Part shown: piece after piece, positions 1 through 64,000 of the stretch
Numbering within the stretch: the stretch's first letter is position 1
Layout: every line of letters begins with the position of its first letter
Source of the DNA: an uncultured Amylibacter sp.
GTDB lineage: Bacteria; Pseudomonadota; Alphaproteobacteria; Rhodobacterales; Rhodobacteraceae
Length of the DNA: 64,000 bases
Assembly: GCA_947497475.1 (NCBI GenBank)
Contig: CANMGS010000004.1
Span: forward strand, 1 to 64,000
Direction of reading: 5' to 3'
Notes under the pieces: generated by a model
Told to the model about the DNA's origin: nothing
Databases searched by the model: none
The model's input: the letters and a program-made list of their open reading frames with translations, nothing else
Position numbers and translations under genes: made by a program

Positions 1-3000
1 CCGCGACCGATCCAAATTTAGACACAACGAACGGTAATGTGCCACCAATTACTGATCCTCCCGGAACAGGCGGCCCAGATGACCCAACCGTTGTGAACTT
101 ACCAACACCTGACCCAGAAATTACGATTGTAAAATCAATTACTTCTGTGACGAATACCAATGGCAACGCTTTGTTTGGCGATATTGGCGATGTAATCAAT
201 TATGAGCTCGTCATCACAAATACTGGTGATACCTCACTGGCTGGCGTGACATATTCTGACCCATTCTTAGGTGCAACGAATGTAGCTGTCTCACCAGCAG
301 ATCTTGCACCAACAGACTCTGTTACAATTACTGGCTTAAATCACACAGTTACACCATTAGATTTAGCGAATGGTAACGTTGATAACACTGCAACAACCAC
401 GGGTACGCCTGTAGCAACAGATGTTGGTGGTATTCCTGATCCAGCAACACCTTTGGGTATACCTGATGTGAATGACACATCAGATGCAGGTACAGAACCT
501 GATTACGACACAACCACGGGTACAACAACGCCAATTCCAGACCCTCCTGGAACAGGCGGTCCAGATGATCCAACGACTGCAAATTTACCGACACCAAGTC
601 CTGAGCTGACTTTGGAAAAAACTGTTAGTTCCGTAGCTGATACGAATAATACAGGCATCATTGGTGATGTGGGTGACACGGTAACGTTTGATTTCACAGT
701 AACAAACACCGGTGATACAGCTCTTGTAGGCGTAACACTTACAGACGCGTTCTTAGGTTTAACAGATGAACCAGTTACACCAGGTGATTTGTTGCCAACA
801 CAAAGCGCGACATTCAACGGCAGAACTTACATAATCACTGCTACTGATGTAGCTGCGGGTAGAATTGTAAATACTGCAGTTGCTTCTGGTGCTCCTGTCG
901 CAACAGATAGTGCTGGGAACCCTGACCCAAGCACGCCATTGGTAGATACAAGTGGTAATCCTTTACCAAATGTAACAGATATTTCTGATACACAAACACA
1001 GCCGAACCTTGATGGAAGTGGGAATCCGATTCCAACACCACCAAACACAGGTGGGCCAGATGATCCAACAGTATTGAACCTACCTATCCCTGATCCTGAG
1101 CTAACTTTAGAGAAAGAAATCGCATCTGTTGTTGATACAAACAACAACAGCATCATAGGGGATGTTGGTGATACAATCACTTACGATTTTGCAATCACAA
1201 ACTCTGGAGACACGTCACTTGTAAATGTCAGAATTTCTGATGTATTACTTGGACTTACAGATGTTGCAGTTACTCCAGCAAACCTTGCTCCTGGTGATAC
1301 AGCTGTTCTAACTGGCCAAACTTACGTTATTACATCTGCAAATGTTGGTGCTGGAACAGTAGAAAACACAGCCGTTGTGTCTGGTACACCAGTTGCAACA
1401 ACAAGCAGTGGCAACCCTGATCCAAGTACACCATTGTTGGATAGTGCAGGGGATCCAGTTGCTGATGTGACAGACGATTCAGATACTGTCACAGAGCCTG
1501 ATTTAGATGGCTCAGGAAACCCTGTACCTCAACCGCCAAATACTGGTGGCCCAGATGATCCAACCGTGTTGAATTTACCAACACCAAATCCTGAAATCAC
1601 CTTGGAAAAGGCAATCGCAAGTGTTGCTGACACCAATAATGATAATATCGTTGGTAATGCTGGTGATGTCATCACATATGATTTCACTGTCACAAATACT
1701 GGCGATACCTCACTATCAGGCATTACAATTTCGGATGGTTTACTTGTATTAAATGCAGTTCCCGTCTCACCAGCAGATTTGGCTCCAGGTGACAGTGCTA
1801 CATTAACAGGCCAAACGCATACGATCACACCTACTGAATTTGCTGCTTTTGAAGTTATAAATACTGCGCTTGCTTCTGGTACAGCTGTTTCTACCAATCC
1901 AGATGGTACACCGAATGTAAGCACCCCACTGACTGATGGTTCTGGAAATCCATTGCCTCCAGTATTGGATGTATCAGATACAGCTACAGAACCTGATTTA
2001 GACGCAAACGGGAACCCTGTGCCAATCCCGAACCCACCAACAGACGGTGGGCCAGATGATCCTACACGCGTTGTAATTCCTGCACCTATTCCAGACCCTT
2101 CTATTCAGCTGGAAAAAGCCATCGCATCGGTCATAGATGCAAATGCAAATGGTATACTTGGTGATGTTGGTGACATAATTGCTTACGATTTTACCGTCAC
2201 CAATACAGGCAACACATCATTAGAAAATATCCGTCTGAATGATCCATTACTTGGCTTAGTCAATGTTACTGGTTTTACACCTGCAGCGATTGCAGCAAAT
2301 CAAACTGCTACATTAAGAGCTCAGACTTATACCATTCAGGTAACGGATGTTGGAACTGTGGAAAATACAGCAACAGCAACAGGCACACCTATTCAAACCA
2401 ACAATGATGGAACGCCAAATGTTGGCACACCAGCTTTGGATGGTGGTGGTAATCCTGTACCAGATGTAACGGATACATCCGATACAGCAACAGAACCTGA
2501 TTTAGATGGTTCAGGAAATCCAGTTCCTGTTTCTGACCCACCAAATACAGGCGGCCCAGATGACCCGACTATCTTTAATTTACCGACTCCAAATCCTGAA
2601 TTAACATTGGAAAAAGGCGTTTTGAGTGTTGCTGACACCAACAATGATACAGTCATTGGTAGTGCTGATGATATTGCAACATATACCTTCACGGTGACAA
2701 ATACTGGTAACACATCTGTTGCTGATATTACGATTGATGATGCGGATATTGGCTTTACTGATCTTGTAATATCCCCTGATGATTTGGCCCCAGGTCAAAG
2801 TGGTACTGCAACAGCTACATACCTCATCACAGCTATAGATGTAGGTGTGGGTGAATTTATCAACACAGCGACAGCAACAGGTACGCCTGTTGCAACTGGC
2901 AGCGGCGGTGTCCCAGACGTTGGCACTCCATTAGTTGATGGATCAGGAACACCATTACCAGACGTAAGTGACATTTCAGATGCAGCCACTGAGCCTTTGC

Positions 3001-6000
3001 TGGATTCTGATGGCAACCCTGTCCCAATTCCAAATCCTCCAGGTACAGGTGGCCCAGATGATCCAACCGTGTTGCGTATTCCACCGTTGCCACCAGCACC
3101 AGAGGTAAGGTTGGAAAAATCTATCGCATCTGTTGCTGATACGAATGGTAATGGCTTGCTAGGTGATGTGGGCGATATCATAACTTATGATTTCACAGTC
3201 ACAAACACTGGTAACACATCACTAGAGCAACTTGTGATCAATGATCCTTTATTAGGATTGGTTAATGCGATACCAACACCAGCCGCAATCGGTATTAATG
3301 GTACAGCTACTTTAACAGGTCAAACATACCCGATCACCATTACAAACTTTGCTGCTGGGACGGTTGAGAATACAGCCACAGTTGAAGGGCGCCCAATCAG
3401 AACAAATGCTGATGGTACACCAAACTTGGGACAACCATCTTTGGATGGAACAGGTACCCCTGTTGCGAATGTAAATGATACATCTGATACAGCAACAGAA
3501 CCTGATCTAGATGGAAATGATGATCCTGTTCCCGTTTCCGATCCACCAAATACAGGTGGCCCAGATGACCCAACAGTGTTGAATTTGCCGACACCTAACC
3601 CAGAAATTACGGTCGAAAAATCAATAGCATCTGTTGTGGACACAAACAGAAACGGCAGCCTTGGAGATGCTGGAGATCAGGTGACTTATGATTTCCTTGT
3701 AACAAACACTGGCAATACATCCCTTGGCGGTATAACGATCACGGATACATTGATAGGTCTAACAAATGAGCCTGTAACCCCAGCTGATCTTGCGCCTGGT
3801 GATACAGCAACATTAACAGGTCAGATGTACACAATTACAGTGGCGAATGTTGGCGCTGGTATGGTTGAGAATACAGCCGTTGCAAGTGGCTCGCCTGTGG
3901 TAACAAACCCAGACGGCACTCCAAATGCAGGAACTCCTTTAGAAAATGCTGGTGGTCCTTTGCCTCCTGTCACAGACGATTCAGATACGGCTACAGAGCC
4001 TGACTTGGATGCGAATAATGATCCTGTGCCAATTCCAAACCCTCCAGGTACAGGTGGCCCTGATGATCCTACGATCTTGAGTTTACCAACTCCAATGCCT
4101 GCTTTGTTATTAGAAAAGTCAATCGCGTCGATTACAGATACAAACGCAAATAGCATTATCGGCGACCCTGGTGATGTAATCATCTATGACTTCACAGTCA
4201 CAAATACAGGAGATACATCTCTTGCAAATGTTGCAATCACGGACGCATTGCTAGGCTTAACTGACGTTCCAACTGTTCTGGACATATTATTGCCAACAGA
4301 AACGGCAACATTAAAAGGTCAAGCATATACAATCACAGCCGCTGACTCTGGTGCTGGTATGGTGGAAAATACAGCCACAGCTTCAGGTACTCCTGTCGCA
4401 ACCACGCCTGGCGGTATTCCTGATGTAACAACGCCATTAGTAGATGGTTCTGGAAATCCATTACCGCCTGTAACAGACAATTCAGATACAGCGACAGAAC
4501 CTGACTTGGATGGTAGTGGAAACCCAATTCCTGTTTCTGACCCACCAAATACTGGAACAGGCGATGATCCAACGATCCTGAATTTACCACCTATTGATCC
4601 TCAAATCACATTAGAGAAATCTATTGCTTCTGTTGACGATGCAAATGGCAATGGTTTGTTTGGTGACGTTGGTGACGTGATTAACTACGATTTCTTGATC
4701 ACCAACACTGGTAACTCATCTTTAGCTGAAATTACCATTACAGATGCGTTACTAGGCTTGAATATAGTTACAGTAACACCTGCTGCATTAGCTCCAGGAG
4801 ACACTGCCACACTAACGGGCCAAGCATATACTATTGAAGTTGCTGATATTGCAGCGGGAACAGTTGAAAATACAGCAACTGTTTCTAGTATTGCAGTTGT
4901 AACAGCACCTGATGGCACACCCGATATAGCAACACCGTTACTAGACGATACAGGTAGAACACTTCCTAATGTAACTGATGTTTCAGACACAGGCACAGAA
5001 CCTGATCTGGATAATAGTAATGATCCTGTTGTCGTAAATGATCCACCAAATACTGGTACAGGTGATGATCCAACGATCTTGAACTTACCAACACCAGATC
5101 CATCGCTCTTACTAGAAAAATCATTGGTAGAAGTTGCGGATACAAATGCTGACTTAGTGTTTGGTGATGTCGACGATATTGTGACCTATTCATTTAGCGT
5201 GACAAATACAGGTAATACAGCACTTGCTAACGTAACAATTACGGACCCATTACTAGGTATAGCAGACGTGCCTGTAGTTCCAGCAAATCTATTACCAGGT
5301 CAAACTGGTATTCTTGCAGGGCAAACATTTACAATTACCGCAGTGGAATTCTTAGCGGAAGAAATTGTAAACACTGCCACAAGTAATGGTACTCCTGTTG
5401 CCACAGGTGTAGGAGGCGCTCCTGATCCAACAACACCGCTTGGTTTACCAGATGAAATGGATACTTCTGATACAGCAACTGAACCTACTTTAGATGCTGC
5501 TGGTAATCCAATTCCAATTCCAGACCCTGCAGGAACAGATGGCCCTGATGATCCGACTGTTGTAACCTTACCTGCAATTCCATCTGATTTATTGGTAAGC
5601 GGTACAGTCTTCCTTGATAACGGAGACGGTGTATTTGGTCCTGGTGACGATTCAACTGAAGGTGCTGGATACTTCGCAGTATTAATAGACTCTTCAGGAG
5701 TAGAAGTTGCGAGAGTAGCAACTGATGCTAATGGTTTTTACGAAATCACAGGCTTCCCTGTTGGCAATGGTTACACTGTTGAATTCTTAAGTCCTGAAGA
5801 CGTTTTCGTTGGGCGGTCTGATCCATTTAATGCAAATGCGGCAACACCAGAAAACAGAAACGTTGACCAACCGATTGATCCAGCTGGCGTTTTCTATGAC
5901 TCCGTATCTGGTTTGCCTATTTCAGGTGTAACATCACAACTTACAGATGCAGGCGGAACACCTTTACCTGCAGTATGTTTGGGTGCGGGACAACAACCAC

Positions 6001-7328
6001 AGACATCTAGTGCAAATGGTCAATACGCCTTTGATATTAATGTTGGCGCTGATCCTGCATGCCCAGTTGGTGCGACAGAATATTTACTTGAAGTAACGGG
6101 TGTACCAGCTTCAAACTTGCCGCCAGTATCAACTATTATTCCACCAACTGCAGGAACTTTAACTGCAGCAACTTGTAATGGTATTGATGCTGTACCAGGC
6201 GGGGCGTGTCAGCCATCTGCGCTATCGACAGCTCCATCTCCGGCAGCTCCAACGCCTTATTTCTTCTCATTCACGATTGGCGCTGGCGATCCAGATATTG
6301 TCAACAACCACGTGCCATTGGATCCATCTGCAGTTGTTCCAGCTACAGGTGTTACAATTACGAAAGTCGTGAGCAATAATGTAACAAACGTCGTTATTGG
6401 CGATCGTGTTCCTTATACAATTGTTGCATCTAATGCGAATGCATTGGCCGCAGGACCTGTTGATATTATAGATTTGCTACCACCAGGCATGATTTATCAG
6501 CCTGGTTCTGCATCTGTAGACGGTGTACCAACCGCACCTACATCGATTGCAGGCCGCAAGTTAACATTTGGGGCTCTAACAATCCCTGCAGCTGGTAATA
6601 TTACGATCACTGTTGTGACACGTGTAGCACCTAATGCACCAACTGGACCGATGGTAAACTCTGCCACTGTTATCGACCCAGTAACGGGCAACCCAATATC
6701 TAACACTGCAACAGCAACGGTCGAACGTATTCCTGAACATGTATTCGATTGTTCGGATATCATTGGTAAAGTCTTTGATGATAAAAACCATAATGGCTAT
6801 CAAGACGAAGGTGAACCTGGATTACCAAGTGTTCGTGTTGTGACTGTTAGAGGTACACGTATTACGACTGATGAATATGGTCGTTATCACGTACCTTGTG
6901 CAGAACTACCAGAAGACATTGGTACAAACTATAGCATTAAGCTAGACACACGTAGTTTACCAAGTGGCTACCGTGTCACTTCGGAGAACCCACGTGTGGT
7001 TCGCCTAACAGCTGGTAAGTTTGCAAAGATAAATTTCGGCGCATCTATCTCAAACGTTATTCGGATTGATGTAAATGCAGATGCTTTTGCTAACGGGACT
7101 GCACTAAACGATCGCTTTGAAACAGCTATCGTAAATATGGTTTCACAAATGAAAGACAAGCCATCAGTGGTCCGTTTGACATATGTATTCAACGACGGGG
7201 CTAATAAACAGCAAGCACGCCAGCGCTTATTAGCAGTCGAAAAACTCATAACAAAAGAATGGCATAAACGAGGGCATTTCAAATTGAATATCGAACGAAC
7301 GATTAAGAGTCTGGTAGGGGGAGAATGA
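1..7328 (+). CDS. Giant DUF11/DUF7507-type repeat surface protein, 5' end outside window
   Basis: The reading frame (codons starting at nt 3) is open to the left edge and the first codons already read like the end of a repeat unit, so the true start lies upstream; the GTG at nt 39 is not a credible start. Eleven tandem immunoglobulin-like repeats of about 162-170 residues follow, each opening with a version of LEKSIASVADTN, then GDVGD, TVTNTGDTSL, LAPGDTATLTGQ, VENTA, and closing with TEPDLD and TGGPDDPT. After them come an SdrD-B/CNA-B-like domain (about nt 5584-5820), a cysteine-containing segment, a DUF11-like domain (about 6349-6720) and a C-terminal module (6722-7325) shared with the second giant. 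The repeats contain no cysteine. Likely a secreted or surface filamentous adhesin, by family resemblance only; substrate or ligand unknown. It overlaps the next gene by 4 nt (ATGA), suggesting translational coupling with an outer-membrane barrel. Confidence 0.85.
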   Translation, partial: ATDPNLDTTNGNVPPITDPPGTGGPDDPTVVNLPTPDPEITIVKSITSVTNTNGNALFGDIGDVINYELVITNTGDTSLAGVTYSDPFLGATNVAVSPADLAPTDSVTITGLNHTVTPLDLANGNVDNTATTTGTPVATDVGGIPDPATPLGIPDVNDTSDAGTEPDYDTTTGTTTPIPDPPGTGGPDDPTTANLPTPSPELTLEKTVSSVADTNNTGIIGDVGDTVTFDFTVTNTGDTALVGVTLTDAFLGLTDEPVTPGDLLPTQSATFNGRTYIITATDVAAGRIVNTAVASGAPVATDSAGNPDPSTPLVDTSGNPLPNVTDISDTQTQPNLDGSGNPIPTPPNTGGPDDPTVLNLPIPDPELTLEKEIASVVDTNNNSIIGDVGDTITYDFAITNSGDTSLVNVRISDVLLGLTDVAVTPANLAPGDTAVLTGQTYVITSANVGAGTVENTAVVSGTPVATTSSGNPDPSTPLLDSAGDPVADVTDDSDTVTEPDLDGSGNPVPQPPNTGGPDDPTVLNLPTPNPEITLEKAIASVADTNNDNIVGNAGDVITYDFTVTNTGDTSLSGITISDGLLVLNAVPVSPADLAPGDSATLTGQTHTITPTEFAAFEVINTALASGTAVSTNPDGTPNVSTPLTDGSGNPLPPVLDVSDTATEPDLDANGNPVPIPNPPTDGGPDDPTRVVIPAPIPDPSIQLEKAIASVIDANANGILGDVGDIIAYDFTVTNTGNTSLENIRLNDPLLGLVNVTGFTPAAIAANQTATLRAQTYTIQVTDVGTVENTATATGTPIQTNNDGTPNVGTPALDGGGNPVPDVTDTSDTATEPDLDGSGNPVPVSDPPNTGGPDDPTIFNLPTPNPELTLEKGVLSVADTNNDTVIGSADDIATYTFTVTNTGNTSVADITIDDADIGFTDLVISPDDLAPGQSGTATATYLITAIDVGVGEFINTATATGTPVATGSGGVPDVGTPLVDGSGTPLPDVSDISDAATEPLLDSDGNPVPIPNPPGTGGPDDPTVLRIPPLPPAPEVRLEKSIASVADTNGNGLLGDVGDIITYDFTVTNTGNTSLEQLVINDPLLGLVNAIPTPAAIGINGTATLTGQTYPITITNFAAGTVENTATVEGRPIRTNADGTPNLGQPSLDGTGTPVANVNDTSDTATEPDLDGNDDPVPVSDPPNTGGPDDPTVLNLPTPNPEITVEKSIASVVDTNRNGSLGDAGDQVTYDFLVTNTGNTSLGGITITDTLIGLTNEPVTPADLAPGDTATLTGQMYTITVANVGAGMVENTAVASGSPVVTNPDGTPNAGTPLENAGGPLPPVTDDSDTATEPDLDANNDPVPIPNPPGTGGPDDPTILSLPTPMPALLLEKSIASITDTNANSIIGDPGDVIIYDFTVTNTGDTSLANVAITDALLGLTDVPTVLDILLPTETATLKGQAYTITAADSGAGMVENTATASGTPVATTPGGIPDVTTPLVDGSGNPLPPVTDNSDTATEPDLDGSGNPIPVSDPPNTGTGDDPTILNLPPIDPQITLEKSIASVDDANGNGLFGDVGDVINYDFLITNTGNSSLAEITITDALLGLNIVTVTPAALAPGDTATLTGQAYTIEVADIAAGTVENTATVSSIAVVTAPDGTPDIATPLLDDTGRTLPNVTDVSDTGTEPDLDNSNDPVVVNDPPNTGTGDDPTILNLPTPDPSLLLEKSLVEVADTNADLVFGDVDDIVTYSFSVTNTGNTALANVTITDPLLGIADVPVVPANLLPGQTGILAGQTFTITAVEFLAEEIVNTATSNGTPVATGVGGAPDPTTPLGLPDEMDTSDTATEPTLDAAGNPIPIPDPAGTDGPDDPTVVTLPAIPSDLLVSGTVFLDNGDGVFGPGDDSTEGAGYFAVLIDSSGVEVARVATDANGFYEITGFPVGNGYTVEFLSPEDVFVGRSDPFNANAATPENRNVDQPIDPAGVFYDSVSGLPISGVTSQLTDAGGTPLPAVCLGAGQQPQTSSANGQYAFDINVGADPACPVGATEYLLEVTGVPASNLPPVSTIIPPTAGTLTAATCNGIDAVPGGACQPSALSTAPSPAAPTPYFFSFTIGAGDPDIVNNHVPLDPSAVVPATGVTITKVVSNNVTNVVIGDRVPYTIVASNANALAAGPVDIIDLLPPGMIYQPGSASVDGVPTAPTSIAGRKLTFGALTIPAAGNITITVVTRVAPNAPTGPMVNSATVIDPVTGNPISNTATATVERIPEHVFDCSDIIGKVFDDKNHNGYQDEGEPGLPSVRVVTVRGTRITTDEYGRYHVPCAELPEDIGTNYSIKLDTRSLPSGYRVTSENPRVVRLTAGKFAKINFGASISNVIRIDVNADAFANGTALNDRFETAIVNMVSQMKDKPSVVRLTYVFNDGANKQQARQRLLAVEKLITKEWHKRGHFKLNIERTIKSLVGGE
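69..5556 (+). repeat. Eleven in-frame tandem repeats of about 485-510 bp
   Basis: The GGPDDPT (or GTGDDPT) linker recurs at about nt 69, 555, 1050, 1545, 2050, 2555, 3050, 3555, 4050, 4555, 5055 and 5540. Unit lengths differ slightly but stay in frame. Units are clearly related at both DNA and protein level without being identical, so expansion is not very recent throughout. Confidence 0.85.
6722..7325 (+). repeat. Copy 1 of the C-terminal module shared by both giant proteins
   Basis: Encodes ERIPEHVFDCSD, IGKVFDDKNHNGY, GEPGLPSVRVVTV, RITTDEYGR, ENPRVVRLTAGKFAK and a helical tail ending LNIERTIK. Nearly the same protein and a closely similar DNA sequence recur at 23187-23786. The first part resembles a CNA-B/SdrD-B domain; the last 85 or so residues follow a beta-alpha-beta-alpha-beta pattern reminiscent of OmpA-like domains. 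Confidence 0.85.
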
Positions 7329-7330
7329 TC

Positions 7331-10300
7331 ATGGAAAAGTATAGCACAATACTATTTGCCTCATTAAGCCGCCAAGCTTTTCTTGGAGTAACGACAGCGT
7401 TGATATCAGTTTTAGGTGTTTCACAAGCACATGCACAGAACTGTGCTCTGGATAACGGTACCCTGGTTGATGATTGTAAACACACCAATCAAGGAACTGT
7501 CGTTGATCTACCTCTACAATCAAACGTTGAGCTTGAAGATATTCCAACCTTATCAACTGAAGGGTTTGAGATTAGCGTCGATGGTGATCCAATTTCAGAA
7601 GATGGTGCCATCCAAAAAGGCAAACCAGGGATTGAAGCCACAAAACGCCGCCAAGATTTAAGTTTGGCCGCAGCTGATATATCTGTGAAATTTGATGGCT
7701 TAGATACAAGACCTCGCTTGGATGTAGAAACAATAGGCGAAAAAACTGAGTACAAAGCGGGTGATAGCGTCACGTTCCGAAATCGCATGAATTACCCCGC
7801 CTTTACGCGCAAAGGTGAAATCAGAATTCTCGACAAAGCAGTACGTGGTAAACCAAAAATAATTGCGGTTCTTCCCTTAAATCCAAATGGAACTGTCACC
7901 ACAACAGTCCCACAAGGCGATGGTCTGGTTTATATCTATCGTGTTTATGATGCGCGAGGACGCTTTGATGAAACTGCGCCTGCATCTTTAGGTTCTAAAT
8001 CACGTCGTGGTTTAATTGACGATGTAGAAGAGGGTACCGATAGCGCAGTCATAAGACGTATTCCAGTATATGGCGGAGCTGTAACTGTTTCAGGAACGAA
8101 CGTCCGCAGTGGATCAACTGTAAATACTTTAGGTGAAACTGTAAGACCAGATGCAGATGGCGATTTTGTATTACAGCGAATATTGCCTACTGGCGATCAT
8201 ATTGTCAGTGTCGATGTAGCAGGCGGTCCATCTCTTGAGCGAGACATTGAAATCCCTGGGCATGATATTTTTTATACAGGCCTTGTTGATGTAACATTAC
8301 GGCATAACCTTAAAGATCAGCTAGAAGATGCAACTGGAGAACCTTACGATAAAACCGTTGCACGCGGGCGTGTTGCATTTTATCTAAAAGGGAAAATTAA
8401 AGGTGAATATCTCTTAACTGCAGCAGCCGATACAGGTCAGGAAGACTTAAAGAACCTGCTACGCAATTTCGATGAAAAGAACCCTCGCAGCTTGCTTGAT
8501 CGCATAGACCCTGAAGATTATTATCCAGTATATGGCGATGATAGTACATCAGAAGTTGATGCACCAACAGCTGGTAAACTCTACGTAAAACTAGAGAAAG
8601 ACGACAGTCATATCCTTTGGGGTAATTTCAAATCTGAAATTAAAGAAACTGAGTATTTGCGGAATGAACGTACCTTATATGGTGCGCAAGCAATCTATCG
8701 GACCCCAAAACAAACATCTCGTGGACATGCGCGCACAGAAATTCAACTATATGCTGCGAACCCTGACACTATTCCTCAACGCGATGTTTTCCGTGGCACG
8801 GGTGGCTCAACTTATTTCTTGAAATTTCAGGACATTACAAGAGGTTCCGAAACTCTTTTGATTGAAATTCGCAACCCAACTACTGGCCAAATTATTGAAC
8901 GTAAAACGCTCGTTTATGGCGTTGATTATGACATTAACTATGTTCAAGGCCTTGTCATTCTTCGCGCGCCATTATCAGGAAGTGGTGCCTCAAACGACTT
9001 GATTTCTTCAAATCCAAATGGTGATAATGATGCATTTTTGATTGCAAACTATGATCATACGCCAACAGCGTCTAATCTTGATACCTTCTCATATGGGGCA
9101 AGAGTTCAAACATGGGTAACAGACAAACTAAGATTTGGCGCAACACTTCAAAATGAAAACCTGGGAACATCTGATCAAAAAGCTTATGGCGCAGATTTGT
9201 TATACCAATTTACAGAACGTACATTTGTTGAATTAGAGTATGCTAAAACGGATGGTGACAGCGTTAATCTTGATGAATCTTTGGATGGCGGTTTAACTTT
9301 GTTGAACAACACAAATGTAGGGACATCGGGACGAGCTTATCGTTTTAACGCTCAAGCTGACCTACAAGATTTAGGTGCTAATATTAAAGGTGTTATTGGC
9401 GGCTATTACGAAGACCGGTCAGCTGGTTTTTCAACATTAAGCTATCGCAGCTCCAATGATGAAGAACTATGGGGGATCGATGTAGAATTAGAACCTACAG
9501 AAAACACACGTTTACGTTTCTATTACGATAACTTCGAAGATAGTGCTGGTCGGCATTTACGTGAAGGCGGCATTGAAGCCGGTTTCCGCACTTCTGAAAA
9601 CTTGACATGGGATGTTGGCCTTGAGCACATAGATGAAAACTCACCAACTGACCCAACAAGAACTGGTAAACGCACAGATGCAGCGGTTCGACTAACATAT
9701 GATCCAAATGATGAATACAAAATTTATGGATTTGGCCAAGGTACAATCAGCCGTTCAGGTGGCCTAGAAGGTAATAGTCGCGCGGGTATCGGTGGTGAAG
9801 CAAAAATTAATGAGAATTGGCGCATATCTGGTGAAATTTCCGGAGGCACAACAGGGCTAGGTGCTCGTGCTTATGTAAACTACGACAGGGACGAAAATAA
9901 TAGTTACTATTTCGGTTACACACGTGATCCAAATCGTGAGTTTGGCGGTGTCAACCTAGATGGTCGGGATAAAGGCAGCTTTGTTATTGGCGCCCGTCGC
10001 AAAATTAATGACAGTCTGACAGTATACGGCGAAAATACTTATGATCTATTCGGCGTCCACAAATCTCTAACATCTACCTATGGTGCTGATTATGAATATG
10101 ATGACTTCTGGACCTTTACAGGTGGTATAGAAACTGGTCGTGTTACTGACCCAAGAGCAGCAGTTGCATCTAACTTCAGACGTCGTGCTATTTCATTAGG
10201 CTCTACGTATAAAGACGAAGATTTATCTGTACGTACACGTATAGAATATCGCAAAGACGCAGGGAATATTTCTGGCGTTAATAGGTCGACTGATACGATA

Positions 10301-10924
10301 GCTGCAGAAATAACTGCACGATATAAGATTAACGAAGAAGCACGATTATTGTTTAATCTAGAAGGTGTGAAAAGTGACAATGCAACGGCATCCATCCCAG
10401 ACGCCGAGTATTTAGAAGGCACAATCGGGTATGCATTACGCCCAATTGATAATGATCGTCTGAATATTCTCGCAAAATATACATATCTATTCGATATGAC
10501 TGAGCGTAATATTGGTTCAACAGCTGCTTCAGGGTCATTCTTAAACTCCCCTCGCCAACGCGCTCATGTTCTAAGTTTTGATGCAAGTTATGATATAAAC
10601 AACCACTGGACGATTGGTGGTAAAATAGGTGGTCGTTGGTCTGAACAAGACAATGGAACTGGGTTTGTCTCCAATAATGCAACCTTAGGAGTGATAAATG
10701 CTCGCTATCACGTTGTTCACAATTGGGATGCATTAATTGAGGCAAGACAACTCACAGCTCAGGATTTAGGCTCTGACACTGGTCTCTTGGCAGCATTATA
10801 CCGCCATGTAGGTAACAACTTTAAAGTTGGGTTAGGATATAATTTCGGACAATTCTCTGATGATTTGACTGACGTAACTTACAATGATGAAGGCGTCTTC
10901 CTTAACATTGTCGGTAAGTTCTAA
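7331..10924 (+). CDS. Large outer-membrane beta-barrel protein paired with the giant repeat proteins
   Basis: About 1,197 residues. An ATG at 7325 overlaps the previous stop, but the purine-rich GGGGGAGA at 7316-7323 is better spaced (about 8 nt) from the ATG at 7331, so that start is preferred. A signal peptide is visible (hydrophobic stretch ending SQAHA before QNC). The N-terminal half has Ig/CNA-B-like segments and a conserved-looking stretch with YYPVYGDDST and KLYVKLEKDDSHILWGNF. From about residue 540 to the end, alternating amphipathic strands rich in Tyr, Gly and Arg (for example RLRFYYDNFED) indicate a beta-barrel, and the protein ends in phenylalanine (FLNIVGKF), the usual BAM recognition ending. 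No TonB box or plug domain was recognised, so a TonB-receptor role is not supported. Context suggests it anchors, exports or displays the flanking giants; that role is inference. Confidence 0.8.
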   Translation: MEKYSTILFASLSRQAFLGVTTALISVLGVSQAHAQNCALDNGTLVDDCKHTNQGTVVDLPLQSNVELEDIPTLSTEGFEISVDGDPISEDGAIQKGKPGIEATKRRQDLSLAAADISVKFDGLDTRPRLDVETIGEKTEYKAGDSVTFRNRMNYPAFTRKGEIRILDKAVRGKPKIIAVLPLNPNGTVTTTVPQGDGLVYIYRVYDARGRFDETAPASLGSKSRRGLIDDVEEGTDSAVIRRIPVYGGAVTVSGTNVRSGSTVNTLGETVRPDADGDFVLQRILPTGDHIVSVDVAGGPSLERDIEIPGHDIFYTGLVDVTLRHNLKDQLEDATGEPYDKTVARGRVAFYLKGKIKGEYLLTAAADTGQEDLKNLLRNFDEKNPRSLLDRIDPEDYYPVYGDDSTSEVDAPTAGKLYVKLEKDDSHILWGNFKSEIKETEYLRNERTLYGAQAIYRTPKQTSRGHARTEIQLYAANPDTIPQRDVFRGTGGSTYFLKFQDITRGSETLLIEIRNPTTGQIIERKTLVYGVDYDINYVQGLVILRAPLSGSGASNDLISSNPNGDNDAFLIANYDHTPTASNLDTFSYGARVQTWVTDKLRFGATLQNENLGTSDQKAYGADLLYQFTERTFVELEYAKTDGDSVNLDESLDGGLTLLNNTNVGTSGRAYRFNAQADLQDLGANIKGVIGGYYEDRSAGFSTLSYRSSNDEELWGIDVELEPTENTRLRFYYDNFEDSAGRHLREGGIEAGFRTSENLTWDVGLEHIDENSPTDPTRTGKRTDAAVRLTYDPNDEYKIYGFGQGTISRSGGLEGNSRAGIGGEAKINENWRISGEISGGTTGLGARAYVNYDRDENNSYYFGYTRDPNREFGGVNLDGRDKGSFVIGARRKINDSLTVYGENTYDLFGVHKSLTSTYGADYEYDDFWTFTGGIETGRVTDPRAAVASNFRRRAISLGSTYKDEDLSVRTRIEYRKDAGNISGVNRSTDTIAAEITARYKINEEARLLFNLEGVKSDNATASIPDAEYLEGTIGYALRPIDNDRLNILAKYTYLFDMTERNIGSTAASGSFLNSPRQRAHVLSFDASYDINNHWTIGGKIGGRWSEQDNGTGFVSNNATLGVINARYHVVHNWDALIEARQLTAQDLGSDTGLLAALYRHVGNNFKVGLGYNFGQFSDDLTDVTYNDEGVFLNIVGKF

Positions 10925-10972
10925 GATATAAAACGAATATTTATCATGTGCAATTAAAGCACTATACAGTTT

Positions 10973-11006
10973 AGCTTCGCATGTTTTTCTGATTTCAAGC
11001 GAAGCT
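10973..11006. repeat. Inverted repeat between barrel gene and second giant
   Basis: Arms AGCTTCGC (10973-10980) and GCGAAGCT (10999-11006), 18-nt spacer. No T-run follows, so a Rho-independent terminator is doubtful; it could be an RNA hairpin or a protein-binding dyad. Confidence 0.35.
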
Positions 11007-11138
11007 TACTGTTGAGTTCGCCTAATTTTAGCCTACAATAGATTGTAAATTGTTATTAATACTAACCTTTTAGTTGTGAGTTGGTGCCAGCAAAGCACCC
11101 AAGCCTCGAAAAACTCAATGCAATGTGGAGAAAGCCAT

Positions 11139-14100
11139 ATGGCGAATAGGTTTCCAGAATACCAGAAAACCTCATTATTACAATATCTTGCAGCATTTAT
11201 AGGACTGGTATCATTATTGATACCGCTAAAAACTTACGCAACAACATTCACCACAACTGTTCCAGGAACATCCATTACTTTACCTACAGACTATCCACAA
11301 GCGGGTGGTGTCGCGATGGTGTATGTTGGTGTAAATGGAAACATATATTATCAGTTTTCTGACCCTGCAGGTGCTTTCCGCGGCTTTAACTCTAATGCAA
11401 ATCCGCGACAATTTCAGGGCAATCCATTTACAATTAATTCTCCATTACAACTAGACTGTGGCTTTACCGATTGCCGAACTTATTTCGGAGGCGACATTGC
11501 AAACATGTATATACGGTTTTCCGCTTATGATGGCGATACACAGCGCAACGGTTTTGACGAAGACGACATTTCACTTGTTTTAAATGGTTTCAATATCGGC
11601 AACTGGTCGGACATTCAAACAGAGCTGACAAACAACTCAGGAACAGTATCACAAGGTTTTACAACCGGCTTTGGTAATAACACATTCAATACGGGTTGGT
11701 TTGAAACAACAAACCAAGCTTTGCTCAATGATATCCTAGATAGTGGTGAAGTAACCACACAAGTTTTTGATAGAGACCCTAATGATAACTTTTGGGATTT
11801 CAGACGTGGCCCAAGACTGAATAATGCAGAAATAGTAACGGTAGCACCTGGTTACACAATCGAGAAAACATCTGACAGATCGACATTCACTGCTGTTGGG
11901 GATGTGATTAATTATGAATATAAGGTCTCTAATATTGGCTCGGTACGTATTACGAACCTTTCAGTTACTGACGATAAAATTTCTAACGTACAATGTCTCG
12001 ATACAACAATCATTGCTGTTCCCTTTGGCACAGCAGAACCAGATAGCGCAATTTGTACAGGTCAATATACTGTTACCCAAGAAGATTTTGACAATGAAGC
12101 TGTTACAAATATAGCCAATGCCATTGGTACACCAGAATTTGGAGTCCTTGGTAACTTAACAGATACCCTAACTGTGACAGGCCCCTCAATTAGTCCAAGC
12201 ATAGAAGTCCGCAAGTCAACAACATTAACTAATTTTAGCAATGCTGGAACAACAATACCTTATAATTTTGAAGTGGAGAACACTGGTGATGCAACACTAA
12301 CGAATGTAGTCGTTACGGATGCCCGCATTCCAAGTCTATCATGTTCTTTTGCGACTCTTGCCCGCGATGCAATAGAAACATGCTCTGGCACTTATACTGT
12401 TACTCAGGCAGATGTTAATGATTTCATTATCAACGGCAACCAACTTCAAAATACTGCGTCTGTAACAAGCCTTGCACCAAATGGGTCAACGCCAAGTGAC
12501 ACAGATGTAAACAACCTTGACGGGCCAACATCTCAGCCAGCATTTACAATCAATAAATTGGCATCAAATTCAAATTTTCAAAATGTTGGTCAAGTTATTA
12601 ACTACCAATTTCAAGTCCGAAATACTGGCAACGTCGACCTACCAAGTCCACCAGCAATTACGGATAGCTTGGGTATACCTGTAAATTGTCCAGCTGGCGC
12701 AATAGCTGTTAACGAACTACGCACATGTACGGCTCAATATACTGTCACACAGCCAGATATTGATGCTGGGAAAATTGATAATACAGCCAATGCAACAATT
12801 ACTGTTGGTGGCGTTACAGCATTAGGAACAAGTAATGTATCTGTTCCAGCAGTCCGCAATACTGGGCTACAATTCGTTAAGAGGTTAACACCAGGCTCAA
12901 CATCCAGCTTTGACGATACTGGCGTAACACTGAGTTATGACTATGAATTAAGAAACACAGGAAATGTCACCCTCCAAAACCCAAGTGTTATTGACGATAA
13001 AACAACTGTCGTTTGCACAGAGGCATCTATCGCACCACAACAACAAATTATCTGTACCGCGAGTTATGATACAACCCAGGAAGATTTAAATGCGGGTAGC
13101 GTTACAAACGTGGCTACAGCAAGTGCAACACCTTTTGGCGAAACAACACCTCTAACGTCTACGCAACAATCCGTAACAGTCAATGGGCAGCGCTTACCTG
13201 CATTATCTCTGGACAAGGTTGGTGGCACAGCCACACCTGCCTTCACGGTAGGTTCAACTATTACATATACATTTAATATCACAAACTCAGGCAATGTAGA
13301 CATCTTAGACCCGATCACGATAACAGATGATAAGATTGGCAATTTTCCATGTTTGTCTGGCCCACTAGTACGGGGAGCCACAGACAGCTGTACAGCCGTT
13401 TATACTTTAACTTCTGCAGACATCTCTGCAAATTCCGTTACTAATATTGCAACTGCATCGGATGGAATAGTTACCTCACCATCGGACTCGGAAACTGTCG
13501 CAAATACAACACCACCCGAAATCACGCTGTCTAAAGCTGCTGACATATCTCCAATTCCAGCAGGCACCACAACTGTTGGATACACATTTACTGTCGTAAA
13601 CAGTAGCAGTACTGTACAAATTATTAGGTCAAGTTCACCAATTACAATCGACGACCCCAAAATTGGAGCAGTCGATTGTACAACAAACCAACCCACAACT
13701 TTCAATCCAGGAGACAGCTTCACTTGTACAGGGACTGCAACGCTCAATCAGGCAGAAATTGATGCAGGTGAAGTCATCAATACTGCAACAGCTTCCTTTC
13801 CTTTTACTTTGGGCGGAACAGCTTCGACATTCACAACGCCTTCTGCAATTGCAACAACACCAATAACTGAGAACTTAAATTATCGTTTTGATAAAACTGG
13901 GCCAACAAACTTTACGACGGTAGGGGAAACATTAACTTATACTTTTGAAGTTGAAAACTTAGGGAATGTGACCTTAACCCAAGTCAACATAACAGACCCT
14001 TTAATACCAACGTTAAGTTGTCCGATTACAAACCTTGCACCGAGCGCAACAACGAGCTGTACAGGTGACTACATAGTAACTCAAACTGATGTAGATAGCG

Positions 14101-17100
14101 GCCAAATTGATAATACCGCAACGGCAACAGGTCTAACCGCAAGTGGTGGACAATTAGATATGACATCCGTTCAAACATCCACGCGTCCAGCACAAGTCGC
14201 TGACACTCAATTCACAGTAGACAAAACGGCAAATTTAACAGCTTTTAACGCTGTGGGTGATGTCATCACATATGCAATTGAAGTTCAAAATACTGGTCTG
14301 CAAACATTAACATCCGTTTCAGTTACAGATGTCTTAGACCCAGGATTTTCTTGTATGATTTCATCAATTGTACCAGGGCAAATGGACAGTTCATGTACTT
14401 TCACACACATTGTTACGCAAGCTGACATAGATGCGGGAGGAATCATAAATATCGCCAGTGCAACCTCTGGATCAGTTGGGCCTATCACAAGTACTTTAAC
14501 AATACCTGGCCCAACACGTGTTGCAGACTTCTCAATAGAAAAAAATGCATCAGGAGCATATAATTCAGCTCTAGATACAATAGATTTTACAATTAAAGTT
14601 AAAAACACTGGCAACGTCACGCTCAGTACAGTTGATGTATCTGATGCAACGCTTTTTTCTCCAGCACAAACGTGTCAAATTACAAATCTACTTCCAAATG
14701 CAGAGGATACAACAACATGTGTTTTCACCTATACAGTTCAACAAGCCGATGTTGACATAGGTGTTATCAACAACACTGCAACAGCAACAGGCTTAGGTGC
14801 AGACGGCACAAGCATTCCAGAAAAATCCGCAAGTGAGCAAGTGAACGGGCCAACCGAAAATGCATCTTTAAACGTTGCAAAAGTAGAAGACACCCCCACA
14901 GGTGACTATACAAACCTACCAACGACTGAAAGCTTCACAATTACAGTCGAAAATACGGGTAATGTCACAATTACAAATGTCGTTGTTACAGATGATCTGA
15001 TTGGGCTGAATTGTACAATTGCATCAATAGACCCAGGCGTAACGGCAACATCATGCAGTAGTGGTTTGATGACTGGAACTTATACGGTCACACAGGCCGA
15101 TATTGACAACGGTTCATTCGAAAATACTGCAACGGCTACAGGCTCAACAGTAAGAGGTGCGTCTCCTACATCGACAGGGCGTGTAACTTTAACAGGCCCT
15201 GCAATGGATCCTGCTTTAACAGTCGTTAAATCTACTACTTTTATAGGCACCTATGATACGGTCGGCCAACAAATTGACTATAATTACTTAGTCACAAATT
15301 CTGGTAATCAAACTCTTTTATCAAGCATTACAATCTCCGATGACCAAATTCCTTTAGTATCTTGCCCTGCTTTAACGGGTGGTACTTTCGCACCAAATGA
15401 TACACTTACCTGTACGGGGTCATATCTTGTCACACAGGAAGACATTGACAGAGGATCCATTACAAATATTGCATCCGCAACAAACACAACCAACGGTGTT
15501 ACAACAACCTCTACAAATGCAACTCAGCAAGTTTTTGCAACACAAAACCCGGTTATTTCACTAGACAAGCGTTTAAAATCGACATCCCTCGGTACATATA
15601 ATGCAGAAAATGACACTGTGATCTATGAGTATGTCGTAACCAACACAGGTAATACAACAATTACCAATGACATATTTATTGATGATAATAGGTTTCCTAC
15701 AGATTTAACATGTACCGTCGGTGGCACTGACTTAGCGCCAAATGCGCAAATAATATGTGAGCAAACTTATATAATACAACAGGCAGATGTTAATGCAGGA
15801 AGTGTCACAAATACCGCACAAGCTTTCACAGGGCCAAATTTAGCAGCGGCTACATTAACATCAAATACAGACCAAGTAACTGTCACAGCTATACAAAGTC
15901 CTGCGCTTACAATTACAAAAACTTATATTGAAGGTTTAAGCGAAGATCCTTTAGATGATCCGGCCGCGACTGATCTCTTTGTAGAAAACGAAGTTCTTGA
16001 TTATGATTTTACAATCACAAACTCTGGCAATGTAAGTATAACATTAGATCCAGCAACAGTTATTTCAGATAATCGCATTGGCCCATTTATTTGTACAGGG
16101 ACACCACCACTACTAGAGCCTGGGGAAAGTCACACCTGTAGTGCAAGCTATACGATAGTATCTGCTGATATAGCACTAGGGGCAGTCACAAATATTGCAT
16201 CCGCGTCTGGTACGTTTGGCATAGATACCATTACATCTCCAACAGATGATGCTCTCTTTCCTGTTGATGCTATGCCTGCTGTAACAATTGAAAAGCTTGC
16301 AGATGTTACTACGTTTAATGCAGTAAACGATCCAATTATTTACACTTATAATATAACCAATACTGGCAATACTGATCTTCCAAGCCCAGGCACAGTGACC
16401 GATGATAAATTTACAACAACAGGGCCACTAACATGTAATGACCCATCCGGTGGCGTTTTCTCAAGACTAGAAACAACACCTACAGAGATCGCAACATGTA
16501 CACAAACATACTTCGTTACTCAGGAAGATTTAGATGCAGGCTTTGTCACCAACGAAGCATTTGCCTTAACCTCTTTTAACAGCTTACCTGTACAATCACC
16601 CGCTGCAATCGTAACGGTTACTGGGGATACAACAGCAACATTACTTTTAACTAAAACGGTATCACCAACGGCACCTGCCGATTTAAATGATCTACTTACC
16701 TATACTTTGACCGCCAGCGCATCAGGAAACCAAACAATCTCAGGGGTCGAAATAACGGACCCACTTCTTTCTGGCCTTACCTGTAGTCAGGGCACAACGA
16801 CATTAACAACCGCAAATCTAGATCCTAATGGTGATCCATTAGTCTGTACTGGAACTTTGACTGTTACTCAGGAAATGCTTGATGCAGGTGAGGTTGTAAA
16901 TACAGGGAATGCGCGTGGATCAGCTCCAGACGGCTCCAATGTTACCACAAGCGCAGAGAATAGATTAACCACTATTACTGCATTACCTAGTCTATCTATC
17001 ATCAAACGTATTGATCCCGTACCTACGGCTGTTGGTGACCCATCTTATAGTGCCGTAGATCAAGACGTCACATTTGTGATCGACGTTCAAAATACTGGGA

Positions 17101-20100
17101 ATGTAACAATAGAAAATGTGAACGTCACAGATAGCATCATTGCTGGTACGTGCTCGATTGGCACTTTAGCGCCAGGAGCCACAGACAGTAGCTGTATATT
17201 TGTAAAATCTATTACTCAAGAGGACATCGATGCTGGTAGTTTTGTAAATGAAGCCACAGTTGATGGAGATCCCGCTATAGGTAGTCTCACACCTATGACT
17301 GGTAATGTCACTGTATTTGGCCCTGAACGCGAACCATCCTTTGCAATTACAAAAAATGCAGATGTAAATGATTTTGATGAACAAGGGGATTTAATTACAT
17401 ATACATATCTTGTTGCAAACACAGGAAACATCACGCTCTTTGATCAACCTGTTATTGTTGATGATAAGATTGGCACATTCGATTGCGGAACAATACCTGC
17501 GACAGGTTTGGCTCCTTTAGATAGTGTTACATGTACGCAAACATACTCCGTCACACAATCAGATGTTGATGCTGGCTTCGTAACCAATATCGCTTCTGTA
17601 ACATCAACAGAAGTAACTGAAGCAGCAACAGCTACCGAAACTGTTAATTCAACACGTACACCCAGCCTGAGCTTTACAAAAGTTGCCACAATTTCAAGTG
17701 GCGCTACAACCGCAGCTGTAGGAGATACAATTACGTATACGTATACAGTGACAAACACTGGAAATGTCACACTCACAAATGTGGATGTGGAAGACGATCA
17801 AACCAGTGCCTCAGGAACAGCGGCACTTACAGTTTCTGATGATACCTTACTAACAGACAATGGTTTGCTCAATGATAGTTCCGATCCTAGTGGCTCCAAT
17901 AGTATTTGGGATAACTTGGCACCTCTTGATGTTGTTACCTTCACGTCGACATATATTGTTCAACAAGCTGATATTGATCTTGGGAACGATTTATCAAATA
18001 CGGCAACAGTCAGCGGAGCAGGGCCACCTGGAACAATTTCACCTCAGCAACAAGTCACCGTAGACGTACCAGTCGAAGCAGCAGACCCAACTCTTGAAGC
18101 AATAAAAACAATCTCAAACAGCACTGGAAACACTGCTGGAGATACAATCACATTCGAAATTACTATCGAAAACAAAGGTAATGTCACATTAGACAATGTT
18201 ATACTTACCGACACTATAAGTAGGACGGATACAACACCGTTAACATTAACATCTGGCCCAACATTACAATCAGGAGATAACGGTGTAGCAGGTGATCTAG
18301 AAGTCGGCGAAACATGGATATACCAAGCGACCTATATATTAACCCAAGAAGACATTGATGCTGGTGGTATATCAAACACTGTTCTAGTGGAAAGCACAGC
18401 ACCAGACGGCAGCCCTGTAAATGACATATCTGGCGATGGTACCCTTGCGGGCGCTGATAATCCAACCTTATTCACAATACCATCCAATCCATCTATCTTT
18501 GGAGAAAAATCGATAACATCTTCTACTGTCACTGTTGGAGAAACCGTAGATTTCGAAATCACAATTACAAATAATGGTAATGTAACGTTAACGGATGTGG
18601 ATGTATCAAGCGATAGTCTTACACGCTCTGATACTTTACAGACTCAGTTGGCTTTAACAACGCAACCAAGCTTTGTATCTTCCACAAACGGTTCTCCAAG
18701 CGGTACTTTATTGCCGAATGAAGCCGCCACATACATCGCATCATATATATTGGTTCAAGAAGACATAGATGCCGGTGGTATATCGAATACAGCGGTCGTA
18801 ACAGGCACACCACCAATTGGGTCCCCGATTACAGACATCACAGATAACGATAGTACAAGTGGTGGTCCCGACGACCCAACTGAATTAACAATTCCAGAAA
18901 ATCCGTTATTAGAGCTCGAAAAAAGACTGGCTGTTGGGCAGAATCCTAACTTTTCTACATTAGATGAAATCATCGAATATGAGTTTATTGTAACCAATGC
19001 TGGCAACATAACATTGCCTGGGCCATTCACAATTTCCGACGCTAAAATTGAAGCACAGGGTAGGGCACTGACATGCCCTCCCGTTGCTTCGCCAGGCTTA
19101 GCGCCTGATGCCACGCTCACATGTACAGGTAGTTATCAGATTACTCAGGACGATCTTGATGCTGGTCAATTTGAAAACTCTGCTACGGTTAATGATGGTA
19201 TATCTCCAACAAGTGATCCATCAACATTTACCATACCTGCCGTCCAAACACCTTCTATGGAACTTGAAAAGACAGCAGAAGATATTCCAGCCGCTGATTT
19301 TATAGAAGGTAAAGAGGTAACATATACCTATACTGCTACAAACACGGGCAATATCACACTGATTGATCCGATTATCATCACTGATAACCTAATTCCAGAC
19401 AGCGACTTCACATGCCCTACATTCCCAACAGAAGGCATTGCTCCGCAACAGTCATACGTTTGTACTGCTACTTATACCGTAACCAGTAACGACGTATTTT
19501 TAACAAGCGTCACAAACATTGCCAGTGCCACAAGTGGGACAACTACTTCGCCTCAAACATCTGAAACAATCCCGCGAGCTGGTGTTGCAAATTTAAGTAT
19601 CCAAAAAACAGTAGCACCAGGAACAACATTCTCTGAGGTCGGAGATACGATAGATTACACCTTTACAGTTACCAACTCAGGGACACAGGCATTTGCCAGT
19701 GACGTAATTATAAAAGATGACAGGCTTAGCACGGACTTAATTTGCTTTGATTTCGTTGCTGGTTCATCTGGTACCTTTAACGCTGGCGCGACTGCAACTT
19801 GTTCAGGGAGCTATACTGTTACCCAAGACGATCTTGATGCGGGGGAAATTTTCAATGAAGCTTTCTCACAAACAGAGTTTAGTGATGGGGCAACCCCACC
19901 AAATCTGACTACGGTCGTTTCAGACCCAAGTAACGTTACAACGCCCGCATCAATTGCTGCAGCTTTAACGATTGTAAAAACAGCAACACCTGATCCTATA
20001 ACTATAGTGGGCGAAACCGTTACTTATTCAATTGTGGTCACTAATACGGGCAATCAAACATTAAACACAATCTCTGTTAACGACCCGTTATTACCAACCT

Positions 20101-23100
20101 TAGTTTGTGAAGCAGCTACCCTTCTTCGTGGGGATACCCTTACATGTTCAGATACATATGTCGTTCAACAAGCAGATATTGACGCTGGTTCTCTGGTCAA
20201 TGAAGCAACTGTAACAGCACAAACACCAAATGGGACTCCAATCACAGAATCTACAGAAATTACCACTGCTGTTCCCGCAGCAAATCCTGGGGTTGAAATC
20301 ATAAAAACTGCATCACCAACTACACTTGGACCTGTTGGGAGCTTGGTTACATATCGCTTTGCAGTCAGAAATAGTGGCAATACTACACTTAGCGATTTGA
20401 CCGTTACTGATATTTTAGACGCTAGTTACGAATGTTCAATTATGTCTATTGCGCCAGCAAATATTGATAATACATGTTTTTATGAACTCACTGTAACTCA
20501 AGATATGATTGACGCGGGTAGTTTAGAAAATACTGCAACAGTTAATGGACAAGATGCTTTTGGGACATTGGTTAACAATGACAATAGTATCGAGACTTTT
20601 GGACCAACTCGCACACCATCTTTAGAGGCAACAAAAACATCAACAATCGTTGGTACGGCTGTCGGGCAGATTGTTGATTATCAATTGACTGTAGAGAATA
20701 CAGGCAATGTCACTTTAGACATTACAAATGTGACAGATACTATGACCCGCCTCAACGGTCGCTCCACATCACTCGATGCGCCTTTTATTTTAATAAGCGG
20801 CGATGATGGAGACGGACGTTTAGACGTTGATGAAACATGGGTTTATGAGGCTGCACATACAATTACACAAGCCGATGTGAATGCTGGCGGGTTTAATAAC
20901 ACTGTAAATGTAATCGCAGATAGCCCAGATGGCACAATTGTATCCGATACCTCAGATAATGGGGATGATACCGATGGCAACACAATCGATGATGCAACAG
21001 TTGTGGGGATCACAAGGTTCCCATCTATGGAAGTTGAAAAAACAATATCACAAACAGGCGCTGTTGCAGGAGATGAAGTCAAATTCATTATTAGTGCAAT
21101 CAATACTGGCAACGTCGATATTACTGTAGACAATTTACCGATTGATACGCTGACACGTGCAGATGGCACGTCTCTCACAACAACTGTACCTATTAGATTA
21201 ACAAGTACATCAGATGACGGTGACAACATACTTGAAACGACCGAGCAACTCCGTTGGGAAGTTTCTTATACCCTGACCCAAGATGATATAAATGCTGGTG
21301 GCATATCAAATACAGCGACACTTTCAGGGTTAGGGCCTGATGGAACAACGCCTGTTTCAGATGTCTCAGATAATGGCAATGATAGCGACGGAAACATCAC
21401 CGATGACGCAACTGATTTAAACATTGCTCCAAATCCTAGTATAGAAATACTAAAAGCTGCCACCACGGAAGGTGCTGCTGTTGGCGAAAATATTGTCTAT
21501 AGCTTAACCGTTATAAATAGGGGGAATGTAACGCTCTCAGACATTACGCTGTTAGACATCCTAACACGCGCGGATGGCACAGCTCTTATAATCGCAGACC
21601 CAGCATTTGAATCTACTGTTCCTTCTGGCGCTCCAGAAGGTATAATACAACCTGGTGACACAGCCACATATTCAGCACGATATACTCTAGTCCAAGAGGA
21701 CATTGACGCAGGTGGCATATCCAATACTGCGACCGTATCAGCGACAACGCCATTAAGTGCTACACTTTCCGATATTTCAGATGATCCAAACGACACTACG
21801 AATTCAGGGCCATCTGATCCAACAATCACATCTATAGCGCAAAACCCTTTGTTAACACTTTCCAAGGCAACGCTCTCTACACGTGCACTATTCCCAACCA
21901 TCCAAGAAGCAGTGTTTGAGGTTACGGTTCAAAATGACGGGAATACCACACAAACAGGGATTCAGATATCTGATGACCTCGCAGCATTTGCGGCCCCTGC
22001 AACTGTTCTAACAGCAAATGTAACTGCGACTGGTTTTACATCAGGTTCTGCAAATACTGGATACACTGGCACTGGGGCCAATGAATTACTTTTAGGAAAC
22101 GCTACACTTAGGCCTGGAGACCGCGGAATAATCCAAATTACGACTACATACTCTACAGACGGGAGCGGCTTTCCATCACCTGGATTAAACACGGTAACAG
22201 GATCATCCGACCAGTTAACATTGATCACGCCTGCGGTAACTACTGTCAGTTCAGCCGATACAGACAATGACGGGACACTTGATTCATTAGAAGGTTGTGG
22301 GCCTTCTGATGACCGCGACAATGATGGTATCTGTGACGCAGAAGATTTTGACCCAACAGGATATTTTTACTGCCAAGAAGATGGTCGTATATTAACAGGT
22401 GGTATCATCACGGTAACAGGTGGCGGTTTTACTCAAACGGGCACGGGCACAAATGGACCTATCCGTATACTTCAAAGTGGCATTAATGGTTTCTATCAAT
22501 TTGATGTAACAGCACCTGGTACATACACCCTGAGTTATTCTGATCCAACAGAAGGCGTTGCATCTACGTCGCGCTTACCAATTACCGCTGCAACACCTGT
22601 ATCAACTCTCGTAGATGTAATTGCAGGAACCACAACAACCAATCCACGTATACTTGGTTCAAGCGAAGCTGGTGCTTCTGGTAACTTGGCCGACTTCTCA
22701 ATCGCAGGTAATCCACGCTGGTACACTACATTCACAATTGCAGCTGGGGATCCAAATGTATTTTCAAACAACATTCCGTATCAGGCATGTACAACACCAG
22801 GTAATTTAACGGCAACCAAAGCAGTGGTAGGGCGCTCCGATGTTCGGATCGGTGACTATGTAAATTACCGTTTGGATTTTGACCTTGGCGCTTCAGGTGG
22901 TGCCATTGCGAATGCCACATTGGTCGATCTACTACCAGCGGGAATAGTGTATTTACCAAACTCGGCAATGTTTTCACTCAATGGTGCAACACCAGTCCAG
23001 ACTGAGCCAACAATAACTGGGCGCCGTTTAGAATGGGTTGGCCAAAATATCCCAACGTCATCCACCCTTACAGTTACACTTACAACGCGTGTGGCACCCA

Positions 23101-23789
23101 ATGCTCCTTTAGGGAAGTTGACAAACCAAACTTTTGCAGCTTCATCAACTGGAACATTGCTATCTAATATTGCCACAGCAGTTGTTGAGCGTATTCCGGA
23201 ACATGTATTCGATTGTTCTGATGTGATAGGTAAAGTTTTTGATGATAAAAACCACAACGGTTATCATGATCAAGGTGAACCAGGATTACCAAGTGTACGC
23301 GTTGTCACTGTAAAAGGAACCCGTATAACAACAGATGAATATGGCCGTTTCCACGTGCCTTGTGCAGAGCTACCCGAAGATATTGGTACGAATTTTATAA
23401 TGAAGTTGGATACACACAGCTTACCAACAGGTTATCGTGTAACTACAGAAAACCCTCGAGTGGTGAGATTAACAGCTGGCAAATTTGCAAAATTAAATTT
23501 TGGCGCGGCAATTTCAAATGTTATCCGTATCGATTTAAATGCCAAAGCGTTTGATGATGTAACTATTTTAAATACTAAATTTAAAGCAGCTTTAAAAAAC
23601 ATGATAAACCAGATGAAAGATAAACCATCCGTCATCCGCTTAACCTATGTACTAAATGATGGAGCATCCCAAAAGCAGGCACAACAACGTTTATTATCTG
23701 TGCAAAAATTTATCAAATTAGAATGGCAAAAACACGGCCAGTATAAACTCAATATAGAACGCACAATTAAAAAACCTGTTGAAAAATGA
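11139..23789 (+). CDS. Second giant DUF11/DUF7507-type repeat surface protein (about 4,216 residues)
   Basis: An upstream GTG at 11076 is in frame, but the ATG at 11139 has a well-spaced GGAG (11127-11130) and is followed directly by a signal peptide (hydrophobic core LLQYLAAFIGLVSLLIPL, ending TYA before TTF). Domains in order: a non-repeated N-terminal domain (about nt 11240-11850) with LDCGFTDC; about 29 Ig-like repeats of 100-130 residues (about 11850-22250), typically VEKT, GDTITYTFTVTNTGN, a VTDD segment, C, LAPG, C, and YTVTQADIDAG with NTATA; an Asp-rich thrombospondin-3-like calcium motif (DTDNDGTLDS and DRDNDGICDAED, about 22256-22365); a CNA-B-like segment; a DUF11-like domain (about 22800-23185); and the shared C-terminal module. 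Most repeats carry a cysteine pair, unlike giant 1. Probably a Sec-exported cell-surface filament or adhesin; ligand unknown. Confidence 0.87.
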   Translation: MANRFPEYQKTSLLQYLAAFIGLVSLLIPLKTYATTFTTTVPGTSITLPTDYPQAGGVAMVYVGVNGNIYYQFSDPAGAFRGFNSNANPRQFQGNPFTINSPLQLDCGFTDCRTYFGGDIANMYIRFSAYDGDTQRNGFDEDDISLVLNGFNIGNWSDIQTELTNNSGTVSQGFTTGFGNNTFNTGWFETTNQALLNDILDSGEVTTQVFDRDPNDNFWDFRRGPRLNNAEIVTVAPGYTIEKTSDRSTFTAVGDVINYEYKVSNIGSVRITNLSVTDDKISNVQCLDTTIIAVPFGTAEPDSAICTGQYTVTQEDFDNEAVTNIANAIGTPEFGVLGNLTDTLTVTGPSISPSIEVRKSTTLTNFSNAGTTIPYNFEVENTGDATLTNVVVTDARIPSLSCSFATLARDAIETCSGTYTVTQADVNDFIINGNQLQNTASVTSLAPNGSTPSDTDVNNLDGPTSQPAFTINKLASNSNFQNVGQVINYQFQVRNTGNVDLPSPPAITDSLGIPVNCPAGAIAVNELRTCTAQYTVTQPDIDAGKIDNTANATITVGGVTALGTSNVSVPAVRNTGLQFVKRLTPGSTSSFDDTGVTLSYDYELRNTGNVTLQNPSVIDDKTTVVCTEASIAPQQQIICTASYDTTQEDLNAGSVTNVATASATPFGETTPLTSTQQSVTVNGQRLPALSLDKVGGTATPAFTVGSTITYTFNITNSGNVDILDPITITDDKIGNFPCLSGPLVRGATDSCTAVYTLTSADISANSVTNIATASDGIVTSPSDSETVANTTPPEITLSKAADISPIPAGTTTVGYTFTVVNSSSTVQIIRSSSPITIDDPKIGAVDCTTNQPTTFNPGDSFTCTGTATLNQAEIDAGEVINTATASFPFTLGGTASTFTTPSAIATTPITENLNYRFDKTGPTNFTTVGETLTYTFEVENLGNVTLTQVNITDPLIPTLSCPITNLAPSATTSCTGDYIVTQTDVDSGQIDNTATATGLTASGGQLDMTSVQTSTRPAQVADTQFTVDKTANLTAFNAVGDVITYAIEVQNTGLQTLTSVSVTDVLDPGFSCMISSIVPGQMDSSCTFTHIVTQADIDAGGIINIASATSGSVGPITSTLTIPGPTRVADFSIEKNASGAYNSALDTIDFTIKVKNTGNVTLSTVDVSDATLFSPAQTCQITNLLPNAEDTTTCVFTYTVQQADVDIGVINNTATATGLGADGTSIPEKSASEQVNGPTENASLNVAKVEDTPTGDYTNLPTTESFTITVENTGNVTITNVVVTDDLIGLNCTIASIDPGVTATSCSSGLMTGTYTVTQADIDNGSFENTATATGSTVRGASPTSTGRVTLTGPAMDPALTVVKSTTFIGTYDTVGQQIDYNYLVTNSGNQTLLSSITISDDQIPLVSCPALTGGTFAPNDTLTCTGSYLVTQEDIDRGSITNIASATNTTNGVTTTSTNATQQVFATQNPVISLDKRLKSTSLGTYNAENDTVIYEYVVTNTGNTTITNDIFIDDNRFPTDLTCTVGGTDLAPNAQIICEQTYIIQQADVNAGSVTNTAQAFTGPNLAAATLTSNTDQVTVTAIQSPALTITKTYIEGLSEDPLDDPAATDLFVENEVLDYDFTITNSGNVSITLDPATVISDNRIGPFICTGTPPLLEPGESHTCSASYTIVSADIALGAVTNIASASGTFGIDTITSPTDDALFPVDAMPAVTIEKLADVTTFNAVNDPIIYTYNITNTGNTDLPSPGTVTDDKFTTTGPLTCNDPSGGVFSRLETTPTEIATCTQTYFVTQEDLDAGFVTNEAFALTSFNSLPVQSPAAIVTVTGDTTATLLLTKTVSPTAPADLNDLLTYTLTASASGNQTISGVEITDPLLSGLTCSQGTTTLTTANLDPNGDPLVCTGTLTVTQEMLDAGEVVNTGNARGSAPDGSNVTTSAENRLTTITALPSLSIIKRIDPVPTAVGDPSYSAVDQDVTFVIDVQNTGNVTIENVNVTDSIIAGTCSIGTLAPGATDSSCIFVKSITQEDIDAGSFVNEATVDGDPAIGSLTPMTGNVTVFGPEREPSFAITKNADVNDFDEQGDLITYTYLVANTGNITLFDQPVIVDDKIGTFDCGTIPATGLAPLDSVTCTQTYSVTQSDVDAGFVTNIASVTSTEVTEAATATETVNSTRTPSLSFTKVATISSGATTAAVGDTITYTYTVTNTGNVTLTNVDVEDDQTSASGTAALTVSDDTLLTDNGLLNDSSDPSGSNSIWDNLAPLDVVTFTSTYIVQQADIDLGNDLSNTATVSGAGPPGTISPQQQVTVDVPVEAADPTLEAIKTISNSTGNTAGDTITFEITIENKGNVTLDNVILTDTISRTDTTPLTLTSGPTLQSGDNGVAGDLEVGETWIYQATYILTQEDIDAGGISNTVLVESTAPDGSPVNDISGDGTLAGADNPTLFTIPSNPSIFGEKSITSSTVTVGETVDFEITITNNGNVTLTDVDVSSDSLTRSDTLQTQLALTTQPSFVSSTNGSPSGTLLPNEAATYIASYILVQEDIDAGGISNTAVVTGTPPIGSPITDITDNDSTSGGPDDPTELTIPENPLLELEKRLAVGQNPNFSTLDEIIEYEFIVTNAGNITLPGPFTISDAKIEAQGRALTCPPVASPGLAPDATLTCTGSYQITQDDLDAGQFENSATVNDGISPTSDPSTFTIPAVQTPSMELEKTAEDIPAADFIEGKEVTYTYTATNTGNITLIDPIIITDNLIPDSDFTCPTFPTEGIAPQQSYVCTATYTVTSNDVFLTSVTNIASATSGTTTSPQTSETIPRAGVANLSIQKTVAPGTTFSEVGDTIDYTFTVTNSGTQAFASDVIIKDDRLSTDLICFDFVAGSSGTFNAGATATCSGSYTVTQDDLDAGEIFNEAFSQTEFSDGATPPNLTTVVSDPSNVTTPASIAAALTIVKTATPDPITIVGETVTYSIVVTNTGNQTLNTISVNDPLLPTLVCEAATLLRGDTLTCSDTYVVQQADIDAGSLVNEATVTAQTPNGTPITESTEITTAVPAANPGVEIIKTASPTTLGPVGSLVTYRFAVRNSGNTTLSDLTVTDILDASYECSIMSIAPANIDNTCFYELTVTQDMIDAGSLENTATVNGQDAFGTLVNNDNSIETFGPTRTPSLEATKTSTIVGTAVGQIVDYQLTVENTGNVTLDITNVTDTMTRLNGRSTSLDAPFILISGDDGDGRLDVDETWVYEAAHTITQADVNAGGFNNTVNVIADSPDGTIVSDTSDNGDDTDGNTIDDATVVGITRFPSMEVEKTISQTGAVAGDEVKFIISAINTGNVDITVDNLPIDTLTRADGTSLTTTVPIRLTSTSDDGDNILETTEQLRWEVSYTLTQDDINAGGISNTATLSGLGPDGTTPVSDVSDNGNDSDGNITDDATDLNIAPNPSIEILKAATTEGAAVGENIVYSLTVINRGNVTLSDITLLDILTRADGTALIIADPAFESTVPSGAPEGIIQPGDTATYSARYTLVQEDIDAGGISNTATVSATTPLSATLSDISDDPNDTTNSGPSDPTITSIAQNPLLTLSKATLSTRALFPTIQEAVFEVTVQNDGNTTQTGIQISDDLAAFAAPATVLTANVTATGFTSGSANTGYTGTGANELLLGNATLRPGDRGIIQITTTYSTDGSGFPSPGLNTVTGSSDQLTLITPAVTTVSSADTDNDGTLDSLEGCGPSDDRDNDGICDAEDFDPTGYFYCQEDGRILTGGIITVTGGGFTQTGTGTNGPIRILQSGINGFYQFDVTAPGTYTLSYSDPTEGVASTSRLPITAATPVSTLVDVIAGTTTTNPRILGSSEAGASGNLADFSIAGNPRWYTTFTIAAGDPNVFSNNIPYQACTTPGNLTATKAVVGRSDVRIGDYVNYRLDFDLGASGGAIANATLVDLLPAGIVYLPNSAMFSLNGATPVQTEPTITGRRLEWVGQNIPTSSTLTVTLTTRVAPNAPLGKLTNQTFAASSTGTLLSNIATAVVERIPEHVFDCSDVIGKVFDDKNHNGYHDQGEPGLPSVRVVTVKGTRITTDEYGRFHVPCAELPEDIGTNFIMKLDTHSLPTGYRVTTENPRVVRLTAGKFAKLNFGAAISNVIRIDLNAKAFDDVTILNTKFKAALKNMINQMKDKPSVIRLTYVLNDGASQKQAQQRLLSVQKFIKLEWQKHGQYKLNIERTIKKPVEK
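23187..23786 (+). repeat. Copy 2 of the C-terminal module shared by both giant proteins
   Basis: Matches 6722-7325 almost throughout (ERIPEHVFDCSD, VFDDKNHNGYHD, RVVRLTAGKFAKLNFGA, final LNIERTIK). Divergence concentrates in the helical tail. This is a dispersed paralogous module, about 16.5 kb from copy 1 and in the same orientation. Confidence 0.85.
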
Positions 23790-23881
23790 GTAGTTGAACG
23801 GGCTGTTCACGAAGTGTGTAATGGTCGTTTATCTTAAATATTTTGGCAAATGCATAATCGCATAATCTTTCTTATGTTAAA

Positions 23882-26284
23882 TTAAATATTAGATAACAGA
23901 TCTTCCTGACATACTGTCACCCTATGTTTTTCACCTAAAATATCTACCTCAAATACCGACCCTACTTCGCTAAAGTTTGGATGAACAAATCCCATAAGAA
24001 CATTCTTCTTCACGCGATGCCCCCAGTCGGCAGATGTTATTGTTCCAATAACCCGGCCTTCATAAGTAAGCGAAGCTCCTGGCTGTGCAGTAGCAAAATC
24101 ACATTCAACGATCATACTAACAAACTTCTGCTTTAGTTTTGTTTTGTCCTTACTTTCCAAAGCCGCTTTGCCGATAAAATCGGATTTATCCATTTTAACA
24201 AACCTATCCAAATTAGATTCAAAAGGGTCGAACTCTGTAATTAGGTCTGCTTTCCAATGGCGATATCCTTTTTCCATTCGCATAGATTCAACCGCACGCG
24301 AACCAAACAAAGTTAATCCAAACGCCTCACCAGCATTACGTAGCGCCAAATATGCTGCATATAATTGATTATTTGGAACATGAATTTCATAAGCTAACTC
24401 ACCCGAGAAACTAACCGACATTATTGTTGCAGGCGCTATACCAATAAACGCCTCTCTTACACACAATGCAGGAAAAGTTTCTACGGACCAATCTTCTCTG
24501 GATACTTTACTTAAAACATCACGAGCATTTGGGCCGGCTAAAACCAAAATTGTATATTCATTTGTAAGGGATTTAATTTGGACGGATCCATCTTTGGGTA
24601 GATGTTGAGTAAGCCAATCCATATCATGTTGTTCAGATGCGGCAGCCGAGCCATACCAAATCCGCCCATCAGGAAATTTCGCAATTGTTGCTTCAGCTTT
24701 TACATTACCTTGGTGGTTCAACAAATAACACAGGCCAACTTTATTATGTTTCTTTGGGACACGACCGCATATCATATAGTCAAGGAAATCGTGTGCCCCT
24801 TCCCCAGTTAATTCAAAACGATTAAACCCGTTGACCTCTGCTAAGCCGACCTTTGTATGAACGGCTAAAACCTCGGATCGTATAACATCAAATGTTTCAT
24901 TAAATCGGTAACCATGTGTTTCTTGGAAATTAACTGATGGCTTAAAATATGCTGCACGCTCCCATCCGTTAACCACATCAAATTCAGCACCCTCTGCTGC
25001 AAGTATAGGTGTCAAAGGTGTCGTCTTTATAGGTCGCCCAGCAGGGCGGTGTTCATGCGGAAAATGAAATCTAAATTCATTTTGATAATCTTCAATCGCC
25101 TTTAAGGCTGTAAGCTCAACATTGGCGTGACCAGTAAAACGTCTTGGATCTATACACCATGTATCATAACACGCTTCACCATGAACAATTTGCTGTGCCA
25201 ACAACCAACCATGACCGCCACCTTCACCCAAACCTGCGCGCAAGCCAATAATACAAAATGCATTACGTTTACCAGGGATTGGGCCAACCAAAGGTGCTCC
25301 ATCAATTGTATATGTGATTGGACCATTAACAACCGTATGAATTCCAGCGTCCATCAAAGCAGGCATACGATCAAAAGCCCCTTCTAATACATCGGTCACA
25401 CGATCCAAATCATCAGGACAAAGAGCATTTACAAAGTTCGGATCTATGCCATCCATACCCCAAGTTTTGCAATCTTGTTCATAGAAACCAAGCAGCAAGC
25501 CATTTTTTTCTTGGCGGCAATAATAATCAGATATTGGGCACCTTAATAATGGCATACGATGACTAGCTTCTTTAATTGCTGGGATGTCTTCTGTTAAAAA
25601 ATACTGATGTTCCATAGATGTAACAGGATGGTGTACACCCATCATTTCACCAACTTCATTTACACGATAACCACATGCATTCACGACTATCTCACAGTCG
25701 ATATCTCCTTTAGCCGTATGAACTGTCCAACTATCATCTTTATGCTGCGTTAGCGCTGTAACTGGTGTGTTACGATATACTTCTGCCCCAGCCTTACGCG
25801 CACGCCTTGCTAGCGCTTGGCATAGCTGTGCAGGGTCAATATCCCCGTCTTGAGAATCCCAAAGTCCGCCCACTAAATTATCTGTAGAAATCAGTGGATG
25901 CCGCCGCGCGCATTCTGCGGCATCAATCACTTCGAATTCAACATCCATACCACGTGCCATGGAACGGAAATGTCTATACCCTTCCATTTGCTCTTCGGTA
26001 TTTGCCAAACGGATACCGCCATCACCATGGTGATAATTGATTGGATATTCGGGATCAGCAGCCAGCTCTTTGTACAAAGCAATTGAGTGGCTTTTCAAAC
26101 CTACCATCGTTTGGTTCATGCCAAAATTGGTAACCTGCGCCGCTGAATGCCATGTTGTGCCACTGGTTAGCTCATCACGTTCAACCAGAACAACATCACT
26201 CCACCCTTCTTGGGTCAGGTGGTACAGCGTTGAACACCCCGCAATACCACCACCGATCACAACAACACGCGTTTGGCTTTTCAA
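23882..26284 (-). CDS. FAD-dependent dimethylglycine/sarcosine dehydrogenase-type protein with GcvT domain
   Basis: About 800 residues. N-terminal DAO-type FAD domain with VVVIGGGIAGCS, then SGTTWHSAA, where the histidine matches the covalent-flavin site of dimethylglycine dehydrogenase. A GcvT-like aminomethyltransferase domain (about residues 430-700) and GcvT C-terminal domain follow, the arrangement that passes formaldehyde to tetrahydrofolate. Likely an oxidative N-demethylase of a methylated amine or amino acid; dimethylglycine would fit the betaine genes 5 kb away, but substrate cannot be read from sequence because this paralogue family is large. Start: GTG at 26293 overlaps its own AGGAG, whereas the TTG at 26284 sits 8 nt from it, so TTG is preferred. 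It is a single-gene unit, transcribed towards the giant gene. Confidence 0.8.
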   Translation of the reverse strand: MKSQTRVVVIGGGIAGCSTLYHLTQEGWSDVVLVERDELTSGTTWHSAAQVTNFGMNQTMVGLKSHSIALYKELAADPEYPINYHHGDGGIRLANTEEQMEGYRHFRSMARGMDVEFEVIDAAECARRHPLISTDNLVGGLWDSQDGDIDPAQLCQALARRARKAGAEVYRNTPVTALTQHKDDSWTVHTAKGDIDCEIVVNACGYRVNEVGEMMGVHHPVTSMEHQYFLTEDIPAIKEASHRMPLLRCPISDYYCRQEKNGLLLGFYEQDCKTWGMDGIDPNFVNALCPDDLDRVTDVLEGAFDRMPALMDAGIHTVVNGPITYTIDGAPLVGPIPGKRNAFCIIGLRAGLGEGGGHGWLLAQQIVHGEACYDTWCIDPRRFTGHANVELTALKAIEDYQNEFRFHFPHEHRPAGRPIKTTPLTPILAAEGAEFDVVNGWERAAYFKPSVNFQETHGYRFNETFDVIRSEVLAVHTKVGLAEVNGFNRFELTGEGAHDFLDYMICGRVPKKHNKVGLCYLLNHQGNVKAEATIAKFPDGRIWYGSAAASEQHDMDWLTQHLPKDGSVQIKSLTNEYTILVLAGPNARDVLSKVSREDWSVETFPALCVREAFIGIAPATIMSVSFSGELAYEIHVPNNQLYAAYLALRNAGEAFGLTLFGSRAVESMRMEKGYRHWKADLITEFDPFESNLDRFVKMDKSDFIGKAALESKDKTKLKQKFVSMIVECDFATAQPGASLTYEGRVIGTITSADWGHRVKKNVLMGFVHPNFSEVGSVFEVDILGEKHRVTVCQEDLLSNI

Positions 26285-26298
26285 TGTCTTCACTCCTA

Positions 26299-26315
26299 TT
26301 TAGTTGTTCACTAAA
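26299..26315. promoter_or_regulatory. Dyad immediately upstream of the flavoprotein gene
   Basis: TTTAGT (26299-26304), 5-nt centre, ACTAAA (26310-26315), just upstream of the AGGAG of the minus-strand gene. Position fits an operator covering the promoter or leader; the regulator is unknown. Confidence 0.35.
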
Positions 26316-26409
26316 CACACGCAAAGACACTATTCTGTCCAGAAGAATACCTTAAATTTGAGTTCTATTATCGCTCAGATTATTTTTCCCGAATTTATAA
26401 TACGGTTTA

Positions 26410-27342
26410 TCAAGAGGCACATTCTTTCACTGATGTTGCAAGACCAGTGATAAACTCGTTGTAATATGCAGGACCAACTTCGATACCAGCTCCCATTGGA
26501 TCAAGTACAGACGATTTCACATCTGTTTTTCCAACCACTGCTGCCACAAGACCATCTTTAACCGTGGTTTTCTTAAATACACAGGCAGCATCCTGTGATT
26601 TCACCAATTCAGCAATCTTTGCAACACGGCCTGCACTTGGGGCTTGGTCATCTGTTTCAGTAATTGCTCCAATAATCTCAAGGCCAAATCTATGAGCGAA
26701 ATAAGCATATGCATCATGTGCCACAATAAACTTAGAGCCTTTTGCCCCACTTAAAACATCAGCGGTTTCTACAACAAGCTTCTCAAGTTCGACTTTGGCA
26801 GCCTCAGCATTCTTTTGGTATGCATCTTTATGATCAGCATCCAATGCACTTAACTGCTCGGCGATAATGTCCAACCAAACGATCGCATTTTCTGGGTCTA
26901 ACCAAACATGTGGGTCACGATCACCATGATCATGGTGGCCGTGATCATCATGCTTTTCCTCATCATCATGTTGGTCATGCTCTTCCTCTTCACCTTCTTC
27001 AATCTCTAGAACAAACGTTTTAGGGTGTTCGAGCAACTCAACAGATTTCGCATTCTTCGCAAGTGTCTCTATTGGGTCAGACAACCACGGTGTTAAATCT
27101 TCACCAACCCAGAAAACAATATCAGCGTTTTGCAAATCGTCTGCTTGCGAAGGGCGTAGCGCAAAATCGTGTGGAGATGCGGTAGTCGGGATAATCAAAT
27201 CAGGCGTCCCTACCCCATCCATAACGATCGAAACCAGTGAATGAACAGAAGGCAAATCCACAACAACATTTGGGGCTTCTGCATTCGACGCTGTTGCGCA
27301 TAATACACCCGATACAACAGTACCTATAAAAGTCTTAAACAT
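26410..27342 (-). CDS. znuA: Zinc ABC transporter substrate-binding protein ZnuA
   Basis: Periplasmic cluster A-I metal-binding protein delivering Zn2+ to ZnuB/ZnuC. About 310 residues with an N-terminal signal peptide (FKTFIGTVVSGVLCATASNA). Metal ligands expected for the family are visible (VDLPSVHSLVS, DPHVWLDPENA, VAHDAYAYFAHRFGL). Between them is a charged loop rich in His, Asp and Glu (HDQHDDEEKHDDHGHHDHGD), typical of zinc rather than manganese binders. An in-frame ATG at 27348 abuts the AGGG, so the ATG six bases downstream is the better start. Divergent from zur-znuCB with a perfect Zur box 42 bp upstream; expected to be derepressed under zinc limitation. Confidence 0.95.
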   Translation of the reverse strand: MFKTFIGTVVSGVLCATASNAEAPNVVVDLPSVHSLVSIVMDGVGTPDLIIPTTASPHDFALRPSQADDLQNADIVFWVGEDLTPWLSDPIETLAKNAKSVELLEHPKTFVLEIEEGEEEEHDQHDDEEKHDDHGHHDHGDRDPHVWLDPENAIVWLDIIAEQLSALDADHKDAYQKNAEAAKVELEKLVVETADVLSGAKGSKFIVAHDAYAYFAHRFGLEIIGAITETDDQAPSAGRVAKIAELVKSQDAACVFKKTTVKDGLVAAVVGKTDVKSSVLDPMGAGIEVGPAYYNEFITGLATSVKECAS

Positions 27343-27383
27343 CTTCATCCCTACGATTGCTTTTACTTCAACGTTCCTCTATA

Positions 27384-27398
27384 TGTTATATTATAACA
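27384..27398. promoter_or_regulatory. Zur operator in the znuA/zur divergent promoter
   Basis: TGTTATATTATAACA, a perfect 15-bp palindrome with a single central T, identical to the core of the gammaproteobacterial Zur consensus TGTTATAnTATAACA. It lies midway between the two divergent start codons, so one site could repress both transcripts. Confidence 0.9.
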
Positions 27399-27419
27399 AT
27401 ACAAGTTGAAAGCGATCCC

Positions 27420-27884
27420 ATGTCTTTAGGTTTTCAAGAACACGACCATAAATCTTGTATCCAAAACGCGTTACAAGCTGCGGATAAATACTGTGCTGAT
27501 AGAGGTTTGCAATTTACCAAAACACGGCGAAGGGTCTTAGAAATACTGCTCATGGAACATAAAGCGCTAGGAGCTTATGATATTCTCAGCCACCTTACAG
27601 ATGAAGGTACAAGGGCCCAACCTCCAATCGTTTACCGTGCCTTAGATTTTTTAGTAACTCATGATCTTGTCCATAAGATAGAAAAACTAAACGCATATTC
27701 AGCATGTTCCCATCCAGGCGAAACACATTCCCCTGTGTTTATGATCTGTAGAAACTGTAAAAACGTTGTTGAGACACAAACCGAACCTCTGCGCAGCTTT
27801 ATGGGTTCAGCCGCCAAATCTGCTGGTTTTCTAATTGAACGTACAGTTATCGAAGCAGAAGGACTCTGCCCTTCATGTCAGTAG
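27420..27884 (+). CDS. zur: Zinc uptake regulator Zur (Fur family)
   Basis: Fur-family metalloregulator, about 154 residues. A longer in-frame start at 27357 would place the Zur operator inside the coding sequence, so the ATG at 27420 is chosen. The winged-helix domain includes GLQFTKTRRRVLEILL and RAQPPIVYRALDFLV. Metal-binding features are visible: CSHPGETHSPVF, a CRNC motif and a C-terminal CPSC, the two Cys pairs of the structural zinc site. Co-transcribed with znuC and znuB and next to znuA, which supports Zur over Fur or PerR. Probably autoregulated through the operator upstream. Confidence 0.93.
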   Translation: MSLGFQEHDHKSCIQNALQAADKYCADRGLQFTKTRRRVLEILLMEHKALGAYDILSHLTDEGTRAQPPIVYRALDFLVTHDLVHKIEKLNAYSACSHPGETHSPVFMICRNCKNVVETQTEPLRSFMGSAAKSAGFLIERTVIEAEGLCPSCQ

Positions 27885-27895
27885 AGTGTAACGAC

Positions 27896-28648
27896 ATGAA
27901 TATATTGAGTGTACAAAACCTTACGGTCAAACTTGAAGGGCACACAGCACTTACTGATGTAACTATGTCTATAAATAAAGGTGAAATCGTCACGATCGTA
28001 GGCCCCAATGGATCAGGTAAATCTACACTATTACGAACAATCGTTGGCGCATTAAAACCAACATCAGGCAAATTAAATATCCGTCGGAATTGCGTAATAG
28101 GCTACGTTCCACAAAAACTACATATTGATGCAACCTTACCTATTACAGTGAAAAGGTTTTTATCTTTGCCGCGTACACATAGTACAAAGAATATAAAGAA
28201 TACACTCGACCTTGTTGGTCTCCCTGATGTCGAAGGACGCCAAATGGTTGGATTGTCAGGTGGACAATTCCAGCGTGTTTTACTTGCACGCGCCATATTA
28301 AATAAACCAGATCTTTTGATCTTAGATGAAGCTACACAGGGTTTAGACCAAATGGGCGCTGCATCTTTTTATCGCTTGATAGAAGATTTACGCAGCACAT
28401 TAGGATGCGCCATTTTGATGGTGAGCCATGAATTGCATGTTGTAATGAGCGCTTCTGATCGTGTTATTTGCCTTAACGGTCACGTATGTTGCCACGGAAC
28501 GCCTGAAATCGTCGCATCAGACCCAGAATACCACGCCTTGTTTGGCTCAGGGACGCAAGGTGCGCTCGCATTATATAGGCATCACCATAACCACACACAT
28601 AATGATGATGGCACGTGCAATCACAAACACCACCACGAGGATGCTTAA
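27896..28648 (+). CDS. znuC: Zinc ABC transporter ATP-binding protein ZnuC
   Basis: Cytoplasmic ATPase of the zinc importer. Walker A GPNGSGKST, Q-loop region VPQKL, signature LSGGQFQRV and Walker B LLILDEAT are all present. The C-terminus is a histidine-rich tail (HHHNHTHNDDGTCNHKHHH), likely metal binding. An alternative ATG at 27875 overlaps the end of zur; the ATG at 27896 matches the usual N-terminus (MNILSVQNL) and has AGAG 9 nt upstream. The stop codon abuts the znuB start. Confidence 0.94.
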   Translation: MNILSVQNLTVKLEGHTALTDVTMSINKGEIVTIVGPNGSGKSTLLRTIVGALKPTSGKLNIRRNCVIGYVPQKLHIDATLPITVKRFLSLPRTHSTKNIKNTLDLVGLPDVEGRQMVGLSGGQFQRVLLARAILNKPDLLILDEATQGLDQMGAASFYRLIEDLRSTLGCAILMVSHELHVVMSASDRVICLNGHVCCHGTPEIVASDPEYHALFGSGTQGALALYRHHHNHTHNDDGTCNHKHHHEDA

Positions 28649-29446
28649 ATGTTTGATGATTTTTTTGTTCGCGCCACATTAGCTGGCGTTGGTGTTGCAA
28701 TCGCAGCAGCTCCTTTAGGGTGTTTTGTTGTGTGGCGACGCATGGCGTATTTCGGGGACGCAACGGCGCATGCCGCAATTTTAGGGGTCGCGCTATCACT
28801 CGCCCTATCAACATCGTTATTGGTAAGTGTTCTAACCGTATCATTAATCATGGCGGCAACAGTTTCGACATTATCAAATCGTGGATTTGCCATGGACACA
28901 TTGTTAGGTGTTATCGCACATTCTGCACTCGCTTTCGGATTGGTTGCAGTATCTTTAATTCAAGGTGTTCGCATTGACTTAATGGCTTATCTTTTTGGCG
29001 ATATTCTGGCCGTCAGCACACAAGATTTAGGAGTCATATGGGGTGGTGCAATAATTGTGCTGCTCTTATTAGCTTGGCGGTGGGCCGCATTATTAACTGC
29101 AACATTAAATCCAGACTTAGCCTATGCGAGCGGCATAAACCCTAGACGTGAGCAACTTATTCTAACACTTGCACTCGCAGTTGTTGTTGCCGTCGCAATC
29201 AAAGTAGTTGGTGCTTTATTAATTGCAGCAATGCTGATCATTCCAGCAGCAACAGCACGCGCCTTTAGCAAAACACCCGAAGCAATGGCATTGATCGCCG
29301 TCATTATTGGCATTTTATCGGCAATTGGCGGGCTACAAGGATCGTATATTTGGGATACACCAACAGGCCCAACAATCGTTTGCGTAGCAGCCTGTCTTTT
29401 TATTTTTTCAAGCTTGATAAGACTTCTGACAGAAAAGACAGCTTAA
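28649..29446 (+). CDS. znuB: Zinc ABC transporter permease ZnuB
   Basis: ABC-3 family permease, 265 residues, about eight hydrophobic segments, with GDATAHAAILGVAL (the conserved region contacting the ATPase) and DLMAYLFGDILAVS. Begins directly at the znuC stop (TAA then ATG), indicating coupled translation. Ends 5 nt from the convergent pgi stop; no terminator hairpin is visible in that gap. Confidence 0.94.
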   Translation: MFDDFFVRATLAGVGVAIAAAPLGCFVVWRRMAYFGDATAHAAILGVALSLALSTSLLVSVLTVSLIMAATVSTLSNRGFAMDTLLGVIAHSALAFGLVAVSLIQGVRIDLMAYLFGDILAVSTQDLGVIWGGAIIVLLLLAWRWAALLTATLNPDLAYASGINPRREQLILTLALAVVVAVAIKVVGALLIAAMLIIPAATARAFSKTPEAMALIAVIIGILSAIGGLQGSYIWDTPTGPTIVCVAACLFIFSSLIRLLTEKTA

Positions 29447-29451
29447 GTATC

Positions 29452-31077
29452 TCACTTCAAAGATTGTATCTTTTCAATCAACCCTCTTGTCGATGAATTT
29501 AATCCCGAGAGGTCAGCACCCTCATCCAACAAAGGCGTAATTTGATTGGCCATCACTTTTCCCAATTCTACGCCCCATTGATCAAACGAGTTCACATTCC
29601 AAATTACGCCTTGCACGAATACTTTATGCTCATAAAGCGCGATCAAGCGACCTAAACTATAAGGTGTCAAACTACGATAAATAATTGACGTGCTCGGACG
29701 ATTACCAGGGAATGTCCGGTGCGGAACCAAGGCATCTACATCAGCTTCTGAATGGCCAGATGCTAACATTTCTGCACGTACTTCGTCTCCTGTTTTACCA
29801 AAAGCAAGCGCATGGGATTGTGCTAAAAAATTCGCCGTTAACAAATCATGCTGATCTACAAGATAAGAGGTGGGTTGTGCACTGATCATAAAGTCCATTG
29901 GGACAATATCTGTGCCTTGATGAATTAATTGGAAAAAAGAATGCTGAGCATTAGTGCCTGAATCGCCCCAAATCACAGGTCCAGTTAAAGTTTCAACAGG
30001 CGCACCATCTTTGGTAATCCGCTTGCCATTACTCTCCATATCCATTTGCTGCAAATATGACGAAAAATTTTCCAAGCGCTGATTATACGGGATTAAAGCC
30101 ACCGTTGGGCATCCCATGATATTGCGGCGCCAAATACCAATCAAAGCAAGTAGTGTCGGTAAGTTTTCTTCTAAAGGAGCCGTTTTAAAATGTTGATCCA
30201 TATCGCGAAAGCCATTTAAAAAATCGCGGAAATTTTCACTGCCAATAGCAATCGCAAGCGACAGTCCAATAGAGGATGCAAGAGAGTAACGACCGCCAAC
30301 CCAATCCCAAAACCCAAAAACACGTTCAGGTGGAATACCGAAAGCTTTAGTGGCTTTTAGGTTTGTAGAAACTGCGGCAAAGTTTGCCTCTGCCGCAGCG
30401 GTTCCAATCGAATTCTCCACCCATTCTTTTGCGGCTTGGGCATTAATCATCGTTTCTTGGGTTGTGAACGATTTTGATGCAATCAAAAATAGTGTTTTGT
30501 CTGGACTTAACCCATCTGTAATATCGCGTAAGTGAGCACCATCAACATTCGATACGAAATGAACATTCGGGCCATCTTCTGCAAATCGAGATAAAGCACG
30601 CGTGGCCATTACTGGCCCAAGATCAGACCCCCCAATACCAATATTAATCACATCTGTAAAAGCTTCGCCTTTTGCATTGGTAATATCACCTGAACGAACA
30701 TCATCAGCAAATTTTAAGAAATCTTTTAGAACCGGCTCAACCAAATCATATGTAAGCGTTCCATCAACCGAATAAGCATCCGCTTTACTACCTCGCAATG
30801 CGACATGTAAAACAGCGCGATCTTCTGTAGAGTTTATGTGCTCACCTGCAAACATTGCATCACGATGTTTTTCAAGCTCTGCAGCGCGCGCCAAATCGAA
30901 CAAATTTGCTAACGCAACACCATCAACGCGTTCTTTTGAAAAATCGATTGTTAAGTCATCAATAGAGGCTGAAAATTTATCAAACCTTTCAGGATCATTC
31001 TCAAACATATCTCGCAAATGTTCAGTTTCTAAGCGAGCCCAGTCTGCCTTTAACTTTTTCCAAACTGTTTTTTCCAT
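29452..31077 (-). CDS. pgi: Glucose-6-phosphate isomerase
   Basis: Interconverts glucose-6-phosphate and fructose-6-phosphate; here it may also feed the mannose/fucose branch. About 541 residues, full length for the family. PGI signatures are present: FGFWDWVGGRYSLASSIGL and ALYEHKVFVQGVIWNVNSFD, with the SIS-domain IGIGGSDLGP. An in-frame GTG at 31092 gives a longer form, but the ATG at 31077 has GGTGGG 7 nt upstream. Single-gene unit with its own upstream region containing a palindrome. Confidence 0.95.
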   Translation of the reverse strand: MEKTVWKKLKADWARLETEHLRDMFENDPERFDKFSASIDDLTIDFSKERVDGVALANLFDLARAAELEKHRDAMFAGEHINSTEDRAVLHVALRGSKADAYSVDGTLTYDLVEPVLKDFLKFADDVRSGDITNAKGEAFTDVINIGIGGSDLGPVMATRALSRFAEDGPNVHFVSNVDGAHLRDITDGLSPDKTLFLIASKSFTTQETMINAQAAKEWVENSIGTAAAEANFAAVSTNLKATKAFGIPPERVFGFWDWVGGRYSLASSIGLSLAIAIGSENFRDFLNGFRDMDQHFKTAPLEENLPTLLALIGIWRRNIMGCPTVALIPYNQRLENFSSYLQQMDMESNGKRITKDGAPVETLTGPVIWGDSGTNAQHSFFQLIHQGTDIVPMDFMISAQPTSYLVDQHDLLTANFLAQSHALAFGKTGDEVRAEMLASGHSEADVDALVPHRTFPGNRPSTSIIYRSLTPYSLGRLIALYEHKVFVQGVIWNVNSFDQWGVELGKVMANQITPLLDEGADLSGLNSSTRGLIEKIQSLK

Positions 31078-31104
31078 TTTAATGCCCACCAATACTAAAC
31101 ATTA

Positions 31105-31122
31105 ATTAATGTACACATTAAT
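31105..31122. promoter_or_regulatory. 18-bp palindrome upstream of pgi
   Basis: ATTAATGT-AC-ACATTAAT, perfect 8-bp arms around a 2-bp centre, 27 bp upstream of the preferred pgi start. The form fits a dimeric regulator operator; no cognate regulator gene is adjacent. Confidence 0.4.
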
Positions 31123-31221
31123 CAAAGTAATTGAACTTAACTTCATAACAGCGCGTTTTTCGCTCTAAAAAGTGTCCAGAACAAGGGCATATTGAATTTA
31201 TTTCGTAAATTAACAATAAAG

Positions 31222-32883
31222 TTAGCGTTGAGAAATTTCCCAATCTGGATGGTTCCAAGGCTCGGCGTTGGATGGCGCTAATGGTGTTTTACCCAAAATA
31301 TGATCTGCAGCCTTCTCACCCGTCATGATAGATGGGCCATTCAAATTACCATTAGTGATACGTGGGAAAATAGAACTATCTGCAACACGCAAACCTTCTA
31401 CACCAATCACACGGCATTCTGGATCGACAACCGCCATAGGATCATCAGCAGCACCCATTTTACACGTGCCACACGGGTGATACGCGCTTTCGACATGCTC
31501 TTTGATAAACGCATTTAGCTCTTCGTCAGATTGAACAGCATCACCTGGCTGAATTTCGTGTTTTACAAATGGCGTAAACGCATCTTGTTGGAAAATCTCA
31601 CGTGTCAGGCGAATACAGGTACGAAAATCTTCCCAATCTTCTTCTTTGCTCATGTAGTTAAACAAAATCTTCGGTGCGTCCGCGGGATCAGCTGATGCCA
31701 AAGTAACCGAACCACGCGATTCAGATCGCATAGGGCCAGTATGCGCCTGAAAACCATGACCTTCTGCCGCTGCTTGACCATCATATCGCACAGCAATGGG
31801 TAAGAAATGATATTGAATATCAGGATAATCCACCCCTGCCTTTGATCGAATAAACGCCGCCGATTCAAATTGGTTTGAAGCACCTAAACCTGTTTTCAAA
31901 AACAGCCATTGCGCTCCGATAATTGCCTTAGAAATCAAATTCCAATGCTTATAAAGCGTAATCGGTTGGGATGACGCCATCTGCAAATACAGCTCCAGAT
32001 GATCTTGCAAGTTCTGCCCAACTCCTGCCCGATCAGCGACAACATCAATACCATGTTCTGCCAAATGCTTGGCTGGGCCAATACCAGACAACATCAAAAG
32101 TTTTGGGGAATTGATAGAAGACGCCGCAAGAATAACTTCACGCTTCGCACGAATGGTTTCAACTTTACCGCTACGTTTCACAGCCACACCAACAGCACGG
32201 CCATCTTCGATGATAACCTTTTGGGCAAGCCCCTTAATCATCGTACAATTTTCACGTTTCAACGCAGGTTTCAAATATGCATTCGCAGTGGACCAGCGAC
32301 GCCCTTTGTAAACGGTTTGCTCCATCGGGCCAAAACCCTCTTGTTGCTCACCATTGTAATCGCCCGTCACCTGATACCCAGCTTGCTGACCCGCATCCAC
32401 AAACGCTTTGAACAAAGGATTATCACGCGGGCCACGCGTTACATGCAATGGACCATCTGTACCACGCCATGCTGGGTCACCACCATGGCCACCATCATCC
32501 CAATTTTCCATACGTTTGAAATATGGAAGCACATCTTTGTAAGCCCAGCCGGCGGCACCACTTTCATCCCAGTGATCAAAATCTTTCGCATGACCGCGCA
32601 CATAAACCATACCATTGATCGAAGAAGATCCGCCAATGACTTTGCCGCGTGGCGTCGCCAAACGGCGCCCGTCCAGATATGGCTCAGGCTCTGACTGATA
32701 TCCCCAATCATAGGTTTTCATGTTCATAGGATAGGAAAGAGCCGCAGGCATCTGGATCAGAGGGCCAATATCCGAAACGCCATATTCAATAACTAAAACC
32801 GAATACTTGCCATCTTCCGACAAACGGTACGCCATAGCACAACCAGCCGACCCAGCCCCAACAATTACAAAATCTGCTTCCAT
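31222..32883 (-). CDS. betA: Choline dehydrogenase BetA (GMC oxidoreductase)
   Basis: FAD enzyme oxidising choline to betaine aldehyde. About 553 residues. FAD-binding [16 protein letters not shown] at the N-terminus, GMC signature 1 around [18 protein letters not shown], signature 2 [15 protein letters not shown], and the catalytic histidine region [13 protein letters not shown]. The ATG at 32883 is preferred to the GTG two codons earlier. Last gene of betC-betB-betA, starting 12 nt after betB; this order supports choline rather than a general alcohol substrate. Confidence 0.92.
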
Positions 32884-32895
32884 AGTCACGCAATC

Positions 32896-34347
32896 CTAAT
32901 AAGGGGAATCCACAGGACCCATTCTGACATATACCGTCTTTAACTGGCTGTAGTGTTCGATCGCAGCTTTGGAATTTTCACGACCAACACCAGACCCTTT
33001 CACACCACCAAACGGTGCTTCTACTGGGGCATCATTATATGAATTGATGAAACACGTGCCCGCATCCATTTGATCAATCACGCGGTGGGCGCGTTTGATA
33101 TCATTCGTGAATACGCCACCCGCAAGGCCAAGATCGGTGTCATTTGCACGTGCAATAACCTCTTCTTCTGTTTCAAATTCGAAAACAGACATTACAGGGC
33201 CAAAAATTTCTTCGCGTGCAATTGTCATATCATCGGTTACATCTGCAAAAACTGTTGGTTCAATATAAAACCCATCACCATCAATTGCATTACCACCAGT
33301 AATCAATGTGGCGCCTTCAGCCTTACCCTTCTCAACAAAACCCATCACAATATCACGTTGGTTCCGGCTAACCATCGGGCCAAACTGCGTATCCTCATCC
33401 AAAGGATCGCCAAGCTTGATTGCTTCAGTGCGCTCTTTTAAACGCTTCAGAAATGCATCCTTAATGCCCTTTTGCACAAATACACGCGTCCCATTAGAAC
33501 AAACCTGACCCGTGGAATAGAAATTCCCCAACATCGCTCCACCGATCGCATCTTCCAAAGAGGCATCATCAAAAACGATCAGTGGAGATTTACCACCCAA
33601 CTCCATCGTTACATGCTTCATTCCAGCTGCTGCCGCCGCATAAACCTTCTTACCAGTTGCCGCTGAACCCGTTAGTGAAACCTTATCAACACGTTCATCT
33701 GTGACCAACGCACCGCCAACATCGCCGTAACCTTGGACAACGTTATACAAACCAGCAGGCGCACCCGCTTCCATCATAATTTCTGCAACTTTTAATGCAC
33801 AAAGCGGCGTTGTCTCAGAAGGTTTAAAAATCATCGAATTGCCGCAAGCCAATGCAGGAGCACCCTTCCAGCACGCGATTTGCGTTGGATAATTCCAGGC
33901 ACCGATACCAACACAAACACCTAATGGAATACGCTTCGTATAAACCCAATCCTCTCCCAAGGGGATGTGCTCGCCTGTTAACGATCCAGCCAAACCACCA
34001 AAGTATTCCAAAGCATCTGCACCAGATGTTGCATCCACATAAAGCGTTTCTTGCATTGGTTTACCCGTGTCATAGGTTTCCAGCTCTGACAGCGCATGAT
34101 TGCGTTCGCGCATGATTTCAGCAGCACGTTTCAAAACACGACCACGTTCCGTACCTGAAAGCTTCGCCCATTCCTTTTGTGCAGACTGCGCCGCAGAAAT
34201 TGCCTGATCCACAATTGTAGGCGTTGCCGAATGTAACTTTGCTACAACTTCACCTGTTGCGGGGTAAACGCATTCAATCACGTCGCCGTCCGTATCTTCG
34301 ACATATTGGCCATTAATGAAATGGCTCGCTGTTGGTTGGCATTTCAT
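32896..34347 (-). CDS. betB: Betaine aldehyde dehydrogenase BetB
   Basis: NAD(P)-dependent oxidation of betaine aldehyde to glycine betaine. 483 residues. The catalytic glutamate lies in [10 protein letters not shown] and the catalytic cysteine in [35 protein letters not shown] and FKPSETTPL are typical of the BetB clade. Strong SD (GAGGAG, 7 nt before ATG). Two nt separate it from betC, so the three bet genes form one operon. Confidence 0.94.
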
Positions 34348-34349
34348 GT

Positions 34350-35858
34350 CTATTCTCCTCGTGGAAAGCGTTGGCTTTCTTCCAAATTATCTAAATTCAT
34401 ATGATTACGCATATAGCGTTCCGATGCTTTTTGCAGCGGCTGGTAATCCCATGGGAAATAATCCCCATTTCGCAAAGCTTCATAAACCACCCAACGACGC
34501 GCCTGGCTTTCACGCACTTGCGCATCAAACTTATCAAGATTCCAACGCGCTTCTGACTTTGCTTTTAGCTGTGTGAGCGTACCTTGATGTTCTGGCACCT
34601 CTGCTAAGTTCGTCAACTCATGTGGGTCATCATCCAAGTTGAACAATTGATCTGCGTCTAAAGAACAGCGGTTATATTTCCATGGGCCATACCTTAACGA
34701 AACCATAGGCGCATAGGACGCTTCTGCAGCATATTCCATTGCAACAGGGCTGGTGCGTTCACCCCCCTGCCCTAAATGAACAAGACTTTCACCTTCAACC
34801 CAAGGCATCACTTCATCCATTGAAACACCTGCCAAATCGCAAAGCGTTGGTGTCACATCAATATTCGAAACAGGCGTCATTACCAATCCTGCCTCCATAG
34901 TTGGCGATGACACCATCAAAGGCACACGAGACGATCCTTCAAAAAAGGACATCTTAAACCAAAGCCCACGTTCCCCCAACATGTCACCGTGATCAGACAC
35001 AAATAGAATAGTCGCGTCTTGGCGCGTTGTTTCCAACGCTTCCATGACTTCGCCAATCTTGTCATCTAAATAGCTAATATTGGCAAAATACGCACGGCGG
35101 GAAGTTTTGATTTGATCCTCGGTAATATTAAAACTGCGCCAATCATTTGCATCAAAAATACGTTTCGAATGCGTATCATGATCTTCGTAGGCCATTGCTG
35201 GAACTTCAGGCAAAAGATGTTCGCAATCTTCATACAAATCCCAATATTTCTTACGCGCCACATAGGGATCATGGGGATGTGTAAAACTAACAGTCAAACA
35301 CCAAGGGCGGTCGTCATTTCCACGCGCCAAATCATAAACCTTACGTGTTGCATTATAAGCAACCTCGTCATCATATTCCATTTGGTTGGAAATCTCGGCA
35401 ACACCTGCACCAGTGACTGACCCCATATTATGGTACCACCATTCGATCCGTTCACCTGGTTTGCGGTAATCAGGTGTCCAGCCAAAGTCTGCTGGATAAA
35501 TATCTGTCGTCAAACGTTCCTCAAACCCATGCATCTGATCTGGGCCAACAAAGTGCATCTTTCCTGACAAACATGTTTGATATCCAGCGCGACGTAAATG
35601 GTGTGCGTAGGTAGGGATATCTGAACAAAACTCCGCAGCATTATCATAAACACGGCTACGTGACGGCAAAAGGCCAGACATAAAAGAGGCACGACCAGGT
35701 GCACACAAAGGCGATGCTGTATAGGAATTCTTAAATCGCGTAGATTTTGCCGCTAGCTTCTTCAAATTAGGCGCATGCAGCCAATCCGCAGGGCCATCTG
35801 GAAACAAAGTTCCATTTAACTGATCTACCATGAAAATCAGAATGTTTGGCTTTGGCAT
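34350..35858 (-). CDS. betC: Choline-sulfatase BetC
   Basis: Type I sulfatase hydrolysing choline-O-sulfate to choline, the first step ahead of BetA and BetB. About 502 residues. The sulfatase signature [13 protein letters not shown] carries the Cys converted to formylglycine (C-x-P-x-R); metal-binding IFMVDQLNG and [13 protein letters not shown] are present. An upstream ATG at 35870 lies within the SD region (GGGGATAAAG), so the ATG at 35858 is preferred. First gene of the operon. No betI regulator or choline-sulfate transporter gene is seen nearby. Confidence 0.93.
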
Positions 35859-35913
35859 CTTTATCCCCATTTATTCGAATCTTTTTTTGATTATGCAAAG
35901 ACTAAATTTGTTT

Positions 35914-35929
35914 TTGATTGATCAGTCAA
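35914..35929. promoter_or_regulatory. Imperfect dyad upstream of betCBA, BetI-operator-like
   Basis: TTGATTGATCAGTCAA, one mismatched pair per half around a central TGATCA. Size and TTGATTGA content are consistent with a TetR-family (BetI) operator. It lies between divergent betC and the type I secretion gene, so could affect either. Confidence 0.4.
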
Positions 35930-36025
35930 TTAAAATATCATCGTACTGATTTTCAAAAGATACTATTTGCTTGTAGGAGCATATCACTTATTGAAGGTAA
36001 GATAGTTAAAACACGTTAGAAGAAT

Positions 36026-37744
36026 ATGACCCAAGACTCCAAACTGATCCAAGCACGAAAACAAGGTAATAAGCTAATTCTGGCAGTTGGTGTATTTAGC
36101 GCATTTGTAAACATACTTATGTTGACTGGGCCATTATTCATGCTCCAAGTATATGACCGTGTCCTTGGCTCACGCTCAAACGAAACCTTAGCAGCACTTT
36201 TTATACTTGTTGTACTCTTGTACCTCTTTATGGGCTGTCTCGACTACGCCCGAAGCCGTGTCATGGCGCGCTATGGCGCACGTTTCCAAGCTTTCTTAGA
36301 CGAACCAGTTTTCCAAAAATCTTTAAGAAATGCGATCGTCGAAAGTAACCGTTCAAGTCCAGCATCTGGGCTACGTGATATCGAAAGCATTCAATCCTTG
36401 CTTTCCAGTCCAGCAGCATTCGCTGTATTTGATATCCCATGGACCCCGATTTTCTTAGGGGCAATCTTTATATTTCACCCACTTTTAGGATGGATGGCAG
36501 TCGCAGGCGGTCTGTTCTTGCTTTCCATAACGTTTTTAAATCAGCTTCTAACAAAGAAGAAAGTCCTAGATGCCGCCGTAAAATCAGCACAGGCTAATGC
36601 ATTTGCAGAATCTGCGCGACAAGCGGCCGAAGTAATACACGCACAAGGTATGCAATCCACTATAACAAAGCGCTGGAAGAGAAATCGCGACGCTGGGTTA
36701 GAAGCGACTATAACGTCCACGGACTTTACGGGCATTTTCACAGCAATGACCAAATCATTCCGCTTGCTCCTTCAATCTGCAATGCTTGCAGTTGGTGCAT
36801 ATTTGGTCTTGAAAAACGAACTTACACCTGGCGCAATGATTGCTGGATCCATTTTGTTAGGACGTGCGCTTGCACCTATTGAAATGGCCATAGGTCAATG
36901 GCCACTTGTTGTACGCGCTCGAAATGGTTGGCATTCTTTAGGACAATTTTTGGGCGCAGATGTAGATACATCTGAAAAAATGCATCGCGAAAAACCCGCA
37001 GCGCATCTAGTCGTCAAAAACCTCGCCCTCGTTCCGCCTGGCGAAAAAAAACCCACTCTTTCTGGCGTCAACTTTACTCTTGAACCAGGTGAAGTCCTCG
37101 GTGTTTTAGGGAAAAGCGGTTCTGGCAAATCAACACTGGCAAAAGCACTTGTTGGTTTATGGCCGCCAGCTGCTGGTGAAATTCGTTTAGATGGCGAAGT
37201 TCTACAAAATTATGACCCAGAACTATTTGGACAATACATAGGATACTTGCCACAAAACGTTAGCTTGTTTCATGGAACTGTCGCGGAAAATGTTGCACGC
37301 ATGTCAGAGAACCCTAACGCTGACGAAGTTAAAAAAGCAGTTAATATGGCTCATGCAGAAGTCTTAGTGAAAAGCCTTCCTGAAAGTTTTGATACCGTTA
37401 TCCAGAATGGAACAGGCCGGTTATCTGGCGGGCAAAAACAACGTTTGGGCCTTGCCCGTGCAATTTATGGCGACCCTGCAATGATTATTCTTGATGAACC
37501 GAATGCTGCACTTGATGCAGACGGCTCCAAAGCCTTAAATGCAGCGATAAAGACTTTTAAAGCACAAGGTAAGATCGCAATAATTATGACACACAGACCA
37601 ATGGCAATTTCCGAGTGCGATAAACTACTTTATATTGAAAACGGACGACAACAAGCTTTTGGCCCACGTGACGAAGTTTTAGGGTCTATCGTTAAGAATG
37701 CAAAAGACGTCGCCAAAGCGATCGGTTCAGGATCACAATCATGA
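36026..37744 (+). CDS. Type I secretion system permease/ATPase (PrtD family)
   Basis: Inner-membrane exporter half-transporter, 572 residues, with an N-terminal transmembrane domain of about six helices (starting ILAVGVFSAFVNILML) and a C-terminal nucleotide-binding domain: Walker A LGKSGSGKST, signature LSGGQKQRLGLARA, Walker B MIILDEPNAALD. There is no C39 peptidase-like domain, placing it with PrtD/AprD rather than HlyB. Overlaps the adaptor gene by 4 nt. No RTX-type substrate is encoded in the window, so its cargo is unknown; location next to YjbH/YjbF genes suggests biofilm or surface-matrix export, by inference. Confidence 0.9.
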   Translation: MTQDSKLIQARKQGNKLILAVGVFSAFVNILMLTGPLFMLQVYDRVLGSRSNETLAALFILVVLLYLFMGCLDYARSRVMARYGARFQAFLDEPVFQKSLRNAIVESNRSSPASGLRDIESIQSLLSSPAAFAVFDIPWTPIFLGAIFIFHPLLGWMAVAGGLFLLSITFLNQLLTKKKVLDAAVKSAQANAFAESARQAAEVIHAQGMQSTITKRWKRNRDAGLEATITSTDFTGIFTAMTKSFRLLLQSAMLAVGAYLVLKNELTPGAMIAGSILLGRALAPIEMAIGQWPLVVRARNGWHSLGQFLGADVDTSEKMHREKPAAHLVVKNLALVPPGEKKPTLSGVNFTLEPGEVLGVLGKSGSGKSTLAKALVGLWPPAAGEIRLDGEVLQNYDPELFGQYIGYLPQNVSLFHGTVAENVARMSENPNADEVKKAVNMAHAEVLVKSLPESFDTVIQNGTGRLSGGQKQRLGLARAIYGDPAMIILDEPNAALDADGSKALNAAIKTFKAQGKIAIIMTHRPMAISECDKLLYIENGRQQAFGPRDEVLGSIVKNAKDVAKAIGSGSQS

Positions 37745-39051
37745 TACAAGAGCAGAAACCAATTCAATGGTCCGCAAAGCGCCCTCTTATCATAGGTTTC
37801 ATAAGCCTTATCTTACTGGTTTTAGGTGTAGGCGTTTGGAGTGTAACAACACAGATTTCAGGCGCCGTAATTGCCAGCGGTATGATACAAGTAGAAGCGA
37901 AACGACAAGTAATACAGCACCCAACAGGTGGTGTTGTCGGAAAAATCAATGTAGTTGAAGGTGATTTAGTCCAAGCAGGTGATATTGTTGTCCGTTTCGA
38001 CGATACCGCTTTAAAATCTGAACTTGCCATTATCGAAAGCCAGTATTTTGAATTACTTGCACGCAAAGCCCTTTTCCAAGCTGAACGTGATGACAGTGCT
38101 GATTTGAATTATGATCCCGAACTGCAAGCCCAAGCAAAGAAAGATGCAAATATCCATGCATTGATGGTTGGTCAGACAAATTTTTCTAAAGCACGTAGAG
38201 CGTCACTTGAGAAACAAAAAGAACAACTTCAAGAGCAGAAGATACAGCTTGGAAGCCAAGTTTCAGGCGTAGAAGCACAAAACGAGGCAAGCACAATACA
38301 GTTAAAGCTTCTAGAAGAAGAACTCACAGACACTCAAAGCTTGCTAGATAAAGGCTTGGCTCAAGCTTCTCGCGTATTGGCTTTGCGTCGTGAAAAAGCC
38401 CGGATTGCAGGACAAGTCGGAAACCTTGTTGCTGAACTTGGCCGTTTAAAAGCAGCTATTAACGGCATTAATATTCAACTTCTTCAGCTAGATACAGAAC
38501 GCCGAACAACAGCCATCGAGAATCTGCGTGATATTGGATATCGTACATTAGAATTAGCCGAACGTCGTGCCGCTATTATTGAAACGCTTTCACGTCTAGA
38601 TGTACGCGCTCCCATGACTGGGACTGTACACGATAATAAAATATTCGCCTTACAATCTGTTGTTCAGGCCGCAGAACCAATGATGTTCATTATTCCAAAT
38701 GATTTACCACTTGTTGTTCAAGCGCAAGTTGATGTTGTTCACGTGGATCAGGTATATGTCGGACAAGATGCAACACTCAACTTTTCCGCATTTAGCCAAC
38801 GCACTACACCTCAGCTTTTTGGCACTGTTACCAAACTATCCGCAGATGTTTTCACGGACCAAGTTTCTGGCTTCAATTATTACCAAGTTGAACTTGTTCC
38901 AAAACAAGGCGAAATGGAAAAACTTGAAAACTTAGAATTACTGCCTGGTATGCCCGTGGAAGCCTTCTTAAAAACAGATGAGCGAAGTGCTTTTACTTAT
39001 CTTGTGAAGCCTGTAACTGATTATTTCAACAAAGCCTTTCGCGAAGAATAA
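37741..39051 (+). CDS. Type I secretion periplasmic adaptor (HlyD/PrtE family)
   Basis: Membrane fusion protein, 436 residues. One N-terminal transmembrane helix (IGFISLILLVLGVGVWSV), a lipoyl-like domain (IQHPTGGVVGKINVVEGD and its C-terminal half VRAPMTGTVHDNK), a long coiled coil (about residues 135-275, rich in Glu, Gln and Lys), and a C-terminal beta-barrel domain. Starts within the stop of the ATPase gene (ATGA). A terminator follows. The outer-membrane TolC-type partner is not in the window. Confidence 0.9.
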   Translation: MIQEQKPIQWSAKRPLIIGFISLILLVLGVGVWSVTTQISGAVIASGMIQVEAKRQVIQHPTGGVVGKINVVEGDLVQAGDIVVRFDDTALKSELAIIESQYFELLARKALFQAERDDSADLNYDPELQAQAKKDANIHALMVGQTNFSKARRASLEKQKEQLQEQKIQLGSQVSGVEAQNEASTIQLKLLEEELTDTQSLLDKGLAQASRVLALRREKARIAGQVGNLVAELGRLKAAINGINIQLLQLDTERRTTAIENLRDIGYRTLELAERRAAIIETLSRLDVRAPMTGTVHDNKIFALQSVVQAAEPMMFIIPNDLPLVVQAQVDVVHVDQVYVGQDATLNFSAFSQRTTPQLFGTVTKLSADVFTDQVSGFNYYQVELVPKQGEMEKLENLELLPGMPVEAFLKTDERSAFTYLVKPVTDYFNKAFREE

Positions 39052-39053
39052 CG

Positions 39054-39075
39054 AAAACCTAATTGTAGGTTTTTT
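39054..39075 (+). terminator. Rho-independent terminator after the type I secretion operon
   Basis: Stem AAAACCTA / TAGGTTTT with ATTG loop and a run of six T at the end, beginning 2 nt after the adaptor stop codon. The flanking A-run makes it potentially bidirectional. The stem is AT-rich, so strength is uncertain. Confidence 0.65.
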
Positions 39076-39147
39076 GAAATTTTCCATAGAGATTTAGGCA
39101 AGTTTATGCCATTAAGATTCTGGGAATTAAGTTTGGAATACAATTCA

Positions 39148-40521
39148 ATGGCAAAAATACAGACACGCGTTGCTTTAACAGGTTTTACCGCTCTGATTTC
39201 AGTAGGGTTAGTAACACAAGCAACATATGGCGAACAAAGGTCGTTTACTCCGTCCTATGAATCAGCGCCAACACCAATTAAACGCCACAATCCAAACGAC
39301 ACGGATACAAGTTGGCTCAATGATGCCAATGTAAATGAAACCGCACGAAAATACCTTAACAAAGCTTTGCGCCCCGATGGTTTGCGCGTTGAAGCCCTCA
39401 GCTTACAAGCAAATCAAGCCGAATTACGTTTCCGCAACAATCGATATAACGTAACACCACAAGCTTTTGGTCGCGCTGCGCGAGCTATGGCAAATATCCT
39501 ACCAAGTTCCGTCTCAACTTTTGTTTTAACACCTATTGTTGATGGCTTGGCTGTGTCATCTGTCACATTCAATCGCAGTGATTTAGAAAAATATGAAAAT
39601 CACCCAAATGGAACAGAACTATCGTTTAGTAATGCTGTTATTTCAGACCCAATCATTAAAGCGACCAACTTAGAATACGACACGAGCCTTTACCCTAAGT
39701 TTTCATGGTCACTTGGTCCTCAGGTAGAATTCAACCATGATGATTTAACAGACTCAAACCAATACAGCGTTCGCGCACGTGTGAATGCGCAATGGAATGT
39801 ATCTCCTGGCTTCTCTGTAAGTGGTGCAATCACAAAAGAGTTGTTTGGTAATGTATCAACCAACACTCCCTCTTCATCCCCTTTGCAGCATGTACGCTCT
39901 GACCGTGGTCTATACATTGAGCAAGGTGATCCTGCTGTAGAAAATTTAAAATTGGACTACTTGTTTAAAGCAACGCCATCAATTTATGGCCGTCTCTCTG
40001 CGGGATATTTAGAACGTGCTTTCGGTGGCGTTTCAGGTGAATTGCTATGGAAGCCTGCGAGTCAAAGCTGGGGCTTAGGAGCAGAAGTAAATCGTGTTAG
40101 ACAACGTGACTTTGGGAATGTTTTCTCATTTCAAGATTATGAAGTCACTTCAGGTCATGTATCAGCATATATGGAATTCAAAGGGGGTATCTCCACACAA
40201 TTGGACGTTGGGCGTTACCTTGCTGGCGATAATGGTGCCACACTTTCTATTGATAAGCGTTTCGCCAACGGTTGGTCCGCAGGCATCTTTGCCACAAAAT
40301 CCAATGCTGATGTCGAAGAAGATACAAAAACTGGGTTCCGCGTAACTATTCCACTAAACTGGATTATGAAAACACCTAGCCGTGCAAGCTATGATGTTGC
40401 CTTCGGCAGTACAGGTGCAGACGCAGGCTCCAGATTACGCGCTGATAACCGACTATATGAGAAAGTCCGCGAATATCATGGCACAGAGTTAGAAGACAGT
40501 TGGGCTCGGTTCTGGCGCTAA
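39148..40521 (+). CDS. YjbH-family outer-membrane polysaccharide protein
   Basis: About 457 residues from the ATG at 39148, which is followed by a clean signal peptide (VALTGFTALISVGLVTQATYG); an in-frame ATG at 39106 would lengthen the n-region. The C-terminal half has YjbH hallmarks: LSAGYLERAFGGVSGELLWK, DVGRYLAGDNGATLSIDKRF, GWSAGIFATKSNAD, and the ending DSWARFWR. YjbH/GfcD-type proteins form barrels for exopolysaccharide or capsule export. It is shorter than enterobacterial YjbH and lacks an obvious first half, so it may be a compact variant. Its stop overlaps the start of the YjbF-like lipoprotein gene by 1 nt. Confidence 0.78.
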   Translation: MAKIQTRVALTGFTALISVGLVTQATYGEQRSFTPSYESAPTPIKRHNPNDTDTSWLNDANVNETARKYLNKALRPDGLRVEALSLQANQAELRFRNNRYNVTPQAFGRAARAMANILPSSVSTFVLTPIVDGLAVSSVTFNRSDLEKYENHPNGTELSFSNAVISDPIIKATNLEYDTSLYPKFSWSLGPQVEFNHDDLTDSNQYSVRARVNAQWNVSPGFSVSGAITKELFGNVSTNTPSSSPLQHVRSDRGLYIEQGDPAVENLKLDYLFKATPSIYGRLSAGYLERAFGGVSGELLWKPASQSWGLGAEVNRVRQRDFGNVFSFQDYEVTSGHVSAYMEFKGGISTQLDVGRYLAGDNGATLSIDKRFANGWSAGIFATKSNADVEEDTKTGFRVTIPLNWIMKTPSRASYDVAFGSTGADAGSRLRADNRLYEKVREYHGTELEDSWARFWR

Positions 40522-41210
40522 TGCGACATTTTCTATGTTTATCTATAATTCTTGGCCTGTTGATAAGCTGTGGCTCTAAATCAGAAGACAGCAAAACAGA
40601 TACCATTCGTTCGACCTTAATCGCAGCTATAAAAGCACGAAGAGAGGCGAAAAAGGCTGATGGGCTTCCTAAACCGCCACCGCTCGTTTTGACACGTGCT
40701 AGCATTGCCCATATTGATAAACCCCTCATATTTATTGATGTACAAAAGCTAGGCTTTAAAAACCTATTCGCTTTGGTTGCCGAAAATGGTGAATACAGAA
40801 CCTACCTTAACAACGCTAAATTAAGTGTAACGCTGAATAATGGCCTCGTAACTGCGACCCGCGGGTTTGGAGTTGATCTATTATCCCAAGGAATTTCCAT
40901 TCCAACGAGTGATCTGTTTAATTTAACAAACTCTCCAAAGTTTTACACACGAACACAGCAACAACTCGCAAAAATCAAAGAAGTTGTAGAAATCTCTTAT
41001 GCTTGTACCCTCACCAGAGGTGAAATTGAAACGGTCACCATTGTTGAGCAGGAATATGAATTGGTAAAATTCACCGAACAATGCCGCAACCCAGAACGCG
41101 CATTTAAAAATACCTATTGGGTAGATGATGAAACCAAACAGATTTGGAAAAGCGCACAATCCGTTGGACAGCAGGCAGGCTTTTTTATCACTGAAGTATT
41201 GGTACCCTAA
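40521..41210 (+). CDS. YjbF/GfcB-family lipoprotein
   Basis: About 229 residues. Starts at the ATG overlapping the yjbH-like stop (TAATG). N-terminal lipoprotein signal LCLSIILGLLISC with the lipidated Cys followed by GS. The body matches the YjbF pattern: PLIFIDVQKLG, FALVAENGEYRTY and GLVTATRGFGVDLLS. YjbF and YjbH act together in exopolysaccharide production in enterobacteria; here they are the only two yjbEFGH members present and in reversed order. The 3' end overlaps the next gene by 1 nt. Confidence 0.78.
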   Translation: MRHFLCLSIILGLLISCGSKSEDSKTDTIRSTLIAAIKARREAKKADGLPKPPPLVLTRASIAHIDKPLIFIDVQKLGFKNLFALVAENGEYRTYLNNAKLSVTLNNGLVTATRGFGVDLLSQGISIPTSDLFNLTNSPKFYTRTQQQLAKIKEVVEISYACTLTRGEIETVTIVEQEYELVKFTEQCRNPERAFKNTYWVDDETKQIWKSAQSVGQQAGFFITEVLVP

Positions 41211-42100
41211 TGGACATACGGATTTATGTTGGTGCACATAGAACAGCAACACAACATCTTGCATCCGTACTTCTTGAAAACAAAGCCGCTTTAGATGCTG
41301 AAAATACTTTATATATTCACGATAACATACAAGCGTTGAAATTAATGAGTGACGCAACAGCAGCAATTTCAGAAGCTGGTGACGCAGAGACCATTCAGGA
41401 TAAGCTGCTAAATCAACTAACACAAAACAGAAATGTTGATCGCATATTACTAATTAACCCACACATTATGGGGCGTGTTAGCAAACCTTTTGGGGCTGAG
41501 TTTTTTTATCCACGTGCGCGGGGTTTAGCCAAACAATTACAAACTCTATTCACTGGGCATTCTTTACGTTTGTTCACAGCAATACGAAACCCAGCAACGT
41601 TCATTCCATCTTGCTATGCAGAAACGATCTTAAATGCGACTTTCTCTGATTTTAAAACCTTCTTAGGAGATATAGATCTAGGTAAACTAACATGGTCATC
41701 ATACTTACACCGCATTCAAGGGCGCGGGCAGCCAATCTCTTTGACGACATGGCGCTACGAAGACTATCCGTTTATATGGCGTGACGTAGCCCAAGCATTC
41801 ACTGGCTTATCAAATACCCAAGACTTCCCAAACAACACTAATGCTGTGAACAACGGGCTAAACTTAAAAGGGGCAATGCTGTTAAATTCTTATGCCGAAA
41901 AATTCCCAGATCAAACACGAGCTCAGCTTGAAAACACTCAAAAAGCATTCATGGAACGTTTCCCAAGTAATCAAAATACTCAAACACCAGAATGGTCGCC
42001 TGAAATCATAAAGTTTCTAACCGAAAACTATGAAGACGACTGGTATTACATAACGCGCATGGAAAATATAAAAGCAATCCAACAACGTGTTTTTACTTGA
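41210..42100 (+). CDS. Sulfotransferase-like P-loop protein
   Basis: 296 residues, start overlapping the preceding stop (TAATG). The N-terminus IRIYVGAHRTATQHLASVL resembles the PAPS 5'-phosphosulfate loop of sulfotransferases, and LRLFTAIRNPATFIPSCYAE resembles the 3'-phosphate-binding region (R-N-P and a following Ser). Remaining sequence is not distinctive. Coupled to YjbH/YjbF-like genes, it might sulfate a polysaccharide, but acceptor and activity are inferred. Overlaps the convergent galE end by 8 nt. Confidence 0.55.
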   Translation: MDIRIYVGAHRTATQHLASVLLENKAALDAENTLYIHDNIQALKLMSDATAAISEAGDAETIQDKLLNQLTQNRNVDRILLINPHIMGRVSKPFGAEFFYPRARGLAKQLQTLFTGHSLRLFTAIRNPATFIPSCYAETILNATFSDFKTFLGDIDLGKLTWSSYLHRIQGRGQPISLTTWRYEDYPFIWRDVAQAFTGLSNTQDFPNNTNAVNNGLNLKGAMLLNSYAEKFPDQTRAQLENTQKAFMERFPSNQNTQTPEWSPEIIKFLTENYEDDWYYITRMENIKAIQQRVFT

Positions 42101-43112
42101 TAGAATTATACCCTTTTGGATTGCGGCTCTGCCAATTCCATGCAGATTTACACATATCACTAAGATTACGTTCTGTTTTCCAACCCAATATCTTATCTGC
42201 TTTCGTAGGATCGGCGTAGAACTCTGCTATGTCCCCTGCGCGGCGCGCAACCACTTCATAGGGTATATCACGCCCTGAGGCGCTTTTAAACGCCTCCACA
42301 AGGTCCAAAACAGACGATCCCTGCCCTGAACCTACATTAATAGCCTCACAGCCACTATGCCCATCCGCAAACTGAATGGCAGCAGCGTGTGCCTTCGCTA
42401 GATCCACTACATGGATGTAGTCCCGAACCCCTGTACCGTCATGTGTTTCGTAATCGCCACCAAAAACACTTAGTTTTTCACGGCGACCTACGGCTACTTG
42501 CGATACAAATGGCATTAAGTTGTTTGGGATATCATTTGGGTCTTCACCAATCTCCCCACTTTCATGCGCACCAACAGGATTGAAGTAACGTAATAGTACA
42601 GCTGTGTTTTTGACATTTGAGGCGCACCAATCTTTTAAGATAAGTTCGACCATATATTTCGTCATTCCATATGGGTTTGTCGGCGCCAAAGGATGATGTT
42701 CATCATAAGGTAGATAATGCGGTTCTCCGTAAACCGTAGCAGAGGAGGAAAAGACGATACGCTTACATCCAGCTGCTTCCATACCCTCTAGCAGCGCCAA
42801 TGTACCATCCACATTGTTTCGATAATACATCAACGGTTTTTCTGTAGACTCACCTACAGCTTTTTTACCAGCAAAATGCACCACAACATCTGGTTTAAAA
42901 TCAATCAAGCTTTGCTGGATTTTAGCGCGATCCAAAACATCACCTTCAACTGTATCAAAACTACGATTTGTAAGTTTTGCGACACGTTTCAATGCTTCTG
43001 GTTCACTGTTCGAAAAATCGTCATAGACGCAAACTTGATGGTCTTGTGACAAGACTTCCAATAATGTGTGACTGCCAATGTATCCTGCCCCACCTGTTAA
43101 AAAAACACGCAT
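42093..43112 (-). CDS. galE: UDP-glucose 4-epimerase
   Basis: Interconverts UDP-glucose and UDP-galactose. 339 residues, full length. NAD-binding TGGAGYIGSHT, catalytic YGMTKYMVE (YxxxK) and FSSSATVYGEPHYLPYDE as in GalE, plus the C-terminal YADPTKADKILGWK. Third gene of a minus-strand operon with two glycosyltransferases (15-nt gap), likely supplying UDP-Gal for their product. Confidence 0.93.
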   Translation of the reverse strand: MRVFLTGGAGYIGSHTLLEVLSQDHQVCVYDDFSNSEPEALKRVAKLTNRSFDTVEGDVLDRAKIQQSLIDFKPDVVVHFAGKKAVGESTEKPLMYYRNNVDGTLALLEGMEAAGCKRIVFSSSATVYGEPHYLPYDEHHPLAPTNPYGMTKYMVELILKDWCASNVKNTAVLLRYFNPVGAHESGEIGEDPNDIPNNLMPFVSQVAVGRREKLSVFGGDYETHDGTGVRDYIHVVDLAKAHAAAIQFADGHSGCEAINVGSGQGSSVLDLVEAFKSASGRDIPYEVVARRAGDIAEFYADPTKADKILGWKTERNLSDMCKSAWNWQSRNPKGYNSIK

Positions 43113-43127
43113 TATTCTGATCTTTCC

Positions 43128-44204
43128 CTACGATGATTTCTTGTTTTTAAGCGCATCTTTTTGCGCCTTCACCATTTGTCGCCCACGGATCAAAAGTTGG
43201 CCCAAACCCATTGCTATACGTGGATGTAAATCTGTTCTCGTTAAGCTGACAATACGCGTAAACAAACGAATTCCATCTGTATCTTGCAAAACGCTTTCAG
43301 CACTTTTCTTATGCCAATCCAAACCCGCTTGATGCAATTCACTAATTTCTGCATCTGTCATCCACTCATCAATCAGCGTCTGCGTTTCACCTGACATACG
43401 TTGGATACTCACATCCTCAACCTGATTGAAATTACGATCTACCCAATAATTAAGATCAATAAGTTTATCAGAACGATTAGGCAAACCGCGCAATGTTTTT
43501 GCCAAAAAAGCCTTAGCCGATTTTACTGAATAGTGGTTGATACAAGCCAAATCAATTCCACCTACAGGGCCATATGTGAAAGCGGCATTGTCAATATATT
43601 GGTCACTCAATGGTTGACCAGAACCATTCACCCAGCGGATTTTAGATTTGTCTTTTTCCACGCGCTTTTTAGGACGATGAACACCAAGTTTTTCATATGA
43701 GCCATCGTTTTTGAAAAGCGTTTTAAACATAGATCCCGTTAATGGCGCATAACATGGGAAACGCGCACATTTCGTGAATTGTTCAATCATAAGATCATCT
43801 TCGATCTCAATACGCCCATTGTTTCCAAAATTCTGCCACATCAATGCAAAAGCGGTTGCATCAGGTACTGCCGCCAACAAATCATCCAGGTGTCCGCCAC
43901 CAGTTTTAACGTTCACAAACTCATCAACATCTGCAAACAGAATCCAATCAGCCTGCTCTTTCATCGGGTGCTTGTCTGCTCGTTTTAACGCAGTCCACTG
44001 CACCCCTGCTTTTGTAATTTTATCATTACGCACATGGGTAATCACACCCATTGAATCCAGTTTGTCCAAAAGCACATCCGTACCATCATCACAATCATTG
44101 GAATAAATCAAAAAGCCATCAACACCAATCGCACGGTGGTATGCAATCCATTCTAAAATATAAGGCGCCTCGTTCCGCATAGATGTAATCATCAAATACT
44201 TCAT
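43128..44204 (-). CDS. GT2-type glycosyltransferase (Glyco_tranf_2_4-like)
   Basis: 358 residues. Starts LMITSMRNEAPYILEWIAYH, then GVDGFLIYSNDCDDGTDVLL, and the DxD-like ADWILFADVDEFVNV, the pattern of Glyco_tranf_2_4/GT92-like enzymes acting on cell-surface glycans. A basic C-terminal tail may be membrane-proximal. Strongly resembles the C-terminal half of the upstream gene product (shared RNNG/KNDG, YGVHRP or LGVHRP, WVNGSG and NHYS/NHYA motifs), so the two are paralogues by local duplication. 3-nt gap to that gene. Confidence 0.82.
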   Translation of the reverse strand: MKYLMITSMRNEAPYILEWIAYHRAIGVDGFLIYSNDCDDGTDVLLDKLDSMGVITHVRNDKITKAGVQWTALKRADKHPMKEQADWILFADVDEFVNVKTGGGHLDDLLAAVPDATAFALMWQNFGNNGRIEIEDDLMIEQFTKCARFPCYAPLTGSMFKTLFKNDGSYEKLGVHRPKKRVEKDKSKIRWVNGSGQPLSDQYIDNAAFTYGPVGGIDLACINHYSVKSAKAFLAKTLRGLPNRSDKLIDLNYWVDRNFNQVEDVSIQRMSGETQTLIDEWMTDAEISELHQAGLDWHKKSAESVLQDTDGIRLFTRIVSLTRTDLHPRIAMGLGQLLIRGRQMVKAQKDALKNKKSS

Positions 44205-44207
44205 AGC

Positions 44208-46490
44208 TTACAATTCCACATCATCTAAAAGCGGTAAATCATCTGGTATTGTTTCTGGCCCACCAAGGAAAATTGCACTGCCGAAGTGTACATGTAAACG
44301 CGAAAGCTTAATCATCCGTTCTGACTTCAGCGTTTCATACATTTCCATATAATCAGGGCGCTCTTTAAGTTCATCAATGCGCTTGCGATGCGCCTCGACA
44401 CATTTCGCATGTTGCTCTGCAATATCTTGATCGGCCATTAGCTGATCAAACTTTTCTTTCGCACGCGGCACATGTTTTAAAATTGAATCATCAGTTTCCG
44501 CATTATTATTCATACGGAACCAGTAAGCCATGCCTTGGTCACGATCCACATGGTTCACACGCCCCCTGTCCCGCTTTACCAAAAATGATTCACAAGACCG
44601 AAGCGCATAATGATTAAGCGTTACCAGATCATAACCATATGTCCGTGTTGAACTGCGCCAACCTGTGCGTAAAATATTATCAGGCATTTTAACACCAGAT
44701 CCATTCACCCAATGGATTTGATCCATCAACTCTGGCTGTAATCCTACGGGGCGATGCACACCGTATTTTTTATAAATACCATTGTTGCGAAACATGGTCT
44801 TAAATCCCCAAGCTTGGTGGGGTTTTCTGCAAATCTCTGGCGCGCACCGAAAGAATTGTTCGGTGATGAATTTATTCTCAAACAAATCAACTTCGGCATT
44901 TCCAAACAACCGCCATGTCATAGAAATTACATTTGCATCAGGGGCCGCTTTAAACAAATCGTGCAATGTCCCATCACCGACATGAATATTGATATATTCA
45001 TCTACATCCATACACATTACCCAATCAGCGGCTTGTGCCGTAGGTGTAGATTGTGCTGCCAGATATGCGGCATGCTGTGGCTTTTGCCCTGTCTCACGAT
45101 ATGGGTTTTCACGATGCTCAACAATGCCTTTACGATCCAGCAAATCAAACATCGTGTCGGTACCATCAGTACAATCATTTGTGTAAACAATGAAATCCGT
45201 CACACCAATCGACATATGATAGGCTAGCCATTCCAACATAAATGGCCCTTCGTTTTTCATCGTAGTAACAATAACAATCTTATCGTTTTTAACGCCTTCG
45301 TTCAGATTCTTAACAACTGCAGGCGGGCGTTTTGTTTCGTGATCGTAATACTGTTCCATCAATGCACATAATGGTTCTGATACAACCAAAGACGACTTAG
45401 GCACCAATTGCCCAATCTTTAAATTAGGGTATCGCACACCCACACATCGCCAATACCCAAACTCTAAACTGATTGGGTCAGGCTCAACTTGTGATGCCCG
45501 AAATGGCCGCAATGCAGGATCCTTTTCCATAAACTTGCGTCCAATAACCCAAACATTGCTACTGCCTCGGCCATCGAAGCTGGTACAGGTATGATCTGCA
45601 AATTGTGGCTCTTTGGGTTTGCGGTACGACCACGGATAGACAAGCGTTCCTATAAACTTCAAATAGCTATCACTAGCATCAGCAGCATCGAAAACAGTTT
45701 GCCCTGCCGCATTAAGTTTTAACAAATCGCATTGCCCAATATATGCCACAGCACGCGATCGGTCGAATGCGCGCCGACGTACAATATCCAGTACCCCTAG
45801 CTCAAATAATGCAGATTCGTATGGTTCTGGGACAGGCGGGTCCAACAAAGCTTTTCCGGGGCCATCAGGGGTCGTATGTCGATCATAGATACTCGGTTGC
45901 GTTGGATGACCAAGTGGCAAGTTACTATATAATAAAGCGAACGTTTTTAGCCCAGATTGCTTTTCAGCAATTTTCATAAAACGGTTAGCAGAAGATTGTC
46001 CTGGCCATTTTTTCGAACCGCGGCGCAATAAAACAACTGCTTCCAAATCATGTGCTTCGCAGTGATAGCTTAGCCAATCTCTGAACCTGTCAGGGTTAGG
46101 ATCAACCTCTGATAAAAAGATCGTATTCAAGCCCTCAAAATGATCAATTAATGATGGTTGAACATGTAGTTTGATAGCTTTGCCTTCAAGCTCGACAACT
46201 ATCTTTTGAACTGTATTTACATCTTTACAGTTTAATACGACCGCCAAACCTCTAGGAACTGGCCTATATGTTTGAACCGTTAATATTTCTCCAGCTTCTT
46301 TGAAAACCAAACGTTCGTGGAAGTTATCCAATAGAACACGGCTGGAAATATACACATGTAAGCATCCATCAATAGGAACAATATCAAGTATAAAGGGCGT
46401 GTCTTTAGCAACTTCAAAGCCAACTAGTTTTTCCCACGCTTTGGGAAACAGTCCGCCAGATAAGCGCTGATAATACGTTTTCGCTGCCAT
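44208..46490 (-). CDS. Large two-domain glycosyltransferase
   Basis: About 760 residues. The C-terminal half (about 400-700) is a Glyco_tranf_2_4-type domain: KIVIVTTMKNEGPFMLEWLA, TNDCTDGTD, ADWVMCMDVDEYINI, YGVHRP, WVNGSG. The N-terminal half has a second, divergent module with NTIFLSEVDPNPDRFRDWL, AVVLLRRG and YIGQCDLLKL, perhaps a degenerate GT-A domain. The longer TTG start at 46499 is possible; the ATG at 46490 is preferred. Likely builds or decorates surface polysaccharide; sugar specificity unknown. First gene of an operon with the 358-residue paralogue and galE. Confidence 0.75.
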   Translation of the reverse strand: MAAKTYYQRLSGGLFPKAWEKLVGFEVAKDTPFILDIVPIDGCLHVYISSRVLLDNFHERLVFKEAGEILTVQTYRPVPRGLAVVLNCKDVNTVQKIVVELEGKAIKLHVQPSLIDHFEGLNTIFLSEVDPNPDRFRDWLSYHCEAHDLEAVVLLRRGSKKWPGQSSANRFMKIAEKQSGLKTFALLYSNLPLGHPTQPSIYDRHTTPDGPGKALLDPPVPEPYESALFELGVLDIVRRRAFDRSRAVAYIGQCDLLKLNAAGQTVFDAADASDSYLKFIGTLVYPWSYRKPKEPQFADHTCTSFDGRGSSNVWVIGRKFMEKDPALRPFRASQVEPDPISLEFGYWRCVGVRYPNLKIGQLVPKSSLVVSEPLCALMEQYYDHETKRPPAVVKNLNEGVKNDKIVIVTTMKNEGPFMLEWLAYHMSIGVTDFIVYTNDCTDGTDTMFDLLDRKGIVEHRENPYRETGQKPQHAAYLAAQSTPTAQAADWVMCMDVDEYINIHVGDGTLHDLFKAAPDANVISMTWRLFGNAEVDLFENKFITEQFFRCAPEICRKPHQAWGFKTMFRNNGIYKKYGVHRPVGLQPELMDQIHWVNGSGVKMPDNILRTGWRSSTRTYGYDLVTLNHYALRSCESFLVKRDRGRVNHVDRDQGMAYWFRMNNNAETDDSILKHVPRAKEKFDQLMADQDIAEQHAKCVEAHRKRIDELKERPDYMEMYETLKSERMIKLSRLHVHFGSAIFLGGPETIPDDLPLLDDVEL

Positions 46491-46559
46491 TATACTCAAA
46501 AGACCTGTTTTCTATTTTTTATTTAGCCTAACGGATTTCATTTTCATCAGCCAGTTGTT

Positions 46560-47255
46560 TCATACATTAACACGAATAGTTCTGATTGTAGGGTCAACGT
46601 GATTAACAGCCCGCAGTATTTCACTTAGTAAATGCGTTTCAACATACGTCGCATGAAATTTTGTTGGGGCCATTAATGTTAAACATCCACCATCCCTGCC
46701 CGCTTCCTGTAATTGCTGGAGCCAAGCAACATACGTTGTACTGTCTTGGTCATACATAAATACAGACGCAGATGACCAAATAGAACCATCATCATTTGGT
46801 CGGATTTGCTTAGCTGTTGAAAAGGGTACGATATTCGTTTTATGCACGTTTTGTGCTGTAGGAGCTATTATTTCAGTTAGACGAAGAACAAAATCTGGGC
46901 CTATTTTCTCCCATTCGCCTTGTGTTTCTTTCAAGACAATATCCAGATTAATTCGATAAAGAGTAACTCGCCCGCGGGCCCCTGCCCTTTTAACCTCTAA
47001 CCAGCCTTTGGACTTTAGTTTTGCAAGTTCACGTTTGACCGTTCTTTCATCTACAGACCACAGCTTAGCAATTTCTTTTTGGCCCATACTCAATTCATCG
47101 CGCTGCCAATTGTATCTGGTTGTGATCAGCGACATTAAACGCAAAATAAGCTTTTGCGTGTGCTTCTCCCGCGCCAAAGCATAGGTCATTAACGCAGAAA
47201 GAATATCATATTTCTTTGTCGCAGCATCACGCCCGACGGCTTTGCTTGCCAACAT
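46560..47255 (-). CDS. DnaA-like plasmid replication initiator
   Basis: 231 residues. Residues 16-105 form a winged-helix region (QKEIAKLWSVDERTVKRELA, then a Lys/Arg-rich wing GRVTLYRINLD). Residues 160-231 resemble the DnaA N-terminal domain: TTYVAWLQQLQ, CLTLMAPTKFHATYVETHLL and IRTIRVNV, matching the DnaA pattern of W-L, L-x-AP-x-xF and a final strand. There is no AAA+ ATPase domain, so it is not chromosomal DnaA. The divergent parAB beside it makes this the DnaA-like replicon type known from Rhodobacterales plasmids. SD AGGAAGG sits upstream of the ATG. It probably binds the adjacent dyad/iteron region. Confidence 0.8.
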   Translation of the reverse strand: MLASKAVGRDAATKKYDILSALMTYALAREKHTQKLILRLMSLITTRYNWQRDELSMGQKEIAKLWSVDERTVKRELAKLKSKGWLEVKRAGARGRVTLYRINLDIVLKETQGEWEKIGPDFVLRLTEIIAPTAQNVHKTNIVPFSTAKQIRPNDDGSIWSSASVFMYDQDSTTYVAWLQQLQEAGRDGGCLTLMAPTKFHATYVETHLLSEILRAVNHVDPTIRTIRVNV

Positions 47256-47478
47256 TGGGCCGTTCCTTCCTGTAATGATCCAATTATGGATCGTCGCCTA
47301 TCCCGACTCGTTTACGGTCAGGTTATACTGCCTTTATACTGTGAAACGCCATTAACTCAACGCAATTCCTGAATATTTAGGTATTTGCGTCCAGTTATCC
47401 GATTCTGTCAAGAACTCTGTTATTTTAAGCGAAGCTGAATCTAATTAATAAAATTAAATATAGGTAAATATTGGTAAA

Positions 47479-47522
47479 GGGTGACGTTATGTGTGTCCCC
47501 TTATTCTAGTATAATGTCACCC
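47479..47522. repeat. Inverted repeat in the rep/par intergenic region
   Basis: GGGTGACGTTAT (47479-47490) and ATAATGTCACCC (47511-47522), 11 of 12 bases paired, 20-nt spacer. Candidate initiator-binding dyad or hairpin. Confidence 0.55.
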
Positions 47523-47649
47523 TATTTGTAGTTGCACCTTAACTTGTGTCCCCCAATATAGAGTTGGTAAAACGATTTTTTTGTCTGACCTATCTAAGTA
47601 GAGTTTGCGAATCGCTCCCCAAGCTTATCCCTTTTATTTCCTACTATAA

Positions 47650-47663
47650 TTCCCCGTGGGGAA
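47650..47663. other. parS-like palindrome 1
   Basis: TTCCCCGTGGGGAA: perfect 6-bp arms with a GT centre, 90 bp upstream of parA. One of four copies in 2.35 kb. Confidence 0.7.
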
Positions 47664-47753
47664 GATTTATAATTATACAATATTACCTTTTGCTTTTTTT
47701 GCAAATAAGACGTAATTAGCAATTATAAAAGAATTTACGTCCAGAGGCACATT

Positions 47754-49061
47754 ATGTTCGACCACAAAGACCTTCATCATTTGCATGAGCAATCTCTGAA
47801 AATGCAGAGTTGGATCAGGCAGCAGACATTTAGTCCCGAAATGGAAAAGACTTTGCGCAGATTCTCTAGTTGGGAGGTGTCGGAGCTTATCCTAAAGGTG
47901 AATCAATCGACTTTTAGAGGGCGCTTAGCAGCGGATCCTTCATTGCCTGACGGTGAAGTAGAAGAGGATGGGCGTCAACGTTGGTATTCACTTGAAGAGA
48001 TTAACGAGTTGCGCCGCAAGATGAAGGTGAATCGCAAAACTTTAATGCCGCCTCGCCCCGCTGGAAAACGTGCATTTCGCGCTGCAATCGCTAATTTTAA
48101 AGGTGGTGCTGGTAAATCAACAGTTGCGTTGCATTTCGCACATGCGGCGGCACTTGATGGTTATCGTGTGTTGGTGGTTGATTTTGATCCACAAGCGACG
48201 TTGTCACACAGTATGGGTTTGCATGATGTTGCTGAAGACCACACCGTTTGGGGAATTATGGCGCGCGATCTGATTAAAGAAACAGACCGTATGAATTCCA
48301 GCTCAGTTGCAGCAGCAAGTGGCACCTCCCTGCCCCAACGCAAGCTGCCGGCTTCTATTCGAGATATGGGATTGGATGAGTTGCGTGTTAATGATTTTAT
48401 CAAACCAACTGCATGGCCGACGATTGATATTGTGCCCTCATGTGCAAACGCAGCCTTTGTCGAGTTCGCATCGGCTCAGTATCGCCATCTAAACCCTGAA
48501 TGGTCATTCTTTGCTGCTGTGAGCCGTTATTTGGACGCTATCCCTGACGATGCTTATGATCTGATCATTTTTGATTGTCCGCCTGCGATTGGCTACCAGT
48601 CTATGAACGCAGTCTTTGCGGCTGATATGTTGTATATTCCGTCAGGCACTGCCTATTGGGAGTATGACAGTACAACCAGTTTTATTGGTCAGCTATCAGA
48701 AGCCTTGGAGGATTTATCCATCGGTTTTGATGGAACCTTCCCCGCGGGGAATATGACATTGCCTAAGGCTTTCACAGATGTCCGCTTCCTATTAACGCGC
48801 TTTGAGCCAGGCAATGAGTTGCACCAAGCCATGTACAGTGCGTTCCAGAAAGTATTTGGTGACCGTTTGGCTGTACACCCAATAGAGATGACCCGTGCTG
48901 TGGAGCAATCGGGGCGCTTCCTGAGTTCGGTTTACGAAATAGATTACCGCGATATGACCCGTGAAACATGGCGCCGTGCGCGCGCTACATTTGATCGAGG
49001 GTACGAGGAGTTCAAAGCCTCTATCGTCGAATCGTGGGACAAGTTGGAGGATAGATCATGA
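47754..49061 (+). CDS. parA: Partition ATPase ParA
   Basis: 435 residues. The N-terminal about 110 residues include a MerR-like helix-turn-helix (RWYSLEEINELRRKMKVNRK), as in large plasmid/RepA-type ParA proteins that autorepress. Deviant Walker A KGGAGKST at 116-123, DFDPQATLS at 143-151, and Walker B-type DLIIFDCPP. Drives segregation of the replicon together with ParB and parS. SD AGAGG lies 6 nt before ATG; a GACGTAA/TTACGTC dyad lies just upstream and may be its operator. parB follows with a 4-nt overlap. A parS-like palindrome lies inside this gene. Confidence 0.92.
   Translation: MFDHKDLHHLHEQSLKMQSWIRQQTFSPEMEKTLRRFSSWEVSELILKVNQSTFRGRLAADPSLPDGEVEEDGRQRWYSLEEINELRRKMKVNRKTLMPPRPAGKRAFRAAIANFKGGAGKSTVALHFAHAAALDGYRVLVVDFDPQATLSHSMGLHDVAEDHTVWGIMARDLIKETDRMNSSSVAAASGTSLPQRKLPASIRDMGLDELRVNDFIKPTAWPTIDIVPSCANAAFVEFASAQYRHLNPEWSFFAAVSRYLDAIPDDAYDLIIFDCPPAIGYQSMNAVFAADMLYIPSGTAYWEYDSTTSFIGQLSEALEDLSIGFDGTFPAGNMTLPKAFTDVRFLLTRFEPGNELHQAMYSAFQKVFGDRLAVHPIEMTRAVEQSGRFLSSVYEIDYRDMTRETWRRARATFDRGYEEFKASIVESWDKLEDRS
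48738..48751. other. parS-like palindrome 2 (inside parA)
   Basis: TTCCCCGCGGGGAA, perfect 14-bp palindrome within the parA coding sequence (encoding part of GTFPAGNM). Confidence 0.7.
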
Positions 49062-50176
49062 GCAAGAAACGTCGTGTATTTGATATTGATATGCCCGAAG
49101 AGGAAACCGTCCCCACGGGGAAGGTTGGGGATGATGCGCCTGAGTTAGAAACGAAAAGTATGTTCGGGCTGAAACCGAAACGCCGTGGCCCAATGGCGTC
49201 TGCAATTTCAGAGAATGCTGATAGCTTAAAGGAACGTCAGGCGGCAGAAGAGCAGATTAGAGCAGAAAATGATCATCTTGCGCATGAATATGTTAAGCGC
49301 AAAGCGGATGGCTTGGTGATCGATACGATCCCGCTTGATGATATCCTTACAGAGAAATTAGCGCGTGATAGGGCGGATGGTGAAGATGGCGATTTATCTG
49401 AGCTGGTTGCATCTATTAAAGAGATCGGATTGTCGAACCCAATTCGCGTTCAAAAGCGCGCTGATGGCCGCTTTGAATTGATACAAGGATATAGACGTTT
49501 GAGCGCATATCGTGCACTGCGCGATGATTCTGAAGGTTATGCGGAAATACCCGCAACGGTGATCTTTATGGAAGAGGGATTGGATACTCTTTACCGTAAA
49601 ATGGTTGATGAAAACCTTGTTCGCAAAGATATCTCATTTGCTGAAATGGCAAGCCTTGCGATTAAATATGCAGCTGATCCTGCAACGGAATGCGATGATG
49701 CTGATAAGGCCGTTGCAATTCTGTTTAAATCTGCGGGCTATCAGAAGCGCAGTTACATTCGAAGTTTCATTGGTTTGATGGAGCGGGTAGGGGGCGTGAT
49801 AAAGTTTCCAGCCGAAATTTCACGTGCTCTTGGTTTGGAATTGCGCAAACGTATTGATGCGGATGTATCTGTCGCCGCGTTGATCGAAAGCGATTTGCTT
49901 GCTGCAGGCCCTGACCGTTTGGCGGAAGAGGAGCAAGCAATTCTACGTCGTGCGGCTGGATTGGAAACAGATAGAAAACCCTTCCCCGCGGGGAAGGCGA
50001 GTGAAAAGCCACCACGCAAAGCCAAAACGGTTTTCAATATTGCGCGTCCCGAAGGTACTGTTAAATGCACGGCGACTGCTGGAAAACTGGAGCTGCGGTT
50101 GGCAAAAGATTTCTCAACGGTTGATCGGGTTCGGTTAGAGCAGGCTATTCGGCAGCTGTTAGCGCAAATTGATTAG
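49058..50176 (+). CDS. parB: Partition protein ParB (RepB-like)
   Basis: 372 residues. The ParB/Srx-type N-terminal domain includes IPLDDILTEKLARDR, LVASIKEIGLSNPIRVQ and the CTP-binding-type motif QGYRRLSAYRALRD; a helix-turn-helix central region (residues about 180-240) follows, then a basic linker and a C-terminal dimerisation-like segment. The N-terminus (VFDIDMPEEET) resembles plasmid RepB/ParB proteins that contact ParA. Start overlaps the parA stop (ATGA). Two parS-like palindromes lie inside the gene, one near each end. Confidence 0.92.
   Translation: MSKKRRVFDIDMPEEETVPTGKVGDDAPELETKSMFGLKPKRRGPMASAISENADSLKERQAAEEQIRAENDHLAHEYVKRKADGLVIDTIPLDDILTEKLARDRADGEDGDLSELVASIKEIGLSNPIRVQKRADGRFELIQGYRRLSAYRALRDDSEGYAEIPATVIFMEEGLDTLYRKMVDENLVRKDISFAEMASLAIKYAADPATECDDADKAVAILFKSAGYQKRSYIRSFIGLMERVGGVIKFPAEISRALGLELRKRIDADVSVAALIESDLLAAGPDRLAEEEQAILRRAAGLETDRKPFPAGKASEKPPRKAKTVFNIARPEGTVKCTATAGKLELRLAKDFSTVDRVRLEQAIRQLLAQID
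49109..49122. other. parS-like palindrome 3 (5' part of parB)
   Basis: GTCCCCACGGGGAA: one arm mismatch relative to TTCCCC/GGGGAA, within the acidic N-terminal codons of parB. Confidence 0.6.
49980..49997. other. parS-like palindrome 4 (3' part of parB)
   Basis: CCTTCCCCGCGGGGAAGG: perfect 18-bp palindrome, the longest of the four, in the linker region of parB (encoding PFPAGKA). Confidence 0.72.
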
Positions 50177-50236
50177 AAAAAAGTGTTTTTTATCAGGATG
50201 TTACGCGTTATGCGGTTTTCGCGTTAGCTTACTGTT

Positions 50237-50280
50237 GTTGTTTTCATGTAATCCGCTTAGGTAATTTGCATGAAAACAAC
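50237..50280 (+). promoter_or_regulatory. Inverted repeat enclosing the SD and start codon of the lpxL-like gene
   Basis: GTTGTTTTCATG (50237-50248) and CATGAAAACAAC (50269-50280), perfect 12-bp arms with a 20-nt spacer. The ATG at 50270 is in the right arm and the AGG-type SD (50259-50261) is in the loop. As RNA this would pair the start codon; as DNA it could be an operator. Confidence 0.6.
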
Positions 50281-51178
50281 CCACAAAAAAACACCTGCTA
50301 AATTCTTGGAATATATCCCAATTTGGATTGGGTTATTCCTAGGGCGGTTGATGCCATTTAAAATGCGCGGTGCATTTTTTGCATGGTTAGGTGGTTTTCT
50401 TGTGCCGCTTATACCTGGGTCCCGCAAACGCATTATGAGCGGTTTGGATCGTGTTTATCCAGACATGCCAGCAGCTGATAAGGCAAAGCTTTGTAAAGCT
50501 ATAGCTGCGAGTGCTGGGCGGACAATTTCTGAAATCTTGTTCAATGATAGCTACAAAGACAGATTAGATTTATTTGATGCTTCAGGACTAGGTTTGGAAG
50601 CCTTGCAAAACGCGAAGGCCGCAGGGAAGGGCGCAATCATAGTTTCTGCGCATTTTGGACAATGGGAAGCTATTCGTCATTATCTGAAATCCCAAGACTT
50701 AGAGACAGGCGCAGTCTATCGTGAAAATAATAACCCATGGTACGAGCTGCGTTTCCTTGCCGGTATCCGCCATGGTGGCGCCCCGATTGTCGCCAAAAGC
50801 GCTGGTGGTAATTTGGCAATGGTAAGGCATTTACGTAAAGGTGGGTTCTTTGCCTTGTTGGTAGATCAGAAGTTTCAACAGGGGCATTTGATACCGTTTT
50901 TAGGGATCGATGCGCTTACCACGACATCTGCTGCAGAACTGGCATTGCGTTATGATCTACCATTGATTCCTGCCTTTGGTACGCGGGATGAGAACAATCT
51001 GAATATTCATGTTGAATTTGAAGAACCGATTGAACCATCAGATGCGCTGACAATGACACGTGAAGTGAATGATCGGATCAGTGCACGGATCATGGAGAAT
51101 CCAGAGCAGTGGTATTGGTTGCATAAACGTTGGGAAGATACATATTTGTATGAAGGTTATCACGGTGATAAAGCTTGA
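50270..51178 (+). CDS. lpxL: Lipid A biosynthesis acyltransferase (LpxL/HtrB family)
   Basis: 302 residues. Transfers a secondary acyl chain from acyl-ACP to Kdo-lipid A precursors at the inner membrane. The catalytic H-x4-E motif is seen in IIVSAHFGQWEAIRHYL; further family features are GAVYRENNNPWYE and LVDQKFQQGHLIPFLG. An N-terminal hydrophobic segment (PIWIGLFLGRLMPF) anchors it. Its neighbours are the Kdo genes, consistent with the Kdo-dependence of this acylation. Could be LpxL or the long-chain LpxXL type; not resolvable here. Start codon lies in a 12-bp inverted repeat. Confidence 0.85.
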   Translation: MKTTHKKTPAKFLEYIPIWIGLFLGRLMPFKMRGAFFAWLGGFLVPLIPGSRKRIMSGLDRVYPDMPAADKAKLCKAIAASAGRTISEILFNDSYKDRLDLFDASGLGLEALQNAKAAGKGAIIVSAHFGQWEAIRHYLKSQDLETGAVYRENNNPWYELRFLAGIRHGGAPIVAKSAGGNLAMVRHLRKGGFFALLVDQKFQQGHLIPFLGIDALTTTSAAELALRYDLPLIPAFGTRDENNLNIHVEFEEPIEPSDALTMTREVNDRISARIMENPEQWYWLHKRWEDTYLYEGYHGDKA

Positions 51179-51249
51179 TAGCCGTGGACAACGCTGTGTG
51201 ATTGTCTATTACCTTTAGAGAACTTTAAGAATGTTAGGGGCAAGGGCCT

Positions 51250-52203
51250 ATGACCGAAAAACTTTCCAATGTTGGTGCTGAAGTTTTAAAGATTGAGGCA
51301 GATGCTTTGGTCGCTTTGGCAGACAGTTTGGGCGCTGAATTTGAGCAAGCGGTTGAAATCCTGTCAGCAGTCCAGGGGCGGGTGATCTTATCGGGTATGG
51401 GTAAGTCTGGGCATATTGCGCGTAAGATTGCAGCGACTATGGCCAGTACAGGGGCACCTGCACAGTTTGTACACCCAGGCGAAGCCAGCCATGGTGATCT
51501 TGGTATGATTATGCAGGGTGATGCTTGTATTATGTTATCGAACTCTGGTGAGACGGCTGAGTTGGCGGATGAGATTGCACACACGCGTCGTTTTAAAATC
51601 CCGATGATTGCGATTACAAAGAATGCAGACAGTTCATTGGCACGTGCTGCTGATGTTGCTTTGATCTTGCCAGCACAACCAGAAGCCTGCGGTATTGGCA
51701 TGGCACCAACAACGTCTACGACGATGCAGTTGGCATTGGGGGATGCATTGGCTGTGGCTTTAATGAAGATGCGCGGCTTTGACCGCGATAGCTTCTTAGT
51801 CAATCATCCAGGTGGTAAGTTGGGTGCGCAGTTGTTGAAAGTTGAAAGCATTATGCACACTGGGTCTGCTTTGCCAGTTGTGTCTGAACAGACAGCTATG
51901 AGCGATGCCTTGTTGGAAATGACAGCCAAAGGATTTGGAGTGGCTGCGGTGGTAAAAGACCAGACACTGCTAGGGATCATCACAGATGGCGACTTACGTC
52001 GTAGTATGGATGGCTTGATGGATTTAAAAGCAGGTGCCGTTGCAACCATGGGACCTGTGACAGCAACGCCAGATATGTTAGCGTCTGAAGCCTTGGGCAT
52101 TATGAACGATAAAACAATTTCTGCTTTAATGGTTGTTGATAGTGCAGGGAGCCTGAAAGGGTTGCTGCATATCCATGATATTCTACGGGCAGGTGTGGTA
52201 TGA
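51250..52203 (+). CDS. kdsD: Arabinose-5-phosphate isomerase KdsD (KpsF/GutQ family)
   Basis: Converts ribulose-5-phosphate to arabinose-5-phosphate, first step of Kdo synthesis. 317 residues. SIS sugar-isomerase domain with GRVILSGMGKSGHIARKIAA, HPGEASHGDLGMI and LSNSGETAEL, followed by a CBS pair (about 200-317; GIITDGDLRRSMDG). Its stop overlaps the kdsB start by 4 nt; kdsD-kdsB-kdsA form one translationally coupled operon. Confidence 0.94.
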   Translation: MTEKLSNVGAEVLKIEADALVALADSLGAEFEQAVEILSAVQGRVILSGMGKSGHIARKIAATMASTGAPAQFVHPGEASHGDLGMIMQGDACIMLSNSGETAELADEIAHTRRFKIPMIAITKNADSSLARAADVALILPAQPEACGIGMAPTTSTTMQLALGDALAVALMKMRGFDRDSFLVNHPGGKLGAQLLKVESIMHTGSALPVVSEQTAMSDALLEMTAKGFGVAAVVKDQTLLGIITDGDLRRSMDGLMDLKAGAVATMGPVTATPDMLASEALGIMNDKTISALMVVDSAGSLKGLLHIHDILRAGVV

Positions 52204-52997
52204 AGACTGTTATCGTAATTCCAGCGCGTTATGCATCTACACGCTACCCAGGAAAGCCTCTGGTGGCTTTAAATGGCCCAGATGGCCCCAAAACGCTGAT
52301 CCAGCGCAGTTGGGAGGCCGCAATGGCTGTAGAGGGCGTACGCGGCGTTTATGTGGCGACTGACGATGATCGTATCAAAGATGCGGCCGAAGCTTTTGGC
52401 GCCAAGGTGATTATGACGCCTACGAGTTGCGCAAATGGCACCGAGCGGTGTGCGGCCGCCTTGGATGGTATGGATGAAGAGCCTGATTTGGTGGTAAACC
52501 TGCAAGGGGATGCGCCACTTACACCCGCTTGGTTTGTTTCTGATTTGATTGCAGGGTTTGAAAAAGACAGTGACGTTCACGTCACGACGCCAGTTTTGCG
52601 CTGTGATCTGCAAACCTATAAGAATTTTGTCGAAGACCGTAAGCACGGGCGTGTGGGTGGCACGACAGCTGTGTTTGATACGCATATGAATGCGATGTAT
52701 TTCTCCAAAGAGGTTATCCCATATGTTGGTGATGATCTGGGAGAAGGGGATGAAATCCCTGTGTTCCACCATGTTGGCGTTTATGCATATCGTCCATCAG
52801 CGTTGCGAGAATACGCTGGTTGGTCTACTGGGCCGCTAGAGACACTTGAGGGGTTGGAACAACTGCGCTTTATGGAACGTGGGTTGCCTGTGCGCTGTGT
52901 TGAGGTCGAGGGTAAAGGACGTGTGTTTTGGGAGTTGAATAATCCTGAAGACGTCCCACGTATTGAAAAAGTTTTGAACGAAGGAATGCCATCATGA
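52200..52997 (+). CDS. kdsB: 3-deoxy-manno-octulosonate cytidylyltransferase KdsB
   Basis: Activates Kdo to CMP-Kdo. 265 residues. Nucleotidyltransferase N-terminus VIPARYASTRYPGKPL, NLQGDAPLTP (the metal-binding Asp) and HHVGVYAYRPSALREY. Overlaps kdsD and kdsA by 4 nt at each end (ATGA). The product is used by WaaA, encoded on the other strand 0.8 kb away. Confidence 0.95.
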   Translation: MKTVIVIPARYASTRYPGKPLVALNGPDGPKTLIQRSWEAAMAVEGVRGVYVATDDDRIKDAAEAFGAKVIMTPTSCANGTERCAAALDGMDEEPDLVVNLQGDAPLTPAWFVSDLIAGFEKDSDVHVTTPVLRCDLQTYKNFVEDRKHGRVGGTTAVFDTHMNAMYFSKEVIPYVGDDLGEGDEIPVFHHVGVYAYRPSALREYAGWSTGPLETLEGLEQLRFMERGLPVRCVEVEGKGRVFWELNNPEDVPRIEKVLNEGMPS

Positions 52998-53818
52998 AAA
53001 CGGTGAAAGCTGGGAATCTTGAGATTAGCAATGCAAAGCCATTCACGCTATTGGCTGGGCCGTGTCAGTTGGAATCCTTGGATCATGCGCGGATGTTGTG
53101 TGAGCGTACAATGGAAGCCTGTTCTACAACGAACACACCTTATGTGTTCAAAGCAAGTTACGACAAGGCCAATCGCACAAGCCTTGAGGGTAAGCGCGGT
53201 CTTGGCATGGAAAAAGGTTTAGAGATTTTGGCTGCGATCAAAGAGGAATTTAAGGTTCCTGTTTTGACTGATGTGCATGAGATTTGGCACTGTGCGAAAG
53301 CAGCAGAGGTTGTGGATATTTTACAAATCCCTGCGTTTTTGTGCCGTCAAACGGACTTGCTATTGGCTGCGGGTGAAACGGGCAAATGTTTGAATGTTAA
53401 AAAGGGTCAGTTTTTGGCGCCAAATGACATGAAAAATGTTGCTGCGAAGATTGCATCCACTGGCAATGAAAATATTATGCTGTGTGATCGTGGTACGAGT
53501 TTTGGATATAATATGTTGGTTAGCGATTTCCGTTGTATCCCGATTATGTCTGAAACAGGTTATCCTGTGGTGTTTGACGCGACACATAGCGTGCAAATGC
53601 CAGGCGGGCAGGGGACATCATCAGGTGGTAAGCGTGAGTTTGTGCCACCATTGGCAACGGCTGCTGCTGCAATTGGTGTGGCGTCGATCTTTATCGAAAC
53701 GCATGAAGATCCAGACAATGCGCCAAGCGATGGGCCAAATATGGTGCCTGTAGATCAGATGAAAGCGTTGATCGAAAAACTATCTGCACATGATCGTTTG
53801 GCAAAAGACTTGAATTAA
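52994..53818 (+). CDS. kdsA: 3-deoxy-8-phosphooctulonate synthase KdsA
   Basis: Condenses phosphoenolpyruvate with arabinose-5-phosphate to Kdo-8-phosphate. 274 residues. LLAGPCQLES, FKASYDKANRTS, DILQIPAFLCRQTDLL, CDRGTSFGYN and DATHSVQMPGG are family signatures. The Asn in KANRTS is the position that distinguishes the metal-independent class. The Kdo-8-phosphate phosphatase (kdsC) is not in the window. Confidence 0.95.
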   Translation: MKTVKAGNLEISNAKPFTLLAGPCQLESLDHARMLCERTMEACSTTNTPYVFKASYDKANRTSLEGKRGLGMEKGLEILAAIKEEFKVPVLTDVHEIWHCAKAAEVVDILQIPAFLCRQTDLLLAAGETGKCLNVKKGQFLAPNDMKNVAAKIASTGNENIMLCDRGTSFGYNMLVSDFRCIPIMSETGYPVVFDATHSVQMPGGQGTSSGGKREFVPPLATAAAAIGVASIFIETHEDPDNAPSDGPNMVPVDQMKALIEKLSAHDRLAKDLN

Positions 53819-53841
53819 TAAACTTAGGCAATGAATTTAAA

Positions 53842-55113
53842 TTAGACCAGTTCGGCTATTTTATTAGTAATCTCTGTTAATATCTTGTCTTTGTCGTGGT
53901 TTTCAAAGAGTGTTTTTTTACTGGCCACTAGTTGGCGATTACGGAATTCATTATCCAACAGACGAAGCCAAGCTTCAGCGATGTCTTCTGCTGTATCTGC
54001 CTGTAGGGAGCCTTTTTGGGTTACCAGTTGTTCGTAGATTGCTTGAAAATTTGAATATTGCGATCCGTGAATTATTGCTGATTCATATGCCGCGGGTTCA
54101 TAAGGTGTATGCCCCCCAACTGATACCAATGATCCCGCTACAAATGTGACGGCTGCAGAAGAGTACCATATATTCATCTCGCCAACTGTATCTGCAATAT
54201 AAATATCATCTGTTTTATATGGCAGCTCACCCTGAGATCTGATTGCAGATGAAAATGTAGTTGCATTAACAAGGTCTTCTATTTCCGCAATGCGGTTCAC
54301 ATGCCTTGGAACTAAGATAAGTTTTAAGTCTGGTCGTACGTTTTTTGCGAGTGCAAATGCATCTAAAAGGATTTGATCTTCGCCTTTATGTGTTGACGCT
54401 GCACAAAGTGTAGATTGCCGTGGGAAGGCATCACGCAATTTATGAAGATCAGGATGATCCACAGGCGTTGCTGGTTGGAATTGCTTTAAGTTTCCGAGTA
54501 AATCATTTCTTTCGGCTGTTACACCAAGGCTTTCAAATCGATCATAAGATTTTTGATCTTGTGCAAAAGAGTGATCGATACAGTTGAAAACCTTATGGGC
54601 AAGTGCAGGATTGGCAAGCCAAGTCTTGGCGCTTTTTTCTGACATGCGAGCATTGACGAAAATGATTGGAATTCCGCTTGAAGCGCATTTTACGTTGCGA
54701 TTTGGGTATACCTCATTTTCAATGGTAATTAAGCAGGCAGGCTTCCAGTGATGTAGGAACTTATTGACCACTATACCAAAATCGACAGGGGCAATATCTA
54801 CATGAATGGTAGTTGAACGGAGCTTTTTAGCTTTTTCGAATGCAATTCTATTCGATACCGTGATTAACAAATCGTAACTTGGGAATTTAGCAGAAAGTGA
54901 TGGTAAAAGAAGTTCTAAAGTGTTGAATTCGCCTAAGCTTGCTGCATGCAGCCACAATAGCCTTGGGTTCGCACTATTCTCTGTCCCAAAACCTAGGCGT
55001 GCTTTGAATGTCTCAATACTGTCTTTGCCTGTTATAATACGTTGTATGAAGACAAAAGGAACAGCAAGCCAAGCGAGTGTCATAATCAAACGATATTTTA
55101 GCAAATGAACCAC
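53842..55113 (-). CDS. waaA: Kdo transferase WaaA (KdtA)
   Basis: Transfers Kdo from CMP-Kdo to lipid IVA at the inner membrane. 423 residues. N-terminal membrane anchor (LIMTLAWLAVPFVFIQRII), catalytic-glutamate region WLHAASLGEFNTLE, the ENEVYPN motif, and C-terminal VAGSLVSVGGHTPYEPAAY. GTG at 55113 is the longest start; a TTG at 55104 is better spaced from GAGG and may be the real one. Convergent with kdsA. It could be mono- or bifunctional; this cannot be told here. Confidence 0.92.
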   Translation of the reverse strand: MVHLLKYRLIMTLAWLAVPFVFIQRIITGKDSIETFKARLGFGTENSANPRLLWLHAASLGEFNTLELLLPSLSAKFPSYDLLITVSNRIAFEKAKKLRSTTIHVDIAPVDFGIVVNKFLHHWKPACLITIENEVYPNRNVKCASSGIPIIFVNARMSEKSAKTWLANPALAHKVFNCIDHSFAQDQKSYDRFESLGVTAERNDLLGNLKQFQPATPVDHPDLHKLRDAFPRQSTLCAASTHKGEDQILLDAFALAKNVRPDLKLILVPRHVNRIAEIEDLVNATTFSSAIRSQGELPYKTDDIYIADTVGEMNIWYSSAAVTFVAGSLVSVGGHTPYEPAAYESAIIHGSQYSNFQAIYEQLVTQKGSLQADTAEDIAEAWLRLLDNEFRNRQLVASKKTLFENHDKDKILTEITNKIAELV

Positions 55114-55204
55114 CTCACTTTTGTAGCTTTGTTATAACCGAGTGTTGTTATGCATGTGAAGCTGGGAATTAAGATTATTTTAAGGCATATAAGAGTTTTG
55201 CTTT

Positions 55205-55220
55205 TCGTGATCTAACACGA
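55205..55220. promoter_or_regulatory. Short dyad upstream of manC
   Basis: TCGTG-ATCTAA-CACGA, 5-bp perfect arms, about 75 bp upstream of the manC start in the divergent waaA/manC region. Possible operator; weak evidence. Confidence 0.25.
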
Positions 55221-55296
55221 TACTTAAAGTTATAATGATATACCGTGCGGACAAAAAGCAAAGTCGTCTCGGGCAGTAAGAATAGGTTTAAAAAAG

Positions 55297-56712
55297 ATGA
55301 TCACACCAGTTATTTTATGCGGGGGTTCTGGAACGCGACTTTGGCCTTTGTCTCGAAAGAGCTACCCAAAGCAATTTTCTAAGTTGATTGGTGAGGAAAG
55401 TTTATTTCAAATGTCTGCCTCTCGGGTGCATGGTGATGGTTTTGCGGCCCCTTTGGTTCTAACCAATTCGGATTTCCGATTTATTGTCACAGAGCAATTG
55501 GCTGAACTTGGTATTGATCCAGGTGCGGTGTTAATTGAACCCGAAGGGCGTAATACAGCCCCAGCGATTTTAGCGGCTGCTTTGTACTTATTACAAGATG
55601 ATCCTAACGCTATGCTGCTGGTCTTGCCGTCTGATCATAATGTACCAGACTCCGCCCGCTTTTCTGCAACTGTTCAGAAAGGCGTAGATGCTGCTTTGGG
55701 TGGAGATTTGGTGACATTTGGTATTCAACCAACACGACCAGAGACTGGTTATGGATATTTAGAGTTGGAAAGTGTTTCAGTCGATGGAGCAGCTGTAAAA
55801 TTACAGAAATTCGTAGAGAAACCAGACCGAGATACTGCCCAAGCTATGTTGGATGCTGGAAATTATCTTTGGAATGCGGGTATTTTCCTTTTCTCGGCAA
55901 AAACAATTGTAGATGCATTTAAGGAATACCGTTCAGAACTTGTCGGGCCTGTTCAAGACGCCATATCACAAGCCAAAACAGATCTTGGCTTTTTACGATT
56001 AGCTCCAGAACCCTGGTCTGGCGCTGAAGATATTTCAATTGATTATGCTGTAATGGAACCTGCGCATAATTTATCAGCCGTTCCCTTTGATGGAGGTTGG
56101 TCTGATTTGGGAGATTGGGATAGTGTGTGGCGCGAAGCGGAAAGAGATGATGCAGGAGTTGTAACATCTGGTGCAGCGCAAGGGATTGATTGTAAAGATA
56201 CACTGCTAAGATCCGAAGCAGAAGGCACTGAGATTGTAGGTATTGGGTTAGATAACATTATTGCTGTCGCCATGCCTGATGCTGTTTTGGTTGCAGATAA
56301 ATCTCGCGCTCAAGATGTAAAACTGGCTGTGCAGGCTCTTAAAGATAAGGATGCGGATCAAGCTGTACAATTTCCGCGGGATCATCGTCCTTGGGGCAGT
56401 TTTGAGTGTTTGTTCATGGGAGAGAGATTCCAAGTAAAGAGAATCGTGGTGAAGCCAGGTGGTGTTTTAAGCCTTCAAAGCCATGTTCATCGCTCGGAGC
56501 ATTGGATTGTTGTTGAAGGCACCGCCAAAGTGACAATTCGTGATGAGGTAAAATTGGTTGGTGAAAACGAATCTGTCTACATTCCCGTAGGTGATAAACA
56601 TCGCATGGAAAATCCAGGCAAGGTTCCTATGGTTCTGATTGAAGTTCAAACGGGTAGCTATCTGGGTGAAGATGACATTGTACGATATGAAGACGTATAT
56701 GCCCGTGATTAA
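55297..56712 (+). CDS. manC: Mannose-1-phosphate guanylyltransferase / mannose-6-phosphate isomerase
   Basis: Bifunctional type II enzyme, 471 residues: the N-terminal nucleotidyltransferase domain (VILCGGSGTRLWPLSRKSYP; FVEKPD) makes GDP-mannose, and the C-terminal cupin (RPWGSFECL, RSEHWIVVEGTAKV, IPVGDKHRMENPG) isomerises fructose-6-phosphate to mannose-6-phosphate. Phosphomannomutase, needed between the two steps, is not in the window. GDP-mannose is used by the next gene product and by Gmd for GDP-fucose. Start of a probable fucose/LPS operon. Confidence 0.94.
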   Translation: MITPVILCGGSGTRLWPLSRKSYPKQFSKLIGEESLFQMSASRVHGDGFAAPLVLTNSDFRFIVTEQLAELGIDPGAVLIEPEGRNTAPAILAAALYLLQDDPNAMLLVLPSDHNVPDSARFSATVQKGVDAALGGDLVTFGIQPTRPETGYGYLELESVSVDGAAVKLQKFVEKPDRDTAQAMLDAGNYLWNAGIFLFSAKTIVDAFKEYRSELVGPVQDAISQAKTDLGFLRLAPEPWSGAEDISIDYAVMEPAHNLSAVPFDGGWSDLGDWDSVWREAERDDAGVVTSGAAQGIDCKDTLLRSEAEGTEIVGIGLDNIIAVAMPDAVLVADKSRAQDVKLAVQALKDKDADQAVQFPRDHRPWGSFECLFMGERFQVKRIVVKPGGVLSLQSHVHRSEHWIVVEGTAKVTIRDEVKLVGENESVYIPVGDKHRMENPGKVPMVLIEVQTGSYLGEDDIVRYEDVYARD

Positions 56713-56748
56713 TATCATCGGTTTTGTTGCAATCTAAAGGCTCATTGA

Positions 56749-57807
56749 ATGATCACTCCTGATTTGTTTGTTACAAATTTTAATAAGAATTTCACAGGTG
56801 TTTCTGCTACGGCTGCTGGCGTAGTGAACGTTCAGCAAAAACAGTTTGAAATGCGGCTTGTGGGTATTTCTTTGCCGAACTGTGATGAACCAATTTCTAA
56901 ACGTGAAGCGATTAAGCTTTCAAAGCTAAAGCCACAGGGAAAGCCATTTGCAATTTGGCATGTGCGTCGCAACCCAGAAATGCGCGCCGCTATATGGGCG
57001 CGTGATGTATTGCGGTTACCTATAAAAATTGTTTTTACGTCTGCTGCACAAAGATTGCATTCATTATACCCCCGTTGGCTAATCTCAAAAATGGATGCAG
57101 TTATAGCGACAACACCTGAAGCTGCTAAATATGTTCCACATGTTAAAGCAGTGGTTCCGCATGGCGTTGATACTCAGCGATTTAAGCCTGCAAAAGACCG
57201 CGCAACTGCATGGCAGAATTTAGGATATGGTGGAAAATATGGGCTTGCGACGGTTGGGCGTGTGCGCCCTGAAAAAGGTACAGATATTTTTGTAGAGACA
57301 ATGATCAAAGTTTTGCCTGAGCATCCTGATATGGTTGCTTTGATTGTGGGTAAAGCGTCAAGTAAGCACCAGAAATTCCAGCAAGGCTTAGAGGAGCAGA
57401 TTGTGAAAGCTGGGTTATCTGACCGTTTGTTGTTTGTGGGTGAAGTTGGGCCAGACAAAATGCCGGAGCTAATGCGCTCTATCCGTCTACTTGTAGCGCT
57501 GCCTCGCTATGAAGGATATGGAATGACACCGCTGGAAGCATTGGCAAGTGGTGCACCTTTCGTCGCATCCGATACAGGGTATTTTAAGGCATTTTCAAAT
57601 GATGGTCAGGTTGGTAAAGTTGTCCCGATCGAAGATTCCGAAAGGGCGGCAGATGCAATTTCGGCTTGGTTGTCCGATAAGGAACTGTTAGATCGAGCTT
57701 CTGATTTGGCGCCGAATTTTATTGGGCAACAACACAGTGTTGAAAAAGAAGCGGCCAGTATCGCGAAAGTTTATGAAGATTTGTGGAATGGAACCACGCA
57801 TGGATAA
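56749..57807 (+). CDS. lpcC: GT4 glycosyltransferase, LpcC-like core mannosyltransferase
   Basis: 352 residues. The N-terminus FVTNFNKNFTGVSATAAGVV resembles rhizobial LpcC, which adds mannose from GDP-mannose to the inner Kdo. GT4 features: VVPHGVDTQRFKP, ATVGRVRPEKGTDIFVE, and the EX7E-type YEGYGMTPLEALASGAPFV. Lying right after manC and near the Kdo operon supports the role; acceptor remains inferred. The end overlaps the next gene by 8 nt. Confidence 0.75.
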   Translation: MITPDLFVTNFNKNFTGVSATAAGVVNVQQKQFEMRLVGISLPNCDEPISKREAIKLSKLKPQGKPFAIWHVRRNPEMRAAIWARDVLRLPIKIVFTSAAQRLHSLYPRWLISKMDAVIATTPEAAKYVPHVKAVVPHGVDTQRFKPAKDRATAWQNLGYGGKYGLATVGRVRPEKGTDIFVETMIKVLPEHPDMVALIVGKASSKHQKFQQGLEEQIVKAGLSDRLLFVGEVGPDKMPELMRSIRLLVALPRYEGYGMTPLEALASGAPFVASDTGYFKAFSNDGQVGKVVPIEDSERAADAISAWLSDKELLDRASDLAPNFIGQQHSVEKEAASIAKVYEDLWNGTTHG

Positions 57808-58558
57808 CTACAAAAGTTTCATTATTCATCTTAAACGCTCTGAAAGGCGTAAAGCACAAGTTGAAGATTTGATCACCAAGTCTCCATTTGAAGCAGAAGT
57901 TGTTGATGCTATAGATGGCCGTTTGTTATCTAAATCTGAAATCGATGAATGTTATTTAGATAAATCTTTTTTACGCCCAAGTTATCCTTTTGGGATGAAT
58001 TCTGGTGAAATTGGTTGTTTCTTAAGCCACCGTGCTGCATGGCAAAAAATTGTGGACCAAAACTTAGCGGCTGGGTTGGTTTTTGAAGATGATGTGCAGA
58101 TTGATCCAGCACTGTTTCATGCAAGCGTTAAAGCAGCGCAGCAATGGTCTCGTGATTATGGATATATACAGTTCCAAGTACGAGGGGTGCCAGAAAATTT
58201 AGAAACTCTTGCTAAAGACGGAAATGTGAACTTGCTGCAACCAGTGCCGACTTTGCTGCGTTGCTCTGCACAACTCATCAATCGTGCAGCTGCCATTCAT
58301 TTACTGAAGGTAACAGAAAAATTTGATCGCCCGGTGGATGGCGTTTTACAAATGCATTGGGTAACAGGTATTCGTCCTGTTTGTGTTGAGCCATCTGGTG
58401 TATCTGATCGCACTCAAGAGACAGGTGGTAGTACGTTATCTATTAAAACGCCAGCACTTACGAAACTGTCACGTGAATGGAAACGTCTGGTCTATAGACG
58501 GAAAATAGTTCGATACTCGAAGAAAAAATTTATGCCATTTGTCTTGGAGACAGAGTAA
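57800..58558 (+). CDS. GT25-family LPS glycosyltransferase
   Basis: 252 residues from the ATG at 57800, which overlaps the preceding stop by 8 nt; a longer frame from 57722 would run deep into the upstream gene. GT25 pattern: FIIHLKRSERRKAQVEDLI, EVVDAIDGR, NSGEIGCFLSHRAAWQKI and GLVFEDDVQID. Such enzymes often transfer galactose or related sugars to LPS oligosaccharide. Sugar not determined. Its TAA directly abuts the ATG of the next gene. Confidence 0.88.
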   Translation: MDNYKSFIIHLKRSERRKAQVEDLITKSPFEAEVVDAIDGRLLSKSEIDECYLDKSFLRPSYPFGMNSGEIGCFLSHRAAWQKIVDQNLAAGLVFEDDVQIDPALFHASVKAAQQWSRDYGYIQFQVRGVPENLETLAKDGNVNLLQPVPTLLRCSAQLINRAAAIHLLKVTEKFDRPVDGVLQMHWVTGIRPVCVEPSGVSDRTQETGGSTLSIKTPALTKLSREWKRLVYRRKIVRYSKKKFMPFVLETE

Positions 58559-59416
58559 ATGATTTACACGCGTATCCGTGGAGGATTGGGGAACCAATTG
58601 TTTCAATACTGTGTCGCCCGAAGACTTGCTGACCGTTTGGGTGTTAATGTGGGTTTGGATATACGTGAGTACAATGAAGATAGTGCTTTTGAGATGGGGT
58701 TGCATCGATTTAATCTGCGGGCTGAATATAACCCAGAAGGGTTAATTAAGCATAAGAAAGATGGCAAACTTTCTTATGTTTGGGATGTTATTTTAGGAAA
58801 TCAAAAACACGTTTATCAAGAACCATTTCTGGGTTTTGATAGCGATGTTTTATCACTTTCAAATGGAACATATTTCAAAGGTTATTGGCAATCAGAAAAG
58901 TATTTTAAAGATACCAAAGAGCAAATTCTAAATGATCTTACAATTACTGAGAAACCAAGTGCGGAAAACGCTAACGTTTTAAAACAGATTGATAACTGTT
59001 TGGCAGTTTCTTTGCATATTAGACGTGGTGATTATGTATCGAATTCAGGATACAACGCAGCACATGGGACATGTGATCTTGCTTATTATCAGCGTGCGGT
59101 TGCACATCTTGTTGATAGAATTGGAAGGGATATTGTCGTTTTTGCATTTTCTGATGATCCAGAATGGGTGGCGGAGAACTTAAAGTTGCCTGTCGATGTT
59201 AAGTATATGGGGCACAATTCGTCCCAAAAAAATTATGAAGATTTACGTCTGATGAGTAATTGTAAACACCATATCATTGCTAACTCTTCTTTTTCATGGT
59301 GGGGAGCTTGGTTAAACAAAGACCCAGATAAAGTGGTTATTGCACCGCAAGTTTGGTTCGCTGACCCGAAGATGAGCAATCCAGATATTCTTCCTTCAGA
59401 ATGGATGACAATTTAA
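58559..59416 (+). CDS. Alpha-1,2-fucosyltransferase (GT11)
   Basis: 285 residues. GT11 motif I is clear (VSLHIRRGDYVSN), the N-terminus IRGGLGNQLFQYCVARRLA is the GT11 opening, and SSFSWWGAWLNK is the C-terminal motif. Uses GDP-L-fucose, whose synthesis genes gmd and fcl lie 2 kb downstream. Transfers fucose alpha-1,2, usually to galactose; acceptor here unknown. Preceded without gap by the GT25 gene. Confidence 0.9.
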   Translation: MIYTRIRGGLGNQLFQYCVARRLADRLGVNVGLDIREYNEDSAFEMGLHRFNLRAEYNPEGLIKHKKDGKLSYVWDVILGNQKHVYQEPFLGFDSDVLSLSNGTYFKGYWQSEKYFKDTKEQILNDLTITEKPSAENANVLKQIDNCLAVSLHIRRGDYVSNSGYNAAHGTCDLAYYQRAVAHLVDRIGRDIVVFAFSDDPEWVAENLKLPVDVKYMGHNSSQKNYEDLRLMSNCKHHIIANSSFSWWGAWLNKDPDKVVIAPQVWFADPKMSNPDILPSEWMTI

Positions 59417-59417
59417 G

Positions 59418-59549
59418 TTATTTTATGTTGGTGTGCAAAACATCACCGTGCTTCGGAATGCGCCAATAAAGGTGTGATGAGAATTTGAATTTATTTGACT
59501 TAAAGACGTGACCTACATCTTTGAAGTGGGCCTCCTCAGTGTGATTTAA
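59418..59549 (-). pseudogene. Possible 3' remnant of a degraded gene
   Basis: The minus strand of this otherwise gene-free 255-bp gap has a 43-codon open frame with no start, bounded by a stop upstream and ending in TAA. Its product contains VGHVFKSNKFKFSSHLYWRI and KHGDVLHTNIK, which looks protein-like but which I cannot assign. A perfect GTGATT-T-AATCAC palindrome (59541-59553) sits at its 5' edge. Could be chance. Confidence 0.25.
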
Positions 59550-59671
59550 TCACTCAATTTACGCTATTATCTTAATTGTAGAAAAACAGTTTTTTACTAT
59601 TCAGCCTAAGATTTCTTGAAAAGATATGTGTTTTTGATTAGTGTTTATCACGATTAGGGGAAATAAAATAC

Positions 59672-60520
59672 ATGACTGGTGTTTGGCGCGCATTAACTGC
59701 GGATGAGCTGACTGGTGGCGATAATTTTGAAGCTGCGGCTTTTGGGACTTTCTCACCAAACTTATTACAACGGCTATTAGTATCTATTGGTCAAAAGACT
59801 GTCCTAAAAAGGGGGGTGTTTAGAGGAGCATATACAATGTTTATTATGTCTCTTTCCAAGGGACCATTGGATATATTTTTTCGGGATTGTGCATATCGTA
59901 TTTGGGGAGAGCATAATTTGATTGAATATGGATTGCTGCTAAACCCTGATTATAACCACGCAGATTTGGACTTCTTACTTGAAGAGGCAGTTGAGGATTC
60001 TAATTTTGTTGATATGGGATCTAATATAGGCCTTTATTCGCAACCTATGGCGTATGCTGCGCCTAAAGGGAAAACGATTTCTATAGATGCAAATCCACTT
60101 ATGGCAATGCGTTTAAGATTTAATGCAAACGCTTCAGGGTTATCCAACTTAGATATGGTTTCCACTGCTGTAAGTGATATCGACGGATGTGGTTCTCTTG
60201 TTATTCGTAAGAATGATGTTGCTATTGTTGCTGTAGATGAGACAAAAAATGAAGGTATTCCTATTCGTACTCTTTCATCCATTCTGAATGAAAAAGCTGT
60301 TAAAACGATTCATGGACTCAAGATCGACATTGAAGGGCACGAGGATAAAGCACTTGTGCCTTTTTTGATGAATGCCCCCAAAGAGCAGTTACCGAAGCGT
60401 ATTGTTATTGAACATCCTACACCTGATGCAGACTATCCTGGGTGTACAAAAGCATTTGAGCAGTTGAATTATCAGTTAGTTGGGCGTAGTCGGAATAACT
60501 CATTCTATAAACTGAGTTAA
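59672..60520 (+). CDS. FkbM-family methyltransferase
   Basis: 282 residues. Residues about 105-270 are the FkbM SAM-binding fold: NFVDMGSNIGLYSQPMAYAA (motif I), ISIDANPLMAMRLRFNANAS, GLKIDIEGHEDKALVPF. FkbM proteins in glycan clusters O-methylate sugars; the target is unknown. The first 100 residues are not recognised. It has its own 255-bp upstream region, so may begin a new transcript; 3-nt gap to the GT10 gene. Confidence 0.85.
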   Translation: MTGVWRALTADELTGGDNFEAAAFGTFSPNLLQRLLVSIGQKTVLKRGVFRGAYTMFIMSLSKGPLDIFFRDCAYRIWGEHNLIEYGLLLNPDYNHADLDFLLEEAVEDSNFVDMGSNIGLYSQPMAYAAPKGKTISIDANPLMAMRLRFNANASGLSNLDMVSTAVSDIDGCGSLVIRKNDVAIVAVDETKNEGIPIRTLSSILNEKAVKTIHGLKIDIEGHEDKALVPFLMNAPKEQLPKRIVIEHPTPDADYPGCTKAFEQLNYQLVGRSRNNSFYKLS

Positions 60521-60523
60521 GTT

Positions 60524-61399
60524 ATGACTGTAAAAGATGATCTTCCTGCTGTAGCGGTGGTTCCCTATGGCAAATGGCCTACGCGTAAACTGGCATCGAT
60601 GTCCTTGGATGATCTTGAATGGCCAATTGGGCGTCCACAACGTTTAAAAAAGGGTAGTTTGCGTGACTTGCGCAGTGATGATCATCTGATTACCTATCCG
60701 CGTAAACCTGCGTTTTTTCTACCGCGCTTTGGGGTAAAGGCAAAGATCACTGTTATGATTGTGGAGCCTGATGCAGTTCACCAACTGTACTTAAATTTAG
60801 CAAAATGGCTGAGTTGGCGATTTTATAAAGTTATGACCAAAAGTGCGCCATTATTAAGCCAAATTAAGAACGGTTTATTCTTATACTTCGGGTCTACGTT
60901 CTTGATGAATATTGATCAGATAGATACGACTAAACATAAAATGACATCATTGATTGCATCAGCCCGACGCAATTTAAAAGGTCATAAATTACGTCACGAA
61001 ATAGTAGATCATATTCGTGATATTGGCTTAGATGTCGACATTATGGGGCGGGGATATAAACCCTTTGAAAATAAAGAAGACGGGTTGGCACCATACAGGT
61101 ATTCGGTAGTGATCGAAAACGTACGGGAAAAAGATTACTTTTCTGAGAAACTGGTTGATGCATGTTTATGTGAAACTGTCCCGATATATTGGGGTGTGCC
61201 AAATATTGCTGATTATTTTGACACGCGTGGCATGATTATTTGTACGTCTGCAGCAGAAATTAACAGAGCGTTAGAAGAAACCAGCGTTTCGGACTATGAG
61301 TCTCGGATGGAATGGATTAAGAAAAATAAACAGTCTGCATATGAACATGCGGATTATATTAAGCGCGCGGCTGAAACGATCCGCGATAGCCTGAATTAG
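60524..61399 (+). CDS. GT10-type (alpha-1,3/4-like) fucosyltransferase
   Basis: 291 residues. The C-terminal part carries the GT10 donor-binding motif: [40 protein letters not shown]. The N-terminal half (with [16 protein letters not shown]) is less conserved, as usual for this family. Probably transfers fucose from GDP-fucose; linkage and acceptor are inferred from family only. gmd follows 14 nt downstream. Confidence 0.85.
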
Positions 61400-61413
61400 A
61401 AATAGGAAAAGAC

Positions 61414-62460
61414 ATGAGCGTTAAAAAAGCGTTAATCACTGGTGTTACAGGTCAAGACGGAGCTTATCTGGCTGAGTTTTTATTAAACAAAGGTTACGAG
61501 GTTCACGGCATCAAGCGGCGTACATCTCTGTTTAATACAGCGCGAATTGATCATCTTTTTGAGGGTGAAGCAGGTCAATCAGGCCAATTCCAATTACATC
61601 ATGGTGATATGACGGATAGTACAAGCCTGACGCATATCTTACAAAAAGTGCAGCCTGATGAAGTTTATAATTTGGCGGCACAAAGCCATGTTGCTGTGTC
61701 TTTTGAGGAACCAGAATATACGGCCAATTCCGATGCACTTGGTGCGTTGCGGATCCTAGAAGCTATCCGCATTTTAGGATTGAGCGAAAAGACGAAATAT
61801 TATCAGGCGTCTACATCTGAACTTTATGGTCTTGTGCAAGAGGTGCCACAAAAAGAAACCACACCGTTTTATCCACGCAGCCCGTATGCGGTTGCGAAAC
61901 TTTATGCGTATTGGATCACAGTGAATTACCGCGAAGCTTATAACCTTTATGCGTGTAACGGCATCTTGTTTAACCATGAAAGCCCGTTGCGTGGTGAAAC
62001 ATTTGTGACACGTAAAATTACACGTGCTTTGGCGCGGATCAAATTGGGCACGCAATCTGAACTAAAACTTGGAAACATGGATGCGAAGCGCGACTGGGGT
62101 CACGCACGTGATTACGTGGAAATGCAATGGTTAATGTTGCAACAAGATAACCCAGAGGATTTTGTGATCGCGACAGGTGTTCAATATTCTGTACGTGATT
62201 TTGTTTTAGCCGCGGCAAAAGCTTTGGACATGCAGATCACATTCGAGGGCGAAGGTGTTGATGAAGTCGGACGCGATGCAAAAGGCAATATAATCGTTTC
62301 TGTTGATCCTATGTATTTCCGTCCAACAGAAGTGGAAACATTGCTGGGTGACGCGACTAAGGCAAAAGAGAAGCTAGGTTGGACACCGCAGACATCATTT
62401 GATGATCTCGTTGCGGAAATGGTTGCCGTTGATCTTGAAGAAGCTAAACGGGAAGCTTAA
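61414..62460 (+). CDS. gmd: GDP-mannose 4,6-dehydratase
   Basis: Converts GDP-D-mannose to GDP-4-keto-6-deoxymannose. 348 residues. NADP-binding [48 protein letters not shown], catalytic Tyr in [12 protein letters not shown], and [17 protein letters not shown] are all Gmd hallmarks. Followed at 2 nt by fcl. Confidence 0.96.
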
Positions 62461-62462
62461 CG

Positions 62463-63416
62463 GTGGGTTATAATCTATCAGGCAAACGTGTGTATGTTGC
62501 GGGCCACCGTGGCATGGTTGGTTCTGCAATTGTACGCCGACTTGCCAACGAAGGGTGTGAGGTTTTAACGGCTACACGTTCTGAGTTGGATTTAAAAAAC
62601 CAAGCGGCAGTGAATGCTTGGTTTGAAAAGCAAAAGCCTGATGCGGTTTTTTTAGCAGCAGCAAAGGTTGGTGGCATCCTTGCGAATGATACGATGCCCG
62701 CAGATTTTCTGTATGACAATCTGATGATCGAAACCAACATCATCAAAGCGGCATTTGATGTAAATGTCGAAAAGCTTTTGTTCCTTGGGTCTTCGTGCAT
62801 CTATCCAAAGTTTGCAGAACAGCCAATCAAGGAAAGTGAGCTGTTAGAGGGCGCACTTGAACCTACGAATGAATGGTACGCGATTGCTAAGATCGCAGGT
62901 ATTAAGCTATGCCAAGCTTATCGCAAACAACACGGTGTTGATTATATTTCGGCGATGCCAACAAACTTGTATGGGACTGGCGACAATTATGATTTGCAAA
63001 GCAGTCACGTGATGCCAGCACTAATTCGCAAAGTTTATGATGCAAAATCTGACGGCGCTAAGAACGTTACCATTTGGGGCAGCGGTTCGCCTCTGCGTGA
63101 GTTTATGCATGCTGATGATTGTGCAGATGCGTTGGTTTTTTTAATGCTAAATTATTCTGGCCACGAACATGTTAATGTTGGAAGTGGGCAAGAGGTAAGT
63201 ATCCTAGAGTTAATGCAGATGGTTTGTGATGCCTCTGGATTTCATGGGAATATTATTAAAGATACTTCTAAGCCAGATGGGACGCCGCGTAAGTTGATGG
63301 ATAGTGGTAAGTTACGCGGCCTTGGATGGTTGCCGTCAATCACACTCCAAGATGGTATTGACCGAACAATTTCAGAGTTTCGTAATATTGTAGAAACAGA
63401 AACGTCTAGCAACTAA
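62463..63416 (+). CDS. fcl: GDP-L-fucose synthase
   Basis: Epimerises and reduces the Gmd product to GDP-L-fucose. 317 residues, GTG start 2 nt after the gmd stop, with GGGAAG about 10 nt upstream. NADP-binding VYVAGHRGMVGSAIVRRL, LAAAKVGGILAN, FLGSSCIYPKFAEQPIKE, catalytic EWYAIAKIAGIKLCQAY. The coding end overlaps the convergent gene by 11 nt. Confidence 0.95.
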   Translation: MGYNLSGKRVYVAGHRGMVGSAIVRRLANEGCEVLTATRSELDLKNQAAVNAWFEKQKPDAVFLAAAKVGGILANDTMPADFLYDNLMIETNIIKAAFDVNVEKLLFLGSSCIYPKFAEQPIKESELLEGALEPTNEWYAIAKIAGIKLCQAYRKQHGVDYISAMPTNLYGTGDNYDLQSSHVMPALIRKVYDAKSDGAKNVTIWGSGSPLREFMHADDCADALVFLMLNYSGHEHVNVGSGQEVSILELMQMVCDASGFHGNIIKDTSKPDGTPRKLMDSGKLRGLGWLPSITLQDGIDRTISEFRNIVETETSSN

Positions 63417-64000
63417 AATCAGTTGGTTTCCCTATAATGCGTGGTGGATCGACTAGATTGTCTGGACGAGCTCCAAAATTTAGTAGGTCTCTACGCTTGT
63501 AAGTATCGGCTATTTCTTCGGCAAGCTTTCGAACGCTTCTACCTATTCCCGTACAAATATTTGATGGGCCTTCAATGGAGCTGAAAGCGCCATCTATAAT
63601 CATTTGTGCAGCATCTTTAACATCAATGAAGTCGCGAATTTGTTGTCCGCTTGTCAAATCAGCTACTTCTCCCTTTTTTAACTTTTCATGTAAAAAAGGC
63701 ACAAGGCGACGCGGGTCTTCGCCTTCGCCATATAAATAGAATACACGGCACCATAAGAATGACGTTTCTGTATTCTCAAAACACTTGGTTAGTGCATTAT
63801 AGGTTTTTACTTTTGCGTCTGAGTATGGAGTTGTTGGTTTTAGAGGCGTTTCAAGAGTTAAGGTTTTCTCTGATATTTCATATTCGATACATGTGCCTAA
63901 GCCGACAAAACGTTTTATCCCACGCTCTTTAGCTGCTTTAGCTAGTTTTATTGTACCGTTTAAACACGCTGTATTTTTTGGCGAGGTTAAGTAAATACCA
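63406..64000 (-). CDS. NAD-dependent epimerase/dehydratase (SDR), 5' end outside window
   Basis: The minus-strand frame is open from its stop at 63406 to the right edge (about 198 codons); the GTG at 63702 is internal, not a start. Visible parts: KRFVGLGTCIEYE, PYSDAKVKTYNAL (YxxxK catalytic pair), LWCRVFYLYGEGEDPRRLVP, QQIRDFIDVKDAAQMI and SNICTGIGRSVRKLAEEIA, typical of extended SDR nucleotide-sugar epimerases/dehydratases. Likely makes another activated sugar; substrate unknown. The NAD-binding N-terminus lies beyond the window. Confidence 0.85.
   Translation of the reverse strand, partial: GIYLTSPKNTACLNGTIKLAKAAKERGIKRFVGLGTCIEYEISEKTLTLETPLKPTTPYSDAKVKTYNALTKCFENTETSFLWCRVFYLYGEGEDPRRLVPFLHEKLKKGEVADLTSGQQIRDFIDVKDAAQMIIDGAFSSIEGPSNICTGIGRSVRKLAEEIADTYKRRDLLNFGARPDNLVDPPRIIGKPTDFSC

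Follow-up and report, generated by a model that had tools for sequence, protein, structure and literature searches.

Why should a bacterial partition locus carry four related palindromes, most of them written into the coding sequences of its own genes? The question arises from a 64,000-nucleotide stretch of DNA from an uncultured Amylibacter species (the window; 43.3% GC), which is part of a 129,140-bp contig, C4. An initial annotation had marked palindromes at positions 47650, 48738, 49109 and 49982 and proposed them as a candidate family of parS sites. All four are recovered in a mismatch scan of the window: exact copies of TTCCCCGCGGGGAA begin at 48738 and 49982, the copy at 47650 (TTCCCCGTGGGGAA) differs from this word by one mismatch, and the copy at 49109 (GTCCCCACGGGGAA) differs by two. 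The sole further match at up to three mismatches is located at 34353 and has three, which bears out the view that, within the window, the copies are confined to the par locus. Shuffled windows yield a mean of 1.28 such loose matches, and five or more in 2 of 100 shuffles. Thus, the loose count is just mildly unusual, and the weight rests on the exact matches. In the organism's own genome (3,022,946 bases), exact TTCCCCNNGGGGAA occurs at three places, all at the par locus, compared with none for a reversed-pattern control. When up to two mismatches are allowed, the four par sites are joined by two others, and because the control gives five matches, the loose matches elsewhere are at chance level. 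A whole-genome count therefore reveals no scatter of copies in this organism.

The first site (47650..47663, unstranded like the others) is intergenic, 104 bp before the start of parA. Its outer flanks are degenerate, and relatives have a site at the same place. The second (48738..48751) is located inside parA, where it spans codons 329-333 (F P A G N) in frame 0. The third (49109..49122) covers parB codons 18-22 and is counted as a family member because it has the consensus outer flanks (CC...GG) and just one altered base in one half-site. The fourth is an 18-bp perfect palindrome, CCTTCCCCGCGGGGAAGG, at 49980..49997 inside parB, and its core (49982-49995) corresponds to codons 309-313. The placement of three of the four copies in coding sequence and the extended palindrome at the fourth were both correctly described at the outset. 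Judging by these flanks, recognition seems to extend over 16 bp or more.

The genes at this locus are those of a ParABS system associated with a DnaA-like replicon. A DnaA-like replication initiator (Rep, 231 aa; 46560..47255, minus strand) is divergent from parAB. Its match to PF11638 (DnaA_N; E 9e-5, 22.6 bits) falls below the cut-off of 24.6 and is weak alone, and its match to PF13545 (HTH_Crp_2) is at its cut-off. Rep is present, in synteny with divergent parAB, in 147 of 158 classified loci, and the records of a sister group of loci discussed below carry the annotation 'DnaA N-terminal domain-containing protein'. The parA gene (47754..49061, plus strand) encodes a 435-aa RepA-type ParA with an N-terminal extension (PF13614, 5.9e-27; TIGR03453, 3.8e-60 and 203.8 bits, under the equivalog cut-off of 348.45). 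It has a deviant Walker A motif, KGGAGKS, at residues 116-122, whose K116-K121 part is invariant in 36 ParA sequences. The AlphaFold model of this protein is poor at about residues 298-351, a region that includes codon 329. The parB gene (49058..50176, plus strand) encodes a 372-aa CTPase-type ParB, as judged from PF02195 (1.1e-7), AlphaFold and Foldseek. Residues G144, R146, R147, E185, N186 and R189 are invariant in 36 ParB sequences, and we take these N-domain residues to be the CTPase-type motifs. The ParB model has a mean pLDDT of 76.9, rising to about 89-94 around residues 221-240, and a helix at 228-244, such that the recognition helix is predicted to begin at residue 228. Foldseek matches the model to Noc, ParB, KorB and the Caulobacter ParB entry 6t1f, with modest TM-scores (at most 0.37 by query length among the matches listed).

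With a deviant Walker A ParA, a CTPase-type ParB and palindromes near parAB that share one word per locus, the locus has the features of a type I ParABS system, and an initiator with a DnaA-like domain beside divergent parAB (its DnaA_N match being sub-cut-off) is the feature of a DnaA-like replicon. The system is a variant of ParABS rather than a new kind of system. Directly after parB is a lipid A acyltransferase gene, the first of a group at 50270-55113 that also includes genes for a SIS/CBS isomerase, a CMP-Kdo synthetase-type protein, KdsA and a Kdo transferase. KdsA (TIGR01362) was found once in the genome, on C4, which hints that the contig is a chromid. The window also carries a very long ORF (11076-23789; 4237 aa), with further ORFs of 2429 and 1199 aa upstream.

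Relatives of the locus were gathered by a scan of genome contigs, which gave 59 loci, and by a ParB search of 390 Rhodobacterales genomes, which found relatives in 219 at E <= 1e-20. At E <= 1e-76 there were 127 window-type matches, each from a different genome, and about 15 genomes contributed no stretch. The resulting 190 loci hold 183 unique ParB proteins, 161 of window type and 22 sisters. We used 160 of the window type, and the exclusions were L062 (without a ParB frame), seven loci with identical ParB and L022 (without ParA). Together, the 160 loci contain 571 sites, of which 570 entered the half-site analysis because one is without its full flank. Relatives carry the TTCCCCNNGGGGAA-type word at matching places, and loci without it have GTCCCCGCGGGGAC, TTATCCGCGGATAA or TTACCCATGGGTAA there.

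The embedding of sites in genes is widespread in this set, with at least one embedded site in 153 of 160 loci. The parA codon column occupied in the window is likewise occupied in 111 of 160 loci, always in frame 0 and in four versions (54 TTCCCC, 35 GTCCCC, 17 TTACCC and 5 TTATCC). The N-terminal parB column, corresponding to the third window site, has a perfect-armed site in 78 of 160 loci, and a mid-parB column has one in 31 of 160, in another reading frame. Of 1112 pairs of sites from the same locus, 1095 have the same arm (expectation if unlinked, 0.40), and the palindrome centre is purine-pyrimidine (R-Y) in 556 of 571 sites. This centre had seemed invariant early on (221 of 221 sites), a description that we dropped for the larger set. 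In three Alloyangia loci (L028, L029 and L061), the roughly 3 kb around parAB contain 12-15 perfect copies of GTCCCCGCGGGGAC, a number far above that in most relatives.

The in-frame copies encode similar short peptides, and hence the words might be thought to arise by chance or as a by-product of coding for a conserved peptide. Yet the parA peptide itself shifts with the DNA word, reading FPAGK/N, VPAGT, LPMGK or LSADK. Among the first 58 ParA proteins, those of class B are mostly without the parA site and have varied residues there (LPSGT, LPDGA, VPPGT, TPGST); the site is present in 7 of the 36 class B loci of the full set. Conservation at fourfold-degenerate positions places the site codons at ranks 1, 2 and 10 of 171 in parA, at ranks 1, 2 and 4 of 93 in parB of the window's class, and at ranks 1-7 of 110 in parB of class B. 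When synonymous codons were shuffled in 158 genes, parA had 136 sites observed versus a mean of 2.79 (maximum 8), and parB had 145 versus 3.73 (maximum 9). For the window's genes alone, any site arose in 108 of 20,000 parA shuffles and 332 of 20,000 parB shuffles. The fourfold-site conservation and the excess over synonymous shuffles argue that the DNA word itself is selected, and together with the genome count they lead us to reject an origin by chance or peptide coding, to which we assign a negligible probability. The claim that coding constraint does not suffice is upheld, and selection acting on the DNA of the embedded sites is well supported by these sequence comparisons. The accompanying expectation that relatives would not lose the palindromes silently holds in large part: silent change inside the sites is rare, but L010 and L017 each have one such change at the parA site.

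What escaped the initial annotation is that the site sequence varies by lineage and follows two residues of ParB. When six word classes are defined by arm plus outer base, lineage-specific word switching amounts to 11 changes on a FastTree phylogeny in which 46 of 157 inner branches are poorly supported, against a mean of 89.8 for shuffled classes. Of the 347 ParB columns, the two with the highest normalised information are residues 228 and 229, in that order, although by raw mutual information residue 229 is outside the top six. Across 147 loci, residue 228 is top of 1000 columns (347 ParB, 432 ParA and 221 Rep) by two measures. In the window, this putative specificity pair is Tyr-Gln, encoded at 49739..49744 on the plus strand as computed from the parB start. 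Among half-sites, Q229 occurs with CC at -4,-3 in 976 of 976, and A229 and N229 likewise accompany CC; S, T or V at 229 occurs with A at -4 in 154 of 154. For residue 228, Lys occurs with G at -7 (215 of 216), Tyr with C at -7 (457 of 478), Arg with G at -6 (384 of 396), and Pro or Ala with T at -7 (43 of 50).

These associations suggest a code in which residue 228 would specify the outer bases and residue 229 the inner bases. At 228, Lys would stand for G, Tyr for C, and Pro or Ala for T at -7, with Arg for G at -6. At 229, Gln would stand for CC, Thr or Val for AC, and Ser for AT or AC at -4,-3, with Met for AAC at -5 to -3. The expected residue pair is found in 148 of 158 loci. The 10 exceptions include L119, which has Pro and Val with T-TTACCC, and L154, which is labelled GTCCCC and has Tyr with C flanks and one C-TTCCCC site. 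Two loci, L017 and L132, have hybrid sites only and no perfect-armed site. In L017, from Maritimibacter alkaliphilus, the sites at 2591, 4068 and 5126 each combine one TTCCCC half with one TTTTCC half, and the residues are Tyr-Ser; this may be a locus caught in the middle of a specificity switch. With many sites embedded in parA and parB, a switch in specificity would rewrite several words of a locus at once, including protein sequence. Taken as one package, both halves of the code, this rewriting, the proposed state of L017 and the reading given below for copies on other contigs strike us as somewhat favoured.

The sister loci offered a further view of this relationship. Their residues were first inspected after the 228/229 pair had been set, when the sites of four sister loci were already known. 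Sister arms are TAACCC, TTACCC or TTACCG. Residue 228 is Lys in all 22 sisters, with G at -7 in 88 of 90 half-sites, and residue 229 is Thr or Val with TAC in 18 of 18 half-sites and Met with AAC in 72 of 72. The sisters with Lys and Thr, L067 and L195, have G-TTACCC as the code predicts. Thus, the putative code also held in 22 loci whose residues had no part in forming it. For the RepA-type relatives L068-L071, the comparison covered the HTH stretches. In genomes that have both a window-type and a sister system, the words of the two differ in 10 of 10 examined. In 19 of 22 sister loci, two or three palindromes fall within a stretch that runs from the 3' end of parB to about 90 bp past it, and the remaining three loci have either one copy or not as many as two with the same arm. 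Sites in the sisters thus cluster at the parB stop codon, which makes the spread, gene-embedded layout a trait of the window's group, and the contrast that had been drawn with clustered centromeres can now be made within a single family.

It is conceivable that the sites are parS, that specificity resides elsewhere in ParB, and that the association with 228/229 reflects phylogenetic hitch-hiking. The word classes are mostly clades, and sign tests on independent pairs, with 2-6 pairs per contrast and none discordant, have too few pairs to reach 0.05. However, one tree underlies all columns, and it is 228 and 229 that lead the normalised ranking of ParB. These two residues are adjacent and at the start of the predicted recognition helix, and words combine residue by residue, as in L119 and again in L067 and L195. 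We therefore consider hitch-hiking unlikely, while giving it more credence than any other alternative discussed here.

Our preferred reading, which we hold to be very probable, is that a DnaA-like Rhodobacterales replicon is segregated by a ParABS system for which the palindromes serve as parS sites, and that ParB residues 228 and 229 read the half-sites. The proposal of a parS family is thereby supported as the best account of the palindromes. We infer that ParB would bind as a dimer whose recognition helices each read one half-site, with the inner bases (-4,-3) recognised by residue 229 and the outer bases (-7,-6) by residue 228. ParB loaded at the sites would then undergo CTP-dependent clamp closure and spread across the parAB region, and ParA would move the spread ParB to bring about segregation. 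Besides the spacers, the sites would occupy tolerant parts of parA and parB, and the amino acids there would be dictated by selection for the DNA word.

The sites might instead be operators for Rep or ParA that serve autoregulation or replication control. The first site is within the divergent rep-parA spacer, and the N-terminal extension of ParA resembles that of RepA-type repressors, but the majority of sites are found within genes or downstream of parB. Moreover, the column that best tracks the word is in ParB (0.92 across the 147 loci, above 0.73 for ParA and 0.67 for Rep), and Rep and ParA were rejected as readers of the word because their columns track it less well than ParB 228. Operators in place of parS thus seem quite improbable, and the first site may serve as both parS and operator. 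Still less probable, in our judgement, is that the words are RNA hairpins such as terminators, attenuators or RNA-stability elements. In a simple scan (7 found in all; shuffle mean 3.4), two of the four sites come out as terminator-like, and the extra copies in Amylibacter marinus, 24-bp palindromes that contain runs of A and T, look like terminators. Hairpins leave unexplained the word shared within a locus, its tracking of ParB residues and the R-Y centre, and an Rfam search for the words as an RNA element gave no match.

As parS sites, the palindromes can be compared with those of known systems. The window locus is like the DnaA-like replicons of Rhodobacterales in its Rep-parA-parB arrangement. 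The source paper on these replicons is reportedly that of Petersen et al. in 2011, which may hold an earlier description; in those portions of the literature available to us, neither parS sites for DnaA-like replicons nor a 228/229 pair was recognised. A literature search for the 14-mer string returned one maize paper only among the matches listed. Judging from the available parts of the reports, L047 (a 103,367-bp plasmid) and L034 (92,007 bp) are both named DnaA-like I (PMC4572655, PMC4148953). They differ in parS word and in ParB pair, and thus replicase type and parS class are separate classifications.

For repABC plasmids, the available portion of one account gives the parS consensus GTTNNNNGCNNNNAAC, describes group-specific words and discusses sites inside coding sequence (PMC9040568). 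The window's system is similar in having alphaproteobacterial ParA and ParB relatives, palindromes near or in the par genes and group-specific words. Its operon has no repC downstream, and its sites are without the outer G/C of GTTNNNNGCNNNNAAC. Unlike repABC, the window's group keeps the embedded codons while the word changes. In Bacillus subtilis, a chromosomal parS is located within the spo0J gene, which resembles the embedding of sites in the gene of their own ParB here. We know of no lineage-wise rewriting of that word at a fixed codon. The switch between parS and NBS in ParB and Noc, as far as the accessible text describes it, involves residues 173 and 201 with permissive changes at 179 and 184, and the conserved K171 and S172 contact parS (PMC7383237). 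In both cases, DNA preference has changed in nature by way of a few HTH residues in what Foldseek matches as the same fold, whereas in the window's group the variable pair starts the recognition helix. By analogy, ParB 228/229 is probably the counterpart of about residues 170-172 in ParB/Noc.

Together, the 160 loci and 22 sisters amount to a large natural data set on the apparent joint change of a centromere and its reader. How a DNA-binding protein and its scattered sites can switch specificity without loss of function is a long-standing question that becomes directly testable, and in harmless marine bacteria, with this set, which also offers fixed codons where a DNA-binding word appears to dictate protein sequence. 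Perhaps two ParB residues are enough to predict the parS class of a plasmid, and compatibility typing could then be refined past the replicase.

Copies outside the par locus occur in some relatives. In the genomes of 20 relatives (20 of the 59 loci), there are 1-15 exact copies each, mostly in the par cluster among the places listed. The absence of chromosomal scatter therefore extends to relatives only in part: there are dispersed extras, above all in A. marinus and two Litoreibacter, and other-contig copies in these three refute confinement to the par locus in every relative. The nine copies on other contigs of A. marinus all read AAACC-TTCCCCGCGGGGAA-GGTTT. In L229-L234, these nine 24-bp palindromes, AAACCTTCCCCGCGGGGAAGGTTT, have otherwise unrelated flanks, and six are arranged in pairs 52-53 bp apart. 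They may be terminators or captured parS sites. The eight Litoreibacter copies examined have G at -7 in 15 of 16 half-sites, which is the flank of their own class, and three copies from other genomes fit their own-class flank less well. Given the own-class flanks, the ParB of the replicon could also act on the main chromosome in A. marinus and Litoreibacter. An orthologous stretch shared by the two Litoreibacter (L237:1-614 and L242; 82% identical) has a class B palindrome in a conserved block. A Pfam search of the open frame around this extra copy gave no match, and the frame reads FPAGN through the palindrome.
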